Source of the DNA: an uncultured Flavobacteriales bacterium
GTDB taxonomy: Bacteria; Bacteroidota; Bacteroidia; Flavobacteriales; Schleiferiaceae
Direction of reading: 5' to 3'
DNA: 64,000 bases
Assembly: GCA_913055685.1 (NCBI GenBank)
Contig: CAJXKC010000004.1
Span: 62,001 to 126,000 of the forward strand
Numbering within the stretch: position 1 is the stretch's first letter; every line of letters starts with the position of its first letter. This document shows, in pieces, positions 1 to 64,000 of the stretch. Both the position numbers and the translations under genes were made by a program. Under the pieces are notes generated by a model, which saw only the letters and a program-made list of their open reading frames with translations, was not told the origin of the DNA and did not search any database.

Positions 1-1
1 C

Positions 2-802
2 ATTCTCCATGTCTTGCGCTGTTTTGAAAATGATAATATCACGCACGTAGATGGATCTGTAGATCCTTTACGAGATAAGGACACCATTGATACCGAGCTT
101 CAATTTAAAGATTTAGAAACGCTTGAGAAAAGATTGGATAAGCATCGTAAGGCGGCGCGCACCGGCGATAAAAGCGAAGTGAAGAACGTTGATCTTCTAG
201 AGCGTTTAATGAAGCACATCGAATCGGGTGCCAATGTTCGTTCTTTCGATCGCAATGAGGATGAGAATGAGCTCATTCGCGAGATTCAATTCCTAACCGA
301 TAAGCCCGTGCTTTACGTTTGTAATGTGGATGAATCGGCAGCCTTAGCAGGAAATGATTGGGTGAAGCAAGTAGAGGAAATGGCTAAGACCGAAGGGGCA
401 GAGGTTATCCATTTAGCTGCAGCAACCGAGGCAGATATCAATGAATTAGAATCCTACGAAGAGCGCCAAATATTCTTGGACGACTTAGGCTTAACCGAGC
501 CAGGGGTAAATCGCCTTATCCGCAAAGCTTATCACTTATTGAACTTGCAAACTTATTTTACCGCTGGTGAAAAAGAGGTGCGGGCCTGGACCATCAAAAA
601 AGGCTTTACGGCACCCCAAGCAGCGGGAGTAATTCACACCGATTTTGAGAAGGGCTTTATTCGTGCTGAGGTCATCAAGTATGATGACTATGTACAATTT
701 GGCTCCGAAACAGCAGTACGAGATGCGGGTAAGCTAAAGGTTGAGGGCAAGGAGTATGTAGTATCGGATGGCGATATTATGCACTTCCGCTTTAACGTCT
801 AA
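2..802 (+). CDS. ychF: YchF/Ola1-type ATPase, 5'-truncated by window edge
   Basis: The reading frame is open from base 2, so the real start and the G1-G3 motifs lie outside the window. The first visible residues (HVLRCFEND, then HVDGSVDPLRD) match the conserved region of the YchF/Ola1 family of OBG-related P-loop ATPases. A coiled-coil stretch follows (about residues 30-90 of the visible part), then the NVDE adenine-specificity motif (CNVDES; the family has NxxE where GTPases have NKxD), and a C-terminal TGS domain (from about LNLQTYFTAGEKE to the end, MHFRFNV). YchF is a cytosolic, ribosome- and stress-associated ATPase. Family assignment is firm. It stands upstream of parE with a 92-bp gap, so probably a separate unit. 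Confidence 0.95.
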   Translation: MLHVLRCFENDNITHVDGSVDPLRDKDTIDTELQFKDLETLEKRLDKHRKAARTGDKSEVKNVDLLERLMKHIESGANVRSFDRNEDENELIREIQFLTDKPVLYVCNVDESAALAGNDWVKQVEEMAKTEGAEVIHLAAATEADINELESYEERQIFLDDLGLTEPGVNRLIRKAYHLLNLQTYFTAGEKEVRAWTIKKGFTAPQAAGVIHTDFEKGFIRAEVIKYDDYVQFGSETAVRDAGKLKVEGKEYVVSDGDIMHFRFNV

Positions 803-859
803 GACTCTTAATAAGTTGTGAAAAACTAGTCAGGCTGCGGCCTCGGCAATTCTACGGCT

Positions 860-877
860 ATCGCTAATTTTAGCGAT
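860..877. repeat. short inverted repeat upstream of parE
   Basis: ATCGCTA and TAGCGAT flank a 4-base loop (ATTT), 18 bp before the parE start codon. No T-tract follows, so it is not a convincing terminator. It could be an operator or a leader hairpin. No good TAnnTTTG box is visible in this gap. Confidence 0.35.
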
Positions 878-894
878 TATCCCATAATTCTATC

Positions 895-2781
895 ATGGCC
901 GTAGAACAAAGCAATTACAGCGAGGAAAATATTCGCTCCCTCGATTGGAAGGAGCACATTCGTTTAAGACCCGGTATGTACATCGGTAAACTAGGAGATG
1001 GTTCATCTCCCGATGATGGTGTGTACATTCTCCTAAAGGAGGTCTTGGATAACTCTATCGATGAATTTGTGATGGGAGCCGGAAAGACGGTCGAGATCAG
1101 TATTCGCGATGGAGAAGTAGCCGTACGCGATTACGGTCGGGGTATTCCGCTCGGGAAAGTGGTTGATGTAGTTTCTAAAATTAACACCGGAGCTAAATAC
1201 GATTCGAAGGCATTTAAAAAATCGGTTGGTTTAAATGGGGTAGGGGCAAAAGCAGTAAATGCACTGAGTGACTATTTTATGGTACAATCGGTGCGCGATG
1301 GTCAGACCAAGGTGGCCCGCTTCGAAAAAGGGAACTTAGTAGAAGACGCCGATATAAAGGAGTCTTCTTTACGCAAGGGCACCAAGGTTGTCTTTAAACC
1401 GGACGCGGGTGTTTTCAAAAACTACCGCTATGTGAAGGAGTATGTAGAGAAAATGCTCTGGAACTATGCCTATCTAAATCCGGGTCTTACCATCGTCTTT
1501 AATGGTGAAAAGATTTACAGTGAAAACGGCTTAAAAGACTTATTGTCGGATGCCATCGATAGTCCGGTTTTGCACGACATCATTCACCTTCGTGGAGAAG
1601 ATATCGAAATCGCTCTCACGCACAGTGAGCGGAGTCAGAGTGATATGTACTACTCCTTTGTTAATGGACAGCATACCACTCAAGGTGGTACCCACCAAGC
1701 AGCCTTACGTGAGGCCTTGGTAAAGACCCTGCGCGAGTTTTACAATAAGAGCTTTGACGCTTCAGATATCCGCGATTCGGTGGTGGCAGCGATTGCTATC
1801 AAGGTTATTGAGCCGGTTTTTGAATCGCAAACCAAAACCAAATTAGGTTCTAATGATATGGGGCCGGAAGGGCCAACGGTTAGAACCTTCGTCAACGATT
1901 TTGTGAAAAATAAGCTGGATAATTTCCTCCATAAGAATGAGGAAATTGCCGAAGCTATTTACCGCAAGATTCTGCGTGCTGAAAAGGAGCGCAAGGAATT
2001 AAGCGGTATTAAGAAATTAGCACGAGAGCGAGCCAAGAAGGCTAGTTTGCACAATCGTAAACTTCGCGATTGTCGCAAGCATTACAATGACGAAAAGGAT
2101 TCCGAACATCGCCTCAGCACTACCTTGTTTATTACCGAGGGTGATTCGGCCAGTGGATCCATTACTAAGTCAAGGAATGTTAATACCCAAGCGGTTTTTA
2201 GCCTCAAGGGGAAACCACTTAACTGCTACGGCCTTACTAAAAAGGTGGTTTATGAAAATGAGGAGTTCAACCTCTTGCAGGCCGCTTTAAATATTGAAGA
2301 CGGCCTAGAAAACTTGCGTTACAATAATGTGGTAATTGCCACTGATGCCGATGTGGATGGTATGCACATTCGCTTGCTCTTAATCACCTTCTTCTTGCAG
2401 TTCTTCCCGGACTTGGTTAAAGAAGGACATCTATACATTTTGCAAACCCCGCTCTTTAGGGTTCGAAATAAGAAGGAGACTATTTATTGCTACTCCGAGG
2501 AAGAGAAGCGCGCGGCTTTATTGAAGTTGGGCGTGAAGGCTGAGATTACGCGCTTTAAAGGATTGGGTGAAATTTCTCCCGATGAGTTTAAATACTTCAT
2601 TGGCGAAGACATTCGACTCGATCCAGTGATGTTAAGTAAGGATGCGACCATCGACGAGATCCTTCAATTCTACATGGGTAAAAATACCCCCAAACGTCAG
2701 GAGTTTATCATCGAGAACCTTCGAGTGGAGCGCGATCCTACCGAAGACGAAGAAAAAGCAATCTTGGATGAAGATAAATGA
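895..2781 (+). CDS. parE: DNA topoisomerase IV subunit B (ParE)
   Basis: ATP-dependent type IIA topoisomerase subunit that decatenates and relaxes chromosomes together with ParC. The 628-residue protein shows the GHKL ATPase motifs ([15 protein letters not shown] with the catalytic Glu; [20 protein letters not shown]), then the transducer domain, then the TOPRIM domain with EGDSA at 415-419 and DADVDG at 484-489, then FKGLGE. Length matches ParE, not the longer GyrB with its insert. It is followed by a small ORF and parC in the same direction with overlapping ends, so the two subunits are probably co-transcribed. The ATG at 895 sits just upstream of the first conserved block. Confidence 0.95.
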
Positions 2782-3241
2782 TCGAACCCAATCCAAGCTC
2801 AATTCGGTTCTATTCGTATTGGGATTGCTGGCCATCTTCATTTACATCGGTCTGTCTCTTCTTAAAGGGGCTTACCGCGAATTGTGGTGGTTTGGAGCCA
2901 GCGGTTTGGCGATCTTAGTTTACTTGGTTTATAGAGGGCCGGTGCACTTTATGTACGATAGTGAAGGGGAAGTGATGAATTTGATTACCTCCGACCCAAT
3001 TTGGTCTCCCTTAATTCGCAGTTTTAACAAGCGTTACGAATTTCCAAAGCGAAAGCTGTATAAGTATAAAATAAGTCGCTGGCCTTTAAGGCGGAAGCTT
3101 ACCATTTACATCAGTTCAAGGACTGGCGGTTATAAAAGACGCAGCTTGCTGATCTCTTATGTTAAAGGAGCGGATTTAGCAAAACTTAAAAATTCATTAG
3201 CCAAAAATTCACAAGCGGAAAAGAATGGCAGAAGAAAATAA
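2768..3241 (+). CDS. small membrane protein between parE and parC
   Basis: 157 codons from an ATG that overlaps the parE stop by 14 bp. The frame stays open further upstream, but a longer product would overlap parE deeply and has no plausible start. Residues about 10-28 ([19 protein letters not shown]) and about 35-50 form two hydrophobic helices, followed by a basic cytosolic-looking domain containing [19 protein letters not shown] and a Lys-rich C terminus. The 3' end overlaps parC by 17 bp. No family is recognised. The overlaps at both ends suggest translational coupling with the topoisomerase IV subunits; a direct role in topology is inference only. Confidence 0.75.
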
Positions 3242-5840
3242 AGATCCTCAAGAGGAACAAGAGCAAAACTCGGCCGAAGAGGCAACGATTACCCGGGTGT
3301 CGGGGATGTACGAAGAGTACTTTCTCGACTATGCATCTTACGTGATTTTAGAAAGGGCCGTACCCACCTTGGGCGATGGTATGAAGCCGGTGCAACGCCG
3401 TATTCTCCACGCCTTAAAGGAAATGGACGATGGTCGTTATCACAAGGTGGCCAATGTTATTGGTCAGACTATGAAATACCACCCGCATGGGGATGCCTCC
3501 ATTGGGGATGCCTTGGTGCAATTAGGGCAGAAAGAATTACTTATTGATGCGCAAGGTAACTGGGGTAATGTTCTCACCGGCGATTCGGCTGCGGCGCCTC
3601 GATACATTGAAGCACGCCTTTCCAAGTTCGCCTTAGAAGTTATTTACAGTCCGAAGATCACCGAGTGGCAGTCTAGCTATGATGGTCGTGGTAAAGAACC
3701 GGTAGAGTTTCCGGTAAAGTTTCCCCTACTATTAGCGCAGGGGGTAGAAGGTATTGCGGTGGGCTTATCTACCAAGATAATGCCGCATAACTTCAATGAA
3801 TTATTAGACGCCTCGGTAAAGATTCTCAAGGGGCAGCGCTTCGACTTATTACCTGATTTCCCAACCGGGGGTATCGCCGATTTTAGTCAGTATAACGAAG
3901 GACTCCGTGGTAGCCGAATTCGCGTAAGAGCGCGTATTAATATCCTTGATAAGAAGACCCTAGTTATCGAAGAGGTGCCTTTTGGGACCACCACTGGTAG
4001 TTTAATTGACTCCATCCTTAAAGCCAATGATAAAGGGAAGATTAAGGTTAAGAAGATCGAGGATAACACTGCTGATAAAGTAGAGATTCTGGTGCATTTG
4101 CCTTCCGGCGTTTCTCCCGATAAAATGATCGACGCTTTATATGCCTTCACCGATTGTGAGGTTTCTATCGCTCCGCTTAGTTGTGTTATTGAAAACGATT
4201 CTCCGCATTTCTTATCGGTAAAGGAAATCTTACGTCGCAATGTTGAGAACACGACCGATGTGCTCAAAGCTGAGTTAAACTGGGAGCTCAATGAATTGCA
4301 AGAACAATGGCATTTCGCTTCCCTGGAAAAAATCTTCATCGAAGAACGCATCTACCGGGATATTGAAGAAGCCGAAACTTGGGAGGAGGTAATTCAGAAT
4401 ATTAGAGTGGGATTGCAGCCTCATATCAAGCATTTATTGCGTGATGTTACCGAGGAGGATATCGTTCGACTGACTGAAATTCGGATTAAACGGATTTCAA
4501 AATTCGATAAAGACAAGGCCGATGCGCATATCGAAGCATTGGAAGGTAAGATTGAAAAGGTGAAATTCCACCTCGCCAATTTAATTGACTATGCCATTGA
4601 GTGGTATAAAGGGATTAAAAAGAAGTACGGTGAGGGACGTGATCGCAAGACCGAAATCCGACTTTTCGAGGACATCGATGCCACCAAGGTAGCTATGGCC
4701 AATGTGAAGCTTTATGCCAATTTGGAAGAGGGCTTCGTTGGAACTAGTTTAAAGAAGGATACCTTTATTTGTGATTGCTCGGATATCGACGATTTAATTG
4801 TCTTTACTAAGGATGGCCAGATGGTTGTTACCAAGGTCGACCAAAAAACTTATGTGGGTAAGAATATTATTCACGTAGCGGTATGGAAGAAGGGTGATAA
4901 GCGCACCACCTACAATATGATTTACCGCGATGGTCCCAAAGGGGCTTCCTTTATGAAGCGTTTCCAGGTAACAGCCATTACCCGGGATAAACACTATGAC
5001 CTTACGGCAGGCAATAAAGGTTCCGAGGTCTTACACTTTACGGCCAATCCCAATGGGGAAGCGGAAGTAGTAATGGTGCACCTGCGAGCCTTGCAGCGTT
5101 TAAAGAAGTTGAAATTTGAAATCGACTTTTCGGAACTGGCGATAAAGGGTCGCGCTTCTAAAGGAAATACGGTATCAAAATATCCGATCAAGAAAATTGA
5201 ACTGAAGGAGGAAGGGGTTTCTACCCTGGCTGCTCGTAAAATATGGTTCGATGAAACGGTAAACCGCTTAAACGTCGAGGGTCGCGGTCGTCTGCTCGGC
5301 AGCTTTAAAGGGGAGGATAAAATTCTGGAAATCAGCGCAAGCGGTCATTACCGTTTATTAGGCTTCGATTTAAGTGTGCATTTTGATGACAATTGGACCT
5401 TAATTGAAAAGTTTGACCCCGAGAAACCCATTAGTGCAGTTTACTTTGATGGGGATAAGCAGAAGCATTTTGTGAAGCGATTTGTTCCGGAAGTTATTGA
5501 TCGTCAGGAACTTTTTATTACCGAACACCCCGATTCTAAGCTTGAATTTGTTAGTATTGATGCCCAGCCGCGTATCGAAATTATCTTCCGTAAGGTAAAT
5601 GGCAAGCAGAAAGACAATGAAGAGGTGGTTTTAAGTGACTTTATCGCGGTAAAAGGCGAGAAGGCACAAGGGAACCAACTAAGTAGGGATTCTGTGCGTA
5701 AGATTAATGCCTTGGAACCCCTACAGCCGGAAGCTAATGATGATGAAGAGGAGCAGGCGAAAACAAATGAAGCAAATGAAAAAAGTGAAGATATCGGCGA
5801 TTTGGAAGACGATGGCCAAATCACCCTTAGTTTGGATTAG
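3225..5840 (+). CDS. parC: DNA topoisomerase IV subunit A (ParC)
   Basis: DNA-cleaving subunit of topoisomerase IV, 871 residues. After an acidic N-terminal tail (1-22) come the winged-helix and breakage-reunion domain with KPVQRRILHAL, the quinolone-region sequence YHPHGDASIGDAL, and the catalytic tyrosine Y127 in AAPRYIEARL. A coiled-coil gate region follows (around 400-460), then a degenerate C-terminal beta-pinwheel without a clear GyrA box, ending in a very acidic tail. Lack of a GyrA box plus pairing with ParE support ParC rather than GyrA. The start overlaps the preceding small gene by 17 bp, and the 3' end overlaps the next gene by 29 bp. Confidence 0.94.
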   Translation: MAEENKDPQEEQEQNSAEEATITRVSGMYEEYFLDYASYVILERAVPTLGDGMKPVQRRILHALKEMDDGRYHKVANVIGQTMKYHPHGDASIGDALVQLGQKELLIDAQGNWGNVLTGDSAAAPRYIEARLSKFALEVIYSPKITEWQSSYDGRGKEPVEFPVKFPLLLAQGVEGIAVGLSTKIMPHNFNELLDASVKILKGQRFDLLPDFPTGGIADFSQYNEGLRGSRIRVRARINILDKKTLVIEEVPFGTTTGSLIDSILKANDKGKIKVKKIEDNTADKVEILVHLPSGVSPDKMIDALYAFTDCEVSIAPLSCVIENDSPHFLSVKEILRRNVENTTDVLKAELNWELNELQEQWHFASLEKIFIEERIYRDIEEAETWEEVIQNIRVGLQPHIKHLLRDVTEEDIVRLTEIRIKRISKFDKDKADAHIEALEGKIEKVKFHLANLIDYAIEWYKGIKKKYGEGRDRKTEIRLFEDIDATKVAMANVKLYANLEEGFVGTSLKKDTFICDCSDIDDLIVFTKDGQMVVTKVDQKTYVGKNIIHVAVWKKGDKRTTYNMIYRDGPKGASFMKRFQVTAITRDKHYDLTAGNKGSEVLHFTANPNGEAEVVMVHLRALQRLKKLKFEIDFSELAIKGRASKGNTVSKYPIKKIELKEEGVSTLAARKIWFDETVNRLNVEGRGRLLGSFKGEDKILEISASGHYRLLGFDLSVHFDDNWTLIEKFDPEKPISAVYFDGDKQKHFVKRFVPEVIDRQELFITEHPDSKLEFVSIDAQPRIEIIFRKVNGKQKDNEEVVLSDFIAVKGEKAQGNQLSRDSVRKINALEPLQPEANDDEEEQAKTNEANEKSEDIGDLEDDGQITLSLD

Positions 5841-7437
5841 TATCTTAGGATTATTTGGATTTGAGGCTCATGCTCAGGCCAACGATAGTCTAGATATGCG
5901 CGCTTTAGGGCGCTTTGGCTATACGCAAACGATTAATGATGTTTGGGGATGGGTGGATACCGCTACCAATAAAGAATATGCTCTTGTAGGCGTACAAAAT
6001 GGCTTGTCTATTGTTGACGTTACTAATCCTACTAATCCGGTTCAAACTAATTTCTTTAGCGGTGCGAGCTCCATTTGGCGAGATATGAAGACCTGGGGCA
6101 ATTATGCCTATACCGTTCACGATATCTTCAATGGCACTTCAAATGGTATTTTCATCGTAGATATGACTACCATTTACGACCAATACCCTAGCACTTATAC
6201 TCGCAACCCTATGATTCAAGTGCCTAGCGGTAACTTCGAAATATTGCAAAGAGCACATAATATTTACATTGATGAACAGGGTTATTTATACCTATTCGGT
6301 TCCAATATTGCTCAGGGTGGGGCATTGATTTTTGACCTAAATCCAGATCCTACCAATCCGACTTATCTGGGCATGTACAACAACCATTACCTGCACGATG
6401 GGGTAGCTCGCGGCGATACTATGTGGGGAGCAGCTATTAATGCTGGTTTCTTCGTGGCGGTAGATGTGAGTACTCCGGCTAGTCCTGTGCAGTACAATTT
6501 TACCCAACAAACGCCTTACAGCTTCACCCACAACATTTGGTTTAGTGATGATAACCAAAGGGTTTTTACAACTGATGAGCGCAGCGGTGCCTACATTGGC
6601 GAGTACGATGTTAGCGATTTTAATAATGTGAGTGAGCTTGATCGAATCCGTACCAAGTTTAGTAATGATGTAATTCCTCATAATGTACATTTCCACAATA
6701 ACTTCCTGGTTAACTCTTACTATACTGCTGGAGTGCAGATTTTAGATGTGAGCGAACCCGGCATTATGGTAGAAACCGGCTATTACGATACTTCCAATGA
6801 TAGTGGTGATGGTTTTGGTGGTTGTTGGGGTGCTTATCCTTACCTGCCTAGCGGCAACATTTTAGCTACCGATCGTCAACGAGGCCTATTTGTTTTAAGT
6901 TCCGATTACACCCGGGCTTCCTTTATCAATGTAAGTGTAATCGACTCACTAAACCAGCAATCATTAATTAATGCCGATGTAGAGTTATTGGGTGGTGATA
7001 TTAGCGGCCGGACCAATATTTTCGGTAACCTTAAAGGGGGGCAGGTGGCCTCCGGTACCTATAGCTTGGTGGCCTCTAAAAATGGCTATTTGCCTGATAC
7101 GATAAGTGTGAGTCTTAGTCCGGGTAATATGCTTAATGTTCAAGTGGCTTTATTACCAGCTAATGTTTCCCTAGATGAAATGGGCCCTTTACGCAGTTTA
7201 GATATTTATCCCAATCCCTTGCAAGGCGACCAAGCTTCCTTGCAGTTAAGTAAGTGGAGCGATGACTTCAAAGGAGCGCAATATCGTTTAATCGACCTCA
7301 ATGGTAGAGTATTACAAAGCGGTACTCTAGAAGCTAAACAAGTAGATTTAGCGCAAAATCAATTAGCAGAGGGCGTGTACCAATTCCAAATCAGCACCGG
7401 GAATTATCAGCGATCTTTCCGCCTAATGATTTTGTAG
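5812..7437 (+). CDS. T9SS-secreted choice-of-anchor B family protein
   Basis: 541 residues with the ATG at 5812 chosen because it gives a compact signal peptide (MAKSPLVWISILGLFGF then AHA-QA); an ATG at 5776 would give a longer n-region and cannot be excluded. The body (about 30-400) has LVIVD-type beta-propeller repeats such as GLSIVDVTNPTNPV, GVQILDVSEPG and ALIFDLN, typical of the choice-of-anchor B family. A carboxypeptidase-regulatory-like beta-sandwich follows (around 405-470), and the last ~75 residues form a T9SS type A sorting domain (LDIYPNPL ... LAEGVYQFQIS ... FRLMIL). It is predicted to be exported to the cell surface or medium. Its 5' end overlaps parC by 29 bp. The substrate is unknown. 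Confidence 0.85.
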   Translation: MAKSPLVWISILGLFGFEAHAQANDSLDMRALGRFGYTQTINDVWGWVDTATNKEYALVGVQNGLSIVDVTNPTNPVQTNFFSGASSIWRDMKTWGNYAYTVHDIFNGTSNGIFIVDMTTIYDQYPSTYTRNPMIQVPSGNFEILQRAHNIYIDEQGYLYLFGSNIAQGGALIFDLNPDPTNPTYLGMYNNHYLHDGVARGDTMWGAAINAGFFVAVDVSTPASPVQYNFTQQTPYSFTHNIWFSDDNQRVFTTDERSGAYIGEYDVSDFNNVSELDRIRTKFSNDVIPHNVHFHNNFLVNSYYTAGVQILDVSEPGIMVETGYYDTSNDSGDGFGGCWGAYPYLPSGNILATDRQRGLFVLSSDYTRASFINVSVIDSLNQQSLINADVELLGGDISGRTNIFGNLKGGQVASGTYSLVASKNGYLPDTISVSLSPGNMLNVQVALLPANVSLDEMGPLRSLDIYPNPLQGDQASLQLSKWSDDFKGAQYRLIDLNGRVLQSGTLEAKQVDLAQNQLAEGVYQFQISTGNYQRSFRLMIL

Positions 7438-7444
7438 AATTAGC

Positions 7445-8650
7445 CTATTTTTCGGTCTCCTGCATAGCTTTCCAAATGGCGGCTACGCTATTTTCCCAGC
7501 TATGAGACTGAGCAAAGCGAATACGCTCTTCATAAACAGCTTGATCACCAATGCTATCTAAACCCTCTTGTATAGCCTTGGCGTAGCCCTCAGGGCCTTC
7601 GGCTAGGTATACATGATCTTTGAAAATCTCCATGGCCCTGGTAGGTGTAGCTACAGTAGGCTTTCCCATGGCTAGGTATTCATCAATCTTACGTGGATAG
7701 TTGCCAATCGTAAGTTCGTTTACCGCCTGTGGATTTAAAGCCACGTCAAAGAAACTTAGATACTGACCTAGTTCTTCGGGTTTCTTAGCTCCCAGGAAAT
7801 GCACATTTTCCATGGCATGCAGGCCACTAGCCTTAAAGGCATCGTCTTCAGGTCCAACCATCACAAAAGACCAGTCGCTTTTAGCCTTAGCCAAGCTCTC
7901 TAGAAGGCCTATGTCAAGGCGGGCTTGCAACAGGGCACCGATGTAGCCAATGATAGGTCCGGCAATACCTTGCATGTCTGCGGGTCTATCATGCTCAAGT
8001 TCGGGGTTAAAAATGCTGAGATCACAACCCTGACCCACATAATAACTGTGGTCATTAAATTGAGCACAGTAATCTTTGAGGTATAATGAATTAGCGACCG
8101 CAAGGTCGTAAGATTTTAATAGCAGCGGTTCAATGCGTTGTCCGTGCTTTTTGAAATAACCGGTCGAAACTAGGTTATCGCGGGAATAGTATACATTCAG
8201 TTTAGCATCTAGCATACTACTGGCGTAGAAGGCTTGAAACATTTCACTGTCGTTAAAGAAGTAATAATCTTTAAAGTTTAGCTCCTTTATCGCCCAGTTT
8301 AATTCGTCAAAAATTTGCTGATTAAGCCCTTTTAATAAGCGATCGTAAATGGCTCCGTCGGGCATCCAGTTTATAGATGGTAATAAAACCCTTGGATCCA
8401 AGGTGTAAAGTCCATCCTTAATATGTTGGATGGGCTCAGCTTTTCCTTTGCGCACCGCTTGTCTTTTAGCGATGTATGCCTTGTCTTCTGACTTATTCTT
8501 TAAAAGGGTGAATAGGTCTAGGGGCCGATTTACATACAAGACTCGATTGTCTCTAGCTATTACTTCGGCAATGTTCTTACAGTTGCTACCTATGGGCACA
8601 TCCCAAGGTTGGTTGCCCATCACGATAAAATCCTGACCTTTCATTTCCAT
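7445..8650 (-). CDS. glycosyltransferase, GT-B fold (GT1/GT4-like)
   Basis: 401 residues. The C-terminal half shows the nucleotide-sugar binding signature of GT-B enzymes: GPIIGYIGALLQARLD, HFLGAKKPEEL and a KIDEYLAMGKPTVATPT block. The N-terminal half begins with DFIVMGNQPWDVPIGSN, resembling glycosyltransferases of capsule/teichuronic type loci. Cytosolic or membrane-peripheral. ATG at 8650 was chosen; a second ATG at 8644 is equally good given the nearby -7 box. It is convergent with the preceding anchor-B gene (7-bp gap) and opens the polysaccharide locus. Donor and acceptor sugars cannot be told from sequence. Confidence 0.85.
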   Translation of the reverse strand: MEMKGQDFIVMGNQPWDVPIGSNCKNIAEVIARDNRVLYVNRPLDLFTLLKNKSEDKAYIAKRQAVRKGKAEPIQHIKDGLYTLDPRVLLPSINWMPDGAIYDRLLKGLNQQIFDELNWAIKELNFKDYYFFNDSEMFQAFYASSMLDAKLNVYYSRDNLVSTGYFKKHGQRIEPLLLKSYDLAVANSLYLKDYCAQFNDHSYYVGQGCDLSIFNPELEHDRPADMQGIAGPIIGYIGALLQARLDIGLLESLAKAKSDWSFVMVGPEDDAFKASGLHAMENVHFLGAKKPEELGQYLSFFDVALNPQAVNELTIGNYPRKIDEYLAMGKPTVATPTRAMEIFKDHVYLAEGPEGYAKAIQEGLDSIGDQAVYEERIRFAQSHSWENSVAAIWKAMQETEK

Positions 8651-8655
8651 ACCCT

Positions 8656-8663
8656 CAAAGTTA
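8656..8663 (-). promoter_or_regulatory. -7 box TAACTTTG of the glycosyltransferase gene
   Basis: On the minus strand TAACTTTG fits the Bacteroidota -7 consensus TAnnTTTG. It ends 5 nt before the ATG at 8650, implying a leaderless or very short-leader transcript. No clear TTG element is seen at the usual upstream distance. Confidence 0.5.
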
Positions 8664-8789
8664 GCTTAAATTCAAGCAGGCTTGGAGCTCCGTTCGAAAT
8701 AATGCTTTATTAATTAAAGATTTAATTCTCCTTTATTTTTAGGGATTGGCAATTGATTAATCTTTAATTTTAACCTGAAAAAATATTTG

Positions 8790-9713
8790 ATGTCGACCAA
8801 ACGTTTACCTGACTTTGTCATTATTGGCGCCGGAAAATCGGGCACTACCTCTTTGAATGAATATTTAAAAGAGCACCCTAAGATTTTTATGGCAACCCGC
8901 AAGGAGCCAAACTTCTTTGCTTTTGAAACACTGGATCCATCAATTTACGATGAAGAAAAGTCCCGTGAATACTATTTCAACTCGGTATTAAAGATTGAGG
9001 ATTATTATAAGCTCTTTGAAGGAGCCAAGGAAGATCAACTTCTAGGAGAAGTATCCAACACCTATATTAGTCACGCTCAGGCATGGGAACGCATCAAACA
9101 TTATGTCCCTAATGCTAAATTAATTGCCATTTTGCGTCATCCAGCGGAACGTTTGTATTCGCGTTATTTCCATTTGGTGCGCGAAAATGAGATTCCTGAA
9201 GGTGGCGCGATGGAAGAGGTCTTTAATCGCGATTCTGTATGGTGGCGTCGCCCCGACTTGGTTAATGAGGGCTTTTATTATGATAAGTTAAAACCCTATT
9301 TCGAGAACTTTCCCAAGGAGCATATCAAGATTTTCCTCTATGAAGAATTTATTGGTGATACCGATCGAGTATTGCGCGACACCTTCGAATTCTTGGGAAT
9401 CGACCCCAATGTGAAGGTAGCGACGGATATTATTTACAATAAAAGCGGTGAGGTTAAAAATAAATCGGTAGACGCTTTGGTTGGACAAAACAGTGGACCC
9501 ATCCTCTTCCTCAAGAAGTTTTTACCTGGTCTGCATCGATACTTGAAAGAAAGTGTATGGGCCAATCGTGTGCTTAATAATCTCCGCAATAAAAACTTGG
9601 ATAAGCCGGGAATGGACCCCGACTTCCGCAAGAGAATTACTCAAGAAATCTATCAAGAGGATATTGAGCAATTAGAGAAATTGTTGGAACGCGATATGTC
9701 TGCTTGGCTCTAG
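8790..9713 (+). CDS. sulfotransferase family protein
   Basis: 307 residues from the ATG at 8790 (a TTG one codon upstream is less likely). The N terminus carries the 5'-phosphosulfate-binding loop IIGAGKSGTTSL (13-21 central), and around R116 lies the 3'-phosphate-binding segment ILRHPAERLYSRY, both diagnostic of PAPS-dependent sulfotransferases (Sulfotransfer_1/3 type). The enzyme transfers sulfate from PAPS to a hydroxyl of a carbohydrate or similar acceptor. Its place 3 bp before a flippase gene and inside a polysaccharide locus suggests that it sulfates an exopolysaccharide or its lipid-linked unit; that target is inference. The upstream region is very AT-rich. Confidence 0.9.
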   Translation: MSTKRLPDFVIIGAGKSGTTSLNEYLKEHPKIFMATRKEPNFFAFETLDPSIYDEEKSREYYFNSVLKIEDYYKLFEGAKEDQLLGEVSNTYISHAQAWERIKHYVPNAKLIAILRHPAERLYSRYFHLVRENEIPEGGAMEEVFNRDSVWWRRPDLVNEGFYYDKLKPYFENFPKEHIKIFLYEEFIGDTDRVLRDTFEFLGIDPNVKVATDIIYNKSGEVKNKSVDALVGQNSGPILFLKKFLPGLHRYLKESVWANRVLNNLRNKNLDKPGMDPDFRKRITQEIYQEDIEQLEKLLERDMSAWL

Positions 9714-9716
9714 CCT

Positions 9717-11048
9717 ATGTCTTCAATTAGAAATTTATTTAAACAGCAAAAGTTTTTATCCATGGCCAGTTCCGTTTCCGGAGCGGTTTTTGGGATTTTA
9801 ATTTTTGCCTTAATGGCTCGCTCCTTATCCAAGGAAGATTTCGGGATATTCGGCGTTTATCTAGCCATTGTTACCACTTTTAGTATGGTTAAAAGTGGTT
9901 TGGTGGGTAAGCCGGTCATAAAGCAATTAGCGGAAACCGATAGCGAACAGGAACAAGCGGTGATTCTCGGGAGTGCTTGGAGATTGTCTTTTTACAGTTC
10001 ACTGGTTTTTATTTTACCCTTAGCTTTAGTGTTAGGGGGCTTGTACTGGCATTATCAGACCGAAGAGTTTTTACTCTATACCGTTTTCGCCCCCTTGTTT
10101 GCATTGGGAACCATACCATTTAATATTGCCACTTATAAGCAGAATGCCGAAATGCGCTTTGATCGTTTGCTGCGTCTGCGTTTTATGAACAGGGGCTTAT
10201 ACTTTCTAGGGGTCTTGGTGGTGTATCTATTAGATGGGGGAATTTGGTATATGATGGGCGCTTATTTGGTGGCTTCAGTAATTCCTTCGATCGTAGCAAT
10301 CTTTAAGGGTTGGTCAGGCTTTCAGTATCTAAGTCAATACGACCCTCTAGTTTTTAAGGACCTTTTTCGCTTTGGAAGATTTACCATGGGTACCTTAATT
10401 GGTAGTACCTTATTAAGAAGTAGCGATGATTTTCTGATTCGTATTTTCCTAGGTCCCGAAGGAGTGGCTTTATACCAGGTGCCACAACGTTTAGTTAATT
10501 TGATAGACATCCCCTTACGAGCTTTAGTGAGTTTCTCCTTTCCCTCTTTAGCGAAAGCCAATAAAAGCGGCGATCAATCGAAGTTTAGCACCGAATTTGA
10601 GACTTCGGCAGGCTTTGCCTTTGTATTGTTATTCCCAATGGCGGTTGCTGCTTTTATTTTCGCGGAGCCTTTGGTGGTAGCCTTAGGCGGATTAAAATAT
10701 GCCAATACAGACGCGGCTAATTTGTTGCGAATATTCTCGGTGTTTATGGCCTTCACTAGCTTAGATCGCTATGCAGGAGTGGCCTTGGATGTGCTTAATC
10801 GCCCGCAGGTTAACCTGAAAAAGGTTATTGTGATGTTATCGGTGAACATCATTGGCGATGTAATAGTGCTCTACTACTTCCAAGACATCTTATGGGTTGC
10901 GGCTATTTCTATTCTCACCTTTTCTACTGGTACTATTTTAGGCTACCAATACATAAAGGATCGGGTGCCTCTACGCTTCCTACATTGGTTTGCTTTGGGT
11001 ATTAAGGAGATTCAGCGCTTTGTTAAAAAGCTTGTGAGAAAGTCATAG
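9717..11048 (+). CDS. Wzx-like polysaccharide flippase
   Basis: 443 residues, almost entirely hydrophobic, with about 12 predicted membrane helices, and an N-terminal layout (SGAVFGILIFALMARSLSKEDFGIFG) typical of the PST/Wzx branch of the MOP exporter superfamily. Flippases of this kind move undecaprenyl-linked oligosaccharide units across the inner membrane. The gene starts 3 bp after the sulfotransferase stop, so the two are probably translated from one mRNA. Specificity cannot be read from sequence. Confidence 0.87.
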   Translation: MSSIRNLFKQQKFLSMASSVSGAVFGILIFALMARSLSKEDFGIFGVYLAIVTTFSMVKSGLVGKPVIKQLAETDSEQEQAVILGSAWRLSFYSSLVFILPLALVLGGLYWHYQTEEFLLYTVFAPLFALGTIPFNIATYKQNAEMRFDRLLRLRFMNRGLYFLGVLVVYLLDGGIWYMMGAYLVASVIPSIVAIFKGWSGFQYLSQYDPLVFKDLFRFGRFTMGTLIGSTLLRSSDDFLIRIFLGPEGVALYQVPQRLVNLIDIPLRALVSFSFPSLAKANKSGDQSKFSTEFETSAGFAFVLLFPMAVAAFIFAEPLVVALGGLKYANTDAANLLRIFSVFMAFTSLDRYAGVALDVLNRPQVNLKKVIVMLSVNIIGDVIVLYYFQDILWVAAISILTFSTGTILGYQYIKDRVPLRFLHWFALGIKEIQRFVKKLVRKS

Positions 11049-11082
11049 CCATTCCTTCTTAATTGCTTTCCCAAAATGGGAT

Positions 11083-11119
11083 AATGGTCTAACTTTGGTA
11101 AAGAGCTGAAAAGACCATT
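11083..11119. repeat. inverted repeat AATGGTCT-N21-AGACCATT before response-regulator gene
   Basis: A perfect 8-bp inverted repeat (11083-11090 and 11112-11119) encloses the predicted -7 box and ends one base before the ATG of the sigma-54 regulator. Because the left arm lies upstream of the expected transcription start, a DNA operator is more likely than an RNA hairpin. Autoregulation is inference. Confidence 0.55.
11090..11097 (+). promoter_or_regulatory. -7 box TAACTTTG of the response-regulator operon
   Basis: Fits TAnnTTTG, 23 nt before the ATG at 11121. It likely drives the co-directional genes from 11121 to 17321, which are nearly all overlapping or closely spaced. Confidence 0.5.
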
Positions 11120-11120
11120 C

Positions 11121-12464
11121 ATGCGCATCTTTTTATTAGAAGATAACGAATTGTACGCCCGGAGATTAGAGTACCACCTTGCTTTAAATCCTGAGAATGA
11201 GGTGCGTCGTTTCAGTAATGCCAATTCTTTTTTAGCCCATTTACATGAAGCTCCCGATTGTGTGCTTTTGGATTATGGCTTACCGGATAAATCCGGAACG
11301 GAGGTCCTAAAGTTGATCAAGGAATACGATGCTGAGCTACCGGTTCTAATTGTATCCGGACAAGAAGATGTTTCGACTGCAGTGGACTTATTGCGGGAAG
11401 GAGCTTATGATTACATTGTAAAGGACGACAATACCCAAGATAAAATATGGAAGGCCATAAATAACTTGCGAGAAACGGTAAGTATGCGTAAGGAGCTCTC
11501 GGAGTTACGAGCCGAGCTTAGCACCCGCTATGATTTTCAAAAAATCATGGGTTTAAGCGAAGAGATCCAAAAGGTACATAAGCTTATCGCGAAAGCCGCT
11601 CAAACAAATATTTCGGTTTCCATCATCGGTGAAACCGGAACCGGAAAAGAATTGGTAGCCAAAGCTATTCATTACAATTCTCCCAATTCAAAACGCCCCC
11701 TCGTATCGATTAATTTATCGGCCATACCGTCCGATTTAATTGAAGGGGAGCTATTTGGTCATGAGGCAGGCGCTTTTACCGGTGCCCATAATCGACGTAT
11801 CGGTAAGTTTGAAGAAGCCAATGGAGGTACTTTATTTTTAGATGAAATAGGGGAGTTGGATTTAAACATTCAGGCTAAACTGCTTAGGGTTTTGCAGGAA
11901 AGGGAAATCTACCGTTTAGGAAGTAACAAGCCGATAAAAATAAATTGTCGGGTTATCGTAGCCACTCATCGTAATTTGGCTCAGGAGGTCAGAGAGGGCC
12001 GCTTTCGCGAAGATTTATACTATCGCATCCTAGGAATGCCTATTGAGTTGCCACCTTTACGAAAACGAGGCGCGGATAAATTGCTATTAGCCAAGCACTT
12101 TCTTAGCACTTTCACCAAAGAAAATCGCTTGCCCGGCTTAAAATTAAGCAAAGCGGCGCAAGAAAGAATAATGGCTTATCCTTGGCCCGGGAATGTACGT
12201 GAATTGAAAGCGGTAATTGAATTGGCTTGTGTCTTAGCCGAGAAAGGTATAATCGAGGAAAAAGACCTCAATTATAACTCTGTTAGCGATGAAATGGATA
12301 ATTTAGTAGATGAGGGATTATCCCTTAAAGAATACAACAGACGCATTATCCAGCATTACTTGAAAAAGTATCAGAATAATGTAGTACAAGTGGCGCAGAA
12401 ACTGGAAGTTGGTAAGAGCACCTTGTACCGAATGATAAAGAATAAGGAACTGAATATTAATTAA
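11121..12464 (+). CDS. sigma-54-dependent response regulator (NtrC family)
   Basis: 447 residues in three domains. The receiver (1-120) has acidic pocket E7/D8, phospho-acceptor D51 (CVLLDYGLP) and the conserved Lys in YIVKDD. The AAA+ sigma-54 activation domain (about 140-370) has Walker A GETGTGKE (170-177), the sigma-54 contact loop GAFTGA (217-222) and Walker B LFLDEIGE (D241-E242). A Fis-type helix-turn-helix lies at the C terminus (about 405-447, VAQKLEVGKSTLYRMIK). It should activate sigma-54 promoters when phosphorylated. It is followed by Hpt and receiver genes and no cognate kinase is adjacent, so it is likely fed by a phosphorelay. An inverted repeat sits directly before its start. 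Confidence 0.95.
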   Translation: MRIFLLEDNELYARRLEYHLALNPENEVRRFSNANSFLAHLHEAPDCVLLDYGLPDKSGTEVLKLIKEYDAELPVLIVSGQEDVSTAVDLLREGAYDYIVKDDNTQDKIWKAINNLRETVSMRKELSELRAELSTRYDFQKIMGLSEEIQKVHKLIAKAAQTNISVSIIGETGTGKELVAKAIHYNSPNSKRPLVSINLSAIPSDLIEGELFGHEAGAFTGAHNRRIGKFEEANGGTLFLDEIGELDLNIQAKLLRVLQEREIYRLGSNKPIKINCRVIVATHRNLAQEVREGRFREDLYYRILGMPIELPPLRKRGADKLLLAKHFLSTFTKENRLPGLKLSKAAQERIMAYPWPGNVRELKAVIELACVLAEKGIIEEKDLNYNSVSDEMDNLVDEGLSLKEYNRRIIQHYLKKYQNNVVQVAQKLEVGKSTLYRMIKNKELNIN

Positions 12465-12476
12465 AACCCCATCCCA

Positions 12477-12815
12477 ATGTCCGATAGCGTATATGATTTA
12501 TCCCAACTCGAGGAACTCGGTGGCGGCGATATGGATTTTGTAAATATGATGGTTGCAACCTTCCTGGAGCACACTCCGGGTCAGCTTGAAGAAATGAAAA
12601 AGGCCCATGCCAGCGGCGATTGGGCAACCTTAGGATCTATTGCACATAAGATTAAGCCTAATGTAGATATGTTTGGTATAAATACCATTGTCCAAGACAT
12701 CCGAGATTTAGAGCAAATGGGCAAAGCCGGCGAGAGTGGCCCAGATATGGACAGCAAACTGGCCAAAGTAGACCAAGAACTTAACAAAGCCTTTGTGGCA
12801 CTTAGCGAGCGATAA
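12477..12815 (+). CDS. stand-alone Hpt phosphotransfer protein
   Basis: 112 residues, all-helical, matching the Hpt four-helix-bundle domain. The phospho-accepting histidine is H57 in SIAHKIKPNVDMFG, the classical HxxKxxxxxxG pattern. Hpt proteins shuttle phosphoryl groups between receivers in multistep relays. Its stop overlaps the next gene's ATG by one base, and it lies 12 bp after the sigma-54 regulator, so these proteins probably work in one relay; partner identity is inferred from context. Confidence 0.9.
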   Translation: MSDSVYDLSQLEELGGGDMDFVNMMVATFLEHTPGQLEEMKKAHASGDWATLGSIAHKIKPNVDMFGINTIVQDIRDLEQMGKAGESGPDMDSKLAKVDQELNKAFVALSER

Positions 12816-13201
12816 TGGAAGCCAAGAAACGCGAGGAAATTCTGATCATCGACGATCAGCCCATTATGCTCAAATTATTGGAGCAAATTTTAAAGGACCG
12901 CTACGAAGTGGTGGCCCTAGAAAATGGTAAAGAGGCCTTGGAATGGATGTATTCTGGGAATATTCCAGACTTAGTGGTGGCCGACCTTAATATGCCTGAG
13001 ATTGATGGCTTTGAATACATTCAACGTATCCGTGAAAGCGGGTTTTTCTATGACGTTCCGCTTATTGTATTGTCTGGTGAAGAGAGCAGCACGGAGCGAA
13101 TTAAATGTTTGAAGTTAGGAGCTAATGATTACCTCATTAAGCCTTTTAACCCCGAAGAACTGCGCTTGCGTATCGATAACCTAATCCGTTTAAAAGGGTG
13201 A
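12815..13201 (+). CDS. single-domain response regulator (CheY-like)
   Basis: 128 residues making only a receiver domain: acidic pocket D13/D14 (IIDDQ), phospho-acceptor D57 (VVADLNMPE), the Thr/Ser switch (VLSGEES) and K109 (YLIKPF) are all present. There is no output domain, so it acts by protein contact or as an intermediate of a phosphorelay with the Hpt protein before it. The stop overlaps the GTG start of the sugar transferase gene (GTGA), implying coupled translation; a regulatory link to that transferase is plausible but inferred. Confidence 0.92.
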   Translation: MEAKKREEILIIDDQPIMLKLLEQILKDRYEVVALENGKEALEWMYSGNIPDLVVADLNMPEIDGFEYIQRIRESGFFYDVPLIVLSGEESSTERIKCLKLGANDYLIKPFNPEELRLRIDNLIRLKG

Positions 13202-14343
13202 AACAAGTTATCTTCATCGGTGAATCGGAAGAGGTTCTGGAGATCCTACGTTCCAAGTTTGAGGATAGGCTTAATCACGTCCTTAACGTGGTGGGCTTCT
13301 ACAATGAGCTTGAAAATCTGGACGGAGTGGAATTGGTGGTTTCGGAAACCAAACTTAAAGGCATTCCGGGTGACGAAATTTTTAACCGTTACCGTGATTT
13401 GCTTAATGAGAAGAATATCCCCTTTGTTTTGGTAGGGGATAAACTACCTAATTCCAAGCGCGCCGCTCATTTAAAACGCGGAATAATGGAAGTAGTGTGG
13501 AACCGCGAGCAACTGGAAACCTTAATAAATAAGTTGGAATTTTACCACGATATGCTCAATTGGCGCTTGCATCAGTTCAAGCAGAAAGCCAAGGCAGAAT
13601 ATCACATTCCTGTAGCAAAGAGAATCTTTGATATAGTGGTAGCCGGCTTCGCCTTATTGATGGTTTCTCCCTTGCTAATTATTACGGCTATTGCCATCCG
13701 ACTAGAGTCGAAGGGCAAAGTTTATTATAAATCAAAGCGAGTGGGAACTGGCTATCGGGTTTTTGACTTTTACAAGTTGCGCTCTATGTATACCGATGCC
13801 GATCAGCGTATCAAGGATTTAAAACACTTGAATCAATACGCCGAGGAAGCTAAAAAGAAACAAAGCGACCTTCCGGTAGAAAAGAAAGTTTCCAGTGCGG
13901 CCCCTCAATTAATTAATAAGGATGGCAAGCCAATGACCGAGGAGGAGTATCAAGAGTACCGACGTCAACAAACCGCCGGAACCTTTATTAAGATTAAGGA
14001 TGATCCTCGCATTACTAGGGTAGGTAAGATTATTCGAAACACCAGTATTGATGAGCTTCCGCAATTAATAAATGTTTTAAAAGGCGATATGTCTATCGTG
14101 GGTAACCGCCCTTTACCTTTGTACGAAGCCGAACAACTTACTTCCGATGACTGGAGTCAGCGTTTCCTGGCACCAGCCGGAATCACCGGTTTATGGCAGG
14201 TGGAGAAACGCGGTGGTGGAGAAATGAGTGAAGATGAACGCAAAGGCTTGGATAATAAATACGCAGAGAACTTTAGTTTTTGGAATGATATTCGACTAAT
14301 CCTTCGAACCATTCCGGCATTGTTCCAAAAAGAAAACGTGTGA
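13198..14343 (+). CDS. priming sugar-phosphate transferase with N-terminal pseudo-receiver
   Basis: 381 residues, GTG start overlapping the previous stop by 4 bp. Residues about 1-115 look like a receiver fold that has lost its active site: the acidic pocket reads FIGES, and the acceptor position aligned with LVVAD of the preceding receiver is LVVSE, i.e. a Glu at residue 50. After a linker comes one membrane helix (about 144-167) and the bacterial sugar transferase domain (KSKRVG, FYKLRSM, DPRITRVG, TSIDELPQLINVLKGDMS, IVGNRPLP, GITGLWQV). An unusual insert of about 60 residues lies between the LRSM and DPRIT motifs. Such enzymes start repeat-unit synthesis by loading a sugar phosphate onto undecaprenyl phosphate at the inner membrane. 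Confidence 0.9.
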   Translation: MKQVIFIGESEEVLEILRSKFEDRLNHVLNVVGFYNELENLDGVELVVSETKLKGIPGDEIFNRYRDLLNEKNIPFVLVGDKLPNSKRAAHLKRGIMEVVWNREQLETLINKLEFYHDMLNWRLHQFKQKAKAEYHIPVAKRIFDIVVAGFALLMVSPLLIITAIAIRLESKGKVYYKSKRVGTGYRVFDFYKLRSMYTDADQRIKDLKHLNQYAEEAKKKQSDLPVEKKVSSAAPQLINKDGKPMTEEEYQEYRRQQTAGTFIKIKDDPRITRVGKIIRNTSIDELPQLINVLKGDMSIVGNRPLPLYEAEQLTSDDWSQRFLAPAGITGLWQVEKRGGGEMSEDERKGLDNKYAENFSFWNDIRLILRTIPALFQKENV

Positions 14344-15071
14344 TAAAGATTAGAAGCTTCCTAATACTATTGGTCTTTTTGGGCTTGGGCTTTACTGGCA
14401 AGGGGCAATCCTTTGGACGGTCGCAAGGGGGCAGTACCAATATCGACTCCCTTATAATTGATTTAGCCGATTACCTACCACCCTTGAATATGCTTATTGA
14501 TAGCGCGGTTGCAAATGCTCCAGCTATTGATTATTACCGACAAAGACAATTGATGTTTGAGTATGAAATGGCGGCTTTCAATAAAGATTGGATGAGTGGT
14601 GTGCGCTTCGGAGCGGGTTACACTATAGGTAGCAATGCCTTAATCGAAAATGGTTTGGCCTTAGCGGGTTATAATTATGGGGTTTCGGTTTACATACCTC
14701 TAAGTACCTTTTTTGGTCAGCGGGATAAGGCTAAAGCTTCTTTAGCCGCATCAGCTAGCGAAAATGCTAAGCGTAAAGAAACAGAATTGTCTATTCGCAA
14801 GGAGGTTGAAGAAACCTACAGCCGACTATTTATGCTAAGGGACCTTATTAAAGAAGCTACTAATGCCAAAGAGTCTTCGCAGTTTATTTACGAGCAGTCG
14901 GAGGAACGCTACGTAAACGGAGAAATAACTATTAATGAATTAGGTCAATTAGCTGATTTAAGAAGTCGTTGGGCCAATAATTACATCACCCTAAAGAATC
15001 AGTTTTACGATACCTATAGACATTTGCAGAGATTGGTGGGTGTGCCATTTAGTAAATTCAATCACAAATAA
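14340..15071 (+). CDS. short TolC-like outer-membrane protein
   Basis: 243 residues from a GTG overlapping the previous stop. A signal peptide is visible (FLILLVFLGLGFTGKGQ). The mature part has an alternating beta-strand and long-helix layout: SGVRFGAGYTIG and YNYGVSVYIPLSTFFGQRDKAKASLAAS, then heptad-like helices with LRDLIKEATNAKES and a TolC-like YVNGEITINELGQL segment. Usual TolC proteins are about 420-490 residues with two repeats; this one has about one. No Wza/OPX-type export lipoprotein was found in the locus, so it may form the outer-membrane exit for the polysaccharide. That role is inference. Confidence 0.75.
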   Translation: MIKIRSFLILLVFLGLGFTGKGQSFGRSQGGSTNIDSLIIDLADYLPPLNMLIDSAVANAPAIDYYRQRQLMFEYEMAAFNKDWMSGVRFGAGYTIGSNALIENGLALAGYNYGVSVYIPLSTFFGQRDKAKASLAASASENAKRKETELSIRKEVEETYSRLFMLRDLIKEATNAKESSQFIYEQSEERYVNGEITINELGQLADLRSRWANNYITLKNQFYDTYRHLQRLVGVPFSKFNHK

Positions 15072-15077
15072 GTTTAA

Positions 15078-17321
15078 ATGACCCTAATCCAGTTTTTTAG
15101 GCTCTTTAATCGCAATTTAAACTTATTGCTGCTATCCGCTTTAAGCCTAGCAGTGGTTACCTATTTGCTTACCCGTAATCTACCTAAAACTTACGAATCG
15201 AGTACGGAAATATATACCGGTATCGCATCTGGAATTGATATTGGCGCCGTAGATGTATTAAAGGTAGATTACTTAACCACCTCAACCGAGTTCGACAACT
15301 TACTCAACATTATTCAATCGGACGCTACGCTTGAAGAGGTGGGTATGCGCTTGCTGGTCCAGCACATGATGCTAGACAGTGCCGATCCAGCCTATATTTC
15401 AGAAGAGAACTACGAGCACTTTAAGTACAAGATGCCGGATAGTATTAAGAATATTCTTCTGGACCCCTATTCGGTAGAAAATACTTTGCGTCGCGTGCGG
15501 TATTACCGTGAAAAATACTGGTTTGATGAGAGGGTGAAATTAACCTTTGATATGGAGGCCTCACCTTATTCCCGTAAGGCTATTGACAATATCCGGGTAC
15601 GCCGGATTCAAAGCTCCGACCTGATTAATATTTCCTACTCCTTTAATGATCCAGGTATTGCCCAAAATACCTTGTTAATCCTAACCGAGGTTTTCCGGAA
15701 TAATGTGGCTAAGATTAAAAGTGGACAGTCGGAAGGCGCGGTTCGCTACTTCTCAGAAAAAGTTGCAGAGGCAGCCAAGGCCCTAAATGAGGCGGAGGAT
15801 AACCTTCAGAATTTCCGCATCGAAAATCGGGTTATTAATTACCAAGAACAGACTAAATCTCTGGCTATTCGCAAGGAGAGCATGGAGGAGGCATATCAAG
15901 ACGAATTAGCGGCACAAAGAGCAGCCAAGGCGGCAGTAGAAAAAATTGAAGAGCAGTTGAGTCTCAACAACGTAATGATTCAATTGGGGCAAGACTTCTT
16001 AAATACCAAAACTGAGTTAATCGACTTAAGGGCGCAAATTGCCGAACTGGAAACTTATTTGAATGATGCCGAACTTTTACAGCGCCTTCGGGATAAGGCA
16101 CAAAAACTAGAGGAAAAAGCCCGTAATATTTTAAGCAAGCGCTTTCAGTATAGCCGCACCACCGACGGTGTACCGGTAACCCGTTTAATAAATGAGTGGA
16201 TTACCCATATTTTAGAGTACGACGCTACCACAGCTAGGGTGGCGGTTTTCCAAGAGCGAAAAAGTTATTTCCAAAGAGAGTATGATAAATATGCTCCTCT
16301 AGGCTCAATGTTTGCCCGCTTGGAGCGCGATATTTCGATCAAAGAAAAGAACTACTTGGAAATGCTTAATAGCCTTAATCAGGCCTTATTAAGACAGCGT
16401 GGTGATATGGAAGCTACTGGCGGACAAGTAGTAACTCAGGCGCCCGAATATCCGCGTAAAGCAGAAGCGGGTAAGGAAAAGCTCTTGATTTTAGTTGCGG
16501 GGGTATTTGGTTTTGTTCTGCCGCTCTTGTTTATTCTTTTAAGGGAGTTATTAGATCAATCCATCCGCACTCCAGAAAGGGGAGAGGAGTTAACCGGATT
16601 GAAGCTCCTAGGGGCTTATCCCGACCTTACCGCACGTAGTCAGGTTAAAAATGTAAACTTCGAATGGCTACATGAAAAAGCCAGTGGCCTGCTGGTTCAG
16701 AATCTTCGATTGCAGTCTCTGCATAAAGGTTCTAAGCACTTGGCAAAAAACATCCTAGTATTCTCTACCCGAGCTAAGGACGGAAAGCAACTAACGACCC
16801 ATGTTTTGGCCAATGAATTAAGTGCCCTAAACATGCGGGTTCTAGTAATGGCGCCTAAGGCCTTGCCCGAAAGTGAAAAGCCTTATTACGATTATGTAGT
16901 TTACGAAAACGATACTAAGTTTTTGAATTCGGAGCACATTACAGAATTAGTACCTCTGGGTTTCGACCCTATGCTCTACGACTATATTTTTATGATTGTA
17001 GACGGGATTCTCACCAATCCATATCCTCTAAACCTATTGCCTCAATTCCACTTTAGTGTTTGCGTAACAGGGGCCTTTAGGGACTGGAACCGTGCCGATA
17101 AAGTAGCCTTAGAAGAATTAAGTCAGACTATGGGACAAGAGCCTCTATTACTGCTTAATGGAGTCGAACCTGACTTCATGAGTTCGGTGCTCGGTGAAAT
17201 TGAAAAGCAACGTTCTTGGGTGCGCCGATTTATTAAAGGAATCCTTAGCTTACAGTTGAAATCTAGCGGTCGCAGCTTTAACACCAAAGGCTCCTCCAAT
17301 GGTAAACCGGAGCGCTTGTAG
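15078..17321 (+). CDS. Wzz/Wzc-like polysaccharide co-polymerase with degenerate kinase domain
   Basis: 747 residues. The N-terminal Wzz region begins with a membrane helix (about 15-33) and YESSTEIYTGI. A long coiled-coil periplasmic part follows (about 210-440), then a second helix (about 470-490, ILVAGVFGFVLPLLFILL), then a cytosolic domain laid out like a BY-kinase. That domain appears inactive: the Walker A position reads STRAKDGKQ (563-571) instead of the usual GEGKS/T type, the Walker A' aspartates are missing (VLVMAPKA), and the C terminus has no tyrosine cluster. It should control chain length and couple polymerisation to export, but probably without autophosphorylation. It sits 6 bp after the TolC-like gene. 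Confidence 0.85.
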   Translation: MTLIQFFRLFNRNLNLLLLSALSLAVVTYLLTRNLPKTYESSTEIYTGIASGIDIGAVDVLKVDYLTTSTEFDNLLNIIQSDATLEEVGMRLLVQHMMLDSADPAYISEENYEHFKYKMPDSIKNILLDPYSVENTLRRVRYYREKYWFDERVKLTFDMEASPYSRKAIDNIRVRRIQSSDLINISYSFNDPGIAQNTLLILTEVFRNNVAKIKSGQSEGAVRYFSEKVAEAAKALNEAEDNLQNFRIENRVINYQEQTKSLAIRKESMEEAYQDELAAQRAAKAAVEKIEEQLSLNNVMIQLGQDFLNTKTELIDLRAQIAELETYLNDAELLQRLRDKAQKLEEKARNILSKRFQYSRTTDGVPVTRLINEWITHILEYDATTARVAVFQERKSYFQREYDKYAPLGSMFARLERDISIKEKNYLEMLNSLNQALLRQRGDMEATGGQVVTQAPEYPRKAEAGKEKLLILVAGVFGFVLPLLFILLRELLDQSIRTPERGEELTGLKLLGAYPDLTARSQVKNVNFEWLHEKASGLLVQNLRLQSLHKGSKHLAKNILVFSTRAKDGKQLTTHVLANELSALNMRVLVMAPKALPESEKPYYDYVVYENDTKFLNSEHITELVPLGFDPMLYDYIFMIVDGILTNPYPLNLLPQFHFSVCVTGAFRDWNRADKVALEELSQTMGQEPLLLLNGVEPDFMSSVLGEIEKQRSWVRRFIKGILSLQLKSSGRSFNTKGSSNGKPERL

Positions 17322-17322
17322 G

Positions 17323-18783
17323 CTATTTAAAAATTTTATGTTTCCGTTCTTCGGGAATCCGATAGGTACCGTCTTTATCGTCCCAGTACTTCATGGTAAA
17401 CACAAAGGTTAGGGGGATTAAAGTAGCGAAGTTTACCGGTATCTGGTTTAATACCTCATTACCATAGGAAGCTAATAGAATTCCCGCAAAATTAGCCAGC
17501 GCCGCCATGGCGAAATACCGTTTTTTAGGGTCCTTATACTGCCAGGTCTGCCAGACCCCATAGACCAGTATAAAGAGCCAGGTATAAACGTAAATAGTAT
17601 AACCAACCACCCCAGTTTCAGCTCTTACCCGTGTATATAAACCATCGGTGGGGAAATTTGCCATCCAGGTCCAAGGAGTAAAACGTTGTCCCCAGAATCC
17701 CGCACTGCCAATACCGGTGCCAAAAGGTTTACCCACTAGGTAGTTTCGAAGCATTTCCCGGTTTTTAAGACGAACATTTAAGGAGGCGTCTTCGGGGTCT
17801 AATGCGGTTCGTAAACGTTGGATATCGTAATTACCGGAGCCAATACTGGTGTATTTCAAGAAAACAAAGCCCATAATCATTACCGAAAGACCACTAATAA
17901 GCAGTTTTCGATTACGAATCATAATGAGGTAAAGTAATCCGCCTGCCGCTGGCACCGCCAAAGCCCCCCTGGTTCCAGAGATAATCATGCAGTAAAAGCT
18001 AACCAGTGAAATACCAATAAATATGAGGCGCTTTTTCCAGCTGAAAGGTCCTAGAAATAATATGCCAAAGAAAATGGTAAGCTGACCCATTGCCGGACCA
18101 AAAATACCGGCATCCGTATAATAGGAGAAGACCCTTAATTTACCGAATAGGAGGTGTTGTTTATAAGCCCCTTTGGCTAGCCAAGCCGCTTCGAAGGAGT
18201 CAACCCCAAAGAACTTTTGCTTAATCCCCCAGAGGGCGCCAATCATGGAGAAAATCACCCAGATTTTTATGAAGCGCACGAAATCTTTTCGGTCACGGAA
18301 GAGCGAGAAGCAAAGGATGGCTACCAGCATTTGGTAAAGGGCCAATCCTCGCATAGCATAGAACCAAGCTTCTATTGAGAGCGCAAGGGGATTAGCAATC
18401 TCTAGAATCACCAGCAGCATCCAATTGATCATTAGTAGGGAGAAGATGTGATTCCATCCCGATAGGTCAATTTTCTTCCAATCGCGAAAGAGAAGGGCTA
18501 CAAAAGTGAGTACTAAAAAAATATCGGTCGCCAAGCCCATCGGTATGTTTATCGGTACATAACGTCCCACTGTGGCAACCCAAAACATGGATATAAAGGC
18601 AGTATAAATGCCAATCTTAGGTTCTTTAATGAAGTAGAAAAAGAATATAATTACTACCGGTAAAGCCATTATAGCTACCGGTCCCAGAAGCTCGGTTTTA
18701 TAGACTAAGAGTCCGCCTATGATGCCAAACAAAACCGCATAGACATACTTTAAAATATGATGGTATTTCTGGAAAAAATTCAA
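17323..18783 (-). CDS. Wzy polymerase / O-antigen ligase-like membrane protein
   Basis: 486 residues with about 12 hydrophobic helices and a large periplasmic loop around residues 320-400, the layout of Wzy_C/O-antigen ligase family proteins; the loop region has SGTRGAL and GTGIGSAGFWG, typical of the family. Start is a TTG at 18783: the frame is closed upstream by TAA and no ATG occurs before the first helices. It probably polymerises lipid-linked repeat units in the periplasm. Its stop lies one base from the stop of the convergent Wzc-like gene, and it follows the 308-residue protein gene with a 12-bp gap. Confidence 0.85.
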   Translation of the reverse strand: MNFFQKYHHILKYVYAVLFGIIGGLLVYKTELLGPVAIMALPVVIIFFFYFIKEPKIGIYTAFISMFWVATVGRYVPINIPMGLATDIFLVLTFVALLFRDWKKIDLSGWNHIFSLLMINWMLLVILEIANPLALSIEAWFYAMRGLALYQMLVAILCFSLFRDRKDFVRFIKIWVIFSMIGALWGIKQKFFGVDSFEAAWLAKGAYKQHLLFGKLRVFSYYTDAGIFGPAMGQLTIFFGILFLGPFSWKKRLIFIGISLVSFYCMIISGTRGALAVPAAGGLLYLIMIRNRKLLISGLSVMIMGFVFLKYTSIGSGNYDIQRLRTALDPEDASLNVRLKNREMLRNYLVGKPFGTGIGSAGFWGQRFTPWTWMANFPTDGLYTRVRAETGVVGYTIYVYTWLFILVYGVWQTWQYKDPKKRYFAMAALANFAGILLASYGNEVLNQIPVNFATLIPLTFVFTMKYWDDKDGTYRIPEERKHKIFK

Positions 18784-18795
18784 ACGGACAAAAAT

Positions 18796-19722
18796 TTAAA
18801 CTCCATCAAAATCTTCATCCTCCTCATTCCAATCAAGTTCCTCACCATCATCACCCTCAAGATCCCAATCATCTGAACCACTACTATCGGTCTTTGAGGG
18901 CAGATAGGGCGATTCTAAGTCGTCTTCCAACAATTGGTTAAGATTAGCGTCGAGATTAAGGATGCGCATAAAATGCTCCTTGTCTATTTCGTAATAAAGG
19001 TGGTCGAATAAGTAGGTTGAACCGATGAGAGAGCGACCATTAAGTCCCCGGAAATCTTGCCTTACCCCTTCTACATCATTAAATACAACGTGCAGAGAAG
19101 CTAAGTGAAATTGAAAGCGATCGGAATAGGCGCCCCTGCGCACCGTTAGCGCCAGGTCACGGTCAAAATTCTTCTTTAGGAGCATATGCGATCTAAGCAA
19201 TTCTAGTACTTCATCCTCATCTACATTTTCAATTAACTTGCTGTCGTAAGATCGGATTTTAAGCACGAAAGCCTGACCAGTATCATTTTCCTCATAGTAA
19301 TCCAAGGCATGTTTTAGGTCTTGGTACTCGATAAGCCAATAATACATATCGGTGCGTTCTTCCCAGCCCGTTTTTCGATTTGGATAAAAGAAGAAACCGT
19401 TGCGGAATAACTTCACCACGCAAATCATGGTGTCGGAACCGTATTTTACCTTGTAAGCAAGAAGACTTTGAATATTATCTATTCCGAGGTAATTGTTTTT
19501 CTGTTCGTAAAACTCGGTATTACGTGAGATCCCAATTACCGGAATAGTTTTTTCGGCAGAAAGCCACTGTTTGTCTGCACTTAAGCTCCAGCCCTCTAAT
19601 GAATCACTGAGGGTGAAGTAGGGGATGCTTTCAAATAAAGGAAGCTCTTGGTTTTTTCGCTGAGCCATGCTTAGCAATGGAATAAGCATCAAAATCCCAA
19701 GCCAAATTCTTTTTTCTGCCAT
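18796..19722 (-). CDS. exported protein of unknown function with acidic tail
   Basis: 308 residues. The N terminus (MAEKRIWLGILMLIPLLSMAQ) is a signal peptide probably cleaved after SMA. The body has no recognised motif but is rich in aromatic and charged residues. The last ~35 residues are almost entirely Asp, Glu, Ser and Gly (for example DDWDLEGDDGEELDW), suggesting a flexible or calcium-binding tail. It is transcribed with the Wzy-like gene and divergently from a GT2 gene, so a role in polysaccharide assembly or modification is possible. I do not recognise the family. Confidence 0.8.
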   Translation of the reverse strand: MAEKRIWLGILMLIPLLSMAQRKNQELPLFESIPYFTLSDSLEGWSLSADKQWLSAEKTIPVIGISRNTEFYEQKNNYLGIDNIQSLLAYKVKYGSDTMICVVKLFRNGFFFYPNRKTGWEERTDMYYWLIEYQDLKHALDYYEENDTGQAFVLKIRSYDSKLIENVDEDEVLELLRSHMLLKKNFDRDLALTVRRGAYSDRFQFHLASLHVVFNDVEGVRQDFRGLNGRSLIGSTYLFDHLYYEIDKEHFMRILNLDANLNQLLEDDLESPYLPSKTDSSGSDDWDLEGDDGEELDWNEEDEDFDGV

Positions 19723-19727
19723 TCCTA

Positions 19728-19735
19728 CAAATTTA
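19728..19735 (-). promoter_or_regulatory. -7 box TAAATTTG of the acidic-tail protein gene
   Basis: TAAATTTG on the minus strand fits TAnnTTTG and ends 5 nt before the ATG at 19722, predicting a leaderless or near-leaderless mRNA for the acidic-tail protein and Wzy-like genes. Confidence 0.5.
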
Positions 19736-19795
19736 AAATCTAATCCTTTCCTTTCCAGCGGAAAGGCTTTAATTTTACCACAAAGGCTACCAACA

Positions 19796-20701
19796 TTGAA
19801 TAATCCCCTCGTTTCCTTTCTTACCGTTAATTACCAGCAAGCAGAAGTCACTGGCGATTTATTGCGCAGTTTAGAAGCTTTAAGCTATCCGCATTGGGAA
19901 TGTATTGTGGTGGACAATGGCGGTCCCGAAAGTAATTTAGAACAAATATGTGCCCCTTATGACTGGGTGAAGTTTATTCGCTCGGATGAGAATTTAGGCT
20001 TTGCTGGTGGTAATAATTTGGGCTATCCTGCCTGCAAGGGAGACTATATTTTTCTCATTAATAATGACACTGAAGTTCCTGAGGGATTTTTGGAGCCTAT
20101 CCTAAATTTCGCTGAGCAACATCCACAATTAGGAGCGCTTAGTCCCCTTATTCACTATTACGAGCCTAAAGGAGTAGTCCAATATGCAGGTGCTACTCCC
20201 ATGAATAAAATCACCCTTCGTAATTCGGGCATCGGAGTTGGCGAGGTAGATAAGGGGCAGTTTAAGAAAGCCTATCAGGTGCCTTTTACCCATGGGGCGG
20301 CGATGCTGCTTCCTAGAAAGGTGATAGAGCAGGTCGGACTCATGCGGGAAGATTACTTCCTGTATTATGAGGAATTAGATTGGTGCGAACGGATTCGCCA
20401 GGCTGGTTTTGAAATTTGGTTCGTCGGCCACAGCTATTTATGGCATAAAGAGTCGGTGAGCACCGGGGTGAATAGTCCTTTAAAAACCTATTACTTAAAT
20501 CGAAATCGTTTGCTTTTTGCTCGCAGGAATTACCCTTGGTATATCCGACTACTAAACTATCTATACTTTAGTTTAATAGCGGTGCCTAAGAATATGCTAA
20601 GTCTTTGGCGAAGTGGTGAAAAAGGCCAAGCTCAGGCTTTTTGGCGGGCCTATACGTATAATCTCAGTCATAAATCAAGCGAAAGTGCGGATCGGTATTG
20701 A
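19796..20701 (+). CDS. glycosyltransferase family 2 (rhamnosyltransferase-like)
   Basis: 301 residues from a TTG at 19796. The frame is open further back, but that would run through the divergent promoter region and into the neighbouring gene, while the first GT2 strand (VSFLTVNYQQAEVT) begins right after this codon. GT-A motifs seen: IVVDNGG, NLGFAGGNNLG, the metal-binding IFLINNDTEVP (DxD-like NND), GAAMLLPRKV and YYEELDWCERIRQAG, typical of the RfbF/WcaA-type GT2 group. Cytosolic side of the membrane. The next gene starts inside its 3' end, so the four glycosyltransferases from here are one operon. Confidence 0.88.
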   Translation: MNNPLVSFLTVNYQQAEVTGDLLRSLEALSYPHWECIVVDNGGPESNLEQICAPYDWVKFIRSDENLGFAGGNNLGYPACKGDYIFLINNDTEVPEGFLEPILNFAEQHPQLGALSPLIHYYEPKGVVQYAGATPMNKITLRNSGIGVGEVDKGQFKKAYQVPFTHGAAMLLPRKVIEQVGLMREDYFLYYEELDWCERIRQAGFEIWFVGHSYLWHKESVSTGVNSPLKTYYLNRNRLLFARRNYPWYIRLLNYLYFSLIAVPKNMLSLWRSGEKGQAQAFWRAYTYNLSHKSSESADRY

Positions 20702-21821
20702 AGCTCAGAGAATTTTTCGAGAGCATAAGCACGGCATGGATTTCGTGGCCCTTGAGCTTATTCGAAACTTGCAGGAACTTGATAAGGAGAACGAGTATTT
20801 CATATTTGTACAGGATGGGCCTGATGACCAAGTAATCCAGGAGACTGCCAATTTCAAAATTATAAGCTTAAAGGGAGCTTTTCCGATTATTGAACAAATC
20901 CTAATACCTTGGCAAGCGCGACGCCTCAAATTGGATTTACTGCACTTTACTTCCAATACAGCTCCTTTATGGCCTGGCACTAAATTGGTACTAACTCTTC
21001 ATGACATTATTTTCATGGAGCGAAAGGGCTTTTTTACCAGTGGTTATACGCTTTACCAAGCCTTTGGTAATTGGTATCGACGCTTACTCTTGCCACGAAT
21101 CTTAGGCAAACTATCCAGAATAATTACCGTAAGCAGCTACGAGCAGAAGGTAATTGCCGATTTCTTTCCGAACTTAAACTCAGAGGATATAACGGTAATT
21201 CACAACGGCTATAGTCGGCATTTTAAGCCCATTGATGATTTAGAGCATTTAAGGGCGGTTCAAGAAGCTTATAATCTTCCCGATAAATACATACTTTTTT
21301 TAGGGAATACCGATCCTAAAAAAAACAGTCCGCGTGTAATTCAGGCCTTTGCCCAACTTTGTCAGGAAAAGGGATGTGAGTATAAATTGGTCGTAGCCGA
21401 TTTAGATGAGGCCATCATTGAAGATTATTTGCACGAGGTAAATCTTGAAGAACAAATTACTAACTTCCACATCACCAATTACGTTCGTAATCAAGACCTA
21501 CCGGCAATCATGAATAAGGCGCATTTATTCCTATATCCTAGTTTGCGAGAAAGCTTTGGTATACCTCTTCTGGAGGCCATGGCCTGTGCTTGTCCGGTAA
21601 TAACTGGAAATAGCTCAAGCTTGCCCGAAATAGCTCAGGATGCCGCCTTGCAAGTCGACGTTAGGGAAGAGAGTAATATCAAGGAGGCGATAGAACTAGT
21701 TCTTAATGATGTCCAATTAAGACAAAGGCTCATTGAGCGTGGTTTAAAACGCTGTCAAGATTTTAATTGGCTTTCAACCGCCAAGCAGACCTTAGCTTTA
21801 TACCAAAGTATGCAGGCGTGA
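20685..21821 (+). CDS. glycosyltransferase family 4
   Basis: 378 residues from the GTG at 20685, which places MRIGIEAQRIFREHKHG at the N terminus exactly as in GT4 proteins; upstream in-frame codons lie within the preceding gene. GT-B features: LTLHDIIF, ITVSSYEQKVIADFF, VIHNGYS, YILFLGNTDPKKNSPRVIQAF and the sugar-nucleotide motif LYPSLRESFGIPLLEAMACACPV containing the E-x7-E pair. A retaining transferase using an NDP-sugar, likely adding an internal sugar of the repeat unit. It overlaps its upstream neighbour by 17 bp and its downstream neighbour by 4 bp. Confidence 0.9.
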   Translation: MRIGIEAQRIFREHKHGMDFVALELIRNLQELDKENEYFIFVQDGPDDQVIQETANFKIISLKGAFPIIEQILIPWQARRLKLDLLHFTSNTAPLWPGTKLVLTLHDIIFMERKGFFTSGYTLYQAFGNWYRRLLLPRILGKLSRIITVSSYEQKVIADFFPNLNSEDITVIHNGYSRHFKPIDDLEHLRAVQEAYNLPDKYILFLGNTDPKKNSPRVIQAFAQLCQEKGCEYKLVVADLDEAIIEDYLHEVNLEEQITNFHITNYVRNQDLPAIMNKAHLFLYPSLRESFGIPLLEAMACACPVITGNSSSLPEIAQDAALQVDVREESNIKEAIELVLNDVQLRQRLIERGLKRCQDFNWLSTAKQTLALYQSMQA

Positions 21822-22669
21822 ATTCCTACATTCCTATAGCATCCATTCAGGCTCTAGTTCCTCTTTTAAAAAAGGATTTGGAAAAGATTGATGCCGCCTT
21901 ATGGATTGAAGTGAGGAATAAGCTAAAGCGTTTTAAAGTTGAAGATCCCGACTTCAGCATTATAATGATAGCCCGTAATGAGCAGCGTTATTTATTTGCC
22001 AGCCTTGCCAGTATCGCCAATTTAGATCTAGGCGATAGAAAGGTTGAGTTAATTTTCGTGAATAATGGCTCTACCGATCGTACTCGAGAAATTGCCGAAC
22101 GATTAGATGTGACCATTGTGGATGAACCTACGCCTGGTTGGGGAGAAGCGCGGGAGGCCGGTTTGCTAAAAGCGAAGGGTTCTATTATTCTAAGCGCAGA
22201 TAGCGATAATTTGTATCCGCCTACTTGGCTAAAGACATTAAGTAAACCATTACTGGAAAAAGCAGATATTCAGGTTACCTGTGGTCAGTATTGCTTTTAC
22301 ACCTACGATAATAAGTACCCTACTTCGATAATTTTATACCAAAGAATTCGCTTTGTCAATTCCTGGTTGCGTAGCTTTAAAAAGCCACACCTAAATGCAA
22401 TGGGCGGCAACATGGCATTTCGCCGTAAAGAAGCTATGTCCATCGGAGGGTTTAGGCATGGCATAGGAAGGGGGGAAGATGGAGACTTAGCCTTTCGGCT
22501 GAGCCGATTTGGAAAAACGATTTTTCTCGGTCAGAAAGAAGCGCTTACCTATTCGAGCTTGCGCAATGTTGTGACCGAAGGAACGCTGGTGCAAACCTTT
22601 TTAAATAAAATTTGGATGCATTTTAAGCGCTTTCCTGAATACCTTGTACCGCATAAACCAAAAGAATAA
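21818..22669 (+). CDS. glycosyltransferase family 2
   Basis: 283 residues. The GTG at 21818 overlaps the previous stop (GTGA) and is preferred over an upstream in-frame ATG lying inside the GT4 gene. GT-A motifs: FSIIMIARNEQRYL, FVNNGSTDRTREIAE, ILSADSDNLYPPTW (DSD metal site) and GGFRHGIGRGEDGDLAFRLS (ED/xxD acceptor-side motif). No membrane segments. Part of the four-gene transferase operon; substrate unknown. Confidence 0.88.
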   Translation: MNSYIPIASIQALVPLLKKDLEKIDAALWIEVRNKLKRFKVEDPDFSIIMIARNEQRYLFASLASIANLDLGDRKVELIFVNNGSTDRTREIAERLDVTIVDEPTPGWGEAREAGLLKAKGSIILSADSDNLYPPTWLKTLSKPLLEKADIQVTCGQYCFYTYDNKYPTSIILYQRIRFVNSWLRSFKKPHLNAMGGNMAFRRKEAMSIGGFRHGIGRGEDGDLAFRLSRFGKTIFLGQKEALTYSSLRNVVTEGTLVQTFLNKIWMHFKRFPEYLVPHKPKE

Positions 22670-23832
22670 TGGAACTGGCATTTTGGCTTTTATTAGCTCT
22701 AGTATTTTACACCTACCTCGGCTACGGCATTGTACTTTACGTTTTGGTGCGTTTAAAACGCATCCTCAGTAAGAAAAAGGAACTACCTGGCGATTATTAC
22801 CCAGAGGTTACTTTGGTGATTCCTGCCTACAATGAAGAAGACTTCATCGAAGAGAAGGCTAAAAACTCTTTAGAGCTTGATTATCCCAAGGATAAACTCC
22901 GCATTCTGTTTATTACCGACGGCTCTAGTGATCGTACTCCTCAGGTTCTCGAAGGGATTGATGGGGTGGAGGTGAGTCACCTCGACCAAAGAGCCGGCAA
23001 GGCGGCGGCAGAGAATCGGGCTATGACATTAGTGGAAAGTCCAATTGTAGTCTTCTGCGACGCTAATACCTACCTTAATCAAGATTGTATTAAGAATCTG
23101 GTGGTGCACTACCAAGACCCAAAGGTGGGTGCGGTAAGTGGCGAAAAAAGAGTGTTGAGCAAAAGCTCCGATAAAGCATCCGCCGCAGGTGAAGGGCTTT
23201 ATTGGAAGTATGAGTCAACCCTCAAGAAATGGGATTCGGAGCTGTATACTATAGTTGGTGCAGCGGGGGAGCTTATTTCCTTCCGCTCAGAGCTGGTAGC
23301 GGACTTAGAAACCGATACTATTTTGGATGACTTCGTGCAAACTATGCGTATCTGTAAGCAGGGCTATCGGGTAGTGTATGAGCCAGAGGCCTATGCTGCG
23401 GAAACCGCAAGTGACAATGTGAAGGAGGAGCTCAAAAGAAAGGTGCGCATTGCAGCCGGTGGTTGGCAGGCAATGGCTCGCTTAAGATCAATTTTAATTC
23501 CCTTTCCCAATCCGGTATTAACTTTCCAATATATTTCGCATCGCGTGCTGCGGTGGTCTATTTCAGCCCTTGCTTTGCCCGTGATTTTAGTACTTAACTA
23601 TTTTCTTATTGAGTTGTCTCCGCTCTATGAAGGTCTCTTTTACCTGCAAATACTTTTCTATGTCATGGCGCTATTGGGCTGGTTCCTAGAAAATCGCTCC
23701 ATAAAGCTCAAGGTTTTATTTGTGCCTTATTATTTCCTGATGATGAACTATGCGGTTTTTGCAGGTTTCTTCCGTTGGTTGAAAGGTTCGCAAAAAGCTA
23801 CCTGGGAAAGAGCAAAAAGGGCAAGCAACTAA
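22669..23832 (+). CDS. membrane-bound processive-type glycosyltransferase family 2
   Basis: 387 residues with an N-terminal membrane helix (WLLLALVFYTYLGYGIVLYV) and three or so C-terminal helices (about 290-375), the arrangement of hyaluronan/cellulose synthase-like GT2 enzymes. Catalytic motifs are visible: VIPAYNEEDFI, ITDGSSDRTPQVL, VFCDANTYL (DAN where DxD is usual), and TILDDFVQTM (the ED-like acceptor motif is LDD). A canonical QxxRW is not clear; KRKVRIAAGGWQ takes its place. ATG overlaps the previous TAA by one base. It probably extends or adds a sugar at the membrane. Confidence 0.87.
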   Translation: MELAFWLLLALVFYTYLGYGIVLYVLVRLKRILSKKKELPGDYYPEVTLVIPAYNEEDFIEEKAKNSLELDYPKDKLRILFITDGSSDRTPQVLEGIDGVEVSHLDQRAGKAAAENRAMTLVESPIVVFCDANTYLNQDCIKNLVVHYQDPKVGAVSGEKRVLSKSSDKASAAGEGLYWKYESTLKKWDSELYTIVGAAGELISFRSELVADLETDTILDDFVQTMRICKQGYRVVYEPEAYAAETASDNVKEELKRKVRIAAGGWQAMARLRSILIPFPNPVLTFQYISHRVLRWSISALALPVILVLNYFLIELSPLYEGLFYLQILFYVMALLGWFLENRSIKLKVLFVPYYFLMMNYAVFAGFFRWLKGSQKATWERAKRASN

Positions 23833-23833
23833 T

Positions 23834-24262
23834 ATGCGTAATAGCTTAAGTCTAATACTCTTACTCGGTCTGGTGGCTTGTCAATATAGCCAAGACTCTG
23901 AAAAGGTCTTCGAACAAGTATCGGGTAGCTATATTGGTGAATTGTATTTTGAAGATCAAGCCCTGAGCATTGACTTGCAGCTAATGCCCAATGGCTTTTA
24001 CCGTATCGAACACGGAATTATTGGCGATACAATCGGCCTAAGGGTAGAAGATCGCGGTGTATATTGGGTTAATGCAGATCAGAAAATTGATTTGGCGCGA
24101 AATTTTCCCGGCTTTCGCTATTTTAAATGGACCGATAAAGGTTTGTTGGTTTTAAACAGCTTAGATAAGCCTTACCGCTTTTCGGCCGACTCACTCTATT
24201 ACTTACCGATTAGGACGCCAAGCATAGATAGTTTATCCTTCAGCGACAGCTTAAGCTTCTAG
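23834..24262 (+). CDS. small lipoprotein, NlpE-like
   Basis: 142 residues with a lipoprotein signal (LILLLGLVAC, lipidated Cys16). The mature part (VSGSYIGELYFEDQALSIDLQL, then a PNGFYRIEH turn) resembles the small beta-barrel of NlpE N-terminal-like proteins, with repeated strands and no conserved CxxC. Ser/Asp-rich C terminus. It starts 1 bp after the GT2 stop so it is probably the last gene of that operon, and its 3' end overlaps the convergent histidine-kinase gene by 12 bp. Function unknown; the NlpE resemblance is tentative. Confidence 0.75.
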   Translation: MRNSLSLILLLGLVACQYSQDSEKVFEQVSGSYIGELYFEDQALSIDLQLMPNGFYRIEHGIIGDTIGLRVEDRGVYWVNADQKIDLARNFPGFRYFKWTDKGLLVLNSLDKPYRFSADSLYYLPIRTPSIDSLSFSDSLSF

Positions 24263-26398
24263 TTTACTGCGCAAGGGGAAAAATAATTTGGCACAGGTAC
24301 CGCCGCCTTCCCGGTTTTCGAACTCCAGTCGACCACGGTGAATTTTAATGAAATCGTAGACTATTTTTAATCCAATACCGGTTCCCCTTTCCCCGCGGGT
24401 TCCGATTTTACTTTCCAGTTGTTCACTGTGGTTGAGTTTATCAAGAATGTCATTGCTTAAACCCGAACCTTCATCACATACCGAAATACAGACTTCCGTT
24501 TTTAAGCGCTCAGCTTTGATTAAAATATTGGCTTTATCCGGACTAAACTTAATGGCATTGCTTAGCAAGTTCCCGACCATACTACGAAACTGGTTTTCAT
24601 CCGCCCAAAGCGCCTGCTCCATTTCGTTTTCAAACTCAATTTTTAATTTCTTAGATCGACTCCCGGGCCCGTAGTGGAAAATGATATCCTTAATTAGTGG
24701 TTCTAATTCTAATTCGCTTCTGCTTATTCGCACATCTTCCATTTGCAGGCGTGCCCAGTGTAAAACATTCTGTAAGGATAGGAGGGAACGGTCAGTTTCG
24801 GTTTTAAGCATTGCCAAGAGCTCCTGTAGTTCTTCACGGGTAATCTCTTCTGCGGAAATGGTACTTAATAAGCCCGCGACCCCTACTAAAGGCGAACGCA
24901 GATCGTGACCCATTACCGATAGAATTTGATTCTTCATGGTATTGGCATCTTCCAGTTCTGCACTCTTTTTAGCTACTTTTTGCATTTCATCCTTCAGCTT
25001 ATCATCCGAAATTTTAAGCTTGCGATAGGCTTTCTTCCGCGCTTCATTAAGTTTATACATGCGTATACTGAAGATGAGTAGTATAAGGCTGAAACCCGCG
25101 GCTAGGTAGAGAAGGATTCGGTTGGTTCTTAATTTTTGTGACTGACTCTTTTCTTTTAGTCTTAGTACTTCATTATCAGCTAATGCCAAGTCCTTCTCAT
25201 GCTCGCTTTTCAGGGAAAGGAGAATCCTTTCATTATCGCTTAGCTTAAGGCTATCCTTAATTAATTCTCCTTTTTTATAACTAAGAAAAGCATTACGGTA
25301 ATCGCCTTGAGCCTCGTAAACTTGGGTGTACTCTTCGAACAGATTTAAGGCGTGCTTTGGACTCTGCATGTAACGGTCGTTGAGCCCCTTGGCCTCGTTT
25401 AAATGCATTAGGGCCGTACGATATTCCTTCTCCTTGAAGGCAACTTTGGACAGATCTACATGGTTGTAATAAACCCCAACTAAAATTTGTAGGCTATCAC
25501 ATATTTCTAAGGAACGATTAAAATCGGCTCGTGCGAGATCGTATTTTTCATAATCAAGTAAAATAGTGCCTCGGGTGTAAAGCGCCTGGCCGATTCCCCC
25601 CTTATCATTAAAATTCCGCTTTAACTCTATATTGGCATTAGCGAAATAAAGCGCGGAGTCTGGCATCCCATACTCCATATAAGCCAAGGCAATGTTGTTG
25701 AGGTTACTGCTTAAATCCTTATAGCTTTCTATTTCTTCATTGATGGCTTTCGCCTGAAGATAGTGTTTAATGGCCGCTGGATAGTCTAAAAATTGAATTC
25801 GATATAATTCGCCAATATTGTTAAGAATGATAGCGTATATCTGCCGGTTTTCCCGAGGGGCAAAGTAGCGCTTGGCCTTGAGTAGGTATTGAAGGGCTAG
25901 CTTGTTTTCTCCTAATTCGCTGTAGGAATTGCTAATATTAATTAGAGTGCTGTAATAACCCGAGCTATCTTCGGAAACATCTAAATTGTCTAGGACATAT
26001 TGCTGGTATTCAATAGCCTTGGCAAAATCGCCAAGAATATCGTAAAGATTTCCTAATCCGCTTTTTACCCTTAGGATTAAGTGACCCAAATTTTTAGCCG
26101 TGGCTATGCTGTCGGCTTTAAGAAAGACTTCCTTAGCCGTGTTTAGGTCATTGCGATCTAAGGCATAATCTCCTTTCTGATAATAATAATTAGCTCTAGT
26201 CTCATCGGGCATATCTTCCCTAAAAAGGGAGTCGGCCTTTTGCATTAATTCACCAGTTAGCTCAACATTGATGCGATTGTTGACCTTGTTTAAGGAGTCT
26301 AAAACTTCAGTAAGTAATTCTATATCATTGCTCTGAGCAAAAAGCGAAACGCTGCTCAGAAAGAAAAATGGGAGAAAAATTCTAAATGCCCGGTTCAT
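24251..26398 (-). CDS. TPR-containing sensor histidine kinase
   Basis: 715 residues. Signal peptide (IFLPFFFLSSVSLFAQ); about eight tetratricopeptide repeats in the periplasmic part (roughly 30-380, for example YYQKGDYALDRNDLNTAKE and NNIALAYMEYGMPDSALYF); one membrane helix (about 420-440, ILLYLAAGFSLILLIFSI); a coiled coil; a HisKA domain with H498 in SVMGHDLRSPLVG; and a HATPase_c domain with N box NLLSNAIKFSP, G1 CDEGSGLS and G2 GTGIGLKIV. Bacteroidota use this architecture for kinases that sense through TPR contacts. No receiver is fused, so its partner is separate; the Hpt/receiver proteins at 12.5-13.2 kb are candidates by proximity only. Confidence 0.93.
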   Translation of the reverse strand: MNRAFRIFLPFFFLSSVSLFAQSNDIELLTEVLDSLNKVNNRINVELTGELMQKADSLFREDMPDETRANYYYQKGDYALDRNDLNTAKEVFLKADSIATAKNLGHLILRVKSGLGNLYDILGDFAKAIEYQQYVLDNLDVSEDSSGYYSTLINISNSYSELGENKLALQYLLKAKRYFAPRENRQIYAIILNNIGELYRIQFLDYPAAIKHYLQAKAINEEIESYKDLSSNLNNIALAYMEYGMPDSALYFANANIELKRNFNDKGGIGQALYTRGTILLDYEKYDLARADFNRSLEICDSLQILVGVYYNHVDLSKVAFKEKEYRTALMHLNEAKGLNDRYMQSPKHALNLFEEYTQVYEAQGDYRNAFLSYKKGELIKDSLKLSDNERILLSLKSEHEKDLALADNEVLRLKEKSQSQKLRTNRILLYLAAGFSLILLIFSIRMYKLNEARKKAYRKLKISDDKLKDEMQKVAKKSAELEDANTMKNQILSVMGHDLRSPLVGVAGLLSTISAEEITREELQELLAMLKTETDRSLLSLQNVLHWARLQMEDVRISRSELELEPLIKDIIFHYGPGSRSKKLKIEFENEMEQALWADENQFRSMVGNLLSNAIKFSPDKANILIKAERLKTEVCISVCDEGSGLSNDILDKLNHSEQLESKIGTRGERGTGIGLKIVYDFIKIHRGRLEFENREGGGTCAKLFFPLRSKLEA

Positions 26399-26452
26399 TT
26401 TTAAAAGCGACTGCGATTATCCTAAATTAGCGACCATCCTAAAATAAAGAAA

Positions 26453-28249
26453 TTGTCTCAAAACCTTTCTTCCTTCTTAAGAGAATCCTTAAAAAAGAAT
26501 CAATCGAGCTTAAGGTCTGCTTCCAGGAGGCTTCAGATACTAAGTATAACTCGCATTATCCTCTTTTTAAGCTCGGTCTATTTGTTTTATTTAATCTTAA
26601 ACGGACTAAATGCAGCTTACTGGAATTTACTAGCCTTGCTCTTTGCCGCTTTTTTGGGCGCGGTATCCTTCTACTTGGATCAAAAGAAAAGACGCGCTTA
26701 TTTTCAAGCTTTACAGAACGAACTAGTGGAGGAAGAAGCTTATTTAAAGGAAGGCAAGCTTAGTCGAAAACCATTTAATTATCAATCGTCGGCCGATCAT
26801 CCTTATGGACGCGATTTGAATTTATTTGGTGACCAGTCTCTGCACCAACATCTAAACCGTAGTTTGGGAAACTCTGGGGCCAAGGCCCTATCGCATATGT
26901 TGGAAGCGAACAAGCCAGATGGAATTGAATTAAAGCAGGCCTTTATCCAAGATATTATTCCCGACCGTGAACGAAATTTTCATTTAAGAGCCTTGGCCTT
27001 TAATTTGGGTAAGGAAGGCGATTTGGAAGAAAAACTGAGCACTTGGGCTAAGCAAGAAATTAAAGCGTTTCCTGTTTTTTATTGGCCCCTAATGATCTTG
27101 GGCTCGGCCTTTTCCTTTTATAGATTTTGGGAATTAACTCTATCCTTCACTGCCCAAAACTTTCAATTTTTAATCTATGCCCTCACCTTCAATCTACTCC
27201 TTTTACTATCGAGAATGAAGGTGTTTAGGCGTCAGCAGGCCATTTTATCCCAACTTAGTGATAGAATGAAAGCCTATGCTGAGGTTTTTAAATCGCTCGA
27301 AGCGGCGACTTATCAAAGTAAAATGGGCAAAGAGTTTCTTAGCCGTTTGCGCTTTGGTAATAAGATGGCCTCAGGAGAAATAAAGCGACTTTCTACTTAT
27401 TTAGCCGCCTTAGATCAAATGGCTAATGCGGTAGTATTGGTTCTTATTAATGGTTTTGTGCCTTATCATCTGCTTCAACTCCGTTCCTTAGGCAAATGGC
27501 ATAAATCTTATGCACATTTTCTTCCGAAGTGCTTGCATGATTTGGCCCAGTGGGAGGCCTATATGAGTATTGCTAACTACTGTGATGTTCATCAGGATTA
27601 CTGCTGGCCGCGCTTAAGTGAAAACCCCAGTTTTAAAGCTAGCGAATTAGGACATCCGCTAATTGGCCCAGATCAAAGGGTTTCCAATGTCATCAGCTAC
27701 CATGAAGAGAAGTTTATTATTCTTACCGGCAGTAATATGAGTGGTAAATCCACCTTTCTGCGAACCGTCGGCCTTAACCTGGTATTAACCCAAATAGGGG
27801 CCAAAGTTTGTGCCCAGTCGTTAGAAACTTATCCTTTCCAAATATTGGCCAGTATGAGTCCCTCCGACAATATCCACGAAAACAAATCCTATTTCCAAGC
27901 CGAGGTAATTCGATTAAAAATGCTCATCGACCGGATGGATCCCCAGCGCTGGAGTATGCTTATCCTAGACGAAATTCTTCGTGGTACTAATAGCGACGAT
28001 AAAAAAGAAGGTACCCGCCGCTTTATGCTGGGATTAAAAAACAGACCCGCATTTGGTTTACTGGCTACTCACGATGTTGATATCGCAGTGCTGGCCGAAG
28101 ATGCACCTGAGTTTAGTGCCTATTTCTTTGAGTCGAGGGTAGAAGGCGAAGAATTAATTTTCGATTATAAATTGAGAAGTGGCGTTTGTCGCACGCCCAA
28201 TGCCAATCTCTTAATGAAGAATTACGGATTATTTGATGATGCGGAATAG
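26453..28249 (+). CDS. membrane-anchored MutS-like ATPase
   Basis: 598 residues from a TTG start (no ATG before the first helices; the gap to the divergent kinase gene is 54 bp). Two membrane helices (about 30-72, IILFLSSVYLFYLIL and LLALLFAAFLGAVSFYL) and another pair around 205-245 precede a MutS core and ATPase domain: Walker A GSNMSGKS (426-433), Walker B SMLILDEILRGTN, and LATHDVDIAVL. The mismatch-recognition domain I (with its Phe-x-Glu) and the C-terminal Smr domain are absent. This is the family often labelled MutS in Bacteroidota; true mismatch repair is unlikely. Role unknown. Confidence 0.88.
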   Translation: MSQNLSSFLRESLKKNQSSLRSASRRLQILSITRIILFLSSVYLFYLILNGLNAAYWNLLALLFAAFLGAVSFYLDQKKRRAYFQALQNELVEEEAYLKEGKLSRKPFNYQSSADHPYGRDLNLFGDQSLHQHLNRSLGNSGAKALSHMLEANKPDGIELKQAFIQDIIPDRERNFHLRALAFNLGKEGDLEEKLSTWAKQEIKAFPVFYWPLMILGSAFSFYRFWELTLSFTAQNFQFLIYALTFNLLLLLSRMKVFRRQQAILSQLSDRMKAYAEVFKSLEAATYQSKMGKEFLSRLRFGNKMASGEIKRLSTYLAALDQMANAVVLVLINGFVPYHLLQLRSLGKWHKSYAHFLPKCLHDLAQWEAYMSIANYCDVHQDYCWPRLSENPSFKASELGHPLIGPDQRVSNVISYHEEKFIILTGSNMSGKSTFLRTVGLNLVLTQIGAKVCAQSLETYPFQILASMSPSDNIHENKSYFQAEVIRLKMLIDRMDPQRWSMLILDEILRGTNSDDKKEGTRRFMLGLKNRPAFGLLATHDVDIAVLAEDAPEFSAYFFESRVEGEELIFDYKLRSGVCRTPNANLLMKNYGLFDDAE

Positions 28250-28295
28250 GGGAAGCATCTGATTTCAATTAAATTCGCCTCTCGGCTTGCTAATT

Positions 28296-29474
28296 ATGAA
28301 GTATTGGATCCTTGTAATACTGCTCTTCGCTGGACTCGCCCTAAAAGCACAAAATGTATTAAGTGCAGAGGCGCAGTTAAGCTTAATTACCTGTGGGCCA
28401 GGTGAGGATGAGTTGTACTCTGCTTTTGGTCATTCGGCCCTAAGGGTAAAAGATTCACAGCAAGGAATAGACCTAGTATTTAATTACGGGATCTTCGACT
28501 TCGATCAGCCAAATTTCTACCTCAATTTTGCCAGGGGCCATTTGCTTTACATGCTAGCCGTAAATCGCTGGAGCGACTTTTTCCGCATCTATCAGATGGA
28601 AGGGCGCTTCGTGCGGGAGCAGGTCCTTAATTTAGATTCTACCGCCAAACAGAAATATTGGGAGTTTTTAGTTTGGAATTCCGCGCCCGAGAATCGCGAT
28701 TACCTTTACGATTATTTCTACGACAATTGCGCCACGCGTATTCGAGATGGATTACTAAGCGCCCTGGACTCGGCTTCAGTTCATTTTAAAGATAAACCGC
28801 ATTACCAGCCGGCGAAAAGCATTCGGGAACTTTGTGATGTGTATTTAGCCCAGCAACCTTGGGGCGATTTTGCTATTGATTTTTGCCTGGGTTTACCTAT
28901 GGATAAAAGGGCCGATGCTCAAATTGAAATGTTTCTCCCTGATTTATTGGCGGAAGCTTTTGAAGAGGCCCAAATCGAGGTAGGAGGGGAGCGGAAAAGC
29001 CTGGTGCTTTCCGATCAAGTGATTATCCCGCAAAAATTCAGCCCAGAACCAGCAGGTATCAACCGCCCATTTTTCTTCAGTGCCCTTTTATTGGTATTAG
29101 GGGTTTTAGCCACCATCTTTACTTATACCAATCCTCGAGCCTTGCGCTGGTTCGATGCTTTAATCTGGCTAATCACTTCGCTTCTGGGCTTCTTTTTACT
29201 AGCCCTGTGGCTTTTAACCGACCATCAGGCGGCAGCCTACAATTTTAATATCCTGGTTTTTAATCCCCTCTTAATATTCCCGGCTATTGCCTTAATGCGC
29301 AATAAATGGTCTTCATTCAGCTTAAAGCTGATGCGATATACGCCTTATTATTACGCACTTTTACTTGGCGCTTGGCTCTTTTTACCGCAAAAGATGTTGA
29401 TTAGTCTAATTCCCCTTGTGGCTCTATTTATTCTAAGGGGCTGGTATTATTACTACAAGCGCAGCCAATTTTAA
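28296..29474 (+). CDS. Lnb-type (DUF4105) lipoprotein N-acyltransferase-like protein
   Basis: 392 residues from the ATG at 28296 (a TTG three codons upstream was rejected). Signal sequence ILVILLFAGLALKAQ; periplasmic DUF4105 domain (about 25-250) with H46 in YSAFGHSALR and C145 in YDNCATRI, the conserved His and Cys of the Lnb family; then four or five membrane helices (about 250-385). In Bacteroides, Lnb proteins add the third acyl chain to lipoproteins, replacing Lnt. Whether this paralogue does the same is inference. The 3' end overlaps the convergent Omp85-like gene by 4 bp. Confidence 0.85.
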   Translation: MKYWILVILLFAGLALKAQNVLSAEAQLSLITCGPGEDELYSAFGHSALRVKDSQQGIDLVFNYGIFDFDQPNFYLNFARGHLLYMLAVNRWSDFFRIYQMEGRFVREQVLNLDSTAKQKYWEFLVWNSAPENRDYLYDYFYDNCATRIRDGLLSALDSASVHFKDKPHYQPAKSIRELCDVYLAQQPWGDFAIDFCLGLPMDKRADAQIEMFLPDLLAEAFEEAQIEVGGERKSLVLSDQVIIPQKFSPEPAGINRPFFFSALLLVLGVLATIFTYTNPRALRWFDALIWLITSLLGFFLLALWLLTDHQAAAYNFNILVFNPLLIFPAIALMRNKWSSFSLKLMRYTPYYYALLLGAWLFLPQKMLISLIPLVALFILRGWYYYYKRSQF

Positions 29475-30598
29475 AAAGCCTCCCCAATAAAGAAGTAGAA
29501 TCCGGGACCTTCCTGCGTAAAGGCAAAGTCGAGGCGGGTGTAAATATCTTTCTGCGGGAATATTAAGAAGCGTATTCCGCCTCCACCAGCAATGAGGAAT
29601 TTGTTAAGGGCTAATTGATCCCAATTAGGGTAAACCTGACCGGCAGAAATAAAGGCAGAAGCGCCCCAGCGTTTGGCGAAAGGGAAGGGGAGCATGCGGT
29701 ACTCCACCTGAGCAGCCATCAGGTTGTTATCGCGATAGCGTCCATAATAATAACCCCGCATCATACTTTCACCACCCATTAGTGAGAGCATATGAAAGGG
29801 CGCTTCACCATTAATAAATTGACCTACGAAATGAAAGGCTAAAACATCCCTTTTATTAATTGACTTAAACTGCCTTGTTTCCAAAAGAAAGCTCGTGATC
29901 TCAAAATCGGAGCCCCAGCTTTGATCATAGCGCAAGAAGCTCAATTCGGTAAAACTGCCTTTCCGTTCATTAAGTACATTATGTCTACTGTCGTAAACTA
30001 ATGAGGCACCTAAACCAAAGTTGAAACTGCCTTCAAAGCCTAAAGGCAAGTCATAAGGGGTCTCGCTTTGGTCTATAAATTTTGGATCCGGAATATTTTG
30101 TAGATCAGTGTAAATTCCCCCGTACCAATAGCCGTATATACGCCTTAAAAAATGTTCTTTCCAAAGTAGATAATGCGCATCCACTAGAGCGAGGGGTTCG
30201 GCCGGAGTTTCTAGGCCAATGCCGTGGTAGAGTAGGGGGAAGCTTTGGTAACGAAAACGTCCCAAAAACATGTATTTGTCTTTGTTGCCATAATTGGCAT
30301 GATCCAGCCACAGGCCATATTGGTTCTCCAGCGTGTAATAGGTAAAAGCGCTCATCTCGCTCAAGCGATTGCTGGTATCGCGATTGGCGTAATAGAGGTA
30401 TAGGCTGCTAAAACCGAATTCCCAAGAAGTCTCAGGAGAAAAGGCAACGGTAGGATATATTAAAAAATTGGGCGAACCGTCGATAGATTCTTCAGCAATT
30501 AAGCCATCCCAATAGCGTTGCCAAAAATTTCGCTCTTCCTGCGAAATAGCATGAAAACTAAAGGATAGAAAGCAGAGTAGGAGGAGGGATTTTTTCAC
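29471..30598 (-). CDS. BamA/TamA-family (Omp85) outer-membrane barrel protein
   Basis: 375 residues, GTG start directly after the GNAT stop (TAAGGTG). Signal peptide (LLLLCFLSFSFHAISQ). The rest is beta-strand rich, with the Omp85 lid-loop-like motif MRGYYYGRYRD (family VRGY/F), GSFTELSFLRYD, GGGGIRFLIFP and a C-terminal aromatic (FFIGEAF). There are no POTRA domains, so this is a barrel-only member as is common in Bacteroidota. Its role may be in lipid or protein handling at the outer membrane; unknown in detail. Confidence 0.85.
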   Translation of the reverse strand: MKKSLLLLCFLSFSFHAISQEERNFWQRYWDGLIAEESIDGSPNFLIYPTVAFSPETSWEFGFSSLYLYYANRDTSNRLSEMSAFTYYTLENQYGLWLDHANYGNKDKYMFLGRFRYQSFPLLYHGIGLETPAEPLALVDAHYLLWKEHFLRRIYGYWYGGIYTDLQNIPDPKFIDQSETPYDLPLGFEGSFNFGLGASLVYDSRHNVLNERKGSFTELSFLRYDQSWGSDFEITSFLLETRQFKSINKRDVLAFHFVGQFINGEAPFHMLSLMGGESMMRGYYYGRYRDNNLMAAQVEYRMLPFPFAKRWGASAFISAGQVYPNWDQLALNKFLIAGGGGIRFLIFPQKDIYTRLDFAFTQEGPGFYFFIGEAF

Positions 30599-30599
30599 C

Positions 30600-30884
30600 T
30601 TATAAATGTATGCCTACCGGGAGCAGTGGTTTTAGTTCCGGGTGGGCCTTGAAGTAATCTTTTACAAATTTGGTCATCGGGACAATGCGCATGCCGGTTT
30701 CCTCGATGATTTTCAAGGTAGTGGCCAGCATTTCCTCGGCACGACCATCTTCCTTAAACTTCTTCGGAAAATCGACGCGAGTCAAGAAATATTTGCGCTC
30801 CTGAATTTGGTATTCAATAATGGCTAAACGTTCGCCCACTCTCACTTCGAAGTGGCGCATTTCCTGATTATCTACAACCTCCAT
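30600..30884 (-). CDS. small GNAT-like N-acetyltransferase (YjdJ type)
   Basis: 94 residues matching the compact GCN5-related family exemplified by YjdJ and human GTLF3B: FEVRVGERLAIIEYQI, then LTRVDFPKKFKEDGRAEEM at the acetyl-CoA loop, then a helix and VPMTKFVKDYFKAHPE. A cytosolic acetyltransferase of unknown substrate. It is the first gene of a two-gene minus-strand unit with the Omp85-like protein. Confidence 0.85.
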   Translation of the reverse strand: MEVVDNQEMRHFEVRVGERLAIIEYQIQERKYFLTRVDFPKKFKEDGRAEEMLATTLKIIEETGMRIVPMTKFVKDYFKAHPELKPLLPVGIHL

Positions 30885-30902
30885 GATAAATTTATAAGAT
30901 TA

Positions 30903-30910
30903 CAAAGATA
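30903..30910 (-). promoter_or_regulatory. -7 box TATCTTTG upstream of GNAT gene
   Basis: TATCTTTG on the minus strand fits TAnnTTTG, 18 nt before the GNAT ATG at 30884. No matching upstream TTG element at 19-21 nt. Confidence 0.45.
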
Positions 30911-31136
30911 AGGATAAATGTGGGCTTCTAAATTTATATTTAACTAGATATGGCCTCGCTAAGACTGTCTTTCTAATTTAATTTCCACTTTAACATCTGC
31001 TATAAGCTTCTGCTTTTTAGGGATTTAGAGCCTTCAATTTTGAAGGTTTCTTTGGTGGGATTGGCTTTGCGGCCAATTTGATTTTTAATTTACTTTTTGA
31101 AACCCTATTTTCGTAGCTGCGAATAAATACTTTAAT
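30911..31136. other. intergenic region before first adhesin gene
   Basis: About 225 bp between the GNAT promoter and adhesin 1. It is AT-rich, holds a weak hairpin CCTTCA-ATTT-TGAAGG (31031-31046), and has TATTTTCG about 25-30 nt before the adhesin ATG, a one-base variant of TAnnTTTG that may be its promoter. Nothing else recognised. Confidence 0.4.
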
Positions 31137-34100
31137 ATGAGACAAGTACTACTATCTATTTTCCTATCAATGACGTGGCTGGTCACGAGTGGCCAAGGCA
31201 CGGTATCAAGCTCGCCGACCTTAACGGCCAACAATGGCCAGGCGGGTATTACCTTCCAGGTACAGTCGAATACCCCGATTGACATAACGGGTATTGGCTG
31301 TGATTTAGACGCTGGTTTTACCGGCGTTGACATCTGGATGCGCGTGGGCGGTGTAAGCGCCAGTGGTTCACCAACAATTAGTACAGCCAATGGCTGGACA
31401 CAGGTGGTAACCAATGCAACGGCACCGAACCCAGTTACGGGTAGCGTAACGGCGATTACCATCGCCACGCCAATTAGTATTCCTGCGAACACTCCGGTTG
31501 GATTTTTCGTGAATACCCTTGGTGGTAGCCAAGTAAATTACCGAACCGGTCAATCTACCGACCAGGTAATTTTCTCGGATGGCACGCTTACTTTAAATGT
31601 GTCTGACTCTGTATCTTATGGTGGTGGACCTCCCAACCCAACCTTTAACCCACGCCGTTTCATCGGTTCGGTTACTTATGTATTGGGTGTAACGGGTGGC
31701 TGTACCCCATTTTCAAACTTCTTAATCGACAGTATTAGCGCTGGTGCAGCGAAAGTAAACTGGACCCAGGGTGCGGGTAACACCGGCTTTAAATTGGAGT
31801 ACGGTACCGCTGGCTTTACCCCAGGAACTGGTACTACCGTTACGGGTACTTATCCCAGTACTACTCAGCCTCCAGTTATCCTAACTGGTTTAGCGGCTAA
31901 TACTACTTACGATGTATACTTCGAAGAGTACTGTACGGGTGATACGGTAAAATTCCCTACCCCACAACAGTTTACGACTACCAAATTATGTGCTAGTCCT
32001 ACGGCATTCACCGATTCGAATTTAACTTCGAACACGATTGATTTAGGCTGGGCGCAAGCGGGTAGCTTTAATGAGTCTTGGATTTTATACGGACCAGCAG
32101 GTACAACTCCTGGTGGCACCGGTTGGATGCAAGATACCGTTCCTGCTCCAGCAACCACTTATACTTTAACTGGTCTTTCGCCTAGTACTGCTTACGACAT
32201 TTACTTAGTAACCAATTGTGGTGCGGTAAATGGCGTTTCAGATACTATCGGACCAATTTCAATTACTACTCCTCTGCAAGGACCACAAGGTCTAAACTGT
32301 ACCGTTGGTTCAGCTGGACCAGTGTTCTCAGATGATTTTGAAACCCAAGGTGGTTGGACCGGGGACTTTGGTTCAGGTACTACCGCCTCGAACTGGAACT
32401 ATCGTACTGGTGGTACTGGTTCTTCAGGTACTGGTCCTAACGGTGCTCACAGTGGTAGCGTTTATTTGTATACCGAAACATCAGGTACTGCAGGTGGTAC
32501 TAATATCGAGGCCATTTCTCCGGCTATCGACTTGAGTACTTCCTTTAATAGTGCTGAATTATCTTTCTGGCTACATGCTTATGGTTCTGGAATTGATACC
32601 ATTAAAGTACAAGTGGGTGGTAGTGCTACTGGCCCTTGGAACACGGTATTTACCCAGGTAGGCCAGATTCAAACTGCTAATGGTGATCCTTACCAAAATG
32701 TAGGGGTTAACTTAGACTCATATGTAGGTCAGACTATCCACTTACGATTCTTAGTGGTTCACGGATCAGGCTTTACTGGTGACGTGGCAATTGACTTAGT
32801 AGAGGTTAATTCTTGTCAGACTTGTCCAAATCCTGGCGGACCAGGCTTAACATTCATTGCCAATGATAGTGCAGCCTTTAGCTGGTTTGGTTCAGGTAAT
32901 GCCTACAATATCAACTGGGGTCCACGTGGATTTACCCAAGGATCTCCAAGTTCTAACTTTGATAGTACTGCTACCAATAGCTTTGGCTTAGGTGGCTTAA
33001 CCGGTAACACCGCTTACGATATTTACATCCGTAACGATTGTAGCGATTCTGCCAACGGTTTTTCTGGTTGGGTAGGTCCATTGACCTTCGTAACCGAGTG
33101 TGATCCATTTATTGCTCCTTACAGCAATAACTTCGACACCGACTCCTTGCAAGAGCCCCCAATTTGTTGGGATAATGTACTTATAGGTGGTACTAACATT
33201 GCCTTTGCTAATGCAGATGTAGAAACCAGTACCCTTGCTTATTCTGCACCTAATTACGTGCGTTTCTACAATTACAATACGGATACTGCTTGGTTGATTT
33301 CTCCGAACTTCTCGGATATGACCGCTGGCGATAAGCGTATTAGCTTCTTTGCGAGAACGAGTACTACCGCTACTACTGGCAATGAATTAGTTATTGGTAC
33401 TATCGCCTCGCCAGGCGACTACGCTAGTTTCTCAACTATCGATACCATTCAGTTAACCAATGGTTACCAACAGTACTTCATTAATCTAACCACCACCAAT
33501 GGTTATAATGGTACGCATAACTACATTGTGCTAAACCATGCGGGAAGCACTTTCCGTACTTATTACATCGATGATTTCGTTTACGAAGCAATCCCATCTT
33601 GTAACCCTCCATTGATTACTACCCTAGGTATGGGCGGTATTGGGGTTACCTCAGCTACTGCCACTTGGGGTAGCGGATCCGATGGTGATGAAACCATGAT
33701 TGAGTGGGGTACGCCTGGCTTTACGCCTGGAACTGGTACCTACATTGGTCTGGATTCAGTTGCAGGTACTATTGATCAGTACACCATGACTGGTCTTACT
33801 GCTCAAACTACTTACGAATACTACATTGCCGATAGTTGTGCCGGTGGATCTTACAGTCCTTGGGTTGGTCCAATTAGCTTTACTACGCAATGTAATATTA
33901 CCTCTGCTCCCTTCTTGGAAGACTTTGATGGTACTACTTGGGTAGCGAGCGGTAACAACAGCGGTAACCAAATTGATCCTTGTTGGTCTTCTAGCCCCGA
34001 TGTGAGTCAGGGTAGCGAGCCCTTCAAGTGGATTCCTCGTTCTACTGGTCCTACTAGTGGTAACGGTCCAACCGCCGATCTTACCGGAGGTAACTTCATG

Positions 34101-37100
34101 TACGTAGAAGCTTCAGGGTCTACCGCTGGTGACAGTGCCTTCTTGTATACGCCAATTATTGATGTGAGTGCTTTAACTACTCCTGCATTATATTTCTGGC
34201 AACACCGTTACTACACTACTACTTCGCCTCCCGCAGCGATGGATGTAGACGTAACCAATGACTTTGGTGCTACTTGGACCAATGTTTATAATGTTACTGC
34301 CAATACCCAGACTTCTAGCTCAGCGCCATGGAGTGATGTATTTGTAAACCTTGCAAACTATGCAGGGGATACCATTCAGATTCGTTTTGTACAACGCGGA
34401 GTAGGATGTTGTGGTGATGCGGCCATCGATTCAGTAGCTATTGCGGAAGCGCCTAGCTGTCCTGATCCAACTAACTTGGGCGTAAGCAGTGTAATTGACA
34501 CTTCTGCGCAGTTAAACTGGTTCACTGGTAATCCTAGTAGCTTTAACCAAGTATGGGTAGGTCCTGCTGGATTCTACCAAGGTACTACCACTACGGCAGG
34601 AACCAAGGTATTTGTAACCGGTGATAGCTTAGTAGTAGATACCCTTTCCGAGTTCACTTGCTACGACTTCTTAGTACGTGTTGCTTGTGGCCCTGGTGAT
34701 ACTTCTGCTTGGGTTGGACCATTTAATTTCTGTACCGACTGTAGTCCTATTTCAGCTCCTTATTTTGAGAACTGGGATGGCTTAACGGCTCAGACTAAAG
34801 ACCTTGGATGCTTTAGCTCAATTGAGGGTACGAGTTTGTCGACTTCTAACTTCTTAGGAGTAACAATTCAGAGCAGTACCTTCTATAATCCGATCTCAGC
34901 ACCTAACTATGTAGAACTTGATAACTCAAGTAATACAACGGATCCTTTAATGTTAATTTCTCCATTGACAACGGACATGACAGCTGGAGATAAGCGTCTA
35001 CGACTAATGGCACGTAAGCCAAGTACCAGTACAGCATACGTAAGTACCTTAATTGTTGGTACTATGTCTGATGCAAGCGACGCTTCTACCTTCAATGCTT
35101 TGGATACGTTAACCTTAGATGGTACGCAATTCACCGAGCATATTGTAGAAATCACCGCTGCCAATGGTTACAATGGAACCGATAACCGTTTCGTGATTCG
35201 TCATAATGCTGTCGATAATTTCGACTTCTTATTAGTGGACGATATTCACTACGAGCAAATTCCAACCTGTATCCGTCCAGATAGTCTTCAAGTAGACGCT
35301 ACTACAATTAGCGATACTTCCGCTACTATCTCATGGGTATCCAATAGTGGTACTGGTACTAACTTCCAAATTGAATACGGTGTAGGTCCATTAGGTGATC
35401 CTGGTAACACCCGCCAATCGGTAACTGGTACTTCCATTAACCTTACCACTTTAACTCCTGGTTCAGGATACTGTGTATGGGTACGTGAGATTTGTACTCC
35501 TGGTGATACTTCATTCTGGAGAGGACCAGAGTGTTTTGCTACCCTATGTCCTATTAATGGTTATATGGCTCCTTACTTCACCAACTTTGAAGGTATCTCT
35601 ATTGGTACCGCTTCAGGTACCCCTGCGGGTTGGGAGAACTGTTGGACCCATAACACCATTTCTGGTTCGGTACGTTGGGAGTCTGAGGACGCTACTGGTG
35701 CGAACGAAAACTCTACTGGTACAGGTCCATTCTACGACAACACCTTGTATCCTTCTACGGGAGGTACTTACATGTATTTAGAGACTTCTTCTTCAGGTGG
35801 TCCAGCTGAGCTTATTTCTCCATTGATCAATATCTCAAGCTTAAATAATCCTGAATTAGAGTACCACTACCACATGTTTGGTGCTACTATTAACTACTTG
35901 TTAGTATTAGCAGAAGACGCTAGTGGTAACCGTACGGTATTAGATAGTATTGCTGGTCAGCAGCAAGCGGCTCAAAGTGATTCCTTCTATGTACGTAACG
36001 TTCCATTAAGTAGCTTAACTGGAACTAGCTATAACATTATCTTCCAAGGTCACCGTGGATCTTCATTCACTGGCGATATTGCGATTGATGATGTAAGTGT
36101 ACAAGAAGGACCAAGTTGTCCTGCTCCAATTAACCTACGTCAAGTTGGTACTGCTGGTCTTAGCACCGTGGATATCGCTTGGGGTGGTGGTTCTGGTACT
36201 TTCGTAATCGAGTACGGTCCAACCGGATTTGCTCTTGGTGCAGGTACTACTGTTTCTGGGGTAACTTCACCTTACACTATTACTGGTTTAACCGCCGCTA
36301 CAGGATACGACGTATATATCCGCGAGATTTGTGCGCCTGGTGATACTAGTACTTGGACGGGTCCTGCTGCCGTAGCAACTGATATCTGTGCTGCTTCTAG
36401 CAAGTGTACCTTCTACTTCGATCTTACCGATAGCTTCGGTGATGGATGGAATGGTGCGGAAATCAGCATCGAGCAAAATGGTATCCAAGTGGGTACTATG
36501 GGCTCAGGATTTACCACCGGTACCTTCTACCAAGACTCGATTCAATTATGTAATGGTTTATCTACCGATATCATTCTAAGTAATGCCGGTGGTTGGCCAA
36601 GTGAGATTGGCGTGATTGTTTATGATCCAGCTGGTTTACCAGTGGATTCATTCACTATCGCTCAACCAACTCCTGGTACCGGAGATACCTTAATTTCATT
36701 CACTCCTAATTGTGGTTTCCCATGTGCCGATCCTACTGGCGTAACGGTAACTTCTAATGTGGGTTGTGATAGTATTGAGGTTGACTGGATGTCGAATAGT
36801 GGTGGATCACTTATCGAGTATGGTCCTAGCGGCTTTACTCCAGGTACCGGTACGATTACTGGTATTGTAACCGCGCCTTACACCATTACTGGTTTAAGTC
36901 CGAATACTGGATACGATATCTACGTTGCCGATACCTGTACTGGTGATACTAGTAACTTCATTCAGATTACTGCGAATACTGCCAATGCTCCACAGCCTGT
37001 AGCATCTCTAGGAATTATTGATACCATCATCAACGGACAGTTTATTGTTTACGTAGATGCATCGGGATCAACCAATGCTACTGCTTATGCTTGGGACTTC

Positions 37101-37505
37101 GGTAACTCTGTTACTAGCAATAATGCTATGGACACAGTAGTTTACACCGGAAACGGTGCTTACACTGTAACCTTAGTTGTTACCAATGCTTGTGGTTCTG
37201 ATACCGCTACCTTCGCATTAAACGTGAATGTAGGCCTGGAGGATAATCCTCTTGCCAATAGCTTAAATGTATATCCTAACCCTGCTACCGATGTGTTTAG
37301 CTTAAGCTTTAACGAGGTAGGAAGTGCCGATGTAAACATCCGTTTACGTGACGCTCAAGGTCGTGAGGTAATGAATATTACCGAACGTATGTCGGGTGGT
37401 ACATTTAATCGCGATATCGATGTGTCTTCTGTGGCACGTGGTATCTACATGTTAGAAGTTAGCTCTGGCGACTTCACGGCGCATCGTCGTGTAAGCATCC
37501 GCTAA
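31137..37505 (+). CDS. giant T9SS-secreted multidomain adhesin-like protein, copy 1
   Basis: 2122 residues. Signal peptide 1-20; N-terminal beta-sandwich block 21-188; then alternating modules bounded by cysteines: fibronectin-III at 189 and 285, MAM/choice-of-anchor-J at 388, FN3 at 560, anchor-J at 655, FN3 at 822, MAM-like at 919, FN3 at 1108, anchor-J at 1202, FN3 at 1378, MAM at 1471 (WESEDATGANEN ... YHYHMFGATIN), FN3 at 1661, a GDGWNG domain at 1751-1862 (DSFGDGWNGAEISIEQNG), FN3 at 1863, PKD about 1952-2030 (YAWDFGN), and a T9SS type A sorting domain about 2040-2122 (LNVYPNPATD ... RGIYMLEV ... RRVSIR). Predicted surface-attached or secreted adhesin. First of three tandem paralogues; its first 390 residues are almost identical to copy 2. 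Confidence 0.9.
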   Translation: MRQVLLSIFLSMTWLVTSGQGTVSSSPTLTANNGQAGITFQVQSNTPIDITGIGCDLDAGFTGVDIWMRVGGVSASGSPTISTANGWTQVVTNATAPNPVTGSVTAITIATPISIPANTPVGFFVNTLGGSQVNYRTGQSTDQVIFSDGTLTLNVSDSVSYGGGPPNPTFNPRRFIGSVTYVLGVTGGCTPFSNFLIDSISAGAAKVNWTQGAGNTGFKLEYGTAGFTPGTGTTVTGTYPSTTQPPVILTGLAANTTYDVYFEEYCTGDTVKFPTPQQFTTTKLCASPTAFTDSNLTSNTIDLGWAQAGSFNESWILYGPAGTTPGGTGWMQDTVPAPATTYTLTGLSPSTAYDIYLVTNCGAVNGVSDTIGPISITTPLQGPQGLNCTVGSAGPVFSDDFETQGGWTGDFGSGTTASNWNYRTGGTGSSGTGPNGAHSGSVYLYTETSGTAGGTNIEAISPAIDLSTSFNSAELSFWLHAYGSGIDTIKVQVGGSATGPWNTVFTQVGQIQTANGDPYQNVGVNLDSYVGQTIHLRFLVVHGSGFTGDVAIDLVEVNSCQTCPNPGGPGLTFIANDSAAFSWFGSGNAYNINWGPRGFTQGSPSSNFDSTATNSFGLGGLTGNTAYDIYIRNDCSDSANGFSGWVGPLTFVTECDPFIAPYSNNFDTDSLQEPPICWDNVLIGGTNIAFANADVETSTLAYSAPNYVRFYNYNTDTAWLISPNFSDMTAGDKRISFFARTSTTATTGNELVIGTIASPGDYASFSTIDTIQLTNGYQQYFINLTTTNGYNGTHNYIVLNHAGSTFRTYYIDDFVYEAIPSCNPPLITTLGMGGIGVTSATATWGSGSDGDETMIEWGTPGFTPGTGTYIGLDSVAGTIDQYTMTGLTAQTTYEYYIADSCAGGSYSPWVGPISFTTQCNITSAPFLEDFDGTTWVASGNNSGNQIDPCWSSSPDVSQGSEPFKWIPRSTGPTSGNGPTADLTGGNFMYVEASGSTAGDSAFLYTPIIDVSALTTPALYFWQHRYYTTTSPPAAMDVDVTNDFGATWTNVYNVTANTQTSSSAPWSDVFVNLANYAGDTIQIRFVQRGVGCCGDAAIDSVAIAEAPSCPDPTNLGVSSVIDTSAQLNWFTGNPSSFNQVWVGPAGFYQGTTTTAGTKVFVTGDSLVVDTLSEFTCYDFLVRVACGPGDTSAWVGPFNFCTDCSPISAPYFENWDGLTAQTKDLGCFSSIEGTSLSTSNFLGVTIQSSTFYNPISAPNYVELDNSSNTTDPLMLISPLTTDMTAGDKRLRLMARKPSTSTAYVSTLIVGTMSDASDASTFNALDTLTLDGTQFTEHIVEITAANGYNGTDNRFVIRHNAVDNFDFLLVDDIHYEQIPTCIRPDSLQVDATTISDTSATISWVSNSGTGTNFQIEYGVGPLGDPGNTRQSVTGTSINLTTLTPGSGYCVWVREICTPGDTSFWRGPECFATLCPINGYMAPYFTNFEGISIGTASGTPAGWENCWTHNTISGSVRWESEDATGANENSTGTGPFYDNTLYPSTGGTYMYLETSSSGGPAELISPLINISSLNNPELEYHYHMFGATINYLLVLAEDASGNRTVLDSIAGQQQAAQSDSFYVRNVPLSSLTGTSYNIIFQGHRGSSFTGDIAIDDVSVQEGPSCPAPINLRQVGTAGLSTVDIAWGGGSGTFVIEYGPTGFALGAGTTVSGVTSPYTITGLTAATGYDVYIREICAPGDTSTWTGPAAVATDICAASSKCTFYFDLTDSFGDGWNGAEISIEQNGIQVGTMGSGFTTGTFYQDSIQLCNGLSTDIILSNAGGWPSEIGVIVYDPAGLPVDSFTIAQPTPGTGDTLISFTPNCGFPCADPTGVTVTSNVGCDSIEVDWMSNSGGSLIEYGPSGFTPGTGTITGIVTAPYTITGLSPNTGYDIYVADTCTGDTSNFIQITANTANAPQPVASLGIIDTIINGQFIVYVDASGSTNATAYAWDFGNSVTSNNAMDTVVYTGNGAYTVTLVVTNACGSDTATFALNVNVGLEDNPLANSLNVYPNPATDVFSLSFNEVGSADVNIRLRDAQGREVMNITERMSGGTFNRDIDVSSVARGIYMLEVSSGDFTAHRRVSIR
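31404..32251 (+). repeat. 848-bp perfect direct repeat, copy A
   Basis: Read base by base against 37886-38733 this block shows no difference over 848 bp. It encodes the last part of the N-terminal block and two FN3 modules. Immediately to the left, about 11 differences occur within about 205 bp, and to the right the copies diverge at once. Confidence 0.9.
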
Positions 37506-37529
37506 GGAGACTATAAATAACTGAAAATT

Positions 37530-37558
37530 AAAGCCGTTCCGAAAGGAGCGGCTTTTTT
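37530..37558 (+). terminator. rho-independent terminator of adhesin 1
   Basis: AAAGCCGTTCC, GAAA tetraloop, GGAGCGGCTTT (11-bp stem with one G-U pair) followed by a T run. The same hairpin sequence recurs after copy 2. Confidence 0.88.
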
Positions 37559-37621
37559 ATTGGGAAAATATTTCTATCTTCAATTATCCAAATTACTGGG
37601 TTCTAACTAATAAAGCTTTCT

Positions 37622-40600
37622 ATGAAAAGACTTTTACTATTCCTATTTTCCTTAGCCTCTTACATCAGTATGGGGCAGGGCACGGTATCAAGCTCGCCGA
37701 CTTTAACGGCCAACAATGGCCAGGCGGGTATTACCTTCCAGGTACAGTCGAACACCCCGGTTGACATAACGGGTATTGGCTGTGATTTAGATGCTGGATT
37801 TACTGGTGTTGATATCTGGATGCGTGTGGGCGGTGTAAGCGCCAGTGGTTCACCAACAATTAGTACAGCCAATGGCTGGACCCAAGTGGTAACCAATGCA
37901 ACGGCACCGAACCCAGTTACGGGTAGCGTAACGGCGATTACCATCGCCACGCCAATTAGTATTCCTGCGAACACTCCGGTTGGATTTTTCGTGAATACCC
38001 TTGGTGGTAGCCAAGTAAATTACCGAACCGGTCAATCTACCGACCAGGTAATTTTCTCGGATGGCACGCTTACTTTAAATGTGTCTGACTCTGTATCTTA
38101 TGGTGGTGGACCTCCCAACCCAACCTTTAACCCACGCCGTTTCATCGGTTCGGTTACTTATGTATTGGGTGTAACGGGTGGCTGTACCCCATTTTCAAAC
38201 TTCTTAATCGACAGTATTAGCGCTGGTGCAGCGAAAGTAAACTGGACCCAGGGTGCGGGTAACACCGGCTTTAAATTGGAGTACGGTACCGCTGGCTTTA
38301 CCCCAGGAACTGGTACTACCGTTACGGGTACTTATCCCAGTACTACTCAGCCTCCAGTTATCCTAACTGGTTTAGCGGCTAATACTACTTACGATGTATA
38401 CTTCGAAGAGTACTGTACGGGTGATACGGTAAAATTCCCTACCCCACAACAGTTTACGACTACCAAATTATGTGCTAGTCCTACGGCATTCACCGATTCG
38501 AATTTAACTTCGAACACGATTGATTTAGGCTGGGCGCAAGCGGGTAGCTTTAATGAGTCTTGGATTTTATACGGACCAGCAGGTACAACTCCTGGTGGCA
38601 CCGGTTGGATGCAAGATACCGTTCCTGCTCCAGCAACCACTTATACTTTAACTGGTCTTTCGCCTAGTACTGCTTACGACATTTACTTAGTAACCAATTG
38701 TGGTGCGGTAAATGGCGTTTCAGATACTATCGGGCCTATTTCAATCACGACTCCTCTGCAAGGACCACAAGGTTTAAACTGTAGTGTAGGTTCACCAGGA
38801 CCCATTTTCGCGGATGACTTCGAAACACAGGGCGCCTGGACAGGTGACTGGGGATCGGGTTCAACCGCTTCCAACTGGAACTACAACACCGGCGGAACAG
38901 GTTCATCAGGAACTGGTCCCAGTGGAGCCCATAGCGGCAGTACTTACATCTACACCGAAACTTCGGGTACCGGAGGCGGTACTAATATTGAGGCCATTTC
39001 TCCGGCTATCGACTTGAGTACTTCCTTTAATAGTGCTGAGTTATCTTTCTGGCTACACGCTTATGGATCTGGAATTGATACCATTAAAGTACAAGTAGGC
39101 GGTAGTGCTACCGGTCCTTGGAACACGGTATTCACCCAGGTTGGTCAGTTACAAACTGCCAATAATGATCCTTGGCAGAATGTAGGGGTTAACCTCGATG
39201 CTTATGTAGGTCAGACGATCCACTTACGTTTCTTATACGTACACGGATCAGGCTTTACTGGTGACGTGGGTATCGACTTAGTAGAAGTAAGCTCTTGTCA
39301 GACTTGTCCTAACCCCGGCGCCCCAAGCCTTGGCTTTATTAGTAGCGATAGTGCAGCCTTTAGCTGGTTTGGTTCAGGTAATGCCTACAATATCAACTGG
39401 GGACCACGTGGCTTCATTCAAGGTTCGGCTAGCTCTAACTTCGATAGCACCACTACCAATAGCTTTGGTTTAGGAGGCTTAACCGGTAACACCGCTTACG
39501 ATATTTACATCCGTAACGATTGTAGCGACTCTGCCAATGGATTTTCTGGTTGGGTAGGTCCCTTGACCTTCGTTACCGAGTGTGATCCATTTATTGCTCC
39601 TTACAGCAATAACTTCGACACCGACTCCTTACAGGAACCCCCAATTTGTTGGGATAATGCCCTAATCGGTGGTACTAACATTGCTTTCTCAAATGCTGAT
39701 GTAGAGGCCAGTACCAATGCCTACTCAGCGCCGAATTATGTGCGCTTCTATAATTACAATAACGACACTGCTTGGTTGATTTCTCCGAACTTCTCGGATA
39801 TGACGGCGGGCGATAAGCGCATTAGCTTCTTTGCTCGTACCACTACGACCATCACCACTGGCAATGAATTGGTAATTGGTACCATTGCTTCTCCTAGTGA
39901 TTATGCTAGTTTCTCAAGCATTGATACCATTCAATTAACCAGTAATTATCAGCAGTATTTTGTTGAAATCACTACTGCTAATGGTTACAATGGCTCGCAC
40001 AATTACATCGTCTTAAACCATGCGGGAACTACTTTCCGTACTTATTATATCGACGACTTCGTATACGAAGCGATTCCATCTTGTAACCCTCCTTTAGTTA
40101 CTTCTTTAGGAATGGCGGGTATTGGTGTAACTACCGCTACTGCCACTTGGGGTAGCGGATCCGATGGTGATGAGACCATGATTGAGTGGGGTACCCCTGG
40201 CTTTACGCCTGGAACTGGTACCTACATTGGTCTGGATTCAGTGGCGGGTACTATTGATCAGTACACTATGACCGGTCTTACTGCCCAAACTACTTACGAA
40301 TACTACATCGCCGATAGTTGTGCGGGTGGATCTTACAGCCCATGGATTGGTCCTTACAGCTTCACTACCGCTTGTAACATCACCTTTGCTCCCTTCTTGG
40401 AAGATTTTGATGGAACTACTTGGGTAGCGAGTGGCAACAATGCGGGTAACCAAATCGACCCATGTTGGTCAACTGATCCCGATGTGAGTCAGGGTAGCGA
40501 GCCCTTTAAATGGATTCCTCGTTCTACTGGTCCTACTAGTGGTAACGGTCCAACCGCCGACCTTACTGGAGGCAACTTTATGTATGCTGAGGCCTCTGGT

Positions 40601-43600
40601 GCAAGTGTAGGTGATACCGCTTATTTATACACGCCCATTATAGACGTAAGTACTTTGACGGCGCCAGCTTTATACTTCTGGCAACACCGTTATTATACCA
40701 CTACTTCGCCACCCGCTGATATGGTGGTGGAAGTAACCAATGACTTTGGTGCATCATGGACGAATGTTTATACCATTACTGGTAATACCCAAACTTCCAG
40801 CTCTGCACCTTGGAGTGATGTATTTGTGAACTTACCGCAGTTTGCCAACGATACCATTCAAGTACGTTTCGTACAAATTAGTGTGGGTTGTTGTGGTGAT
40901 GCAGCCATTGATTCGGTAGCTATTGCCGAAGCTCCTAGCTGTCCTGATCCGGGTAACTTAATGGCCACCGGTATTACCGATACCTCGGCTATTTTAAGTT
41001 GGGTTTCGGGTTTAAATACAAACCAGAATGAGGTTTGGATAGGTCCAGCCGGATTCTTCCAAGGAACCACTACCACTGGTGGAACCAAGTTGTTTGTGAA
41101 CTCAGATTCTTTAGTAGTGGACACCTTTAGTCCGGCTACTTGTTGGGAATTCTTGATTCGCTCTGCTTGTTCACCGGGCGATACCTCGGCTTGGATCGGA
41201 CCAGTTTCATTCTGTACCGATGCTTGTAAACCCTCCGAACAATGTTGGTTCCCAGTAGATTTAGAGGATACCTTCGGTGATGGTTGGAACGGCGCCATTG
41301 TAACGGTAGTTCAAAATGGTGTTCCGGTTGCCACGCTTGGCTCCAGCTTTACCACGGGTTCACTTTACCAAGATTCCGTGAAGCTCTGTGATCTTCAGAA
41401 TACTGAATTTATTCTAAGTACCGCGGGTGGTTGGCCTTCGGAAGTAGGGATGAAGGTTTATGCTCCTTACGGCCCATTAGTGGGATCCTATACCGCTAAT
41501 AGTGGTACCGCAGCGGGTGATACTTTAGTATCTATTATTACCAGCTGTAATCCTCCAACTTGTCCGCAGCCTACCAATTTAACCGTATCCAGTACTAGTA
41601 TTACCGATACTTCGGCTTCTGTAAGCTGGACCGGTGCAGGAACTGGAACAAGCTTCCAAATTGAATACGGTACCGGTTCTTTCGGTAGTGCAGGAAATAC
41701 CCGCAGCTTAGTAACGGGTTCAACCGCCAACATTACTGGCTTAACCCCAGGTTCGGGTTACTGTGTATGGGTGCGTGAAATTTGTGCACCTGGAGATACC
41801 AGCTTCTGGGAGGGTCCTACTTGTTTCAGTACGCTATGTCCTTTAAGCGGTTATATGGCTCCCTATTTCACCAATTTCGAAGGAATTAGCCTAGGCACAG
41901 CTACCGGTACTCCCGCGGGTTGGGAGAACTGTTGGACGCAGAATACCGTATCAGGTACCGTGCGCTGGGAATCTGAAGATGCTACTGGTGCTAATGAAAA
42001 TTCATTAAACACTGGTCCTTTCTTCGATAATACCTTACGCCCTGCTGTTGGCGGAACTTACATGTTCTTGGAAACTTCTACTTCTGGCGGTCCGGCTGAG
42101 TTAATCTCTCCACTGATTAATATCTCTAGTCTGTCTAATCCAGAATTGAAATACCACTACCATATGTACGGAGCTACTATCAATAAATTAGTAGTATACG
42201 CAGAAGACGCGGCTGGAACGCGCACTGCCATCGATAGTATTATTGGTCAGCAGCAAACTGCCGGCAGCGATTCCTTCTACGTACAAATGGTAAGCCTTGC
42301 CGGCTTAATGGGAACAACCTATAAATTTGTATTTGAAGGTCATCGTGGAACCAGCTTCACTGGTGATATATCGATTGACGATGTTAGCGTAGATAATGGT
42401 GCTACCTGTCCGGCTCCAACTGGCTTAAGTGTGGTAGGAACACCCGGACTAAGCAATATCAACGTTTCTTGGAACGGTGGTGGCGGTACCTATATCCTTG
42501 AATATGGTCCACGTGGCTTTGCTCGCGGTACGGGTACGGTGATCAATGGTGCCACTTCTCCTTATAATATCACCGGTCTTACTGCGGCTACTGGTTACGA
42601 TGTATGGGTACGTGAGATTTGTACTCCTGGTGATACCAGTGCTTGGACGGGCCCATTAAGAGCGGCAACCGACTTATGTGCAGCTACCAGTAAGTGTACC
42701 TTTAATTTCGACCTTACCGATAGCTTCGGTGATGGTTGGAACGGTGCGGAGATTACCATTTACCAAAATGGGGTTGAGATCGGAAAAATGGGTAATGGCT
42801 TTACCACTGGTAACTTGTTCCAAGACTCAATCGATCTCTGTAATGGTCTCAATACTGTGGTGGTTCTTACTACCGCTGGTGGTTGGCCAAGTGAGGTAGG
42901 TATCGATATCTTCGATCCTAGCGGAGTAAGTGTGGTGTCTTATCCAGCTAGTAGTTCTACTAGTCAGGGTGATACCTTAGCCCAATTCTCCGCGAATTGT
43001 GGCTTCCCTTGTCCAGATCCTACTAATGTTACGATTACCGCCAATGTAGGTTGTGATAGTGTGGAAGTAGACTGGGTGTCGAATACAGGTGGTTCTATCA
43101 TCGAATACGGTCCAGCCGGATTTACTCCTGGTTCAGGTACTTCTACTGGAGTAGTAGTTGCGCCGCATACAATTACCGGTTTAACTGCGAATACCGCTTA
43201 CGACTTTTACGTATCGGATACGTGCAGTAGCAGTGGCGCTAGCAATCCAGTAATGGTTTCTGGAACTACTGCCAATGCCCCAATCCCGGTTGCCAATATC
43301 AGCGTAAGCAATACTATTAACGGAAACCAATACATACTTTATGTAGACGGCTCTGGTTCTAGTAATGCGACCAGCTACGTGTGGGACTTCGGTAACGGTA
43401 TTAACGGTAGTGGAGCTCAGGATACCATTATCTATGTGGGTAATGGTGCCTACACGGTTACTCTAATTGCGTCTAATGCCTGTGGATCAGATACAACCAC
43501 AATTACCATTAATGTTAACATCGGTCTTGAGGATAATCCATTATCCTACAGTCTTAATGTTTATCCTAACCCCGCCAGCGAGCAGCTTAATGTGAGCTTC

Positions 43601-43795
43601 GAGGGTCTGGAGAAAGGCGATGTTAACATTAAATTACGCGATGCCCAAGGCCGTGAAGTTTTAAATATTACCGAGCCAAATAACTACGGAAGCTTTAGCC
43701 GAGACATTAATGTTTCGTCCCTAGCCCGCGGTATTTATATGCTCGAAATTAATTTAGGTGAATACAAGGCTCATCGTAGAGTGAGCATACGTTAA
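37622..43795 (+). CDS. giant T9SS-secreted multidomain adhesin-like protein, copy 2
   Basis: 2057 residues. Its signal peptide (MKRLLLFLFSLASYISMGQ) differs from copy 1, but residues 20 to about 387 match copy 1 with one substitution (I to V). Module order: N-block, two FN3 (188, 284), MAM-like at 387, FN3, anchor-J about 654, FN3 about 821, MAM-like about 918, FN3 about 1107, a GDGWNG domain at 1202 (DTFGDGWNGAIVTVVQNG), FN3 at 1314, MAM at 1406, FN3 at 1596, a second GDGWNG domain at 1686, FN3 at 1797, PKD about 1886, T9SS type A domain about 1975-2057. Compared with copy 1 it lacks the anchor-J module at 1202 and has an extra GDGWNG domain there. A TATCTTCA element lies about 45 nt upstream. 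Confidence 0.9.
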   Translation: MKRLLLFLFSLASYISMGQGTVSSSPTLTANNGQAGITFQVQSNTPVDITGIGCDLDAGFTGVDIWMRVGGVSASGSPTISTANGWTQVVTNATAPNPVTGSVTAITIATPISIPANTPVGFFVNTLGGSQVNYRTGQSTDQVIFSDGTLTLNVSDSVSYGGGPPNPTFNPRRFIGSVTYVLGVTGGCTPFSNFLIDSISAGAAKVNWTQGAGNTGFKLEYGTAGFTPGTGTTVTGTYPSTTQPPVILTGLAANTTYDVYFEEYCTGDTVKFPTPQQFTTTKLCASPTAFTDSNLTSNTIDLGWAQAGSFNESWILYGPAGTTPGGTGWMQDTVPAPATTYTLTGLSPSTAYDIYLVTNCGAVNGVSDTIGPISITTPLQGPQGLNCSVGSPGPIFADDFETQGAWTGDWGSGSTASNWNYNTGGTGSSGTGPSGAHSGSTYIYTETSGTGGGTNIEAISPAIDLSTSFNSAELSFWLHAYGSGIDTIKVQVGGSATGPWNTVFTQVGQLQTANNDPWQNVGVNLDAYVGQTIHLRFLYVHGSGFTGDVGIDLVEVSSCQTCPNPGAPSLGFISSDSAAFSWFGSGNAYNINWGPRGFIQGSASSNFDSTTTNSFGLGGLTGNTAYDIYIRNDCSDSANGFSGWVGPLTFVTECDPFIAPYSNNFDTDSLQEPPICWDNALIGGTNIAFSNADVEASTNAYSAPNYVRFYNYNNDTAWLISPNFSDMTAGDKRISFFARTTTTITTGNELVIGTIASPSDYASFSSIDTIQLTSNYQQYFVEITTANGYNGSHNYIVLNHAGTTFRTYYIDDFVYEAIPSCNPPLVTSLGMAGIGVTTATATWGSGSDGDETMIEWGTPGFTPGTGTYIGLDSVAGTIDQYTMTGLTAQTTYEYYIADSCAGGSYSPWIGPYSFTTACNITFAPFLEDFDGTTWVASGNNAGNQIDPCWSTDPDVSQGSEPFKWIPRSTGPTSGNGPTADLTGGNFMYAEASGASVGDTAYLYTPIIDVSTLTAPALYFWQHRYYTTTSPPADMVVEVTNDFGASWTNVYTITGNTQTSSSAPWSDVFVNLPQFANDTIQVRFVQISVGCCGDAAIDSVAIAEAPSCPDPGNLMATGITDTSAILSWVSGLNTNQNEVWIGPAGFFQGTTTTGGTKLFVNSDSLVVDTFSPATCWEFLIRSACSPGDTSAWIGPVSFCTDACKPSEQCWFPVDLEDTFGDGWNGAIVTVVQNGVPVATLGSSFTTGSLYQDSVKLCDLQNTEFILSTAGGWPSEVGMKVYAPYGPLVGSYTANSGTAAGDTLVSIITSCNPPTCPQPTNLTVSSTSITDTSASVSWTGAGTGTSFQIEYGTGSFGSAGNTRSLVTGSTANITGLTPGSGYCVWVREICAPGDTSFWEGPTCFSTLCPLSGYMAPYFTNFEGISLGTATGTPAGWENCWTQNTVSGTVRWESEDATGANENSLNTGPFFDNTLRPAVGGTYMFLETSTSGGPAELISPLINISSLSNPELKYHYHMYGATINKLVVYAEDAAGTRTAIDSIIGQQQTAGSDSFYVQMVSLAGLMGTTYKFVFEGHRGTSFTGDISIDDVSVDNGATCPAPTGLSVVGTPGLSNINVSWNGGGGTYILEYGPRGFARGTGTVINGATSPYNITGLTAATGYDVWVREICTPGDTSAWTGPLRAATDLCAATSKCTFNFDLTDSFGDGWNGAEITIYQNGVEIGKMGNGFTTGNLFQDSIDLCNGLNTVVVLTTAGGWPSEVGIDIFDPSGVSVVSYPASSSTSQGDTLAQFSANCGFPCPDPTNVTITANVGCDSVEVDWVSNTGGSIIEYGPAGFTPGSGTSTGVVVAPHTITGLTANTAYDFYVSDTCSSSGASNPVMVSGTTANAPIPVANISVSNTINGNQYILYVDGSGSSNATSYVWDFGNGINGSGAQDTIIYVGNGAYTVTLIASNACGSDTTTITINVNIGLEDNPLSYSLNVYPNPASEQLNVSFEGLEKGDVNIKLRDAQGREVLNITEPNNYGSFSRDINVSSLARGIYMLEINLGEYKAHRRVSIR
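37886..38733 (+). repeat. 848-bp perfect direct repeat, copy B
   Basis: Partner of 31404-32251 at a fixed offset of 6482 bp, identical throughout by reading. It lies in the same position of the second adhesin gene. Confidence 0.9.
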
Positions 43796-43817
43796 GCGCC
43801 TTAATTAAATGATAATC

Positions 43818-43849
43818 AAAGCCGTTCCGAAAGGAGCGGCTTTTTTTTT
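43818..43849 (+). terminator. rho-independent terminator of adhesin 2
   Basis: Same 11-bp stem and GAAA loop as the terminator after copy 1 (AAAGCCGTTCC / GGAGCGGCTTT), followed by nine Ts. Confidence 0.88.
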
Positions 43850-43909
43850 CGCTTTTTTTTCTATCTTCAGGGACCGAAATTTCAAAATTCATCAACCTAA
43901 TTCGCTCCT

Positions 43910-46900
43910 ATGAAAAGAATTCTACTACTCCTATTTTCTGTAGCGACTCTCTTTGCTTTCGGGCAGGGAACGGTCTCGACTTCCCCAACCTTAACGGCCA
44001 ATAATGGTCAGGCGGGGATTACTTTCCAGGTGCAAGCTAATACCCCGGTAAATATTACGGGCATTGGCTGTGACTTGGATCCAGGTTTTACCGGTATCGA
44101 TGTGTGGATGCGCGTCGGCGGGGTAAAATCAGGAACCTCTCCTAATGTTTCAACTGCTGGAGGTTGGACTAAAGTGGTAACTAATGCCACCGCCCCCAAC
44201 CCGGTAACAGGTACCGTAACCGCGATTACTATTGCCACTCCCATTAGTATTCCCGCGAATACCCCGGTTGGCTTTTATGTAAATAGCCTTGGTGGTAGTC
44301 AGGTAAACTATCGTACGGGACAATCCACCGATCAAGTGGTATTCTCGGATGGTACCCTTACCTTAAGTGTGGCCGACTCGGTGGCTTATGGTGGTGGCTT
44401 ACCTAACCCTACCTTTAATCCACGTCGATTTATCGGCTCGGTTACCTATGCTTTAGGTATTAGCGGAAGCTGTGCCAATATGTTCTCAAATTTCTCGGTA
44501 GATAGTATCGGTACCGATAGTGCGGTGGTAAACTGGACGCCTGGCACCGGTAATACTGGTTTCCGTATGGAATATGGCCTACAAGGCTTTACCCAGGGTA
44601 ATGGTACGGTGGTAACGGGATCTTATCCTGCCAATAATCCACCTATTACCTTAACTGGTTTAACTCCAGACTCAGACTACGACATTTACTTTACTGAATA
44701 TTGTGGAACGGATTCGGTGTATTTCCCCGGTCCGCAGAGCTTTACGACCGAACCTATCTGTCCGGCTCCTTCGAACATTACCATATTATCCCTCGATAGT
44801 GTTTCGGTAACCTTTACCTATACGGCTACTACCGATTCCATTAATTGGGAATGGGGACCCAACGGCTTCCAACAAGGTACTGGTACCTCGGGAACGGCAA
44901 TTGGTGATACCGTTACTGTAAGCGGTCTTAGTCCTAATACAGCTTACGATTTAGTAATAACTTCAGATTGTAGCGATCGTGGCGACGGACTATCACGTCC
45001 GAGCCGTATTTCATTTACGACCGACTGTGGTTACGCTTCGGTACGCTTTACCGAAAACTTCGACGCATCGGCATTCCCATGTTTAAGGGCTTACACCGAT
45101 GTAAGTGTAGGTGCACCTAGTGTTTCAATTACCACTGGTTTTAGTCCTACTAGTCCGCCCCAACAGCTCTTCTTAAGCAATAGCAGTGCTACTGGAGCGG
45201 GTGAAGACGTGATTCTAGTATTCCAGCCTTTCTATGGCATGAATAACTTAAATCGGATGGTGGAGTTTAATGCCAAAACCTCTGCCAGTACAACAACTAC
45301 TTTAGACGTGGTTTCTTTTCCTAACCCCGATTCCTTAGGTATTTACAATGTAATTCAAACGGTTACCCTGAATGGCAGTAACCAACGTTTTACCGTAAAC
45401 CTAGATGCCAATTCCAATTATAATGGCACCGACCAGATTATTGGTCTACGCCACGGTGCACAGTCTACTTTCCAGTCGATTTATGTAGACGATTTCGTTT
45501 ACGATGTTATTCCTACCTGTCCGCCTATTAACCCCTTTAGCGTTAATTATTCGGCGGTAGGGTCTAATGTGTATTTGAGCTGGTCTTCGGGCAATAGCTC
45601 GCAAGGCGGACAAGTAACTTGGGGTAGCCCAGGCTTTACGCCCGGTTCTAATTCCAATTTGGTTACTACTCCAGATAGTACCGCTACCGTTAGCGGATTA
45701 AGTCCTAACACGGTATACGACTTCTATATTCAAGATTCTTGTGGTACCAATGATGTTTCGGTATGGGTAGGACCTTACTCGATCTTGACGGGTTGTGCTG
45801 CGCCTAGTCCGACCAACTTACCTTGGACCGATGGCTTTGAAAATTACAGCACTGGTCCAACCTTTAATGGTTCGGCCAACCTTTGTGATGTAACTCATTC
45901 CTGGCGTTTTGAAGCTTCGGATGAAAACACTTCGAGACTTAGACTTCAAGCCGGAGCGGCCTATTACCGTAACGGTGTACAAGCGGCTACTTTAGATCAC
46001 AATCCATCTGCAGGAGCGGTGCAAACCAATTACCTAACCTTAACGGTAAACCTCAGTAACTACACTACTAGCGGAGGAATTGAACTAGGTTTCTACGTAA
46101 TGTCGCATGCCCAAGAGGCCAATCCCAATAACCGAGTTTGGGCTCGAGGAGCGCCTACTGATCCATGGATTGAAGTAGCCGATTTAGACGCTATCCGCAC
46201 CGCCAGTGCCACTTACGATAGCGTACAAAGTTTAAATATTAAGGCCTTTATTGATGCGGCAGGTCAGAGTATAGGTGCTGAAACGCAAATTCGTTTTGGA
46301 CAAGCGGGTCGTTTTAGCTCATTTAGTACTTCCTTCTCAGATGGCTTTACCTTCGATGATATTACCTTAAACGCGGTAAGTTGTCCGGAACCTGCTGGAA
46401 TTACAGCGGGGAACTTATACGATACCACCGCAACTATGTCATGGACAGGTTCGGCTTCTAATTACCAATATTGGTTCGGGCCTGGTGGCTTCTACCAAGG
46501 ATCTACCACTTTGGGAGGAACCAAAGCTTTTACTACCAACAACTCAGTGGTAATTGATACTTTAAGCGGACAAACCTGTTATCAATTCTTGGTACGTTCG
46601 GTGTGTGCGGCCGGTGATACGAGTGCTTGGGCGGGTCCATTTGACTTCTGTACGCCTTGTTCGCCTATTAGCGCGCCCTATTTTGAGGATTGGGATGGCT
46701 TAACCGCGCAGTCGAAAGATTTGGGTTGTTTCACTTCCATTGAAGATCCTGGATTTGCTACTTCTAATTTTATTGGAGTAACGGTCCAAAACAGTAGCTT
46801 CTACAATCCTACCAGTTCTCCAAACTACATTGAGTTTGATAATTCCAATGTAACCACTTCACCGCTAATGATGATTTCGCCACCCGCTTCGGATATAACC

Positions 46901-49900
46901 GCAGGTGATAAGCGAATTCGTTTTATGGCGCGTAAGCAATCGGCGACCTATCCCAGTGAATTGGTGGTAGGTACCATGAGTGATCCTAGCGATGCCTCGA
47001 CCTTCCATTTATTGGACACCGTATTCCTCGATGGTACGACCTTTACCGAGCATATTGTGAATATCACCACCCTTAATGGTTACAATGGAACCGACCAATA
47101 CTTTGTGATTGCACATAACCAAGCCGATCCATTCGATTACCTATTGGTAGATGATTTACACTATGAAGTAATTCCTACTTGTCCCGAGGCTAGTAACCTA
47201 GCGGTATTGGCAGTGGATAGTATGAATGCGACGCTTAAGTTTGATCCTTTCAGTGGTTCAGCTGGTAACTTCCAAATTGAGTATGGTGGTTCATTCTTGG
47301 GCTCCAGCCTTAATAGCCAAGTGCTTGTAACAAACGATACGGTGACATTAACTTCACTGACCCCGAATACCAATTACTGTTTCTGGGTACGAGAAATTTG
47401 TGTGCCTGGCGATACCTCTAATTGGGTGGGTCCAGTTTGTTTCAAAACGCTTTGTCAAGCGATTAGTGCACCTTACTACGAAAACTGGGATAACCTTTCA
47501 GCTCAGAGTAAAGACTTAGGATGTTTTAGTTCTATTGAGGACCCATCCTTTGCTACTTCAAACTTTGTGGGAGTGACAATTCAGAATAGTAGCTTCTATG
47601 CGCCGCCTACTTCTCCCAACTACATCGAGTTAGATAACTCTAACCAGACTGCTTCACCATTGATGCTAATTTCGCCTATTACCACTGACCTAAATGCTGG
47701 TGATAAACGAATTCGCTTCATGGCGCGTAAGCCGAGTACTTTCTATCCCAGTACCTTATTGGTAGGTACTATGAGTAACCCATCTGATGCCAATACTTTC
47801 ACCGCACTGGATACGCTTACTTTAGATGCTACTCAGTTTACGGAGCATACGGTAGAATTTACCACGGCGAATGGTTATAATGGTACGGACGATTTCTTTG
47901 TAATTGCCCACGATCAAGCCGATCCTTTTGACTTCCTTTTAGTAGATGAAATCAATTACGAGGTAATACCAACTTGTGTGCGTCCCGATAGTCTCGCTAT
48001 CACCAATATAACTCAGAATAGCGCTTTCGCTTCTTGGGTTAATGGAAATGGTTCAGCTGCTGGTAGTTATCAAATCGAATATGGTTTAGGCTTATTAGGC
48101 GATGCCTCAAATACCCGCACCATCATCAATAATGATACGATTACCTTAAATGGTCTTACGGCCGGAACAGGCTATTGCTTCTGGGTACGCGAAATTTGTA
48201 CCCCTGGTGATACCAGCTTATGGTTAGGTCCAGTATGTTTCTCTACGCCTTGTCCGACTAGCTATAATGCGCCTTACTTTACCAATTTCGAGGGGATTAG
48301 TTTAGGTACCGCCTCAGGCACACCTGCCGGTTGGGAAAACTGTTGGACGCATAACACGATTTCAGGTAGTGTGCGTTGGGAGTCGGAAGATGCTTCTGGT
48401 GCTAATGAAAACTCATTAAATACTGGGCCCTTCTACGATAATACCTTCTCTGGTACCGCGGGAGGAACCTATATGTATTTAGAAACCTCTACCTCTGGTG
48501 GGCCGGCCGAATTAATTTCTCCCGGAATTGATATCTCTACCGTGACTAATCCAGAATTAGAATATCACTATCATATGCATGGTGCTACCATTAATAAACT
48601 GGTAGTTTATGCCGAAAACTCTACCGGTACGCGTACTGCTATCGATAGTATTATTGGTCAGCAGCAAGCCGCTCAAAGCGATCCTTTCCTACGTCGTAAT
48701 GTGCCTTTAGCAGGACTTACTGCTGGGGTGTATAAGTTTGTTTTCGAAGGACATCGCGGTACTTCCTTTACCGGTGATATCTCTATCGATGACGTGAGTG
48801 TACAACAGGGAGCTAGCTGTCCGCGTCCACTTAGCCTTACGGCTGAAGGCTTAAGCCCGAATTCGGCAGTGGCTCGTTGGAATGATCCTAGTGGAGCGCT
48901 TTCTTATCAAGTTGAGTTTGGCCCCGCAGGATTTACGCCTGGAACTGGTACCATGCAAACCAGTACCGCCGACTCATTGGTATTAACTTTTGCTAATGCC
49001 AACAACTTGTGTCAGGAGGTTTATGTGCGTTCTATTTGTACCGTAGGCGACACTAGTCAGTGGGTTGGTCCCACGGCGGTTTGTCCTACTCCAGTACTAT
49101 GTGATAGTTTAGATCAATACAATAATGCCAGCACTGCAGCGCCAATTTGGGATCAAAGTGCGCTATTTGTACAGTGGGCAGGAAGTTTTGGTGGTGACAC
49201 AGAAATTAGCACCACGCAAGCCAATAGTGCGCCTAACTCAATCCGTATCCATGACTTAGGCACCCAAGGTCTTAGTGATATTGTGGCTTTATTCGATACT
49301 ATTAGTTCGGGTGCTTGGGAAATTAACTTTGATATGTTTGTTCCTACTGGTGATGGTGCCTACTTCAATATCCAACAGAACTATGTTGGCGGTGGTACCG
49401 GAAACCTTTGGGGTGGTGAAGTTTACTTCTTGGCCACGGGTACGGCAGAAGCGGTTTATTCTACCGGTTCTATCCAAGCGGGTACCTTTACTTACAACCA
49501 AAATCAATGGTTTACCATGACTACCGTTATCGATTTAGATAATGACACGGTTTGGTTTGAGGTGAATGGTAACAGCGTTAACGTTGGCTACCAATACTCC
49601 TTGGCTAATGCCGGTGGTCCGCTACAATTCAATGGTATTAACTTCTACTCAGGCGTAAAAGCGGGTAATAGTTACGATTGTAATTACTACTTCGATAATT
49701 TCTGTATTAACCCAAGAGTGAGTAGCTGTACACCGCCTACTGGATTAATTGCCACCAGCAATGTCGGTTGTGATAGCATTGAACTCGATTGGACTTCCAA
49801 TAGCGGTACTTCGGTATTAGAGTATGGTCCTAGTGGCTTTACGCCTGGAACCGGGACTGCGGTGAATGTGAGCGCTACGCCTTATACGGTGAGCGGACTT

Positions 49901-50506
49901 AGCCCTGGAACTTCCTACGACTTTATCGTGGCCGATATTTGCGGTAACGATACCAGCGCTACGGTAACTAATACTACTAGTACCGCCAGCGGCCCCTTAC
50001 CAGTTGCAGCCTTTACTTACAGCAGCGACCTAGTGAACAGCCAATCGGTGGTTTATGTGGATGCTAGTAGTTCTAGTAATGGCTCTAGCTTTACCTGGGA
50101 CTTTGGTAATGGTGTTAGTGGTTCGGGTATGATGGACACCGTGGTGTATGTGAATGGCGGTGCTACTACCATTACTTTGATTGTAACTAATGGCTGTGGT
50201 AGCGATACGGCAACAATTAGCCTCGATCCATTTGGAGTAGAAGAGTCATTACTCGGTCAGTCTCTAAATGTGTATCCAAACCCAGCAACTAATTACATTC
50301 AATTAGATGCTAATAGCGCTTCTAGTGCGGCCATCGAAATTGTATTGCGCGACGCTCAAGGTAGAGCGGTAATCAGTACCATGGCCGACGGACATAATGG
50401 ACATCTACGTAAGCAAATTGATGTATCTCAATTGGCAAGCGGAATGTATATCCTTGAATTGCATCAAGATGGATTAAAGGTGAATCGCCGCTTGAGTATC
50501 CGATAA
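43910..50506 (+). CDS. giant T9SS-secreted multidomain adhesin-like protein, copy 3
   Basis: 2198 residues. Signal peptide MKRILLLLFSVATLFAFGQ; the N-terminal block (20-187) is clearly homologous to copies 1 and 2 but diverged at DNA level. Modules: FN3 at 188 and 284, anchor-J at 373, FN3 at 537, MAM-like at 629, FN3 at 825, anchor-J at 917, FN3 at 1091, a second near-identical anchor-J at 1182, FN3 at 1356, MAM at 1448, FN3 at 1637, a lectin/LamG-like sandwich at 1731-1939 (WEINFDMFVPTGDGAYFNIQ, DLDNDTVWFEVNG), FN3 at 1940, PKD about 2025-2110, T9SS type A domain about 2115-2198. The lectin-like module is unique to this copy and suggests glycan binding. A TATCTTCA element lies about 45-50 nt before the start. 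Confidence 0.9.
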   Translation: MKRILLLLFSVATLFAFGQGTVSTSPTLTANNGQAGITFQVQANTPVNITGIGCDLDPGFTGIDVWMRVGGVKSGTSPNVSTAGGWTKVVTNATAPNPVTGTVTAITIATPISIPANTPVGFYVNSLGGSQVNYRTGQSTDQVVFSDGTLTLSVADSVAYGGGLPNPTFNPRRFIGSVTYALGISGSCANMFSNFSVDSIGTDSAVVNWTPGTGNTGFRMEYGLQGFTQGNGTVVTGSYPANNPPITLTGLTPDSDYDIYFTEYCGTDSVYFPGPQSFTTEPICPAPSNITILSLDSVSVTFTYTATTDSINWEWGPNGFQQGTGTSGTAIGDTVTVSGLSPNTAYDLVITSDCSDRGDGLSRPSRISFTTDCGYASVRFTENFDASAFPCLRAYTDVSVGAPSVSITTGFSPTSPPQQLFLSNSSATGAGEDVILVFQPFYGMNNLNRMVEFNAKTSASTTTTLDVVSFPNPDSLGIYNVIQTVTLNGSNQRFTVNLDANSNYNGTDQIIGLRHGAQSTFQSIYVDDFVYDVIPTCPPINPFSVNYSAVGSNVYLSWSSGNSSQGGQVTWGSPGFTPGSNSNLVTTPDSTATVSGLSPNTVYDFYIQDSCGTNDVSVWVGPYSILTGCAAPSPTNLPWTDGFENYSTGPTFNGSANLCDVTHSWRFEASDENTSRLRLQAGAAYYRNGVQAATLDHNPSAGAVQTNYLTLTVNLSNYTTSGGIELGFYVMSHAQEANPNNRVWARGAPTDPWIEVADLDAIRTASATYDSVQSLNIKAFIDAAGQSIGAETQIRFGQAGRFSSFSTSFSDGFTFDDITLNAVSCPEPAGITAGNLYDTTATMSWTGSASNYQYWFGPGGFYQGSTTLGGTKAFTTNNSVVIDTLSGQTCYQFLVRSVCAAGDTSAWAGPFDFCTPCSPISAPYFEDWDGLTAQSKDLGCFTSIEDPGFATSNFIGVTVQNSSFYNPTSSPNYIEFDNSNVTTSPLMMISPPASDITAGDKRIRFMARKQSATYPSELVVGTMSDPSDASTFHLLDTVFLDGTTFTEHIVNITTLNGYNGTDQYFVIAHNQADPFDYLLVDDLHYEVIPTCPEASNLAVLAVDSMNATLKFDPFSGSAGNFQIEYGGSFLGSSLNSQVLVTNDTVTLTSLTPNTNYCFWVREICVPGDTSNWVGPVCFKTLCQAISAPYYENWDNLSAQSKDLGCFSSIEDPSFATSNFVGVTIQNSSFYAPPTSPNYIELDNSNQTASPLMLISPITTDLNAGDKRIRFMARKPSTFYPSTLLVGTMSNPSDANTFTALDTLTLDATQFTEHTVEFTTANGYNGTDDFFVIAHDQADPFDFLLVDEINYEVIPTCVRPDSLAITNITQNSAFASWVNGNGSAAGSYQIEYGLGLLGDASNTRTIINNDTITLNGLTAGTGYCFWVREICTPGDTSLWLGPVCFSTPCPTSYNAPYFTNFEGISLGTASGTPAGWENCWTHNTISGSVRWESEDASGANENSLNTGPFYDNTFSGTAGGTYMYLETSTSGGPAELISPGIDISTVTNPELEYHYHMHGATINKLVVYAENSTGTRTAIDSIIGQQQAAQSDPFLRRNVPLAGLTAGVYKFVFEGHRGTSFTGDISIDDVSVQQGASCPRPLSLTAEGLSPNSAVARWNDPSGALSYQVEFGPAGFTPGTGTMQTSTADSLVLTFANANNLCQEVYVRSICTVGDTSQWVGPTAVCPTPVLCDSLDQYNNASTAAPIWDQSALFVQWAGSFGGDTEISTTQANSAPNSIRIHDLGTQGLSDIVALFDTISSGAWEINFDMFVPTGDGAYFNIQQNYVGGGTGNLWGGEVYFLATGTAEAVYSTGSIQAGTFTYNQNQWFTMTTVIDLDNDTVWFEVNGNSVNVGYQYSLANAGGPLQFNGINFYSGVKAGNSYDCNYYFDNFCINPRVSSCTPPTGLIATSNVGCDSIELDWTSNSGTSVLEYGPSGFTPGTGTAVNVSATPYTVSGLSPGTSYDFIVADICGNDTSATVTNTTSTASGPLPVAAFTYSSDLVNSQSVVYVDASSSSNGSSFTWDFGNGVSGSGMMDTVVYVNGGATTITLIVTNGCGSDTATISLDPFGVEESLLGQSLNVYPNPATNYIQLDANSASSAAIEIVLRDAQGRAVISTMADGHNGHLRKQIDVSQLASGMYILELHQDGLKVNRRLSIR

Positions 50507-50528
50507 TTCCAATTTTTGATAGATTTAG

Positions 50529-50567
50529 AATCCCGTCGAGGCTTTTTGCCTCGTCGGGATTATTTTT
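50529..50567 (+). terminator. rho-independent terminator of adhesin 3
   Basis: AATCCCGTCGAGGC, loop TTTTT, GCCTCGTCGGGATT: a 14-bp stem with one T-T mismatch, then TATTTTT. It differs from the hairpin of copies 1 and 2, and its T-tract overlaps the -7 box of the next gene. Confidence 0.85.
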
Positions 50568-50568
50568 G
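50561..50568 (+). promoter_or_regulatory. -7 box TATTTTTG of the Smr-domain gene
   Basis: Exact TAnnTTTG match inside the terminator T-tract, ending 4 nt before the ATG at 50573, so the transcript would be leaderless. No clear -33 TTG at the usual spacing. Confidence 0.5.
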
Positions 50569-50572
50569 TGCC

Positions 50573-51076
50573 ATGTTTAAGGTCGGGGACATAGTAAGTT
50601 TTTTAAACGATGCGTCAACTGGAGAGGTTATTGCCATCAACGGCGATAAGCTTACCATTATGATGGATTATGGCTTTGAAGAAGAGCACCATATTAAGGA
50701 TTTAGTCCCTCGTAAAAGCCTCAATATTGGGGAGGTCCAGCAAAAGGACCGACCCAAAGCGCGACTCGAAAAAGGTAAAGCGGTAGCCCATGCTCCCGAA
50801 TACTTAGAAGTAGACCTGCACTTTGAGGCTTTGGTGGATTTCCCAAAAAACTTCAGCGCCCATGAAAAATTACAGATTCAATTATCCGAAGTCCGAAAGT
50901 CTTTGGATAAAGCGCGACGAGCCGGTATTAAAAAAGTGATCCTAATTCATGGAGTAGGGCAGGGCCGTTTAAGGGAAGAGGTATATACTTTATTAGAGCG
51001 CATGGACCGACTCAGTTTTTACGATGCCTCTTATGCGCGATATGGAAAAGGGGCTACCGAGGTTGACTTACGCTAA
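50573..51076 (+). CDS. DUF2027/Smr-domain protein
   Basis: 167 residues from the ATG at 50573; an upstream in-frame TTG would start within the terminator of the preceding gene. N-terminal SH3-like barrel (MFKVGDIVSFLNDASTGEVI, about 1-55, as in DUF2027 proteins), linker, then a Smr domain (about 85-167) with the DLH motif (LEVDLHFEAL) and HGVGQGRLREEV, the HGxGxG signature of MutS2/Smr nucleases and nucleic-acid binders. Cytosolic. Smr domains act on branched DNA or on RNA/ribosomes; which applies here is unknown. Confidence 0.88.
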   Translation: MFKVGDIVSFLNDASTGEVIAINGDKLTIMMDYGFEEEHHIKDLVPRKSLNIGEVQQKDRPKARLEKGKAVAHAPEYLEVDLHFEALVDFPKNFSAHEKLQIQLSEVRKSLDKARRAGIKKVILIHGVGQGRLREEVYTLLERMDRLSFYDASYARYGKGATEVDLR

Positions 51077-51092
51077 ATAGGACCTACCTTTG
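51063..51092 (+). promoter_or_regulatory. promoter of RNase P RNA gene
   Basis: TTG (51063-51065), a 19-nt spacer, then TACCTTTG (51085-51092): the full Bacteroidota TTG-N19-TAnnTTTG arrangement, 5 nt before the predicted 5' end of the RNA. The best promoter in the window. Confidence 0.8.
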
Positions 51093-51097
51093 CGCTC

Positions 51098-51465
51098 GAA
51101 ACAGACCGCCTTATCGCCTCGACCAAGCCTAGCGAGGTCGGGGAGGAAAGTCCGGACAACATAGAGCGCCGTGCTCCTTGAAAGGGGAGGATGCTTAGTG
51201 CAGACAGAGAGTGCCACAGAAAATAAACTACCTCGACCATGTTTTGCATGGGTTGGGGCAAAGGTGAAAAGGTGCGGTAAGAGCGCACCGCATTGTTGGT
51301 GACAACAATGGCAGGGTAAACCTCGCGGGTTGCAATACCATGTATACCGAGGCCTGAGCGTTGCTCGCGCAATCTCGGAGGGTAGGTAGCATTAGATAAA
51401 TGATAAGGGCCGTAAATGAGCTTTGCTTTTATTGCGGTACAGAATCTGGCTTATAGGTCTGTTTC
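51098..51465 (+). ncRNA. rnpB: RNase P RNA (bacterial class A)
   Basis: Catalytic RNA of ribonuclease P, which trims tRNA 5' leaders. Conserved segments in order: GAGGAAAGTCCGGAC, GTGCAGACAGAGAGTG, CCACAGAAAATAAAC (CR-I to P4 region), GGTAAGAGCGCACCG, GGCAGGGTAAACC, GATAAATGATAAGG, and ACAGAATCTGGCTTATAG (CR-V). The ends pair to form helix P1 (GAAACAGACC at 51098-51107 with GGTCTGTTTC at 51456-51465), and a run of Ts follows as terminator. Ends are predicted from P1 and are approximate. Confidence 0.95.
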
Positions 51466-51480
51466 TTTTTTAAAATTAGG

Positions 51481-51651
51481 ATGGCTAAGAAAGGTTGGAA
51501 ATATTATAAAGAGATCCGCAAGGAACAAGGTTGGAAGGCTTTGGTTAAGGAAGCCGGTTGGCCGGTGGCAATCGGACTCTTTATGTTTTTTCTTATCAAA
51601 GGCCTTGTTTGGCTGGCGGTTTTCTACGGGCTTTTTAAAGCGGTAGAATAA
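51481..51651 (+). CDS. 56-residue membrane microprotein
   Basis: ATG at 51481, TAA at 51649. A basic, Trp/Lys-rich N terminus (MAKKGWKYYKEIRKEQGWKA) is followed by one strong hydrophobic helix (about 29-53, VAIGLFMFFLIKGLVWLAVFY). It lies 15 nt after the P1 helix of the RNase P RNA and is followed by a good terminator. No family recognised. The coding character (clean hydrophobic helix, amphipathic basic start) and the position make a real gene likely but not certain. Confidence 0.6.
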   Translation: MAKKGWKYYKEIRKEQGWKALVKEAGWPVAIGLFMFFLIKGLVWLAVFYGLFKAVE

Positions 51652-51673
51652 AGCATGAAGCTATTATGTTCAT

Positions 51674-51706
51674 AAAAAAAGGCTCCCATTGGGAGCCTTT
51701 CTATTT
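51674..51706. terminator. bidirectional terminator between microprotein gene and trxB
   Basis: AAAGGCTCCC, loop ATT, GGGAGCCTTT: a perfect 10-bp stem with an A run before and a T-rich run after, placed between convergent genes. Confidence 0.88.
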
Positions 51707-51721
51707 TATAAATGAAAATGA

Positions 51722-52672
51722 CTAGCCTTCAACCGCTACTTCATGTTCACTTAAATAACGTTCGGCCTCCAAGGCTCCCATGCAGCCACTTCCGGCAGCG
51801 GTAATGGCCTGGCGGTAGATTTTATCTTGCGCATCTCCAGTGGCAAATACGCCCGGTAAATTTGTGCTGGCAGTACCAGGCTTGGTTTTAATATAACCTA
51901 CCTCGTCCATATCAATCTGGCCTTTGAAAATGTCGGTATTAGGCTTGTGGCCAATGGCAACAAAGAAACCTTCTGCTTCCACTACACTTTCCTCACCGGT
52001 CTGATTGTTTTTAACGCGCACCCCGCTAACAGTTTTGTCACCCAATACTTCTAGGGTATCGGTGTTCCAAAGCACTTCAATATTAGGAGTGTCTAATACG
52101 CGCTGTTGCATAATTTGAGAAGCACGCATTTCGTCGCGACGTACCAATAAAGTTACCTTAGGACAAAGCTTGGCCAGGTAGGTAGCTTCTTCTGCGGCCG
52201 AATCACCACCACCAACAACTACTACATCTTTACCTTTAAAGAAGAAACCATCGCAAATGGCACAGGCCGAAACGCCATGACCCATCATCTTCTTCTCAGA
52301 CTCTAGGCCTAGGTATTTCGCACTCGCACCAGTGGCAATAATTACCGTACGGGCCAATACTTCGGTACTTTCATCGATGGTGAGTTTGTGGTATTCACCC
52401 GGAATCTTACTTAATTCTGCCTTGGTAACAATACCAAAACGAATGTCGGTACCAAAACGCTCCGCTTGTTTACGCAAATCTTCCATCATTTCCGGACCCA
52501 TAATTCCTTCGGGGTATCCAGGGAAGTTTTCTACATCCGTAGTAGTAGTAAGTTGTCCACCTGGCTCAAGGCCGGTATATATAATTGGCTTTAAATCAGC
52601 ACGAGCGGCATAAATAGCTGCAGTGTAGCCGGCAGGACCGGAGCCAATGATCACGCAATCGTGTTTTTCCAT
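51722..52672 (-). CDS. trxB: thioredoxin-disulfide reductase
   Basis: 316 residues, normal length for the low-molecular-weight bacterial enzyme. FAD-binding CVIIGSGPAGYTAAIYAAR at the N terminus, redox-active C137/C140 in CAICDG, NADPH-binding VVVGGGDSAAEEA, and the C-terminal FAD motif GVFATGDAQD. It reduces thioredoxin with NADPH in the cytosol. It stands alone on the minus strand with its own promoter. Confidence 0.97.
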   Translation of the reverse strand: MEKHDCVIIGSGPAGYTAAIYAARADLKPIIYTGLEPGGQLTTTTDVENFPGYPEGIMGPEMMEDLRKQAERFGTDIRFGIVTKAELSKIPGEYHKLTIDESTEVLARTVIIATGASAKYLGLESEKKMMGHGVSACAICDGFFFKGKDVVVVGGGDSAAEEATYLAKLCPKVTLLVRRDEMRASQIMQQRVLDTPNIEVLWNTDTLEVLGDKTVSGVRVKNNQTGEESVVEAEGFFVAIGHKPNTDIFKGQIDMDEVGYIKTKPGTASTNLPGVFATGDAQDKIYRQAITAAGSGCMGALEAERYLSEHEVAVEG

Positions 52673-52688
52673 TTCTCTAAATTTTAGG

Positions 52689-52696
52689 CAAAGTTA
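52689..52696 (-). promoter_or_regulatory. -7 box TAACTTTG of trxB
   Basis: Minus-strand TAACTTTG (TAnnTTTG), 16 nt before the trxB ATG. Confidence 0.5.
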
Positions 52697-52815
52697 GCTT
52701 TTTCACTAGCTTTTAATGCGGATAAAGTCACTAACTATACGAATATCAGTTTTACTTAAGTTTTTATAAATAGCGCTAAAGTGAAATTGAATTCAGAGGA
52801 ATTAATAATTAAAAA

Positions 52816-52857
52816 CTTAAGACTTGCTTAAGATGAGTGAAATATGATAGAACTCAT
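52816..52857. repeat. inverted repeats upstream of the cytochrome operon
   Basis: Two elements within the 221-bp divergent region: CTTAAG-ACTTG-CTTAAG (52816-52832) and ATGAGT-N13-ACTCAT (52833-52857). They lie 37-78 bp before the operon's first ATG, a position suitable for an operator. A poor -7 variant, TAATCTTG, lies just before the start. Regulation is inference. Confidence 0.4.
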
Positions 52858-52893
52858 TCCAACCATTAGCGCATTTTAATAATCTTGTAGTAA

Positions 52894-53763
52894 ATGGATT
52901 CTTCCCCCTCAATAGCTCAGCCTAAAATTGGGCCACTTTTATACCAATTAAGTTTAGCGGCAATCGTAATTGCGGTTACCTTTTATTTGGCCTATTACGG
53001 TTACGATTATTACCAAACTCCGCTCGAAGAAAGGTTTTACCATCCTAAACACGAATGGTTTAAAGCTACAGGCTTATTTGGTCACGGTTTAGGAATCATT
53101 GGCACCTTGATGATTGCAATAGGGGTATTCGTTTATATTCCGGCTAAGAAATATGGTTTCCTGGAGCGCTTTATTCGTCTTAAGTACCTTTTAGAGTTTC
53201 ACATTTTTCTCTGCACTCTAGGGCCTATCTTAATTCTCTTTCATACCACCTTTAAATTCGGGGGGATTGTTTCAATCGCTTTTTGGTCCATGGTGCTAGT
53301 GGTTTTAAGTGGTGTTATCGGCCGCTATATTTATTTGCAAATACCGAGAAGTATCAACGGACGGGAATTAAGCTTGCAAGAAATTCGGGCCGAGGAGCAA
53401 AATCTGGAAAGGGGTTTAGGACTGCTTTCCAAATATTCGCAAGAATGGCATCGCAAAATCTTAGCCTATACCAACCCTAAGAAAGGACTCTGGGCTCGGC
53501 CGGCATATGCCCGAAAGTTTAGGCTCGAATTAAAGCGCAACCTTAAAGAAGAAGCCGGTCTCGAACCGAGTGATTTGAAATCTATTTTACAAGCAAGCAA
53601 GGCGCAAATTGCCATGCGTCATAAAATTGAGCGGCTCGAATTAATGCAGCGACTCTTTAGATACTGGCATGTGGCCCACCGCCCATTTGCCCTCATCATG
53701 CTTTTTATTGTTATCGTTCACGTGGTCATTACGGTGGCTATGGGCTATTATTGGATTTTCTGA
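52894..53763 (+). CDS. b-type cytochrome-like membrane protein
   Basis: 289 residues with about five membrane helices: about 17-36, 62-82, 100-119, 127-148 and 264-284. Histidines sit inside or at the ends of helices, as expected for bis-His heme b: H64 (GLFGHGLG), H103 and H117 (FHIFLCTLGPILILFH), and H259, H262 and H276 (WHVAHRPFALIMLFIVIVH). A long basic amphipathic segment (about 150-250) faces the cytosol. It resembles cytochrome b561 / ferric-reductase-like membrane domains, but I cannot name the family. First gene of the seven-gene cytochrome operon; it overlaps the next gene (TGATG). It likely passes electrons between the quinone pool or the flavoprotein and the periplasmic cytochromes. 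Confidence 0.8.
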   Translation: MDSSPSIAQPKIGPLLYQLSLAAIVIAVTFYLAYYGYDYYQTPLEERFYHPKHEWFKATGLFGHGLGIIGTLMIAIGVFVYIPAKKYGFLERFIRLKYLLEFHIFLCTLGPILILFHTTFKFGGIVSIAFWSMVLVVLSGVIGRYIYLQIPRSINGRELSLQEIRAEEQNLERGLGLLSKYSQEWHRKILAYTNPKKGLWARPAYARKFRLELKRNLKEEAGLEPSDLKSILQASKAQIAMRHKIERLELMQRLFRYWHVAHRPFALIMLFIVIVHVVITVAMGYYWIF

Positions 53764-55085
53764 TGGAAGAGTTTTTAGCCTACAGTATTACCCTTTTAAT
53801 TTCACTGGCCATAGTGCTCTACTATTGGCGCGGTCACGCTAAGAAAAGCGCCCAAGTAAAAGCGAAGGTGGCCCAGGCCAAGGAGGAAGGACGTTTCGAA
53901 CCTGTTTCATTGCATCCTTATATCGATCCCAATTTATGCCTAGGTAGCGGTGCATGTGTTAGAGCCTGCCCCGAAGAAGATATTCTGGGGCTAATAAATG
54001 GTAAAGCCACCGTAATTAACGCCAGTAGCTGTATTGGTCACGGGGCCTGTTTTCATGCTTGTCCTGTTGAAGCAATCAGTTTGCGAATTGGTACCGAAAC
54101 AAGGGGAGTAGACTTACCCCATATTAAACCTGACTATGAAACCAATGTCCCCGGAATATACATCGCGGGTGAATTGGGGGGCATGGGCCTCATTAAAAAT
54201 AGTGCCGAACAGGGCATGCAAGCCGTCACAAATTTAGAAAAGCATTTAGTCAAGAACCATCCTATGGAGCAAGACCTCCTTATCGTTGGAGCTGGCCCTG
54301 CGGGTATTGCCGCGGCCTTAAAAGCCAAAGAATTAGGACTAAAATTTCGCATTCTTGAGCAAGAATCCTTGGGCGGCACGGTCTTTACTTTTCCGCGCGA
54401 TAAGGTGGTAATGACCCAACCGGTTGAGCTACCTTTTTACGGTAAGCTCAAACTTTACAATACCTCTAAGCAAGAATTACTGGCAATTTGGCTTGATTTA
54501 CTGGAATCCAACCAAATTAAAATTGAGGAGCATTGCAAGGTAAATGGCATTCAAGAACTAGGGCCTTACCAGTTTAGTATAAACACCAACAAGGGTGAAG
54601 ACATTAAAGCGGCTTCGGTTCTTTTAGCTATTGGGAGGCGAGGCACTCCGCGTAAACTGGGGATTCCGGGCGAGGAAAGTACCAAGGTTGCTTACCGCCT
54701 ATTAGATAGCGAGCAAATTGAGGGTCTCAAGATTATTGTGGTGGGAGGCGGCGATTCGGCGGTTGAGTCGGCCTTATTACTAATGGATAAAAACCAGGTA
54801 ATTCTCAGTTACCGAAAGGAGCATTTTGCCCGCATTAAAAAACAAAATCAAAGCAAATTGGAAGCGGCTCTGGCCGAAGGTAAAATTGAGCTGAAACTAG
54901 CTTCCAATCTAATGGAAATAAAGGAGGAGCGGGTTTTACTTCGCAATAGTGCGGGGGAAGAAGAAAGCCTTGAAAATGACAAGGTTTACATTTTTATCGG
55001 TGGCGAATTACCCTTACCTTTCTTGAAGGAATGCGGCATCGAAGTGGAAAAAACCTTTGGTAAAGTGCTTAAGAAGTATCGATGA
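53763..55085 (+). CDS. membrane-tethered ferredoxin/FAD-dependent oxidoreductase
   Basis: 440 residues from the ATG overlapping the previous stop. N-terminal membrane helix (about 7-21), then a two-cluster ferredoxin region and a thioredoxin-reductase-like flavoprotein domain with FAD motif LLIVGAGPAGIAAALKA, NAD(P) motif IIVVGGGDSAVESAL and the GEESTKVAYRL region; the CxxC redox pair of TrxR is absent. The Fe-S motifs are odd: C59-L-G-S62-G-A-C65-VRA-C69-P and C90-I-G-H93-G-A-C96-FHA-C100-P, each lacking the usual second cysteine (Ser and His instead). It probably links NAD(P)H or a quinone to the membrane cytochrome. It overlaps the 20-heme cytochrome gene by 4 bp. Confidence 0.85.
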   Translation: MEEFLAYSITLLISLAIVLYYWRGHAKKSAQVKAKVAQAKEEGRFEPVSLHPYIDPNLCLGSGACVRACPEEDILGLINGKATVINASSCIGHGACFHACPVEAISLRIGTETRGVDLPHIKPDYETNVPGIYIAGELGGMGLIKNSAEQGMQAVTNLEKHLVKNHPMEQDLLIVGAGPAGIAAALKAKELGLKFRILEQESLGGTVFTFPRDKVVMTQPVELPFYGKLKLYNTSKQELLAIWLDLLESNQIKIEEHCKVNGIQELGPYQFSINTNKGEDIKAASVLLAIGRRGTPRKLGIPGEESTKVAYRLLDSEQIEGLKIIVVGGGDSAVESALLLMDKNQVILSYRKEHFARIKKQNQSKLEAALAEGKIELKLASNLMEIKEERVLLRNSAGEEESLENDKVYIFIGGELPLPFLKECGIEVEKTFGKVLKKYR

Positions 55086-56671
55086 AAACATGGTTGGGCA
55101 TAGTATTAATCCTCCTAGGCTTTACGAGCTGGGGGCAATTTTCGCCGGGTAAACTCAGCCGGGCGCATGCCGACCTGGAAGGTTTATCGAATTGCACCCA
55201 GTGTCATGAATTAGGGAAAAAGGTTTCGGATGCCAAATGCCTCGACTGCCATAAAGAGCTTAGTTCTTTATTGGATGCGAATCGAGGTTACCACGCTTCC
55301 GCTGATGTTAAATCTCAGTCCTGTATAAAGTGCCATAGCGAACACCATGGCCGCGACTTTAATATGGTGCGTTTTGACACCATTAATTTCGCACATCAAC
55401 TCACGGGCTATAAATTAGAAGGTGCGCATCAAAAGGTTGATTGCCGTGAATGTCATAAACCCGATTACATAGGCGATACGGAGCTTGCTAAGCGCACCGG
55501 TACCTATCTGGGTTTGGAAGAAGCCTGCCTAAGCTGCCATGTCGATTACCATCAACAAACTTTAGGCGAAGACTGCCTTGCCTGTCATCGCTATGAATCC
55601 TTTGAGGAAGCCCCTCGTTTCGATCATCAAAAAACTAAATTCCCTTTAAAGGGAGCTCATAGGCAGGTAAGCTGTGAGGAATGCCATCCTAAATCTATTC
55701 AGCAAAAGCGAGAGTTCCAGGCTTTTAACGGAATCGCTTTTAGTGCTTGCACCGATTGCCATCAGGATGCGCATCAAGGAAAGTTTGGGCCAAAATGTAC
55801 CGATTGCCACAATGAACAATCTTGGTCAAAGCTCAAAGCTTCCAATCGATTCGATCATAATCTTACCCACTATCCCTTAGTGGGTTTACACCGCACGGTA
55901 GCTTGTGCGGATTGCCATAGTGGGGGCGACTTCAAGCGAAAGCTTACTTTTGAGCGTTGTACCGACTGCCATGAAAACTACCACCAGGAGGAAATAGAGG
56001 ACCTAAGCTTAGGTATTAAAGATTGTTCGGACTGCCATAGTCTCCAGAAGGACTTTAGCTATTCTTCTTTTGGTATTTTAGAGCACGACGATAGCGATTT
56101 TCCATTAGAAGGAGCCCATTTAGCAACCCCTTGTTTTGCTTGTCATAAGGAAGATGAGATTAGTCGCTGGGATTTTGCTTTTGAATCGAATAATTGTGTG
56201 GCCTGTCATGAAGATATTCACCGCAATTACATCGATGCGAAATATTACCCTGATCAAGATTGCCAGGCCTGCCATAACTCCGAAAATTGGCAGCAGCTTA
56301 GCTTTGATCATACGCAAACCGACTGGCCTTTAGAAGGGGCTCATGCCCAAACGAATTGCGCTGCCTGCCATTTCCCTGAGGGAGGAGAACAACGGTTTGT
56401 GGATATAGATCAGCAATGCCAATCTTGCCACGATAATAGCCATGGCAATCAATTCGGTGCCCTCGATAAGGTGGACTGCACCAGCTGCCATCGGGCGGCT
56501 ATGGATTGGCAAGCTTATAACTTCGATCATCAAAAAACACAATTCCCCTTAGAGGGTAAACATGCCGAAATTGACTGTGCTGCCTGTCATAAGGTTCAGG
56601 CTGAGCTTCCCGAACAGGGACCTTTATACACCATTAAAAAATTCGAATGTTTAGATTGCCACGCTTCTTAA
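55082..56671 (+). CDS. multiheme cytochrome c with 20 CxxCH sites
   Basis: 529 residues with a signal peptide (WLGIVLILLGFTSWGQ). I count 20 CxxCH heme-attachment motifs (for example NCTQCH, KCLDCH, DCAACH). Many are preceded by a repeated unit of about 70 residues reading FDHxxTxFPLEGAHxxxxCxxCH; the FDH and GAH histidines are candidate distal heme ligands. Exported, c-type, probably periplasmic or at the outer membrane; no T9SS domain and no lipobox. It overlaps the following cytochrome gene by 25 bp. Likely a long-range electron wire; electron donor and acceptor unknown. Confidence 0.92.
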   Translation: MKTWLGIVLILLGFTSWGQFSPGKLSRAHADLEGLSNCTQCHELGKKVSDAKCLDCHKELSSLLDANRGYHASADVKSQSCIKCHSEHHGRDFNMVRFDTINFAHQLTGYKLEGAHQKVDCRECHKPDYIGDTELAKRTGTYLGLEEACLSCHVDYHQQTLGEDCLACHRYESFEEAPRFDHQKTKFPLKGAHRQVSCEECHPKSIQQKREFQAFNGIAFSACTDCHQDAHQGKFGPKCTDCHNEQSWSKLKASNRFDHNLTHYPLVGLHRTVACADCHSGGDFKRKLTFERCTDCHENYHQEEIEDLSLGIKDCSDCHSLQKDFSYSSFGILEHDDSDFPLEGAHLATPCFACHKEDEISRWDFAFESNNCVACHEDIHRNYIDAKYYPDQDCQACHNSENWQQLSFDHTQTDWPLEGAHAQTNCAACHFPEGGEQRFVDIDQQCQSCHDNSHGNQFGALDKVDCTSCHRAAMDWQAYNFDHQKTQFPLEGKHAEIDCAACHKVQAELPEQGPLYTIKKFECLDCHAS

Positions 56672-57666
56672 TATTCTTCTGGTCTTTCGCCTTATGGGCC
56701 CAGAATCCGCATGGTGATGATTTTCGCATCAATTGTGCCGATTGCCATAACTCTGGATCTTGGCAGGTGGATTACGCTACCATTAACTTTGACCACAGCA
56801 AGCAAACTGGTTTTGAGCTAGAAGGAAGACATGCTGAGGTAAATTGCATGGACTGCCATCAGCAATTAAACTTCAAAGGCCTCGAGGCAAATTGCGTCTC
56901 TTGTCACACCGATGTGCATGAAATGACCGTGGGCGACGACTGCGTGCGTTGCCATAACAGTGATTCATGGTTGGTTTTTGCCATACCCGAGATGCACGAA
57001 CAGAATGGCTTTCCCCTAATGGGTGCGCATGTTACCCTTGCCTGTGTAGATTGCCACAAATCGGATAATAACCTGGCTTGGCAGCGTATTGGTAATGAAT
57101 GTATTGACTGCCACCGAGAAGACTATACGGCGACGCAAAACCCGAATCACTTGAGCTCAGGTTTTGGCACCGATTGCATTCAGTGCCACGAACCAATGAG
57201 TCGCGATTGGGGTGGGGATAATTTCCACTATTTCTTTCCGCTCACCGGCGGACACGATATGCTCGAATGCATGGATTGCCACCAAAGTACTAGCTACAAT
57301 CAAATTGAAGCGGTATGTGCCTCCTGTCATATCGAAGATTACAATAATGCTAGTCAGCCTAACCACATTAGCTCTGGCTTTCCGGTCGAATGTACCCTTT
57401 GCCATAACACCAATCCCGGTTGGTCCCCTGCTAGTTTTAGGAGTCACGACGACAATTATTTCCCCATCTATAGCGGTCGCCACGCAGGGGTCTGGAACTC
57501 TTGTGCCGAATGCCATTTAAACCCTTCTAACTTTAGTAGTTTTAGCTGTATCGACTGCCATGAGCATAGCAATGAAAACGAAATGCGCGATGAGCATGAC
57601 GATGTTGGAGGTTTCCGTTTCGAAAGTACTGCCTGTTACAATTGTCACCCGCGCGGCGAAGAATAA
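56647..57666 (+). CDS. multiheme cytochrome c with 13 CxxCH sites
   Basis: 339 residues. The ATG at 56647 lies within the 3' end of the 20-heme gene and gives a good signal peptide (FLIFFWSFALWAQ). I count 13 CxxCH motifs (for example NCADCH, ACVDCH, SCIDCH, ACYNCH). The same FDHxx..FxLxGxH repeat occurs in at least four copies, so the two cytochromes come from a common repeat. Two near-copies of PNHLSSGF/PNHISSGF frame the middle part. It is followed by the beta-barrel gene with TAATG overlap, suggesting a complex with that outer-membrane protein. Confidence 0.92.
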   Translation: MFRLPRFLIFFWSFALWAQNPHGDDFRINCADCHNSGSWQVDYATINFDHSKQTGFELEGRHAEVNCMDCHQQLNFKGLEANCVSCHTDVHEMTVGDDCVRCHNSDSWLVFAIPEMHEQNGFPLMGAHVTLACVDCHKSDNNLAWQRIGNECIDCHREDYTATQNPNHLSSGFGTDCIQCHEPMSRDWGGDNFHYFFPLTGGHDMLECMDCHQSTSYNQIEAVCASCHIEDYNNASQPNHISSGFPVECTLCHNTNPGWSPASFRSHDDNYFPIYSGRHAGVWNSCAECHLNPSNFSSFSCIDCHEHSNENEMRDEHDDVGGFRFESTACYNCHPRGEE

Positions 57667-59279
57667 TGCGCTGGACTATTTACATATCGCTGGCGATCAT
57701 AAGTCTTCAAGCTAAAGCCCAAGTGCTCGAAGGTACCGTATCGTACCTTAATGCTTCTAATGTTTACTTACGCTTTGAAAGCACCGAAAAACTAGAGCTT
57801 GGGGATACTTTGTACCGAGATGCGCAGCAAAAGGAACCCTGTTTGTTTATCCTCAAGAAATCTTCCCTTTCCGCACTTTGCGAAGCTATCGCCGATTGCG
57901 ATCTGGAAAAAGGCCAAAGGCTTTACACGAAACCTTATCCACAATCACCAGAAAAGCGAAAAGAGCGAGAAGAGATTGCGGAAAGCTTAAAGACCGAACC
58001 ATCTGCTTCCCCTGAAGATAGCCTAAGGCAAGCCAAGCAGGCTAATCCTCAATTTAGCAAGGGAGCGCCCCAGCAGTCAAACTTTCGCGCGCGAATTTCG
58101 TATGATAATGCCAGTACCTACCGCCTCGACGATTTCCGGGCTAATATGCGAAATGTACTGCGCAGCTCGGTTAGTTGGGATAGCCTGGGGGGACGCGATT
58201 TAAGATTGGAGACCTATTTTAATTTCCAGCACTTTCAACGCTCCTATGAAACTGAGGCAGACCCCTACCGGCTCAACTTTTACAATTTAGCATTGGTCTA
58301 CAGACGGGGGCAGCAGCAGTTTGTTTTGGGTCGCAGGGTAAATCGCCGCATTTCCTCTTTGGGCGCTATCGACGGCCTGCAATACGAATACCGCTGGAAG
58401 AATTTTAGCTTGGGTGCTATTGCTGGCAGTAGACCCGACTTCGAGACTTTTGGTTATAACCCTAAATTGATGCAGTTTGGTGCTTATTCGGCTTATGATT
58501 ACCAAAAGGGGAAATTCAATTTGCAAAGTACCTTAGGATGGGTGCAGCAGAATAATAATGGCGGCATAGACCGACGGTATGTTTACACTCAGAATAGTTT
58601 AAGCTATGGCGATTGGCTCTGGTTCTCATCGGCCGAAATAGATTTGTACCAGAATTTTGATACCGCTACCGCTCAATCCGATTTTAAACTGACTTCCCTC
58701 TACCTTTCATTGCGCTATCGATTTAATGCCAAGCTCAATCTCTTTGTGTCTTACGATAATCGGCAGCAGCTCATCTTTTTCCAGCAGTACGACTCAGAGG
58801 TGGAACGCCTTTTGGCCGAACAGGGGACTCGGCAAGGCCTGCGCTTTAGGCTTAACTACCGAATTTTTAAATCTACCCAGCTTGGCCTCAGCTACAATAT
58901 TCGCTTGGCTTCAAATCCGAATGAAGGTTCAGAGAATTACTCGGCCTATATTAGCCAGACTTTGCCCTGGATTGGTGGCACACTCAGCTATCGTTTTAAT
59001 TTAAATCAGACCTATTTCTTGAACTCTGAAATTAATGCCTTGCGCTACAGCCGCTATTGGCGTTCCAATAAATTATACACGGCCCTTTACTTTAGGTATC
59101 TGAGTTACCTTTATCCCGAGCGTGAAATTGTTTTAGATCCCATTATGTATGCCGGAGCAGAATGTTCGTATCGATTTGAAAATGATTGGAGCTTAGGCCT
59201 CTTGGCCGAGTACAACCTGAATTATCAAGCCGATTTAATTCGTTTTAACCTTAGACTGACCAAAAACCTAAAATTTTAG
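57666..59279 (+). CDS. outer-membrane beta-barrel protein of the cytochrome operon
   Basis: 537 residues from the ATG at 57666, overlapping the previous stop. Signal peptide IYISLAIISLQAKAQ, then a small N-terminal beta domain (VLEGTVSYLNASNVYLRFES, about 20-95), a charged linker (about 100-150), and then about 380 residues of alternating amphipathic strands (FRARISYDNAS, LRLETYFNFQHF, LYLSLRYRFNAKLNLFVSY) ending in LRLTKNLKF with a terminal Phe. That is a porin-like barrel of about 20-24 strands. In porin-cytochrome conduits such a barrel houses a multiheme cytochrome; here that is inference from gene order. Confidence 0.8.
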   Translation: MRWTIYISLAIISLQAKAQVLEGTVSYLNASNVYLRFESTEKLELGDTLYRDAQQKEPCLFILKKSSLSALCEAIADCDLEKGQRLYTKPYPQSPEKRKEREEIAESLKTEPSASPEDSLRQAKQANPQFSKGAPQQSNFRARISYDNASTYRLDDFRANMRNVLRSSVSWDSLGGRDLRLETYFNFQHFQRSYETEADPYRLNFYNLALVYRRGQQQFVLGRRVNRRISSLGAIDGLQYEYRWKNFSLGAIAGSRPDFETFGYNPKLMQFGAYSAYDYQKGKFNLQSTLGWVQQNNNGGIDRRYVYTQNSLSYGDWLWFSSAEIDLYQNFDTATAQSDFKLTSLYLSLRYRFNAKLNLFVSYDNRQQLIFFQQYDSEVERLLAEQGTRQGLRFRLNYRIFKSTQLGLSYNIRLASNPNEGSENYSAYISQTLPWIGGTLSYRFNLNQTYFLNSEINALRYSRYWRSNKLYTALYFRYLSYLYPEREIVLDPIMYAGAECSYRFENDWSLGLLAEYNLNYQADLIRFNLRLTKNLKF

Positions 59280-59280
59280 A

Positions 59281-60054
59281 ATGAAGTTTCAAAGCAAGCT
59301 TTTCCTCTTCCTTTTTTCTTTCACTATTGCCTGTAACAATGGCCCAGAGGTACTAGAGGCACAGGAGGCAGTACCCGAGGCAGAGGCCATCTTTAAAGCC
59401 CCATCAAATCAAACCCAAGAAGTAGCTAGTTCTCCAAATAGCCGCCATAAGGTTCTTTTAATAGATTCCTTGCAAGGAGAGAAGTACTCCTATTTTAAGG
59501 TTCGGGAAGCAGAAAAAGAATTTTGGATTGCTACGATGAAGGTAAACTTACCCTTGCAAAGCGAATATCTTTTTGATAAAGGCCTCTTTAAAACCAATTA
59601 TTATTCGAGTGAGTTTAATCGCAATTTTCAGGAAATCTATTTGGTTTCCGATTTAAGGCCTGCCCAAAAGCATGGCGGAACGGTAGGTAATGCGATAGAA
59701 ACGTTGGTAAAAGGAGGGAATTCTAAAACATCAAGTACGATTCCTTCAGAAAGTAGCCTCGAACGTGAAGGCTCTATTAAAATCCGTGAGCTAATAAGTA
59801 ATGCCGATAAATATGTGGGGCAGGAGGTGCAGCTTACGGCTAAAGTCACTAAGATTAATGCCAATATTATGGATCGCAATTGGCTCCATCTGCAAGATGG
59901 TAGCTTCGACAGTTTTGATATGGTCGCTACTAGTTTAGAGGCGGTACCAGCCGGACACATCATAACCATTAAAGCCAAATTAGCTAAGGATGTTAACTTC
60001 GGTGCGGGTTACAGCTACGACTTCATCTTGCAGAATGCGCAATTAGTGAAATAG
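59281..60054 (+). CDS. lipoprotein with C-terminal OB-fold-like domain
   Basis: 257 residues. Lipoprotein signal with lipobox (SFTIAC, Cys18), a Glu/Ala-rich linker, a middle beta domain containing KVLLIDSLQGEKYSYFKVRE, another linker, and a C-terminal OB-like domain (about 165-257) with IKIRELISNADKYVGQEVQL, WLHLQDGS and HIITIKAKLAKDVNFGAGY. Similar small OB proteins accompany cytochrome clusters in other bacteria. It lies 1 bp after the barrel gene and 3 bp before the cytochrome c synthetase gene. Function unknown; possibly heme handling or complex assembly. Confidence 0.75.
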   Translation: MKFQSKLFLFLFSFTIACNNGPEVLEAQEAVPEAEAIFKAPSNQTQEVASSPNSRHKVLLIDSLQGEKYSYFKVREAEKEFWIATMKVNLPLQSEYLFDKGLFKTNYYSSEFNRNFQEIYLVSDLRPAQKHGGTVGNAIETLVKGGNSKTSSTIPSESSLEREGSIKIRELISNADKYVGQEVQLTAKVTKINANIMDRNWLHLQDGSFDSFDMVATSLEAVPAGHIITIKAKLAKDVNFGAGYSYDFILQNAQLVK

Positions 60055-60057
60055 CTT

Positions 60058-63000
60058 ATGAAGAAGATTATTGATGCGCTTTTCGGCCGAAAGGCGGCCC
60101 TTTTTTACATTTTGGCCTTTGCGATTGCTATTGGCGCGGCAACCTTTATTGAAAACGACTACGGTACCGACTCGGCACAAAAGGTAATTTACCAAGCTTG
60201 GTGGTTCGAACTCCTGCTTCTTGCTTTTAGCCTTAGTCTAGTTAAGAATATCATTGATTTTAAACTAATCAGCCGCCGTATGTGGGCGGTTTTATTGTTT
60301 CATCTTTCCTTTCTAATTATTCTTTTAGGTGCGGCCATCACTCGTTTCAGTGGATTTGAAGGGATGATGCATATCCGGGAAGGAGATACTAGTAATCGCT
60401 TTGTGAGTAGTGAAAGCTATCTCAAGTTTGACTTCCAGAAAGGGGGACAAAGCTTTGCCGTTGAGGAGCCCGTACTTTGGTCGAGCTTAGGTTCCAATTC
60501 TTTCGAAAAATCCTACCAAATAGGAAAGCAGCGGATTGATATTCGCCTGAAAGACCTTACCGTAAACCCCGCCTATGATATTATTGCTGATGAAGAAGGA
60601 AAACCGATCTTAAAATTGGTCTTCGGCGGTGCTGCTGGTCGCGATGAATATGCCCTCCGCTACGGCGAGCATCTAGACCTTCAAGGCATTCATTTTAATT
60701 TTTCGGATCTACCTGAACCAGGTTCTTTTAACATTATTCTGGGGGATAGTGGTCCGCTAGTACTCACCGCCCAGCCCTACCAGTATATGCGCATGGCCAA
60801 TCGAGCTATTGATAGCATTAAGGGCGATACTTTAAGTCCTTTGGCTTTACGAAGCCTATACTCCTATGCGGGTCGTTCATTTGTATTTGGTGATTACCTA
60901 CCGTCCGGTCGCTTGCAGCGCTACAGTGAAAGTGCGAAAATCAAGAATGAAAGCAGTATTGGCCTAAATTTAGAAGTGCAAGTAGGCGAAGAAAGGCAGC
61001 TGGTTTATTTGGAAGGCGCTAAGGGCTATCTTGGTGAGCCTAAAAGCTTGGAAATGGCCGATTTACAAATAAATCTCGCTTATGGTGCAAAGTTGAGAAG
61101 CTTACCCTTCAGCTTAAAGCTGTACGATTTTCAAATGGAACGTTATCCCGGCACTAATTCGCCGGCTTCCTATGCCAGTGAAGTGCAGTTAATCGATAGC
61201 GAAGAAGGAATTCAAAGCGACTATCGCATTTACATGAATAATATTTTAAGTCACCGTGGCTACCGTTTCTTCCAATCTTCTTACGATCGCGACGAAAGGG
61301 GAACTTATTTATCGGTCAACCACGATTTCTGGGGAACCTGGATCAGTTATCTGGGCTACTTCCTGCTTACCTTAGGGATGGTATGGACCCTCTTTAGTAA
61401 AGAAAGTCGTTTTAGCATGCTAGCCCAACAGATAAAAAGGATAAGGGCCAAAAGGGGAGCGGCAATGCTCTTAATCCTCTGCAGTTTGCCACTTTTTGCT
61501 CAAGAGCAATTACAAGCCAGTTTACCGCAGGTTTCGGAGCGCCATGCCGAGGCTTTCAGTGAAGTATTGGTTCAGGATATTCGGGGCCGGATGAAGCCTA
61601 TGCATACGCTCAGCAGAGAGGTTATGCGTAAGGTTTATGGAAAGGAAAGCTATCAAGGCCTCAATGCCGAGCAGGTTCTGCTTAGTATCTGGGCCGAAAA
61701 CTCTGCTTGGTATGGGGTACCACTAATTAAAATGCCCTTTCACCCCCGATTCAAAGAGCTAGGTTTCGAGGGCCAGTACCATGCTTATCGCGACTTCTTT
61801 GCCGAAGATGGTTCTTACAAGCTTTCGGCATTAGTGCAGGAGGCTAATAACACTATAGACAAAGAAAAAGGGACTTTCGAAAAGGCTATTTTGAAGCTCG
61901 ATGAAAAGATCAATATTGTAAACATGATGCTATCGGGTTATCTCCTCCGCATCATTCCCCTCGAGGGTGACCCTAATAATACCTGGGTTTCCAATCATGG
62001 TCACGGCGAGCAGCAATCTATTGTGGCTGAAAAATTCTTTCCTACCTACCGCATAGCCTTAATTAAAGGATTCGCGAACGGCGATTTTAGTACCGCCGAT
62101 GGCATCATTCAGGAACTCGTTAAATACCAAGATAAGCAAGATTCAGCCCTTTTACCTTCTCCATTGCAACGCTCCTTGGAGATTCTATTGAATAAGCTTA
62201 ATGTCTTTAATCGTTTAGCCTTTGTTTATCTATTCCTGGGTTTAGCCTTTTTAGTCAGCCTCTTTTTACAAGTCTTTAGACCTAAACTATCCTTAGCTCC
62301 CATCATCAAGCTTCTCGGCCTTTTGCTAATTCTAGCCTTTTTGTTTCACAGCTTTGGATTGGGACTACGTTGGTATGTTTCGGGACGGGCACCATGGAGC
62401 AATGGTTATGAGTCGATGATATATATCGCCTGGACCGCTACCTTGGCGGGAATATTATTTAGTCGAAAATCGGCCGGAGCCATGGCCGCTACCAATGTCC
62501 TTTCGGGTGTCGTCTTATTAATTGCCTATCTCAGCTACTTAAACCCCGAGATCACTCCTCTGGTACCCGTATTAAGGTCCTATTGGTTAACCATTCACGT
62601 GAGTCTCGAGGCGGGATCCTATGGATTTTTAATGCTTGGTGCTATAATTGGTGTCATCAATCTTATCTTGATGATTTTCCTCACCGAAGCCAATAAAAAG
62701 AGTCTCCGCGATATTATTAGCGAAATGACCAAAATTAGTGAGATGACGCTCATAGGAGGCTTGTTTATGTTAAGCGTAGGGACCTACTTAGGCGGAGTGT
62801 GGGCCAATGAAAGTTGGGGACGCTATTGGGGTTGGGACGCCAAAGAAACCTGGGCCCTGGTGTCTATTCTGGTTTATGCCTTTATTCTTCATATGCGCTT
62901 TGTGCCCAAATTAGCCGGATACTTTGCCTTTAATTTCGCGAGCCTTTTTGGTTTGGCTTCAATAATTATGACCTATTACGGCGTAAACTATTACCTCAGT

Positions 63001-63120
63001 GGTTTGCATTCGTATGCCGCGGGCGATCCCGTACCGGTACCTAATTGGGTTTACTATTCGGTAGCTAGCTTGGCGCTGATAAGTGCTTTAGCCTACTGGC
63101 GTCAAAGGAAAATGATTTAG
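60058..63120 (+). CDS. ccsBA: fused ResB-ResC (CcsBA-type) cytochrome c biogenesis protein
   Basis: 1020 residues, as expected for the ResB-ResC fusion. The N-terminal ResB part has three membrane helices (about 14-32, 47-62, 75-93) and a large periplasmic domain; a helix at about 430-450 follows. The C-terminal ResC/CcsA part (about 720-1020) has eight or so helices with the heme-handling WWD motif (WGRYWGWDAKETWA, about 919-932) and flanking histidines (IHVSLEAGSYG, LHMRFVPK). System II heme lyase that delivers heme to the periplasm and attaches it to CxxCH. Being last in the cytochrome operon, it would serve the 33 heme sites encoded just upstream. Confidence 0.93.
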   Translation: MKKIIDALFGRKAALFYILAFAIAIGAATFIENDYGTDSAQKVIYQAWWFELLLLAFSLSLVKNIIDFKLISRRMWAVLLFHLSFLIILLGAAITRFSGFEGMMHIREGDTSNRFVSSESYLKFDFQKGGQSFAVEEPVLWSSLGSNSFEKSYQIGKQRIDIRLKDLTVNPAYDIIADEEGKPILKLVFGGAAGRDEYALRYGEHLDLQGIHFNFSDLPEPGSFNIILGDSGPLVLTAQPYQYMRMANRAIDSIKGDTLSPLALRSLYSYAGRSFVFGDYLPSGRLQRYSESAKIKNESSIGLNLEVQVGEERQLVYLEGAKGYLGEPKSLEMADLQINLAYGAKLRSLPFSLKLYDFQMERYPGTNSPASYASEVQLIDSEEGIQSDYRIYMNNILSHRGYRFFQSSYDRDERGTYLSVNHDFWGTWISYLGYFLLTLGMVWTLFSKESRFSMLAQQIKRIRAKRGAAMLLILCSLPLFAQEQLQASLPQVSERHAEAFSEVLVQDIRGRMKPMHTLSREVMRKVYGKESYQGLNAEQVLLSIWAENSAWYGVPLIKMPFHPRFKELGFEGQYHAYRDFFAEDGSYKLSALVQEANNTIDKEKGTFEKAILKLDEKINIVNMMLSGYLLRIIPLEGDPNNTWVSNHGHGEQQSIVAEKFFPTYRIALIKGFANGDFSTADGIIQELVKYQDKQDSALLPSPLQRSLEILLNKLNVFNRLAFVYLFLGLAFLVSLFLQVFRPKLSLAPIIKLLGLLLILAFLFHSFGLGLRWYVSGRAPWSNGYESMIYIAWTATLAGILFSRKSAGAMAATNVLSGVVLLIAYLSYLNPEITPLVPVLRSYWLTIHVSLEAGSYGFLMLGAIIGVINLILMIFLTEANKKSLRDIISEMTKISEMTLIGGLFMLSVGTYLGGVWANESWGRYWGWDAKETWALVSILVYAFILHMRFVPKLAGYFAFNFASLFGLASIIMTYYGVNYYLSGLHSYAAGDPVPVPNWVYYSVASLALISALAYWRQRKMI

Positions 63121-63163
63121 CGGGCAGCGTCTAAATTCTAGACTCTTGGGTCCTGACTCTAGC

Positions 63164-63877
63164 CTAGAAATTCGGCTTCAACATATACTTCAAGTAGAAG
63201 TCTTCAATTACTTCCACCGCTTCATCGGCAGTATCTACTAATTTGAAGAGTTCTAAATCCTGAGCACTAATGTTATTCTCCGCTTCAAGCAGGGTGTTTT
63301 TAATCCATTCGATTAAGCCACCCCAAAACTTCTTACCTACCAAAACAATCGGGAAGCGCCCTATTTTATAGGTTTGGATGAGGGTCAGTGCCTCAAAAAG
63401 TTCGTCAAGGGTACCAAAGCCTCCAGGCATAACCACGAAGCCCTGGGAGTATTTTACGAAGATTACCTTACGCACGAAGAAATAGTCGAAATCGAGGCTT
63501 TTATCGGGATCAATAAAAGGGTTGGGCTCTTGTTCCATCGGTAAATCGATGTTTAGTCCCACCGAATTACCCTTGCCTTTTTGCGCCCCCTTGTTACCGG
63601 CCTCCATAATGCCTGGTCCACCGCCAGTAATAATTCCAAAGCCACTTTGGGTAAGCTTGTAGGAAATTTCTTCCGCTAACTGATAGTAGGGATTGTCGGG
63701 CTTGGTGCGAGCCGAACCGAAAATGGTAACGCAAGGCCCCAGGCGAGCCATACTTTCATATCCATTAACGAATTCGCTCATTATTTTAAAAATGCCCCAG
63801 CTGTCGTTGGTGCGTATCTCGTTCCAACTCTTCGGTTCAAAGGCCCGTTTGAGTTGATCATCGTTCTTATTTGTCAT
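63164..63877 (-). CDS. LOG-family protein (TIGR00730)
   Basis: 237 residues. The Rossmann-fold LOG motifs are complete: TIFGSARTKPDN, ITGGGPGIMEAGNKGA and VVMPGGFGTLDELFEAL (PGGxGTxxE). LOG proteins cleave nucleoside monophosphates such as cytokinin ribotides to the free base and ribose 5-phosphate; many bacterial members have unknown substrates. Cytosolic. It starts 10 bp after the uvrA stop on the same strand, so it is likely co-transcribed with uvrA. Confidence 0.9.
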   Translation of the reverse strand: MTNKNDDQLKRAFEPKSWNEIRTNDSWGIFKIMSEFVNGYESMARLGPCVTIFGSARTKPDNPYYQLAEEISYKLTQSGFGIITGGGPGIMEAGNKGAQKGKGNSVGLNIDLPMEQEPNPFIDPDKSLDFDYFFVRKVIFVKYSQGFVVMPGGFGTLDELFEALTLIQTYKIGRFPIVLVGKKFWGGLIEWIKNTLLEAENNISAQDLELFKLVDTADEAVEVIEDFYLKYMLKPNF

Positions 63878-63887
63878 CTATATTTTC

Positions 63888-64000
63888 TTATCGATTAAGC
63901 TCCTTCGCAAGGAAGGGAGCGGTAAAACCTTTCTTTTGCTTAACCAGTTCTTCCGGACTGCCTTCAAAAATGACTTTACCTCCTTTGGCGCCGCCCTCCG
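63888..64000 (-). CDS. uvrA: UvrA C terminus, truncated by window edge
   Basis: The last 36 codons of a minus-strand gene: the visible residues EGGAKGGKVIFEGSPEEL followed by KGFTAPFLAKEL match the conserved C-terminal end of excinuclease ABC subunit A (GPEGGxxGG...G.PEE). The rest, including both ATPase cassettes, lies beyond the window. UvrA recognises DNA damage in nucleotide excision repair. Confidence 0.88.
   Translation of the reverse strand, partial: EGGAKGGKVIFEGSPEELVKQKKGFTAPFLAKELNR

Follow-up and report, generated by a model that had tools for sequence, protein, structure and literature searches.

A candidate trans-envelope electron conduit of PCC3-like architecture in Bacteroidota

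The window, i.e. the whole stretch of DNA analysed here, comprises 64,000 nucleotides from an uncultured Flavobacteriales bacterium of the family Schleiferiaceae (assembly GCA_913055685.1, contig CAJXKC010000004.1). An earlier note on this DNA had described a seven-gene operon and inferred from it a complete electron path from inner membrane to surface in a Bacteroidota. The operon, its Bacteroidota origin and a redox set leading from the inner to the outer membrane were borne out: seven ORFs lie at 52894-63120 on the forward strand, overlapping or abutting one another. The genes for an inner-membrane cytochrome b (52894..53763) and a membrane-anchored flavoprotein (53763..55085) have one base in common (TGATG), the likely start of the latter being ATG 53763 rather than TTG 53751. 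The flavoprotein gene overlaps by 4 nt that of a 20-heme cytochrome c (MHC-A, 55082..56671), which in turn overlaps by 25 nt that of a 13-heme cytochrome c (MHC-B, 56647..57666). This is followed, again with one common base (TAATG), by a beta barrel presumed to lie in the outer membrane (57666..59279), for which ATG 57666 is a likelier start than TTG 57642. Gaps of 1 nt and 3 nt then separate the barrel gene from that of a lipoprotein (59281..60054) and the latter from the gene of a CcsBA cytochrome c synthetase (60058..63120). The heme counts given earlier for the two c cytochromes are exact, with 20 CxxCH motifs in 529 aa and 13 in 339 aa. Among the non-overlapping ORFs of at least 90 aa in the whole window, CxxCH is confined to these two genes, which together with the recurrence of the gene set in distant genomes argues that the set is beyond chance. 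Three neighbours of the operon were tested with Pfam and are a Smr-domain gene, trxB and a gene of the lysine-decarboxylase family.

The cytochrome b (289 aa; hydropathy, motifs and alignment) is of the di-heme type and resembles the inner-membrane protein ('IMP') of the PCC3 clusters. It has five predicted TM helices (hydropathy segments), an SGxxG motif that reads SGVIG, and the heme ligands H103/H117 and H262/H276, i.e. two HX13H motifs, whose four histidines are invariant in 38 of 38 aligned sequences. Its weak Pfam relatives are DUF4405, Ferric_reduct and cytochrome b561. At the distant loci L067-L074 the two HX13H motifs are present and SGxxG was not found. The genes listed around three of these loci (L071, L073 and L074, from Nitrospinota/Nitrospinae) include neither a flavoprotein nor a multiheme gene nor a barrel, and a relative at L012, on a contig of only 3.7 kb, is also without them, so that the cytochrome b alone is no marker of a conduit. 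Other distant relatives, carried by plasmids of Proteobacteria, adjoin cytochromes with seven CxxCH, and copper-resistance genes lie next to several of them; in these modules a 2Fe-2S protein stands in place of the flavoprotein, and no barrel is annotated within the module, with CopB nearby in some.

The flavoprotein (Pfam, motifs, alignment and hydropathy) begins with one TM helix and continues with two three-cysteine ferredoxin-like motifs (CxxSxxCxxxCP and CxxHxxCxxxCP) and an FAD and NAD(P) domain like that of YpdA and thioredoxin reductase. The usual C-terminal segment of this domain apparently lies in front of it, and the permuted motif order recurs in 83 of 97 family members by regular expression. 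Residues 172-444 align with the product of the neighbouring trxB at a score of 118 (shuffle maximum 55). The moved segment alone scores 38, which falls within the shuffle range (mean 29, maximum 48), and the circular permutation is therefore suggestive only. Most clusters have a linked flavoprotein of the NAD(P) type.

MHC-A, identified by CxxCH count, profile and alignment, has a signal peptide (by eye) and 26.5 aa per heme, the residue-to-heme ratio being low at about 26-27. In an alignment of 74 rows all 20 CxxCH motifs and 20 distal histidines are in register. By a profile-based count, 78 of the 88 complete MHC-A-type ORFs carry either 20 (67 cases) or 23 hemes (11 cases); this replaces an earlier count by the SPGxL start (74 of 76 complete copies). 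Four of the 10 exceptions are giant forms, and the others are ORFs that are split or truncated. Thus L033 is split into ORFs of 12 and 11 hemes, L064 has 17 hemes with a two-CxxCH ORF just before it, L115 and L122 have 19 in an ORF that begins between the first and second heme, and L125 has 14 with five more in the preceding ORF. In the giant forms (L068, L069, L070 and L072) a single protein of 37-66 hemes replaces the two cytochromes, with an N-terminus that clearly resembles MHC-A (124-138 bits, the score elsewhere being 29 at most). The same proteins score about 120 bits against the MHC-B head, for which pure MHC-A reaches up to 102, and 28-37 bits against the MHC-B tail, which is barely above background; the idea that they are A-B fusions proving contact was therefore dropped. 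It may be added that the heme count of MHC-A gives by itself no information on function, and that its match to the tri-heme domain TIGR04257 is below the cut-off.

MHC-B (CxxCH count and profile) has a signal peptide and no lipobox that we could see, both judged by eye. Between a head and a tail that hardly vary, its copies have a run of tri-heme repeats whose number differs, and that of the window consists of a 10-heme head and a 3-heme tail, the central repeats being absent. In 53 of the 56 well-delimited copies (those passing an end-signature filter; range 10-64 hemes) the heme number is 3k+1, and in 48 of the 56 the head spacing deviates by no more than 3 residues from the most frequent one. 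The eight deviant copies include three with 10 hemes, in which the head is shorter, so that the 13-heme protein of the window is free of repeats yet not the shortest. Without the filter, 3k+1 holds for 65 of 78 complete copies (69 of 90 by an earlier, cruder split), and the remaining 13 include 12-heme Bacteroidales forms with no tail at the C-terminus, three forms of 9 hemes and single ORFs of 11, 14, 15, 21, 35 and 38 hemes. Across 43 genes of at least 22 hemes (the four giant loci included) the tri-heme modules are on average 52-68% alike in DNA, and pairs more than 90% alike occur in 8, which points to recent expansion of the repeats in some genes only. The best PDB match of the MHC-B profile is 3ov0 ('Cytochrome c family protein', E 5.5e-6), which we take to be the Geobacter tri-heme-repeat protein GSU1996, and the sixteen-heme cytochrome 1z1n is also among the best. 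A single-chain model of MHC-B is poor (pLDDT 44.6, pTM 0.24, from 19 sequences). No T9SS domain was reported for any of the seven operon proteins, so that neither a lipobox nor such a domain places MHC-B on the surface.

The barrel protein, 537 aa from ATG 57666, is modelled (pLDDT 83, pTM 0.67) as a signal peptide, a small N-terminal beta domain (22-88), a linker and 22 strands (139-536), and the plug domain is absent from the model. The earlier description as a large outer-membrane barrel can thus be kept as far as the predicted barrel goes, though with 22 strands it is mid-sized. Its profile found no convincing match in the PDB (best E 0.26 among six matches up to E 10). MtrB is absent from these six and from the best 50 matches of either fold search; those listed there are ushers, OprD-type porins and TonB-dependent transporters, with no cytochrome-conduit porin among them, which does not speak against one. 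On searching 72,556 plasmid records, the barrel was matched in Emticicia only. The next protein had been called an OB-fold lipoprotein, of which the lipoprotein remains (FTIAC lipobox, by eye) and the OB-fold does not, there being no Pfam match; a sub-threshold GW hit (E 0.026) suggests a possible GW/SH3-like part. It is accessory and present in part of the clusters. The last gene encodes a ResB-CcsB fusion (Pfam, NCBIfam and motif) that unites ResB and CcsA/CcsB domains (PF05140, 77.9 bits; PF01578, 124.4 bits; both above the Pfam cut-offs) with a WWD-type motif at residue 920, as in System II synthetases, the TIGR03144 score of 171.7 bits being below the cut-off of 187.6. Genes ccmB/C/E/F are present elsewhere in the genome, so that CcsBA is a second maturation system and the operon does have a cytochrome c synthetase of its own.

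Co-conservation of barrel and cytochromes in relatives had been set beforehand as a refutation test, and it was found. The cytochrome b is present in 41 of 395 genomes of the phylum and the barrel in 37, all of them among the 41 (Fisher p 7e-48, relatedness ignored). Leaving out the window genome and a weak partial match (G165) gives 39 neighbourhoods, of which 31 have the whole set, defined as cytochrome b, flavoprotein, at least two cytochromes of at least 8 hemes and barrel. Five of the 8 failures (L121, L128, L129, L131 and L152) are cut by contig ends; in L139 the frame of the cytochrome b is intact but was missed by the ORF filter, in L124 cytochrome b and barrel are about 20 kb apart, and L150 is decayed, with a stop in the cytochrome b and a barrel fragment. 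Four genomes in the 395-genome survey were positive for cytochrome b and negative for the barrel (G165, G326, G397 and G416); a separate barrel profile gave a match in G416 and a partial match in G326. Within the genus both genes occur in 7 of 7 genomes, and in the rest of the family 2 of 81 genomes are positive. The cluster is also present in the named isolate Aequorivita antarctica (L025) and, as a plasmid copy, in Emticicia oligotrophica. The patchy family distribution, the plasmid copy and the cytochrome b tree, whose deep forks are open, are all compatible with horizontal transfer of the cluster; loss is likewise possible.

The likeness to MtrCAB, MtoAB and PioAB lies in the principle of a periplasmic wire with an outer-membrane barrel; unlike these systems, the operon has no CymA/NapC-type protein by Pfam, and MHC-A falls far short of the DmsE/MtrA family (49.8 bits, another score being 21.7, against a cut-off of 192.2). 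Its matches to ExtN/ExtO of NCBIfam are also weak (39.1 and 38.4 bits, cut-off 200). Tri-heme arrays are likewise known from the c7-type cytochromes of Geobacter, of which GSU1996 is a stand-alone 12-heme protein, whereas the arrays here are linked to a barrel, comprise 10-64 hemes and have a head and a tail that hardly vary. The earlier note held order and components to be unlike Mtr or Pcc clusters, and for known conduits at large this is not supported, as the parts list is that published for PCC3 (He et al. 2017, PMC5566968), at least in the part of the paper available: an inner-membrane protein of ~300 aa with five TM, SGxxG and two HX13H (WX3HX13H), a ~21-heme periplasmic cytochrome, a variable second cytochrome and a porin. 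The window agrees in the five segments, SGVIG and two HX13H of its cytochrome b, in its large first and variable second cytochrome genes (both of putative location) followed by a predicted barrel, and in the low residue-to-heme ratio. Although it does not pass the Mtr/Mto family test, the operon matches PCC3 in architecture, and we therefore regard it as a variant of a published conduit type. As far as the available text goes, PCC3 differs in having 21, 24 or 27 hemes in the first cytochrome instead of 20 or 23, up to 42 predicted TM regions in the porin instead of 22 strands, no mostly 3k+1 second cytochrome, no linked flavin/Fe-S protein and no lipoprotein and CcsBA as in the present branch. 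It is reported there from Proteobacteria, with further clusters in papers on Gallionellaceae (PMC10734462) and Sideroxydans CL21 (PMC12442390), and the likeness described here is one of architecture. In the same phylum, novel porin-cytochrome clusters have been briefly noted in Bacteroidetes MAGs (PMC6344600; PMC8258643), with barrel and multiheme genes and no homology to known conduits; of the seven genes in the 2021 cluster, six are called multiheme cytochromes. Compared by description only, the available parts of these papers give no comparable heme-number pattern or operon anatomy. A literature search, with subscription papers and preprints outside its scope, found no cluster with this anatomy.

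We conclude, with a probability of roughly 0.7, that the operon encodes a PCC3-like trans-envelope electron conduit. The gene set, heme counts, conserved ligands, co-occurrence and second maturation system are observed directly, and to these the modelled barrel fold may be added. The conduit probably carries electrons of NAD(P)H outward. We infer that cytoplasmic NAD(P)H would be oxidised by the membrane-anchored flavin/Fe-S protein, and the electrons would cross the inner membrane via the two b hemes of the HX13H cytochrome and enter MHC-A, a presumed wire across the periplasm, whose heme number may be nearly fixed because the periplasm must be spanned. From there they would pass to MHC-B, the near-constant head of which may sit in or at the 22-strand barrel, its remaining hemes reaching the cell surface, and leave to an extracellular acceptor, entry in reverse being less likely. 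CcsBA would attach the 33 hemes of both cytochromes.

Such inward flow, with extracellular Fe(II)/Mn(II) or another cell as the donor and the quinone pool, or NAD(P)+ by way of the flavoprotein, as the recipient, seems to us unlikely, though it is the best of the alternatives. PCC3 is discussed mostly for Fe(II) oxidisers in the literature available in part, and in the genome an ActA-like gene containing six CxxCH precedes genes that look, by eye, like those of an alternative complex III, so that oxygen could be the final acceptor. But the RuBisCO large subunit was not found in the genome, which leaves no sign of autotrophy via RuBisCO, Fe(II) to NAD(P)+ is uphill with no coupling device seen, and the flavoprotein linked in most clusters is of the NAD(P) type. 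Still less probable is that the system serves, in place of respiration, an uptake or detoxification process at the outer membrane that relies on redox chemistry (reduction of metals or metalloids): the plasmid-borne relatives beside copper-resistance genes and the ExtN/ExtO matches would suit it, yet those modules differ in their 2Fe-2S protein and in having no annotated barrel, the Ext scores are far under the cut-off, and the three tested neighbours are of other kinds. A periplasmic electron store or distributor for soluble reductases, with the barrel an unrelated porin of convenience, would agree with the plain Sec-like signal peptides of both cytochromes (by eye) and the charge storage suggested for heme-rich proteins in partly available literature, but is very improbable given that every barrel-positive genome has the cytochrome b and no reductase catalytic subunit is among the seven proteins.

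Within the outward conduit, we tentatively consider a more specific form, doubtful as it is, namely an NADPH-oxidase-like circuit independent of quinones through the whole envelope (He et al. proposed the quinone pool as the PCC3 partner, in the part of PMC5566968 available). Here the NAD(P)H flavin/Fe-S unit and di-heme b would feed a 20-heme 'ruler' of fixed length and then a single-chain surface wire, lengthened in tri-heme steps from 10 to 64 hemes, with its near-constant head threaded through the barrel. If this is true, the circuit would rank as a main route of extracellular electron transfer in Bacteroidota and Ignavibacteria.

Extracellular electron transfer is seldom credited to Bacteroidota, and about one in ten of the species sampled carries this conserved candidate conduit (41 of 395 if judged by the cytochrome b, 37 if judged by the barrel). 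Its presence in the named isolates Aequorivita antarctica and Emticicia oligotrophica makes such transfer in the phylum testable now. From the near-fixed first cytochrome and the tri-heme-stepped second follows a clear prediction of what determines the length of the wire, and the arrangement of head, repeats and tail is a source of ready-made protein wires of graded lengths.

The seven-gene operon that the earlier note placed at 52894-63120 was recovered, with all genes on the + strand and joined by overlaps of 1-25 nt or gaps of 1-3 nt. These encode, in order, a cytochrome b (289 aa), a flavin/Fe-S protein (53763-55085, an ORF of 444 aa with ATG 53763 as probable start), the 20-heme cytochrome c MHC-A (529 aa), the 13-heme cytochrome c MHC-B (339 aa), a barrel (537 aa from the probable start ATG 57666), a lipoprotein (257 aa) and a ResB-CcsB fusion, CcsBA (1020 aa). 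Of the neighbours tested by Pfam, the gene at 50516-51076 has an Smr domain, that at 51722-52672 on the opposite strand is trxB-like, and that at 63164-63877 belongs to the lysine-decarboxylase family. Three giant proteins (2057-2198 aa) lie in a row at 31137-37505, 37622-43795 and 43910-50506, all with a T9SS type A sorting tail and two with choice-of-anchor J domains. The whole genome comprises 2.96 Mb in 8 contigs.

Barrel and cytochromes proved to be co-conserved in relatives. In a sample of 395 genomes drawn across Bacteroidota, cytochrome b was found in 41 (one, G165, by a weak partial match only) and the barrel in 37, all of them cytochrome b-positive (Fisher p 7e-48, kinship ignored). 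The full set, defined as cytochrome b, flavoprotein, at least two cytochromes of at least 8 hemes and barrel, was present in 31 of 39 neighbourhoods and was not found complete in the other 8, five of which are cut by contig ends. Two arrangements are frequent, one running cytochrome b, (TPR), flavoprotein, MHC-A, MHC-B, barrel, the other cytochrome b, (TPR), MHC-A, MHC-B, (9-10 hemes), barrel, flavoprotein. Within the organism's own family, all 7 congeners have cytochrome b as against 2 of 81 others. Among 67 named loci, the whole set occurs in Flavobacteriales, Chitinophagales, Bacteroidales and Melioribacteraceae records, while Saprospiraceae contigs carry its first four genes and then end. 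The Emticicia oligotrophica plasmid pEMTOL02 carries CcsBA, cytochrome b, flavoprotein, 23- and 40-heme cytochromes, barrel and lipoprotein, with YceI, Rieske and DUF5777 barrel genes nearby; the cytochromes of Aequorivita antarctica have 23 and 22 hemes. In four Deltaproteobacteria/Nitrospirae MAGs (loci L068:9752-18158, L069, L070 and L072), one giant cytochrome of 37-66 hemes replaces MHC-A and MHC-B, with cytochrome b on one side and a barrel of reduced length (about 410 aa) on the other, and three Nitrospinota loci (L071, L073, L074) have cytochrome b without other conduit genes among those listed around it. One cluster (L150, G176:C56) is decayed, with an internal stop in cytochrome b, a short barrel remnant adjoining and the middle genes lost. 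Distant cytochrome b relatives on proteobacterial plasmids (L076-L083) form a small module with a 2Fe-2S protein and usually a c-type cytochrome; several adjoin copper-resistance genes, and the Alteromonas one hydrogenase genes.

Heme number is nearly fixed in MHC-A and mostly stepped by three in MHC-B. Of 88 complete MHC-A-like ORFs identified by profile, 67 have 20 hemes and 11 have 23, the remaining 10 being split or N-terminally short ORFs and four giant single-cytochrome forms. We aligned 74 complete sequences with 20 or 23 CxxCH and an SPGxL start, leaving out L001-L007 and the duplicate L117; as rows were picked by heme count, the count is circular there, which the conserved positions are not. 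Since the 20 CxxCH of the window protein and 20 further histidines are kept in all 74 rows, MHC-A is predicted to be a 20-heme bis-His chain. For MHC-B, 56 complete copies carry PHG close to the N-terminus as well as CxxCHPxG close to the C-terminus, and 53 of these have a multiple of three plus one hemes, from 10 to 64 (binomial p 4e-22, assuming an independence that the copies do not have); without this filter on the two ends the count is 65 of 78. The spacing accounts for the rule, because a 10-heme head (commonest spacing 36,16,16,34,19,25,32,16,25, matched within 3 residues at every step in 48 of 56 copies) is followed by a run of tri-heme repeats (commonly ~32-35,15,25) and a tail (~35-37,15,28). 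In the window and in the six congeners MHC-B is head plus tail with zero repeats, and even shorter copies, three with 10 hemes, occur elsewhere. The best solved relative of the profile is 3ov0 (E 5.5e-6), presumably the Geobacter tri-heme-repeat protein GSU1996.

In the barrel model, built from 35 sequences (pLDDT 83, pTM 0.67), residues 22-88 form a small beta domain and residues 139-536 the 22 strands, with a disordered linker (92-129) in between. Fold searches with Foldseek and VIA-align gave ordinary barrels, including TonB-dependent transporters, among the matches listed (top Z 19.0), the profile had no convincing match among PDB sequences, and in Pfam DUF481 matched one member and Porin_4 four. 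By the usual barrel formula with shear n+2 assumed, the backbone radius is near 20 Angstrom for 22 strands versus 23.5 for 26, and a slim heme chain could fit in such a model.

TIGR03144 matches three places in the genome, the operon CcsBA and two at C2:288-290 kb (contig C2), where, among the Ccm proteins covered, ORFs are read by eye as CcmF (805 aa), CcmE, CcmC and CcmB. Given these ccm genes, CcsBA is a second cytochrome c maturation system. In many clusters of the other gene order or of Ignavibacteria type, a protein of ~200 aa encoded directly after cytochrome b takes the place of CcsBA, membrane-anchored in L115, L118, L120, L123, L134, L136, L143, L146 and L152. TPR models match 9 of 9 tested, and the CcmH/CycH TPR model 7 of 9 (above its cut-off in 2), which suggests a maturation helper.

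The window cytochrome b has no Pfam match at E 0.1; at E up to 1, its relatives match Ferric_reduct in 6 of 38 (best 5.5e-5) and DUF4405 in 26 of 38 (best 1.2e-5). H103, H117, H262 and H276 are invariant in 38 aligned sequences and form two HX13H pairs in hydropathy segments 3 and 5 of five, with SGVIG in between. The text available of He et al. 2017 (PMC5566968) gives the same HX13H, SGxxG and five-segment features for the inner-membrane protein of PCC3 and PCC4, likening it to a ferric reductase domain and quinone-active cytochromes b. The flavoprotein has a single N-terminal TM helix by hydropathy, and its ferredoxin-like region is fused to a part that resembles YpdA/thioredoxin reductase; in this fusion, seen at 53763-55085 and in 97 relatives, the reductase-like part appears circularly permuted. 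Its second Fe-S motif is CxxHxxCxxxCP in 95 of 97 members, histidine replacing the usual second cysteine, and the first is CxxSxxC in 73 of 97, so the clusters may be 3Fe-4S or unusually ligated. From the NAD(P) fold of the family, NAD(P)H is its likely partner, and a flavin/NAD(P) unit adjoining a transmembrane di-heme b protein would resemble a split NADPH oxidase or ferric reductase.

The earlier view that order and components are unlike Mtr or Pcc clusters stands for Mtr/Mto in the tested cytochrome feature, the scores to the DmsE/MtrA family lying below its curated cut-off, but not for PCC3, with which the tested features agree in a comparison of features rather than protein sequences. 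By analogy, the conduit would work like PCC3. In the available text on Gallionellaceae PCC3 (PMC10734462), the periplasmic cytochrome has 21, 24 or 27 hemes and the second 10-35; the three-heme step of the first is thus shared with the 20 and 23 found here, whereas the second, unlike MHC-B, is not limited to multiples of three plus one. Publications of 2019 (PMC6344600) and 2021 (PMC8258643) mention novel porin-cytochrome genes from Bacteroidetes MAGs, the portions available not describing the present anatomy. The new elements are therefore the rules on heme number, the flavoprotein linked to the cluster, the extra synthetase and the spread across the phylum.

One family search gave other multiheme genes in the genome, one ActA-like with six CxxCH and one for a lipoprotein with 7 CxxCH. 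The latter (L163:1003-2961, G000:C4; 652 aa), ~20 kb beyond the window and unlinked to the operon, by eye starts like a lipoprotein and resembles a TPR protein in its second half. RuBisCO was sought in the genome and none was found. The likeliest physiology would be that of an oxygen-respiring heterotroph which, under oxygen shortage, can dump electrons from NAD(P)H on an acceptor outside the cell.
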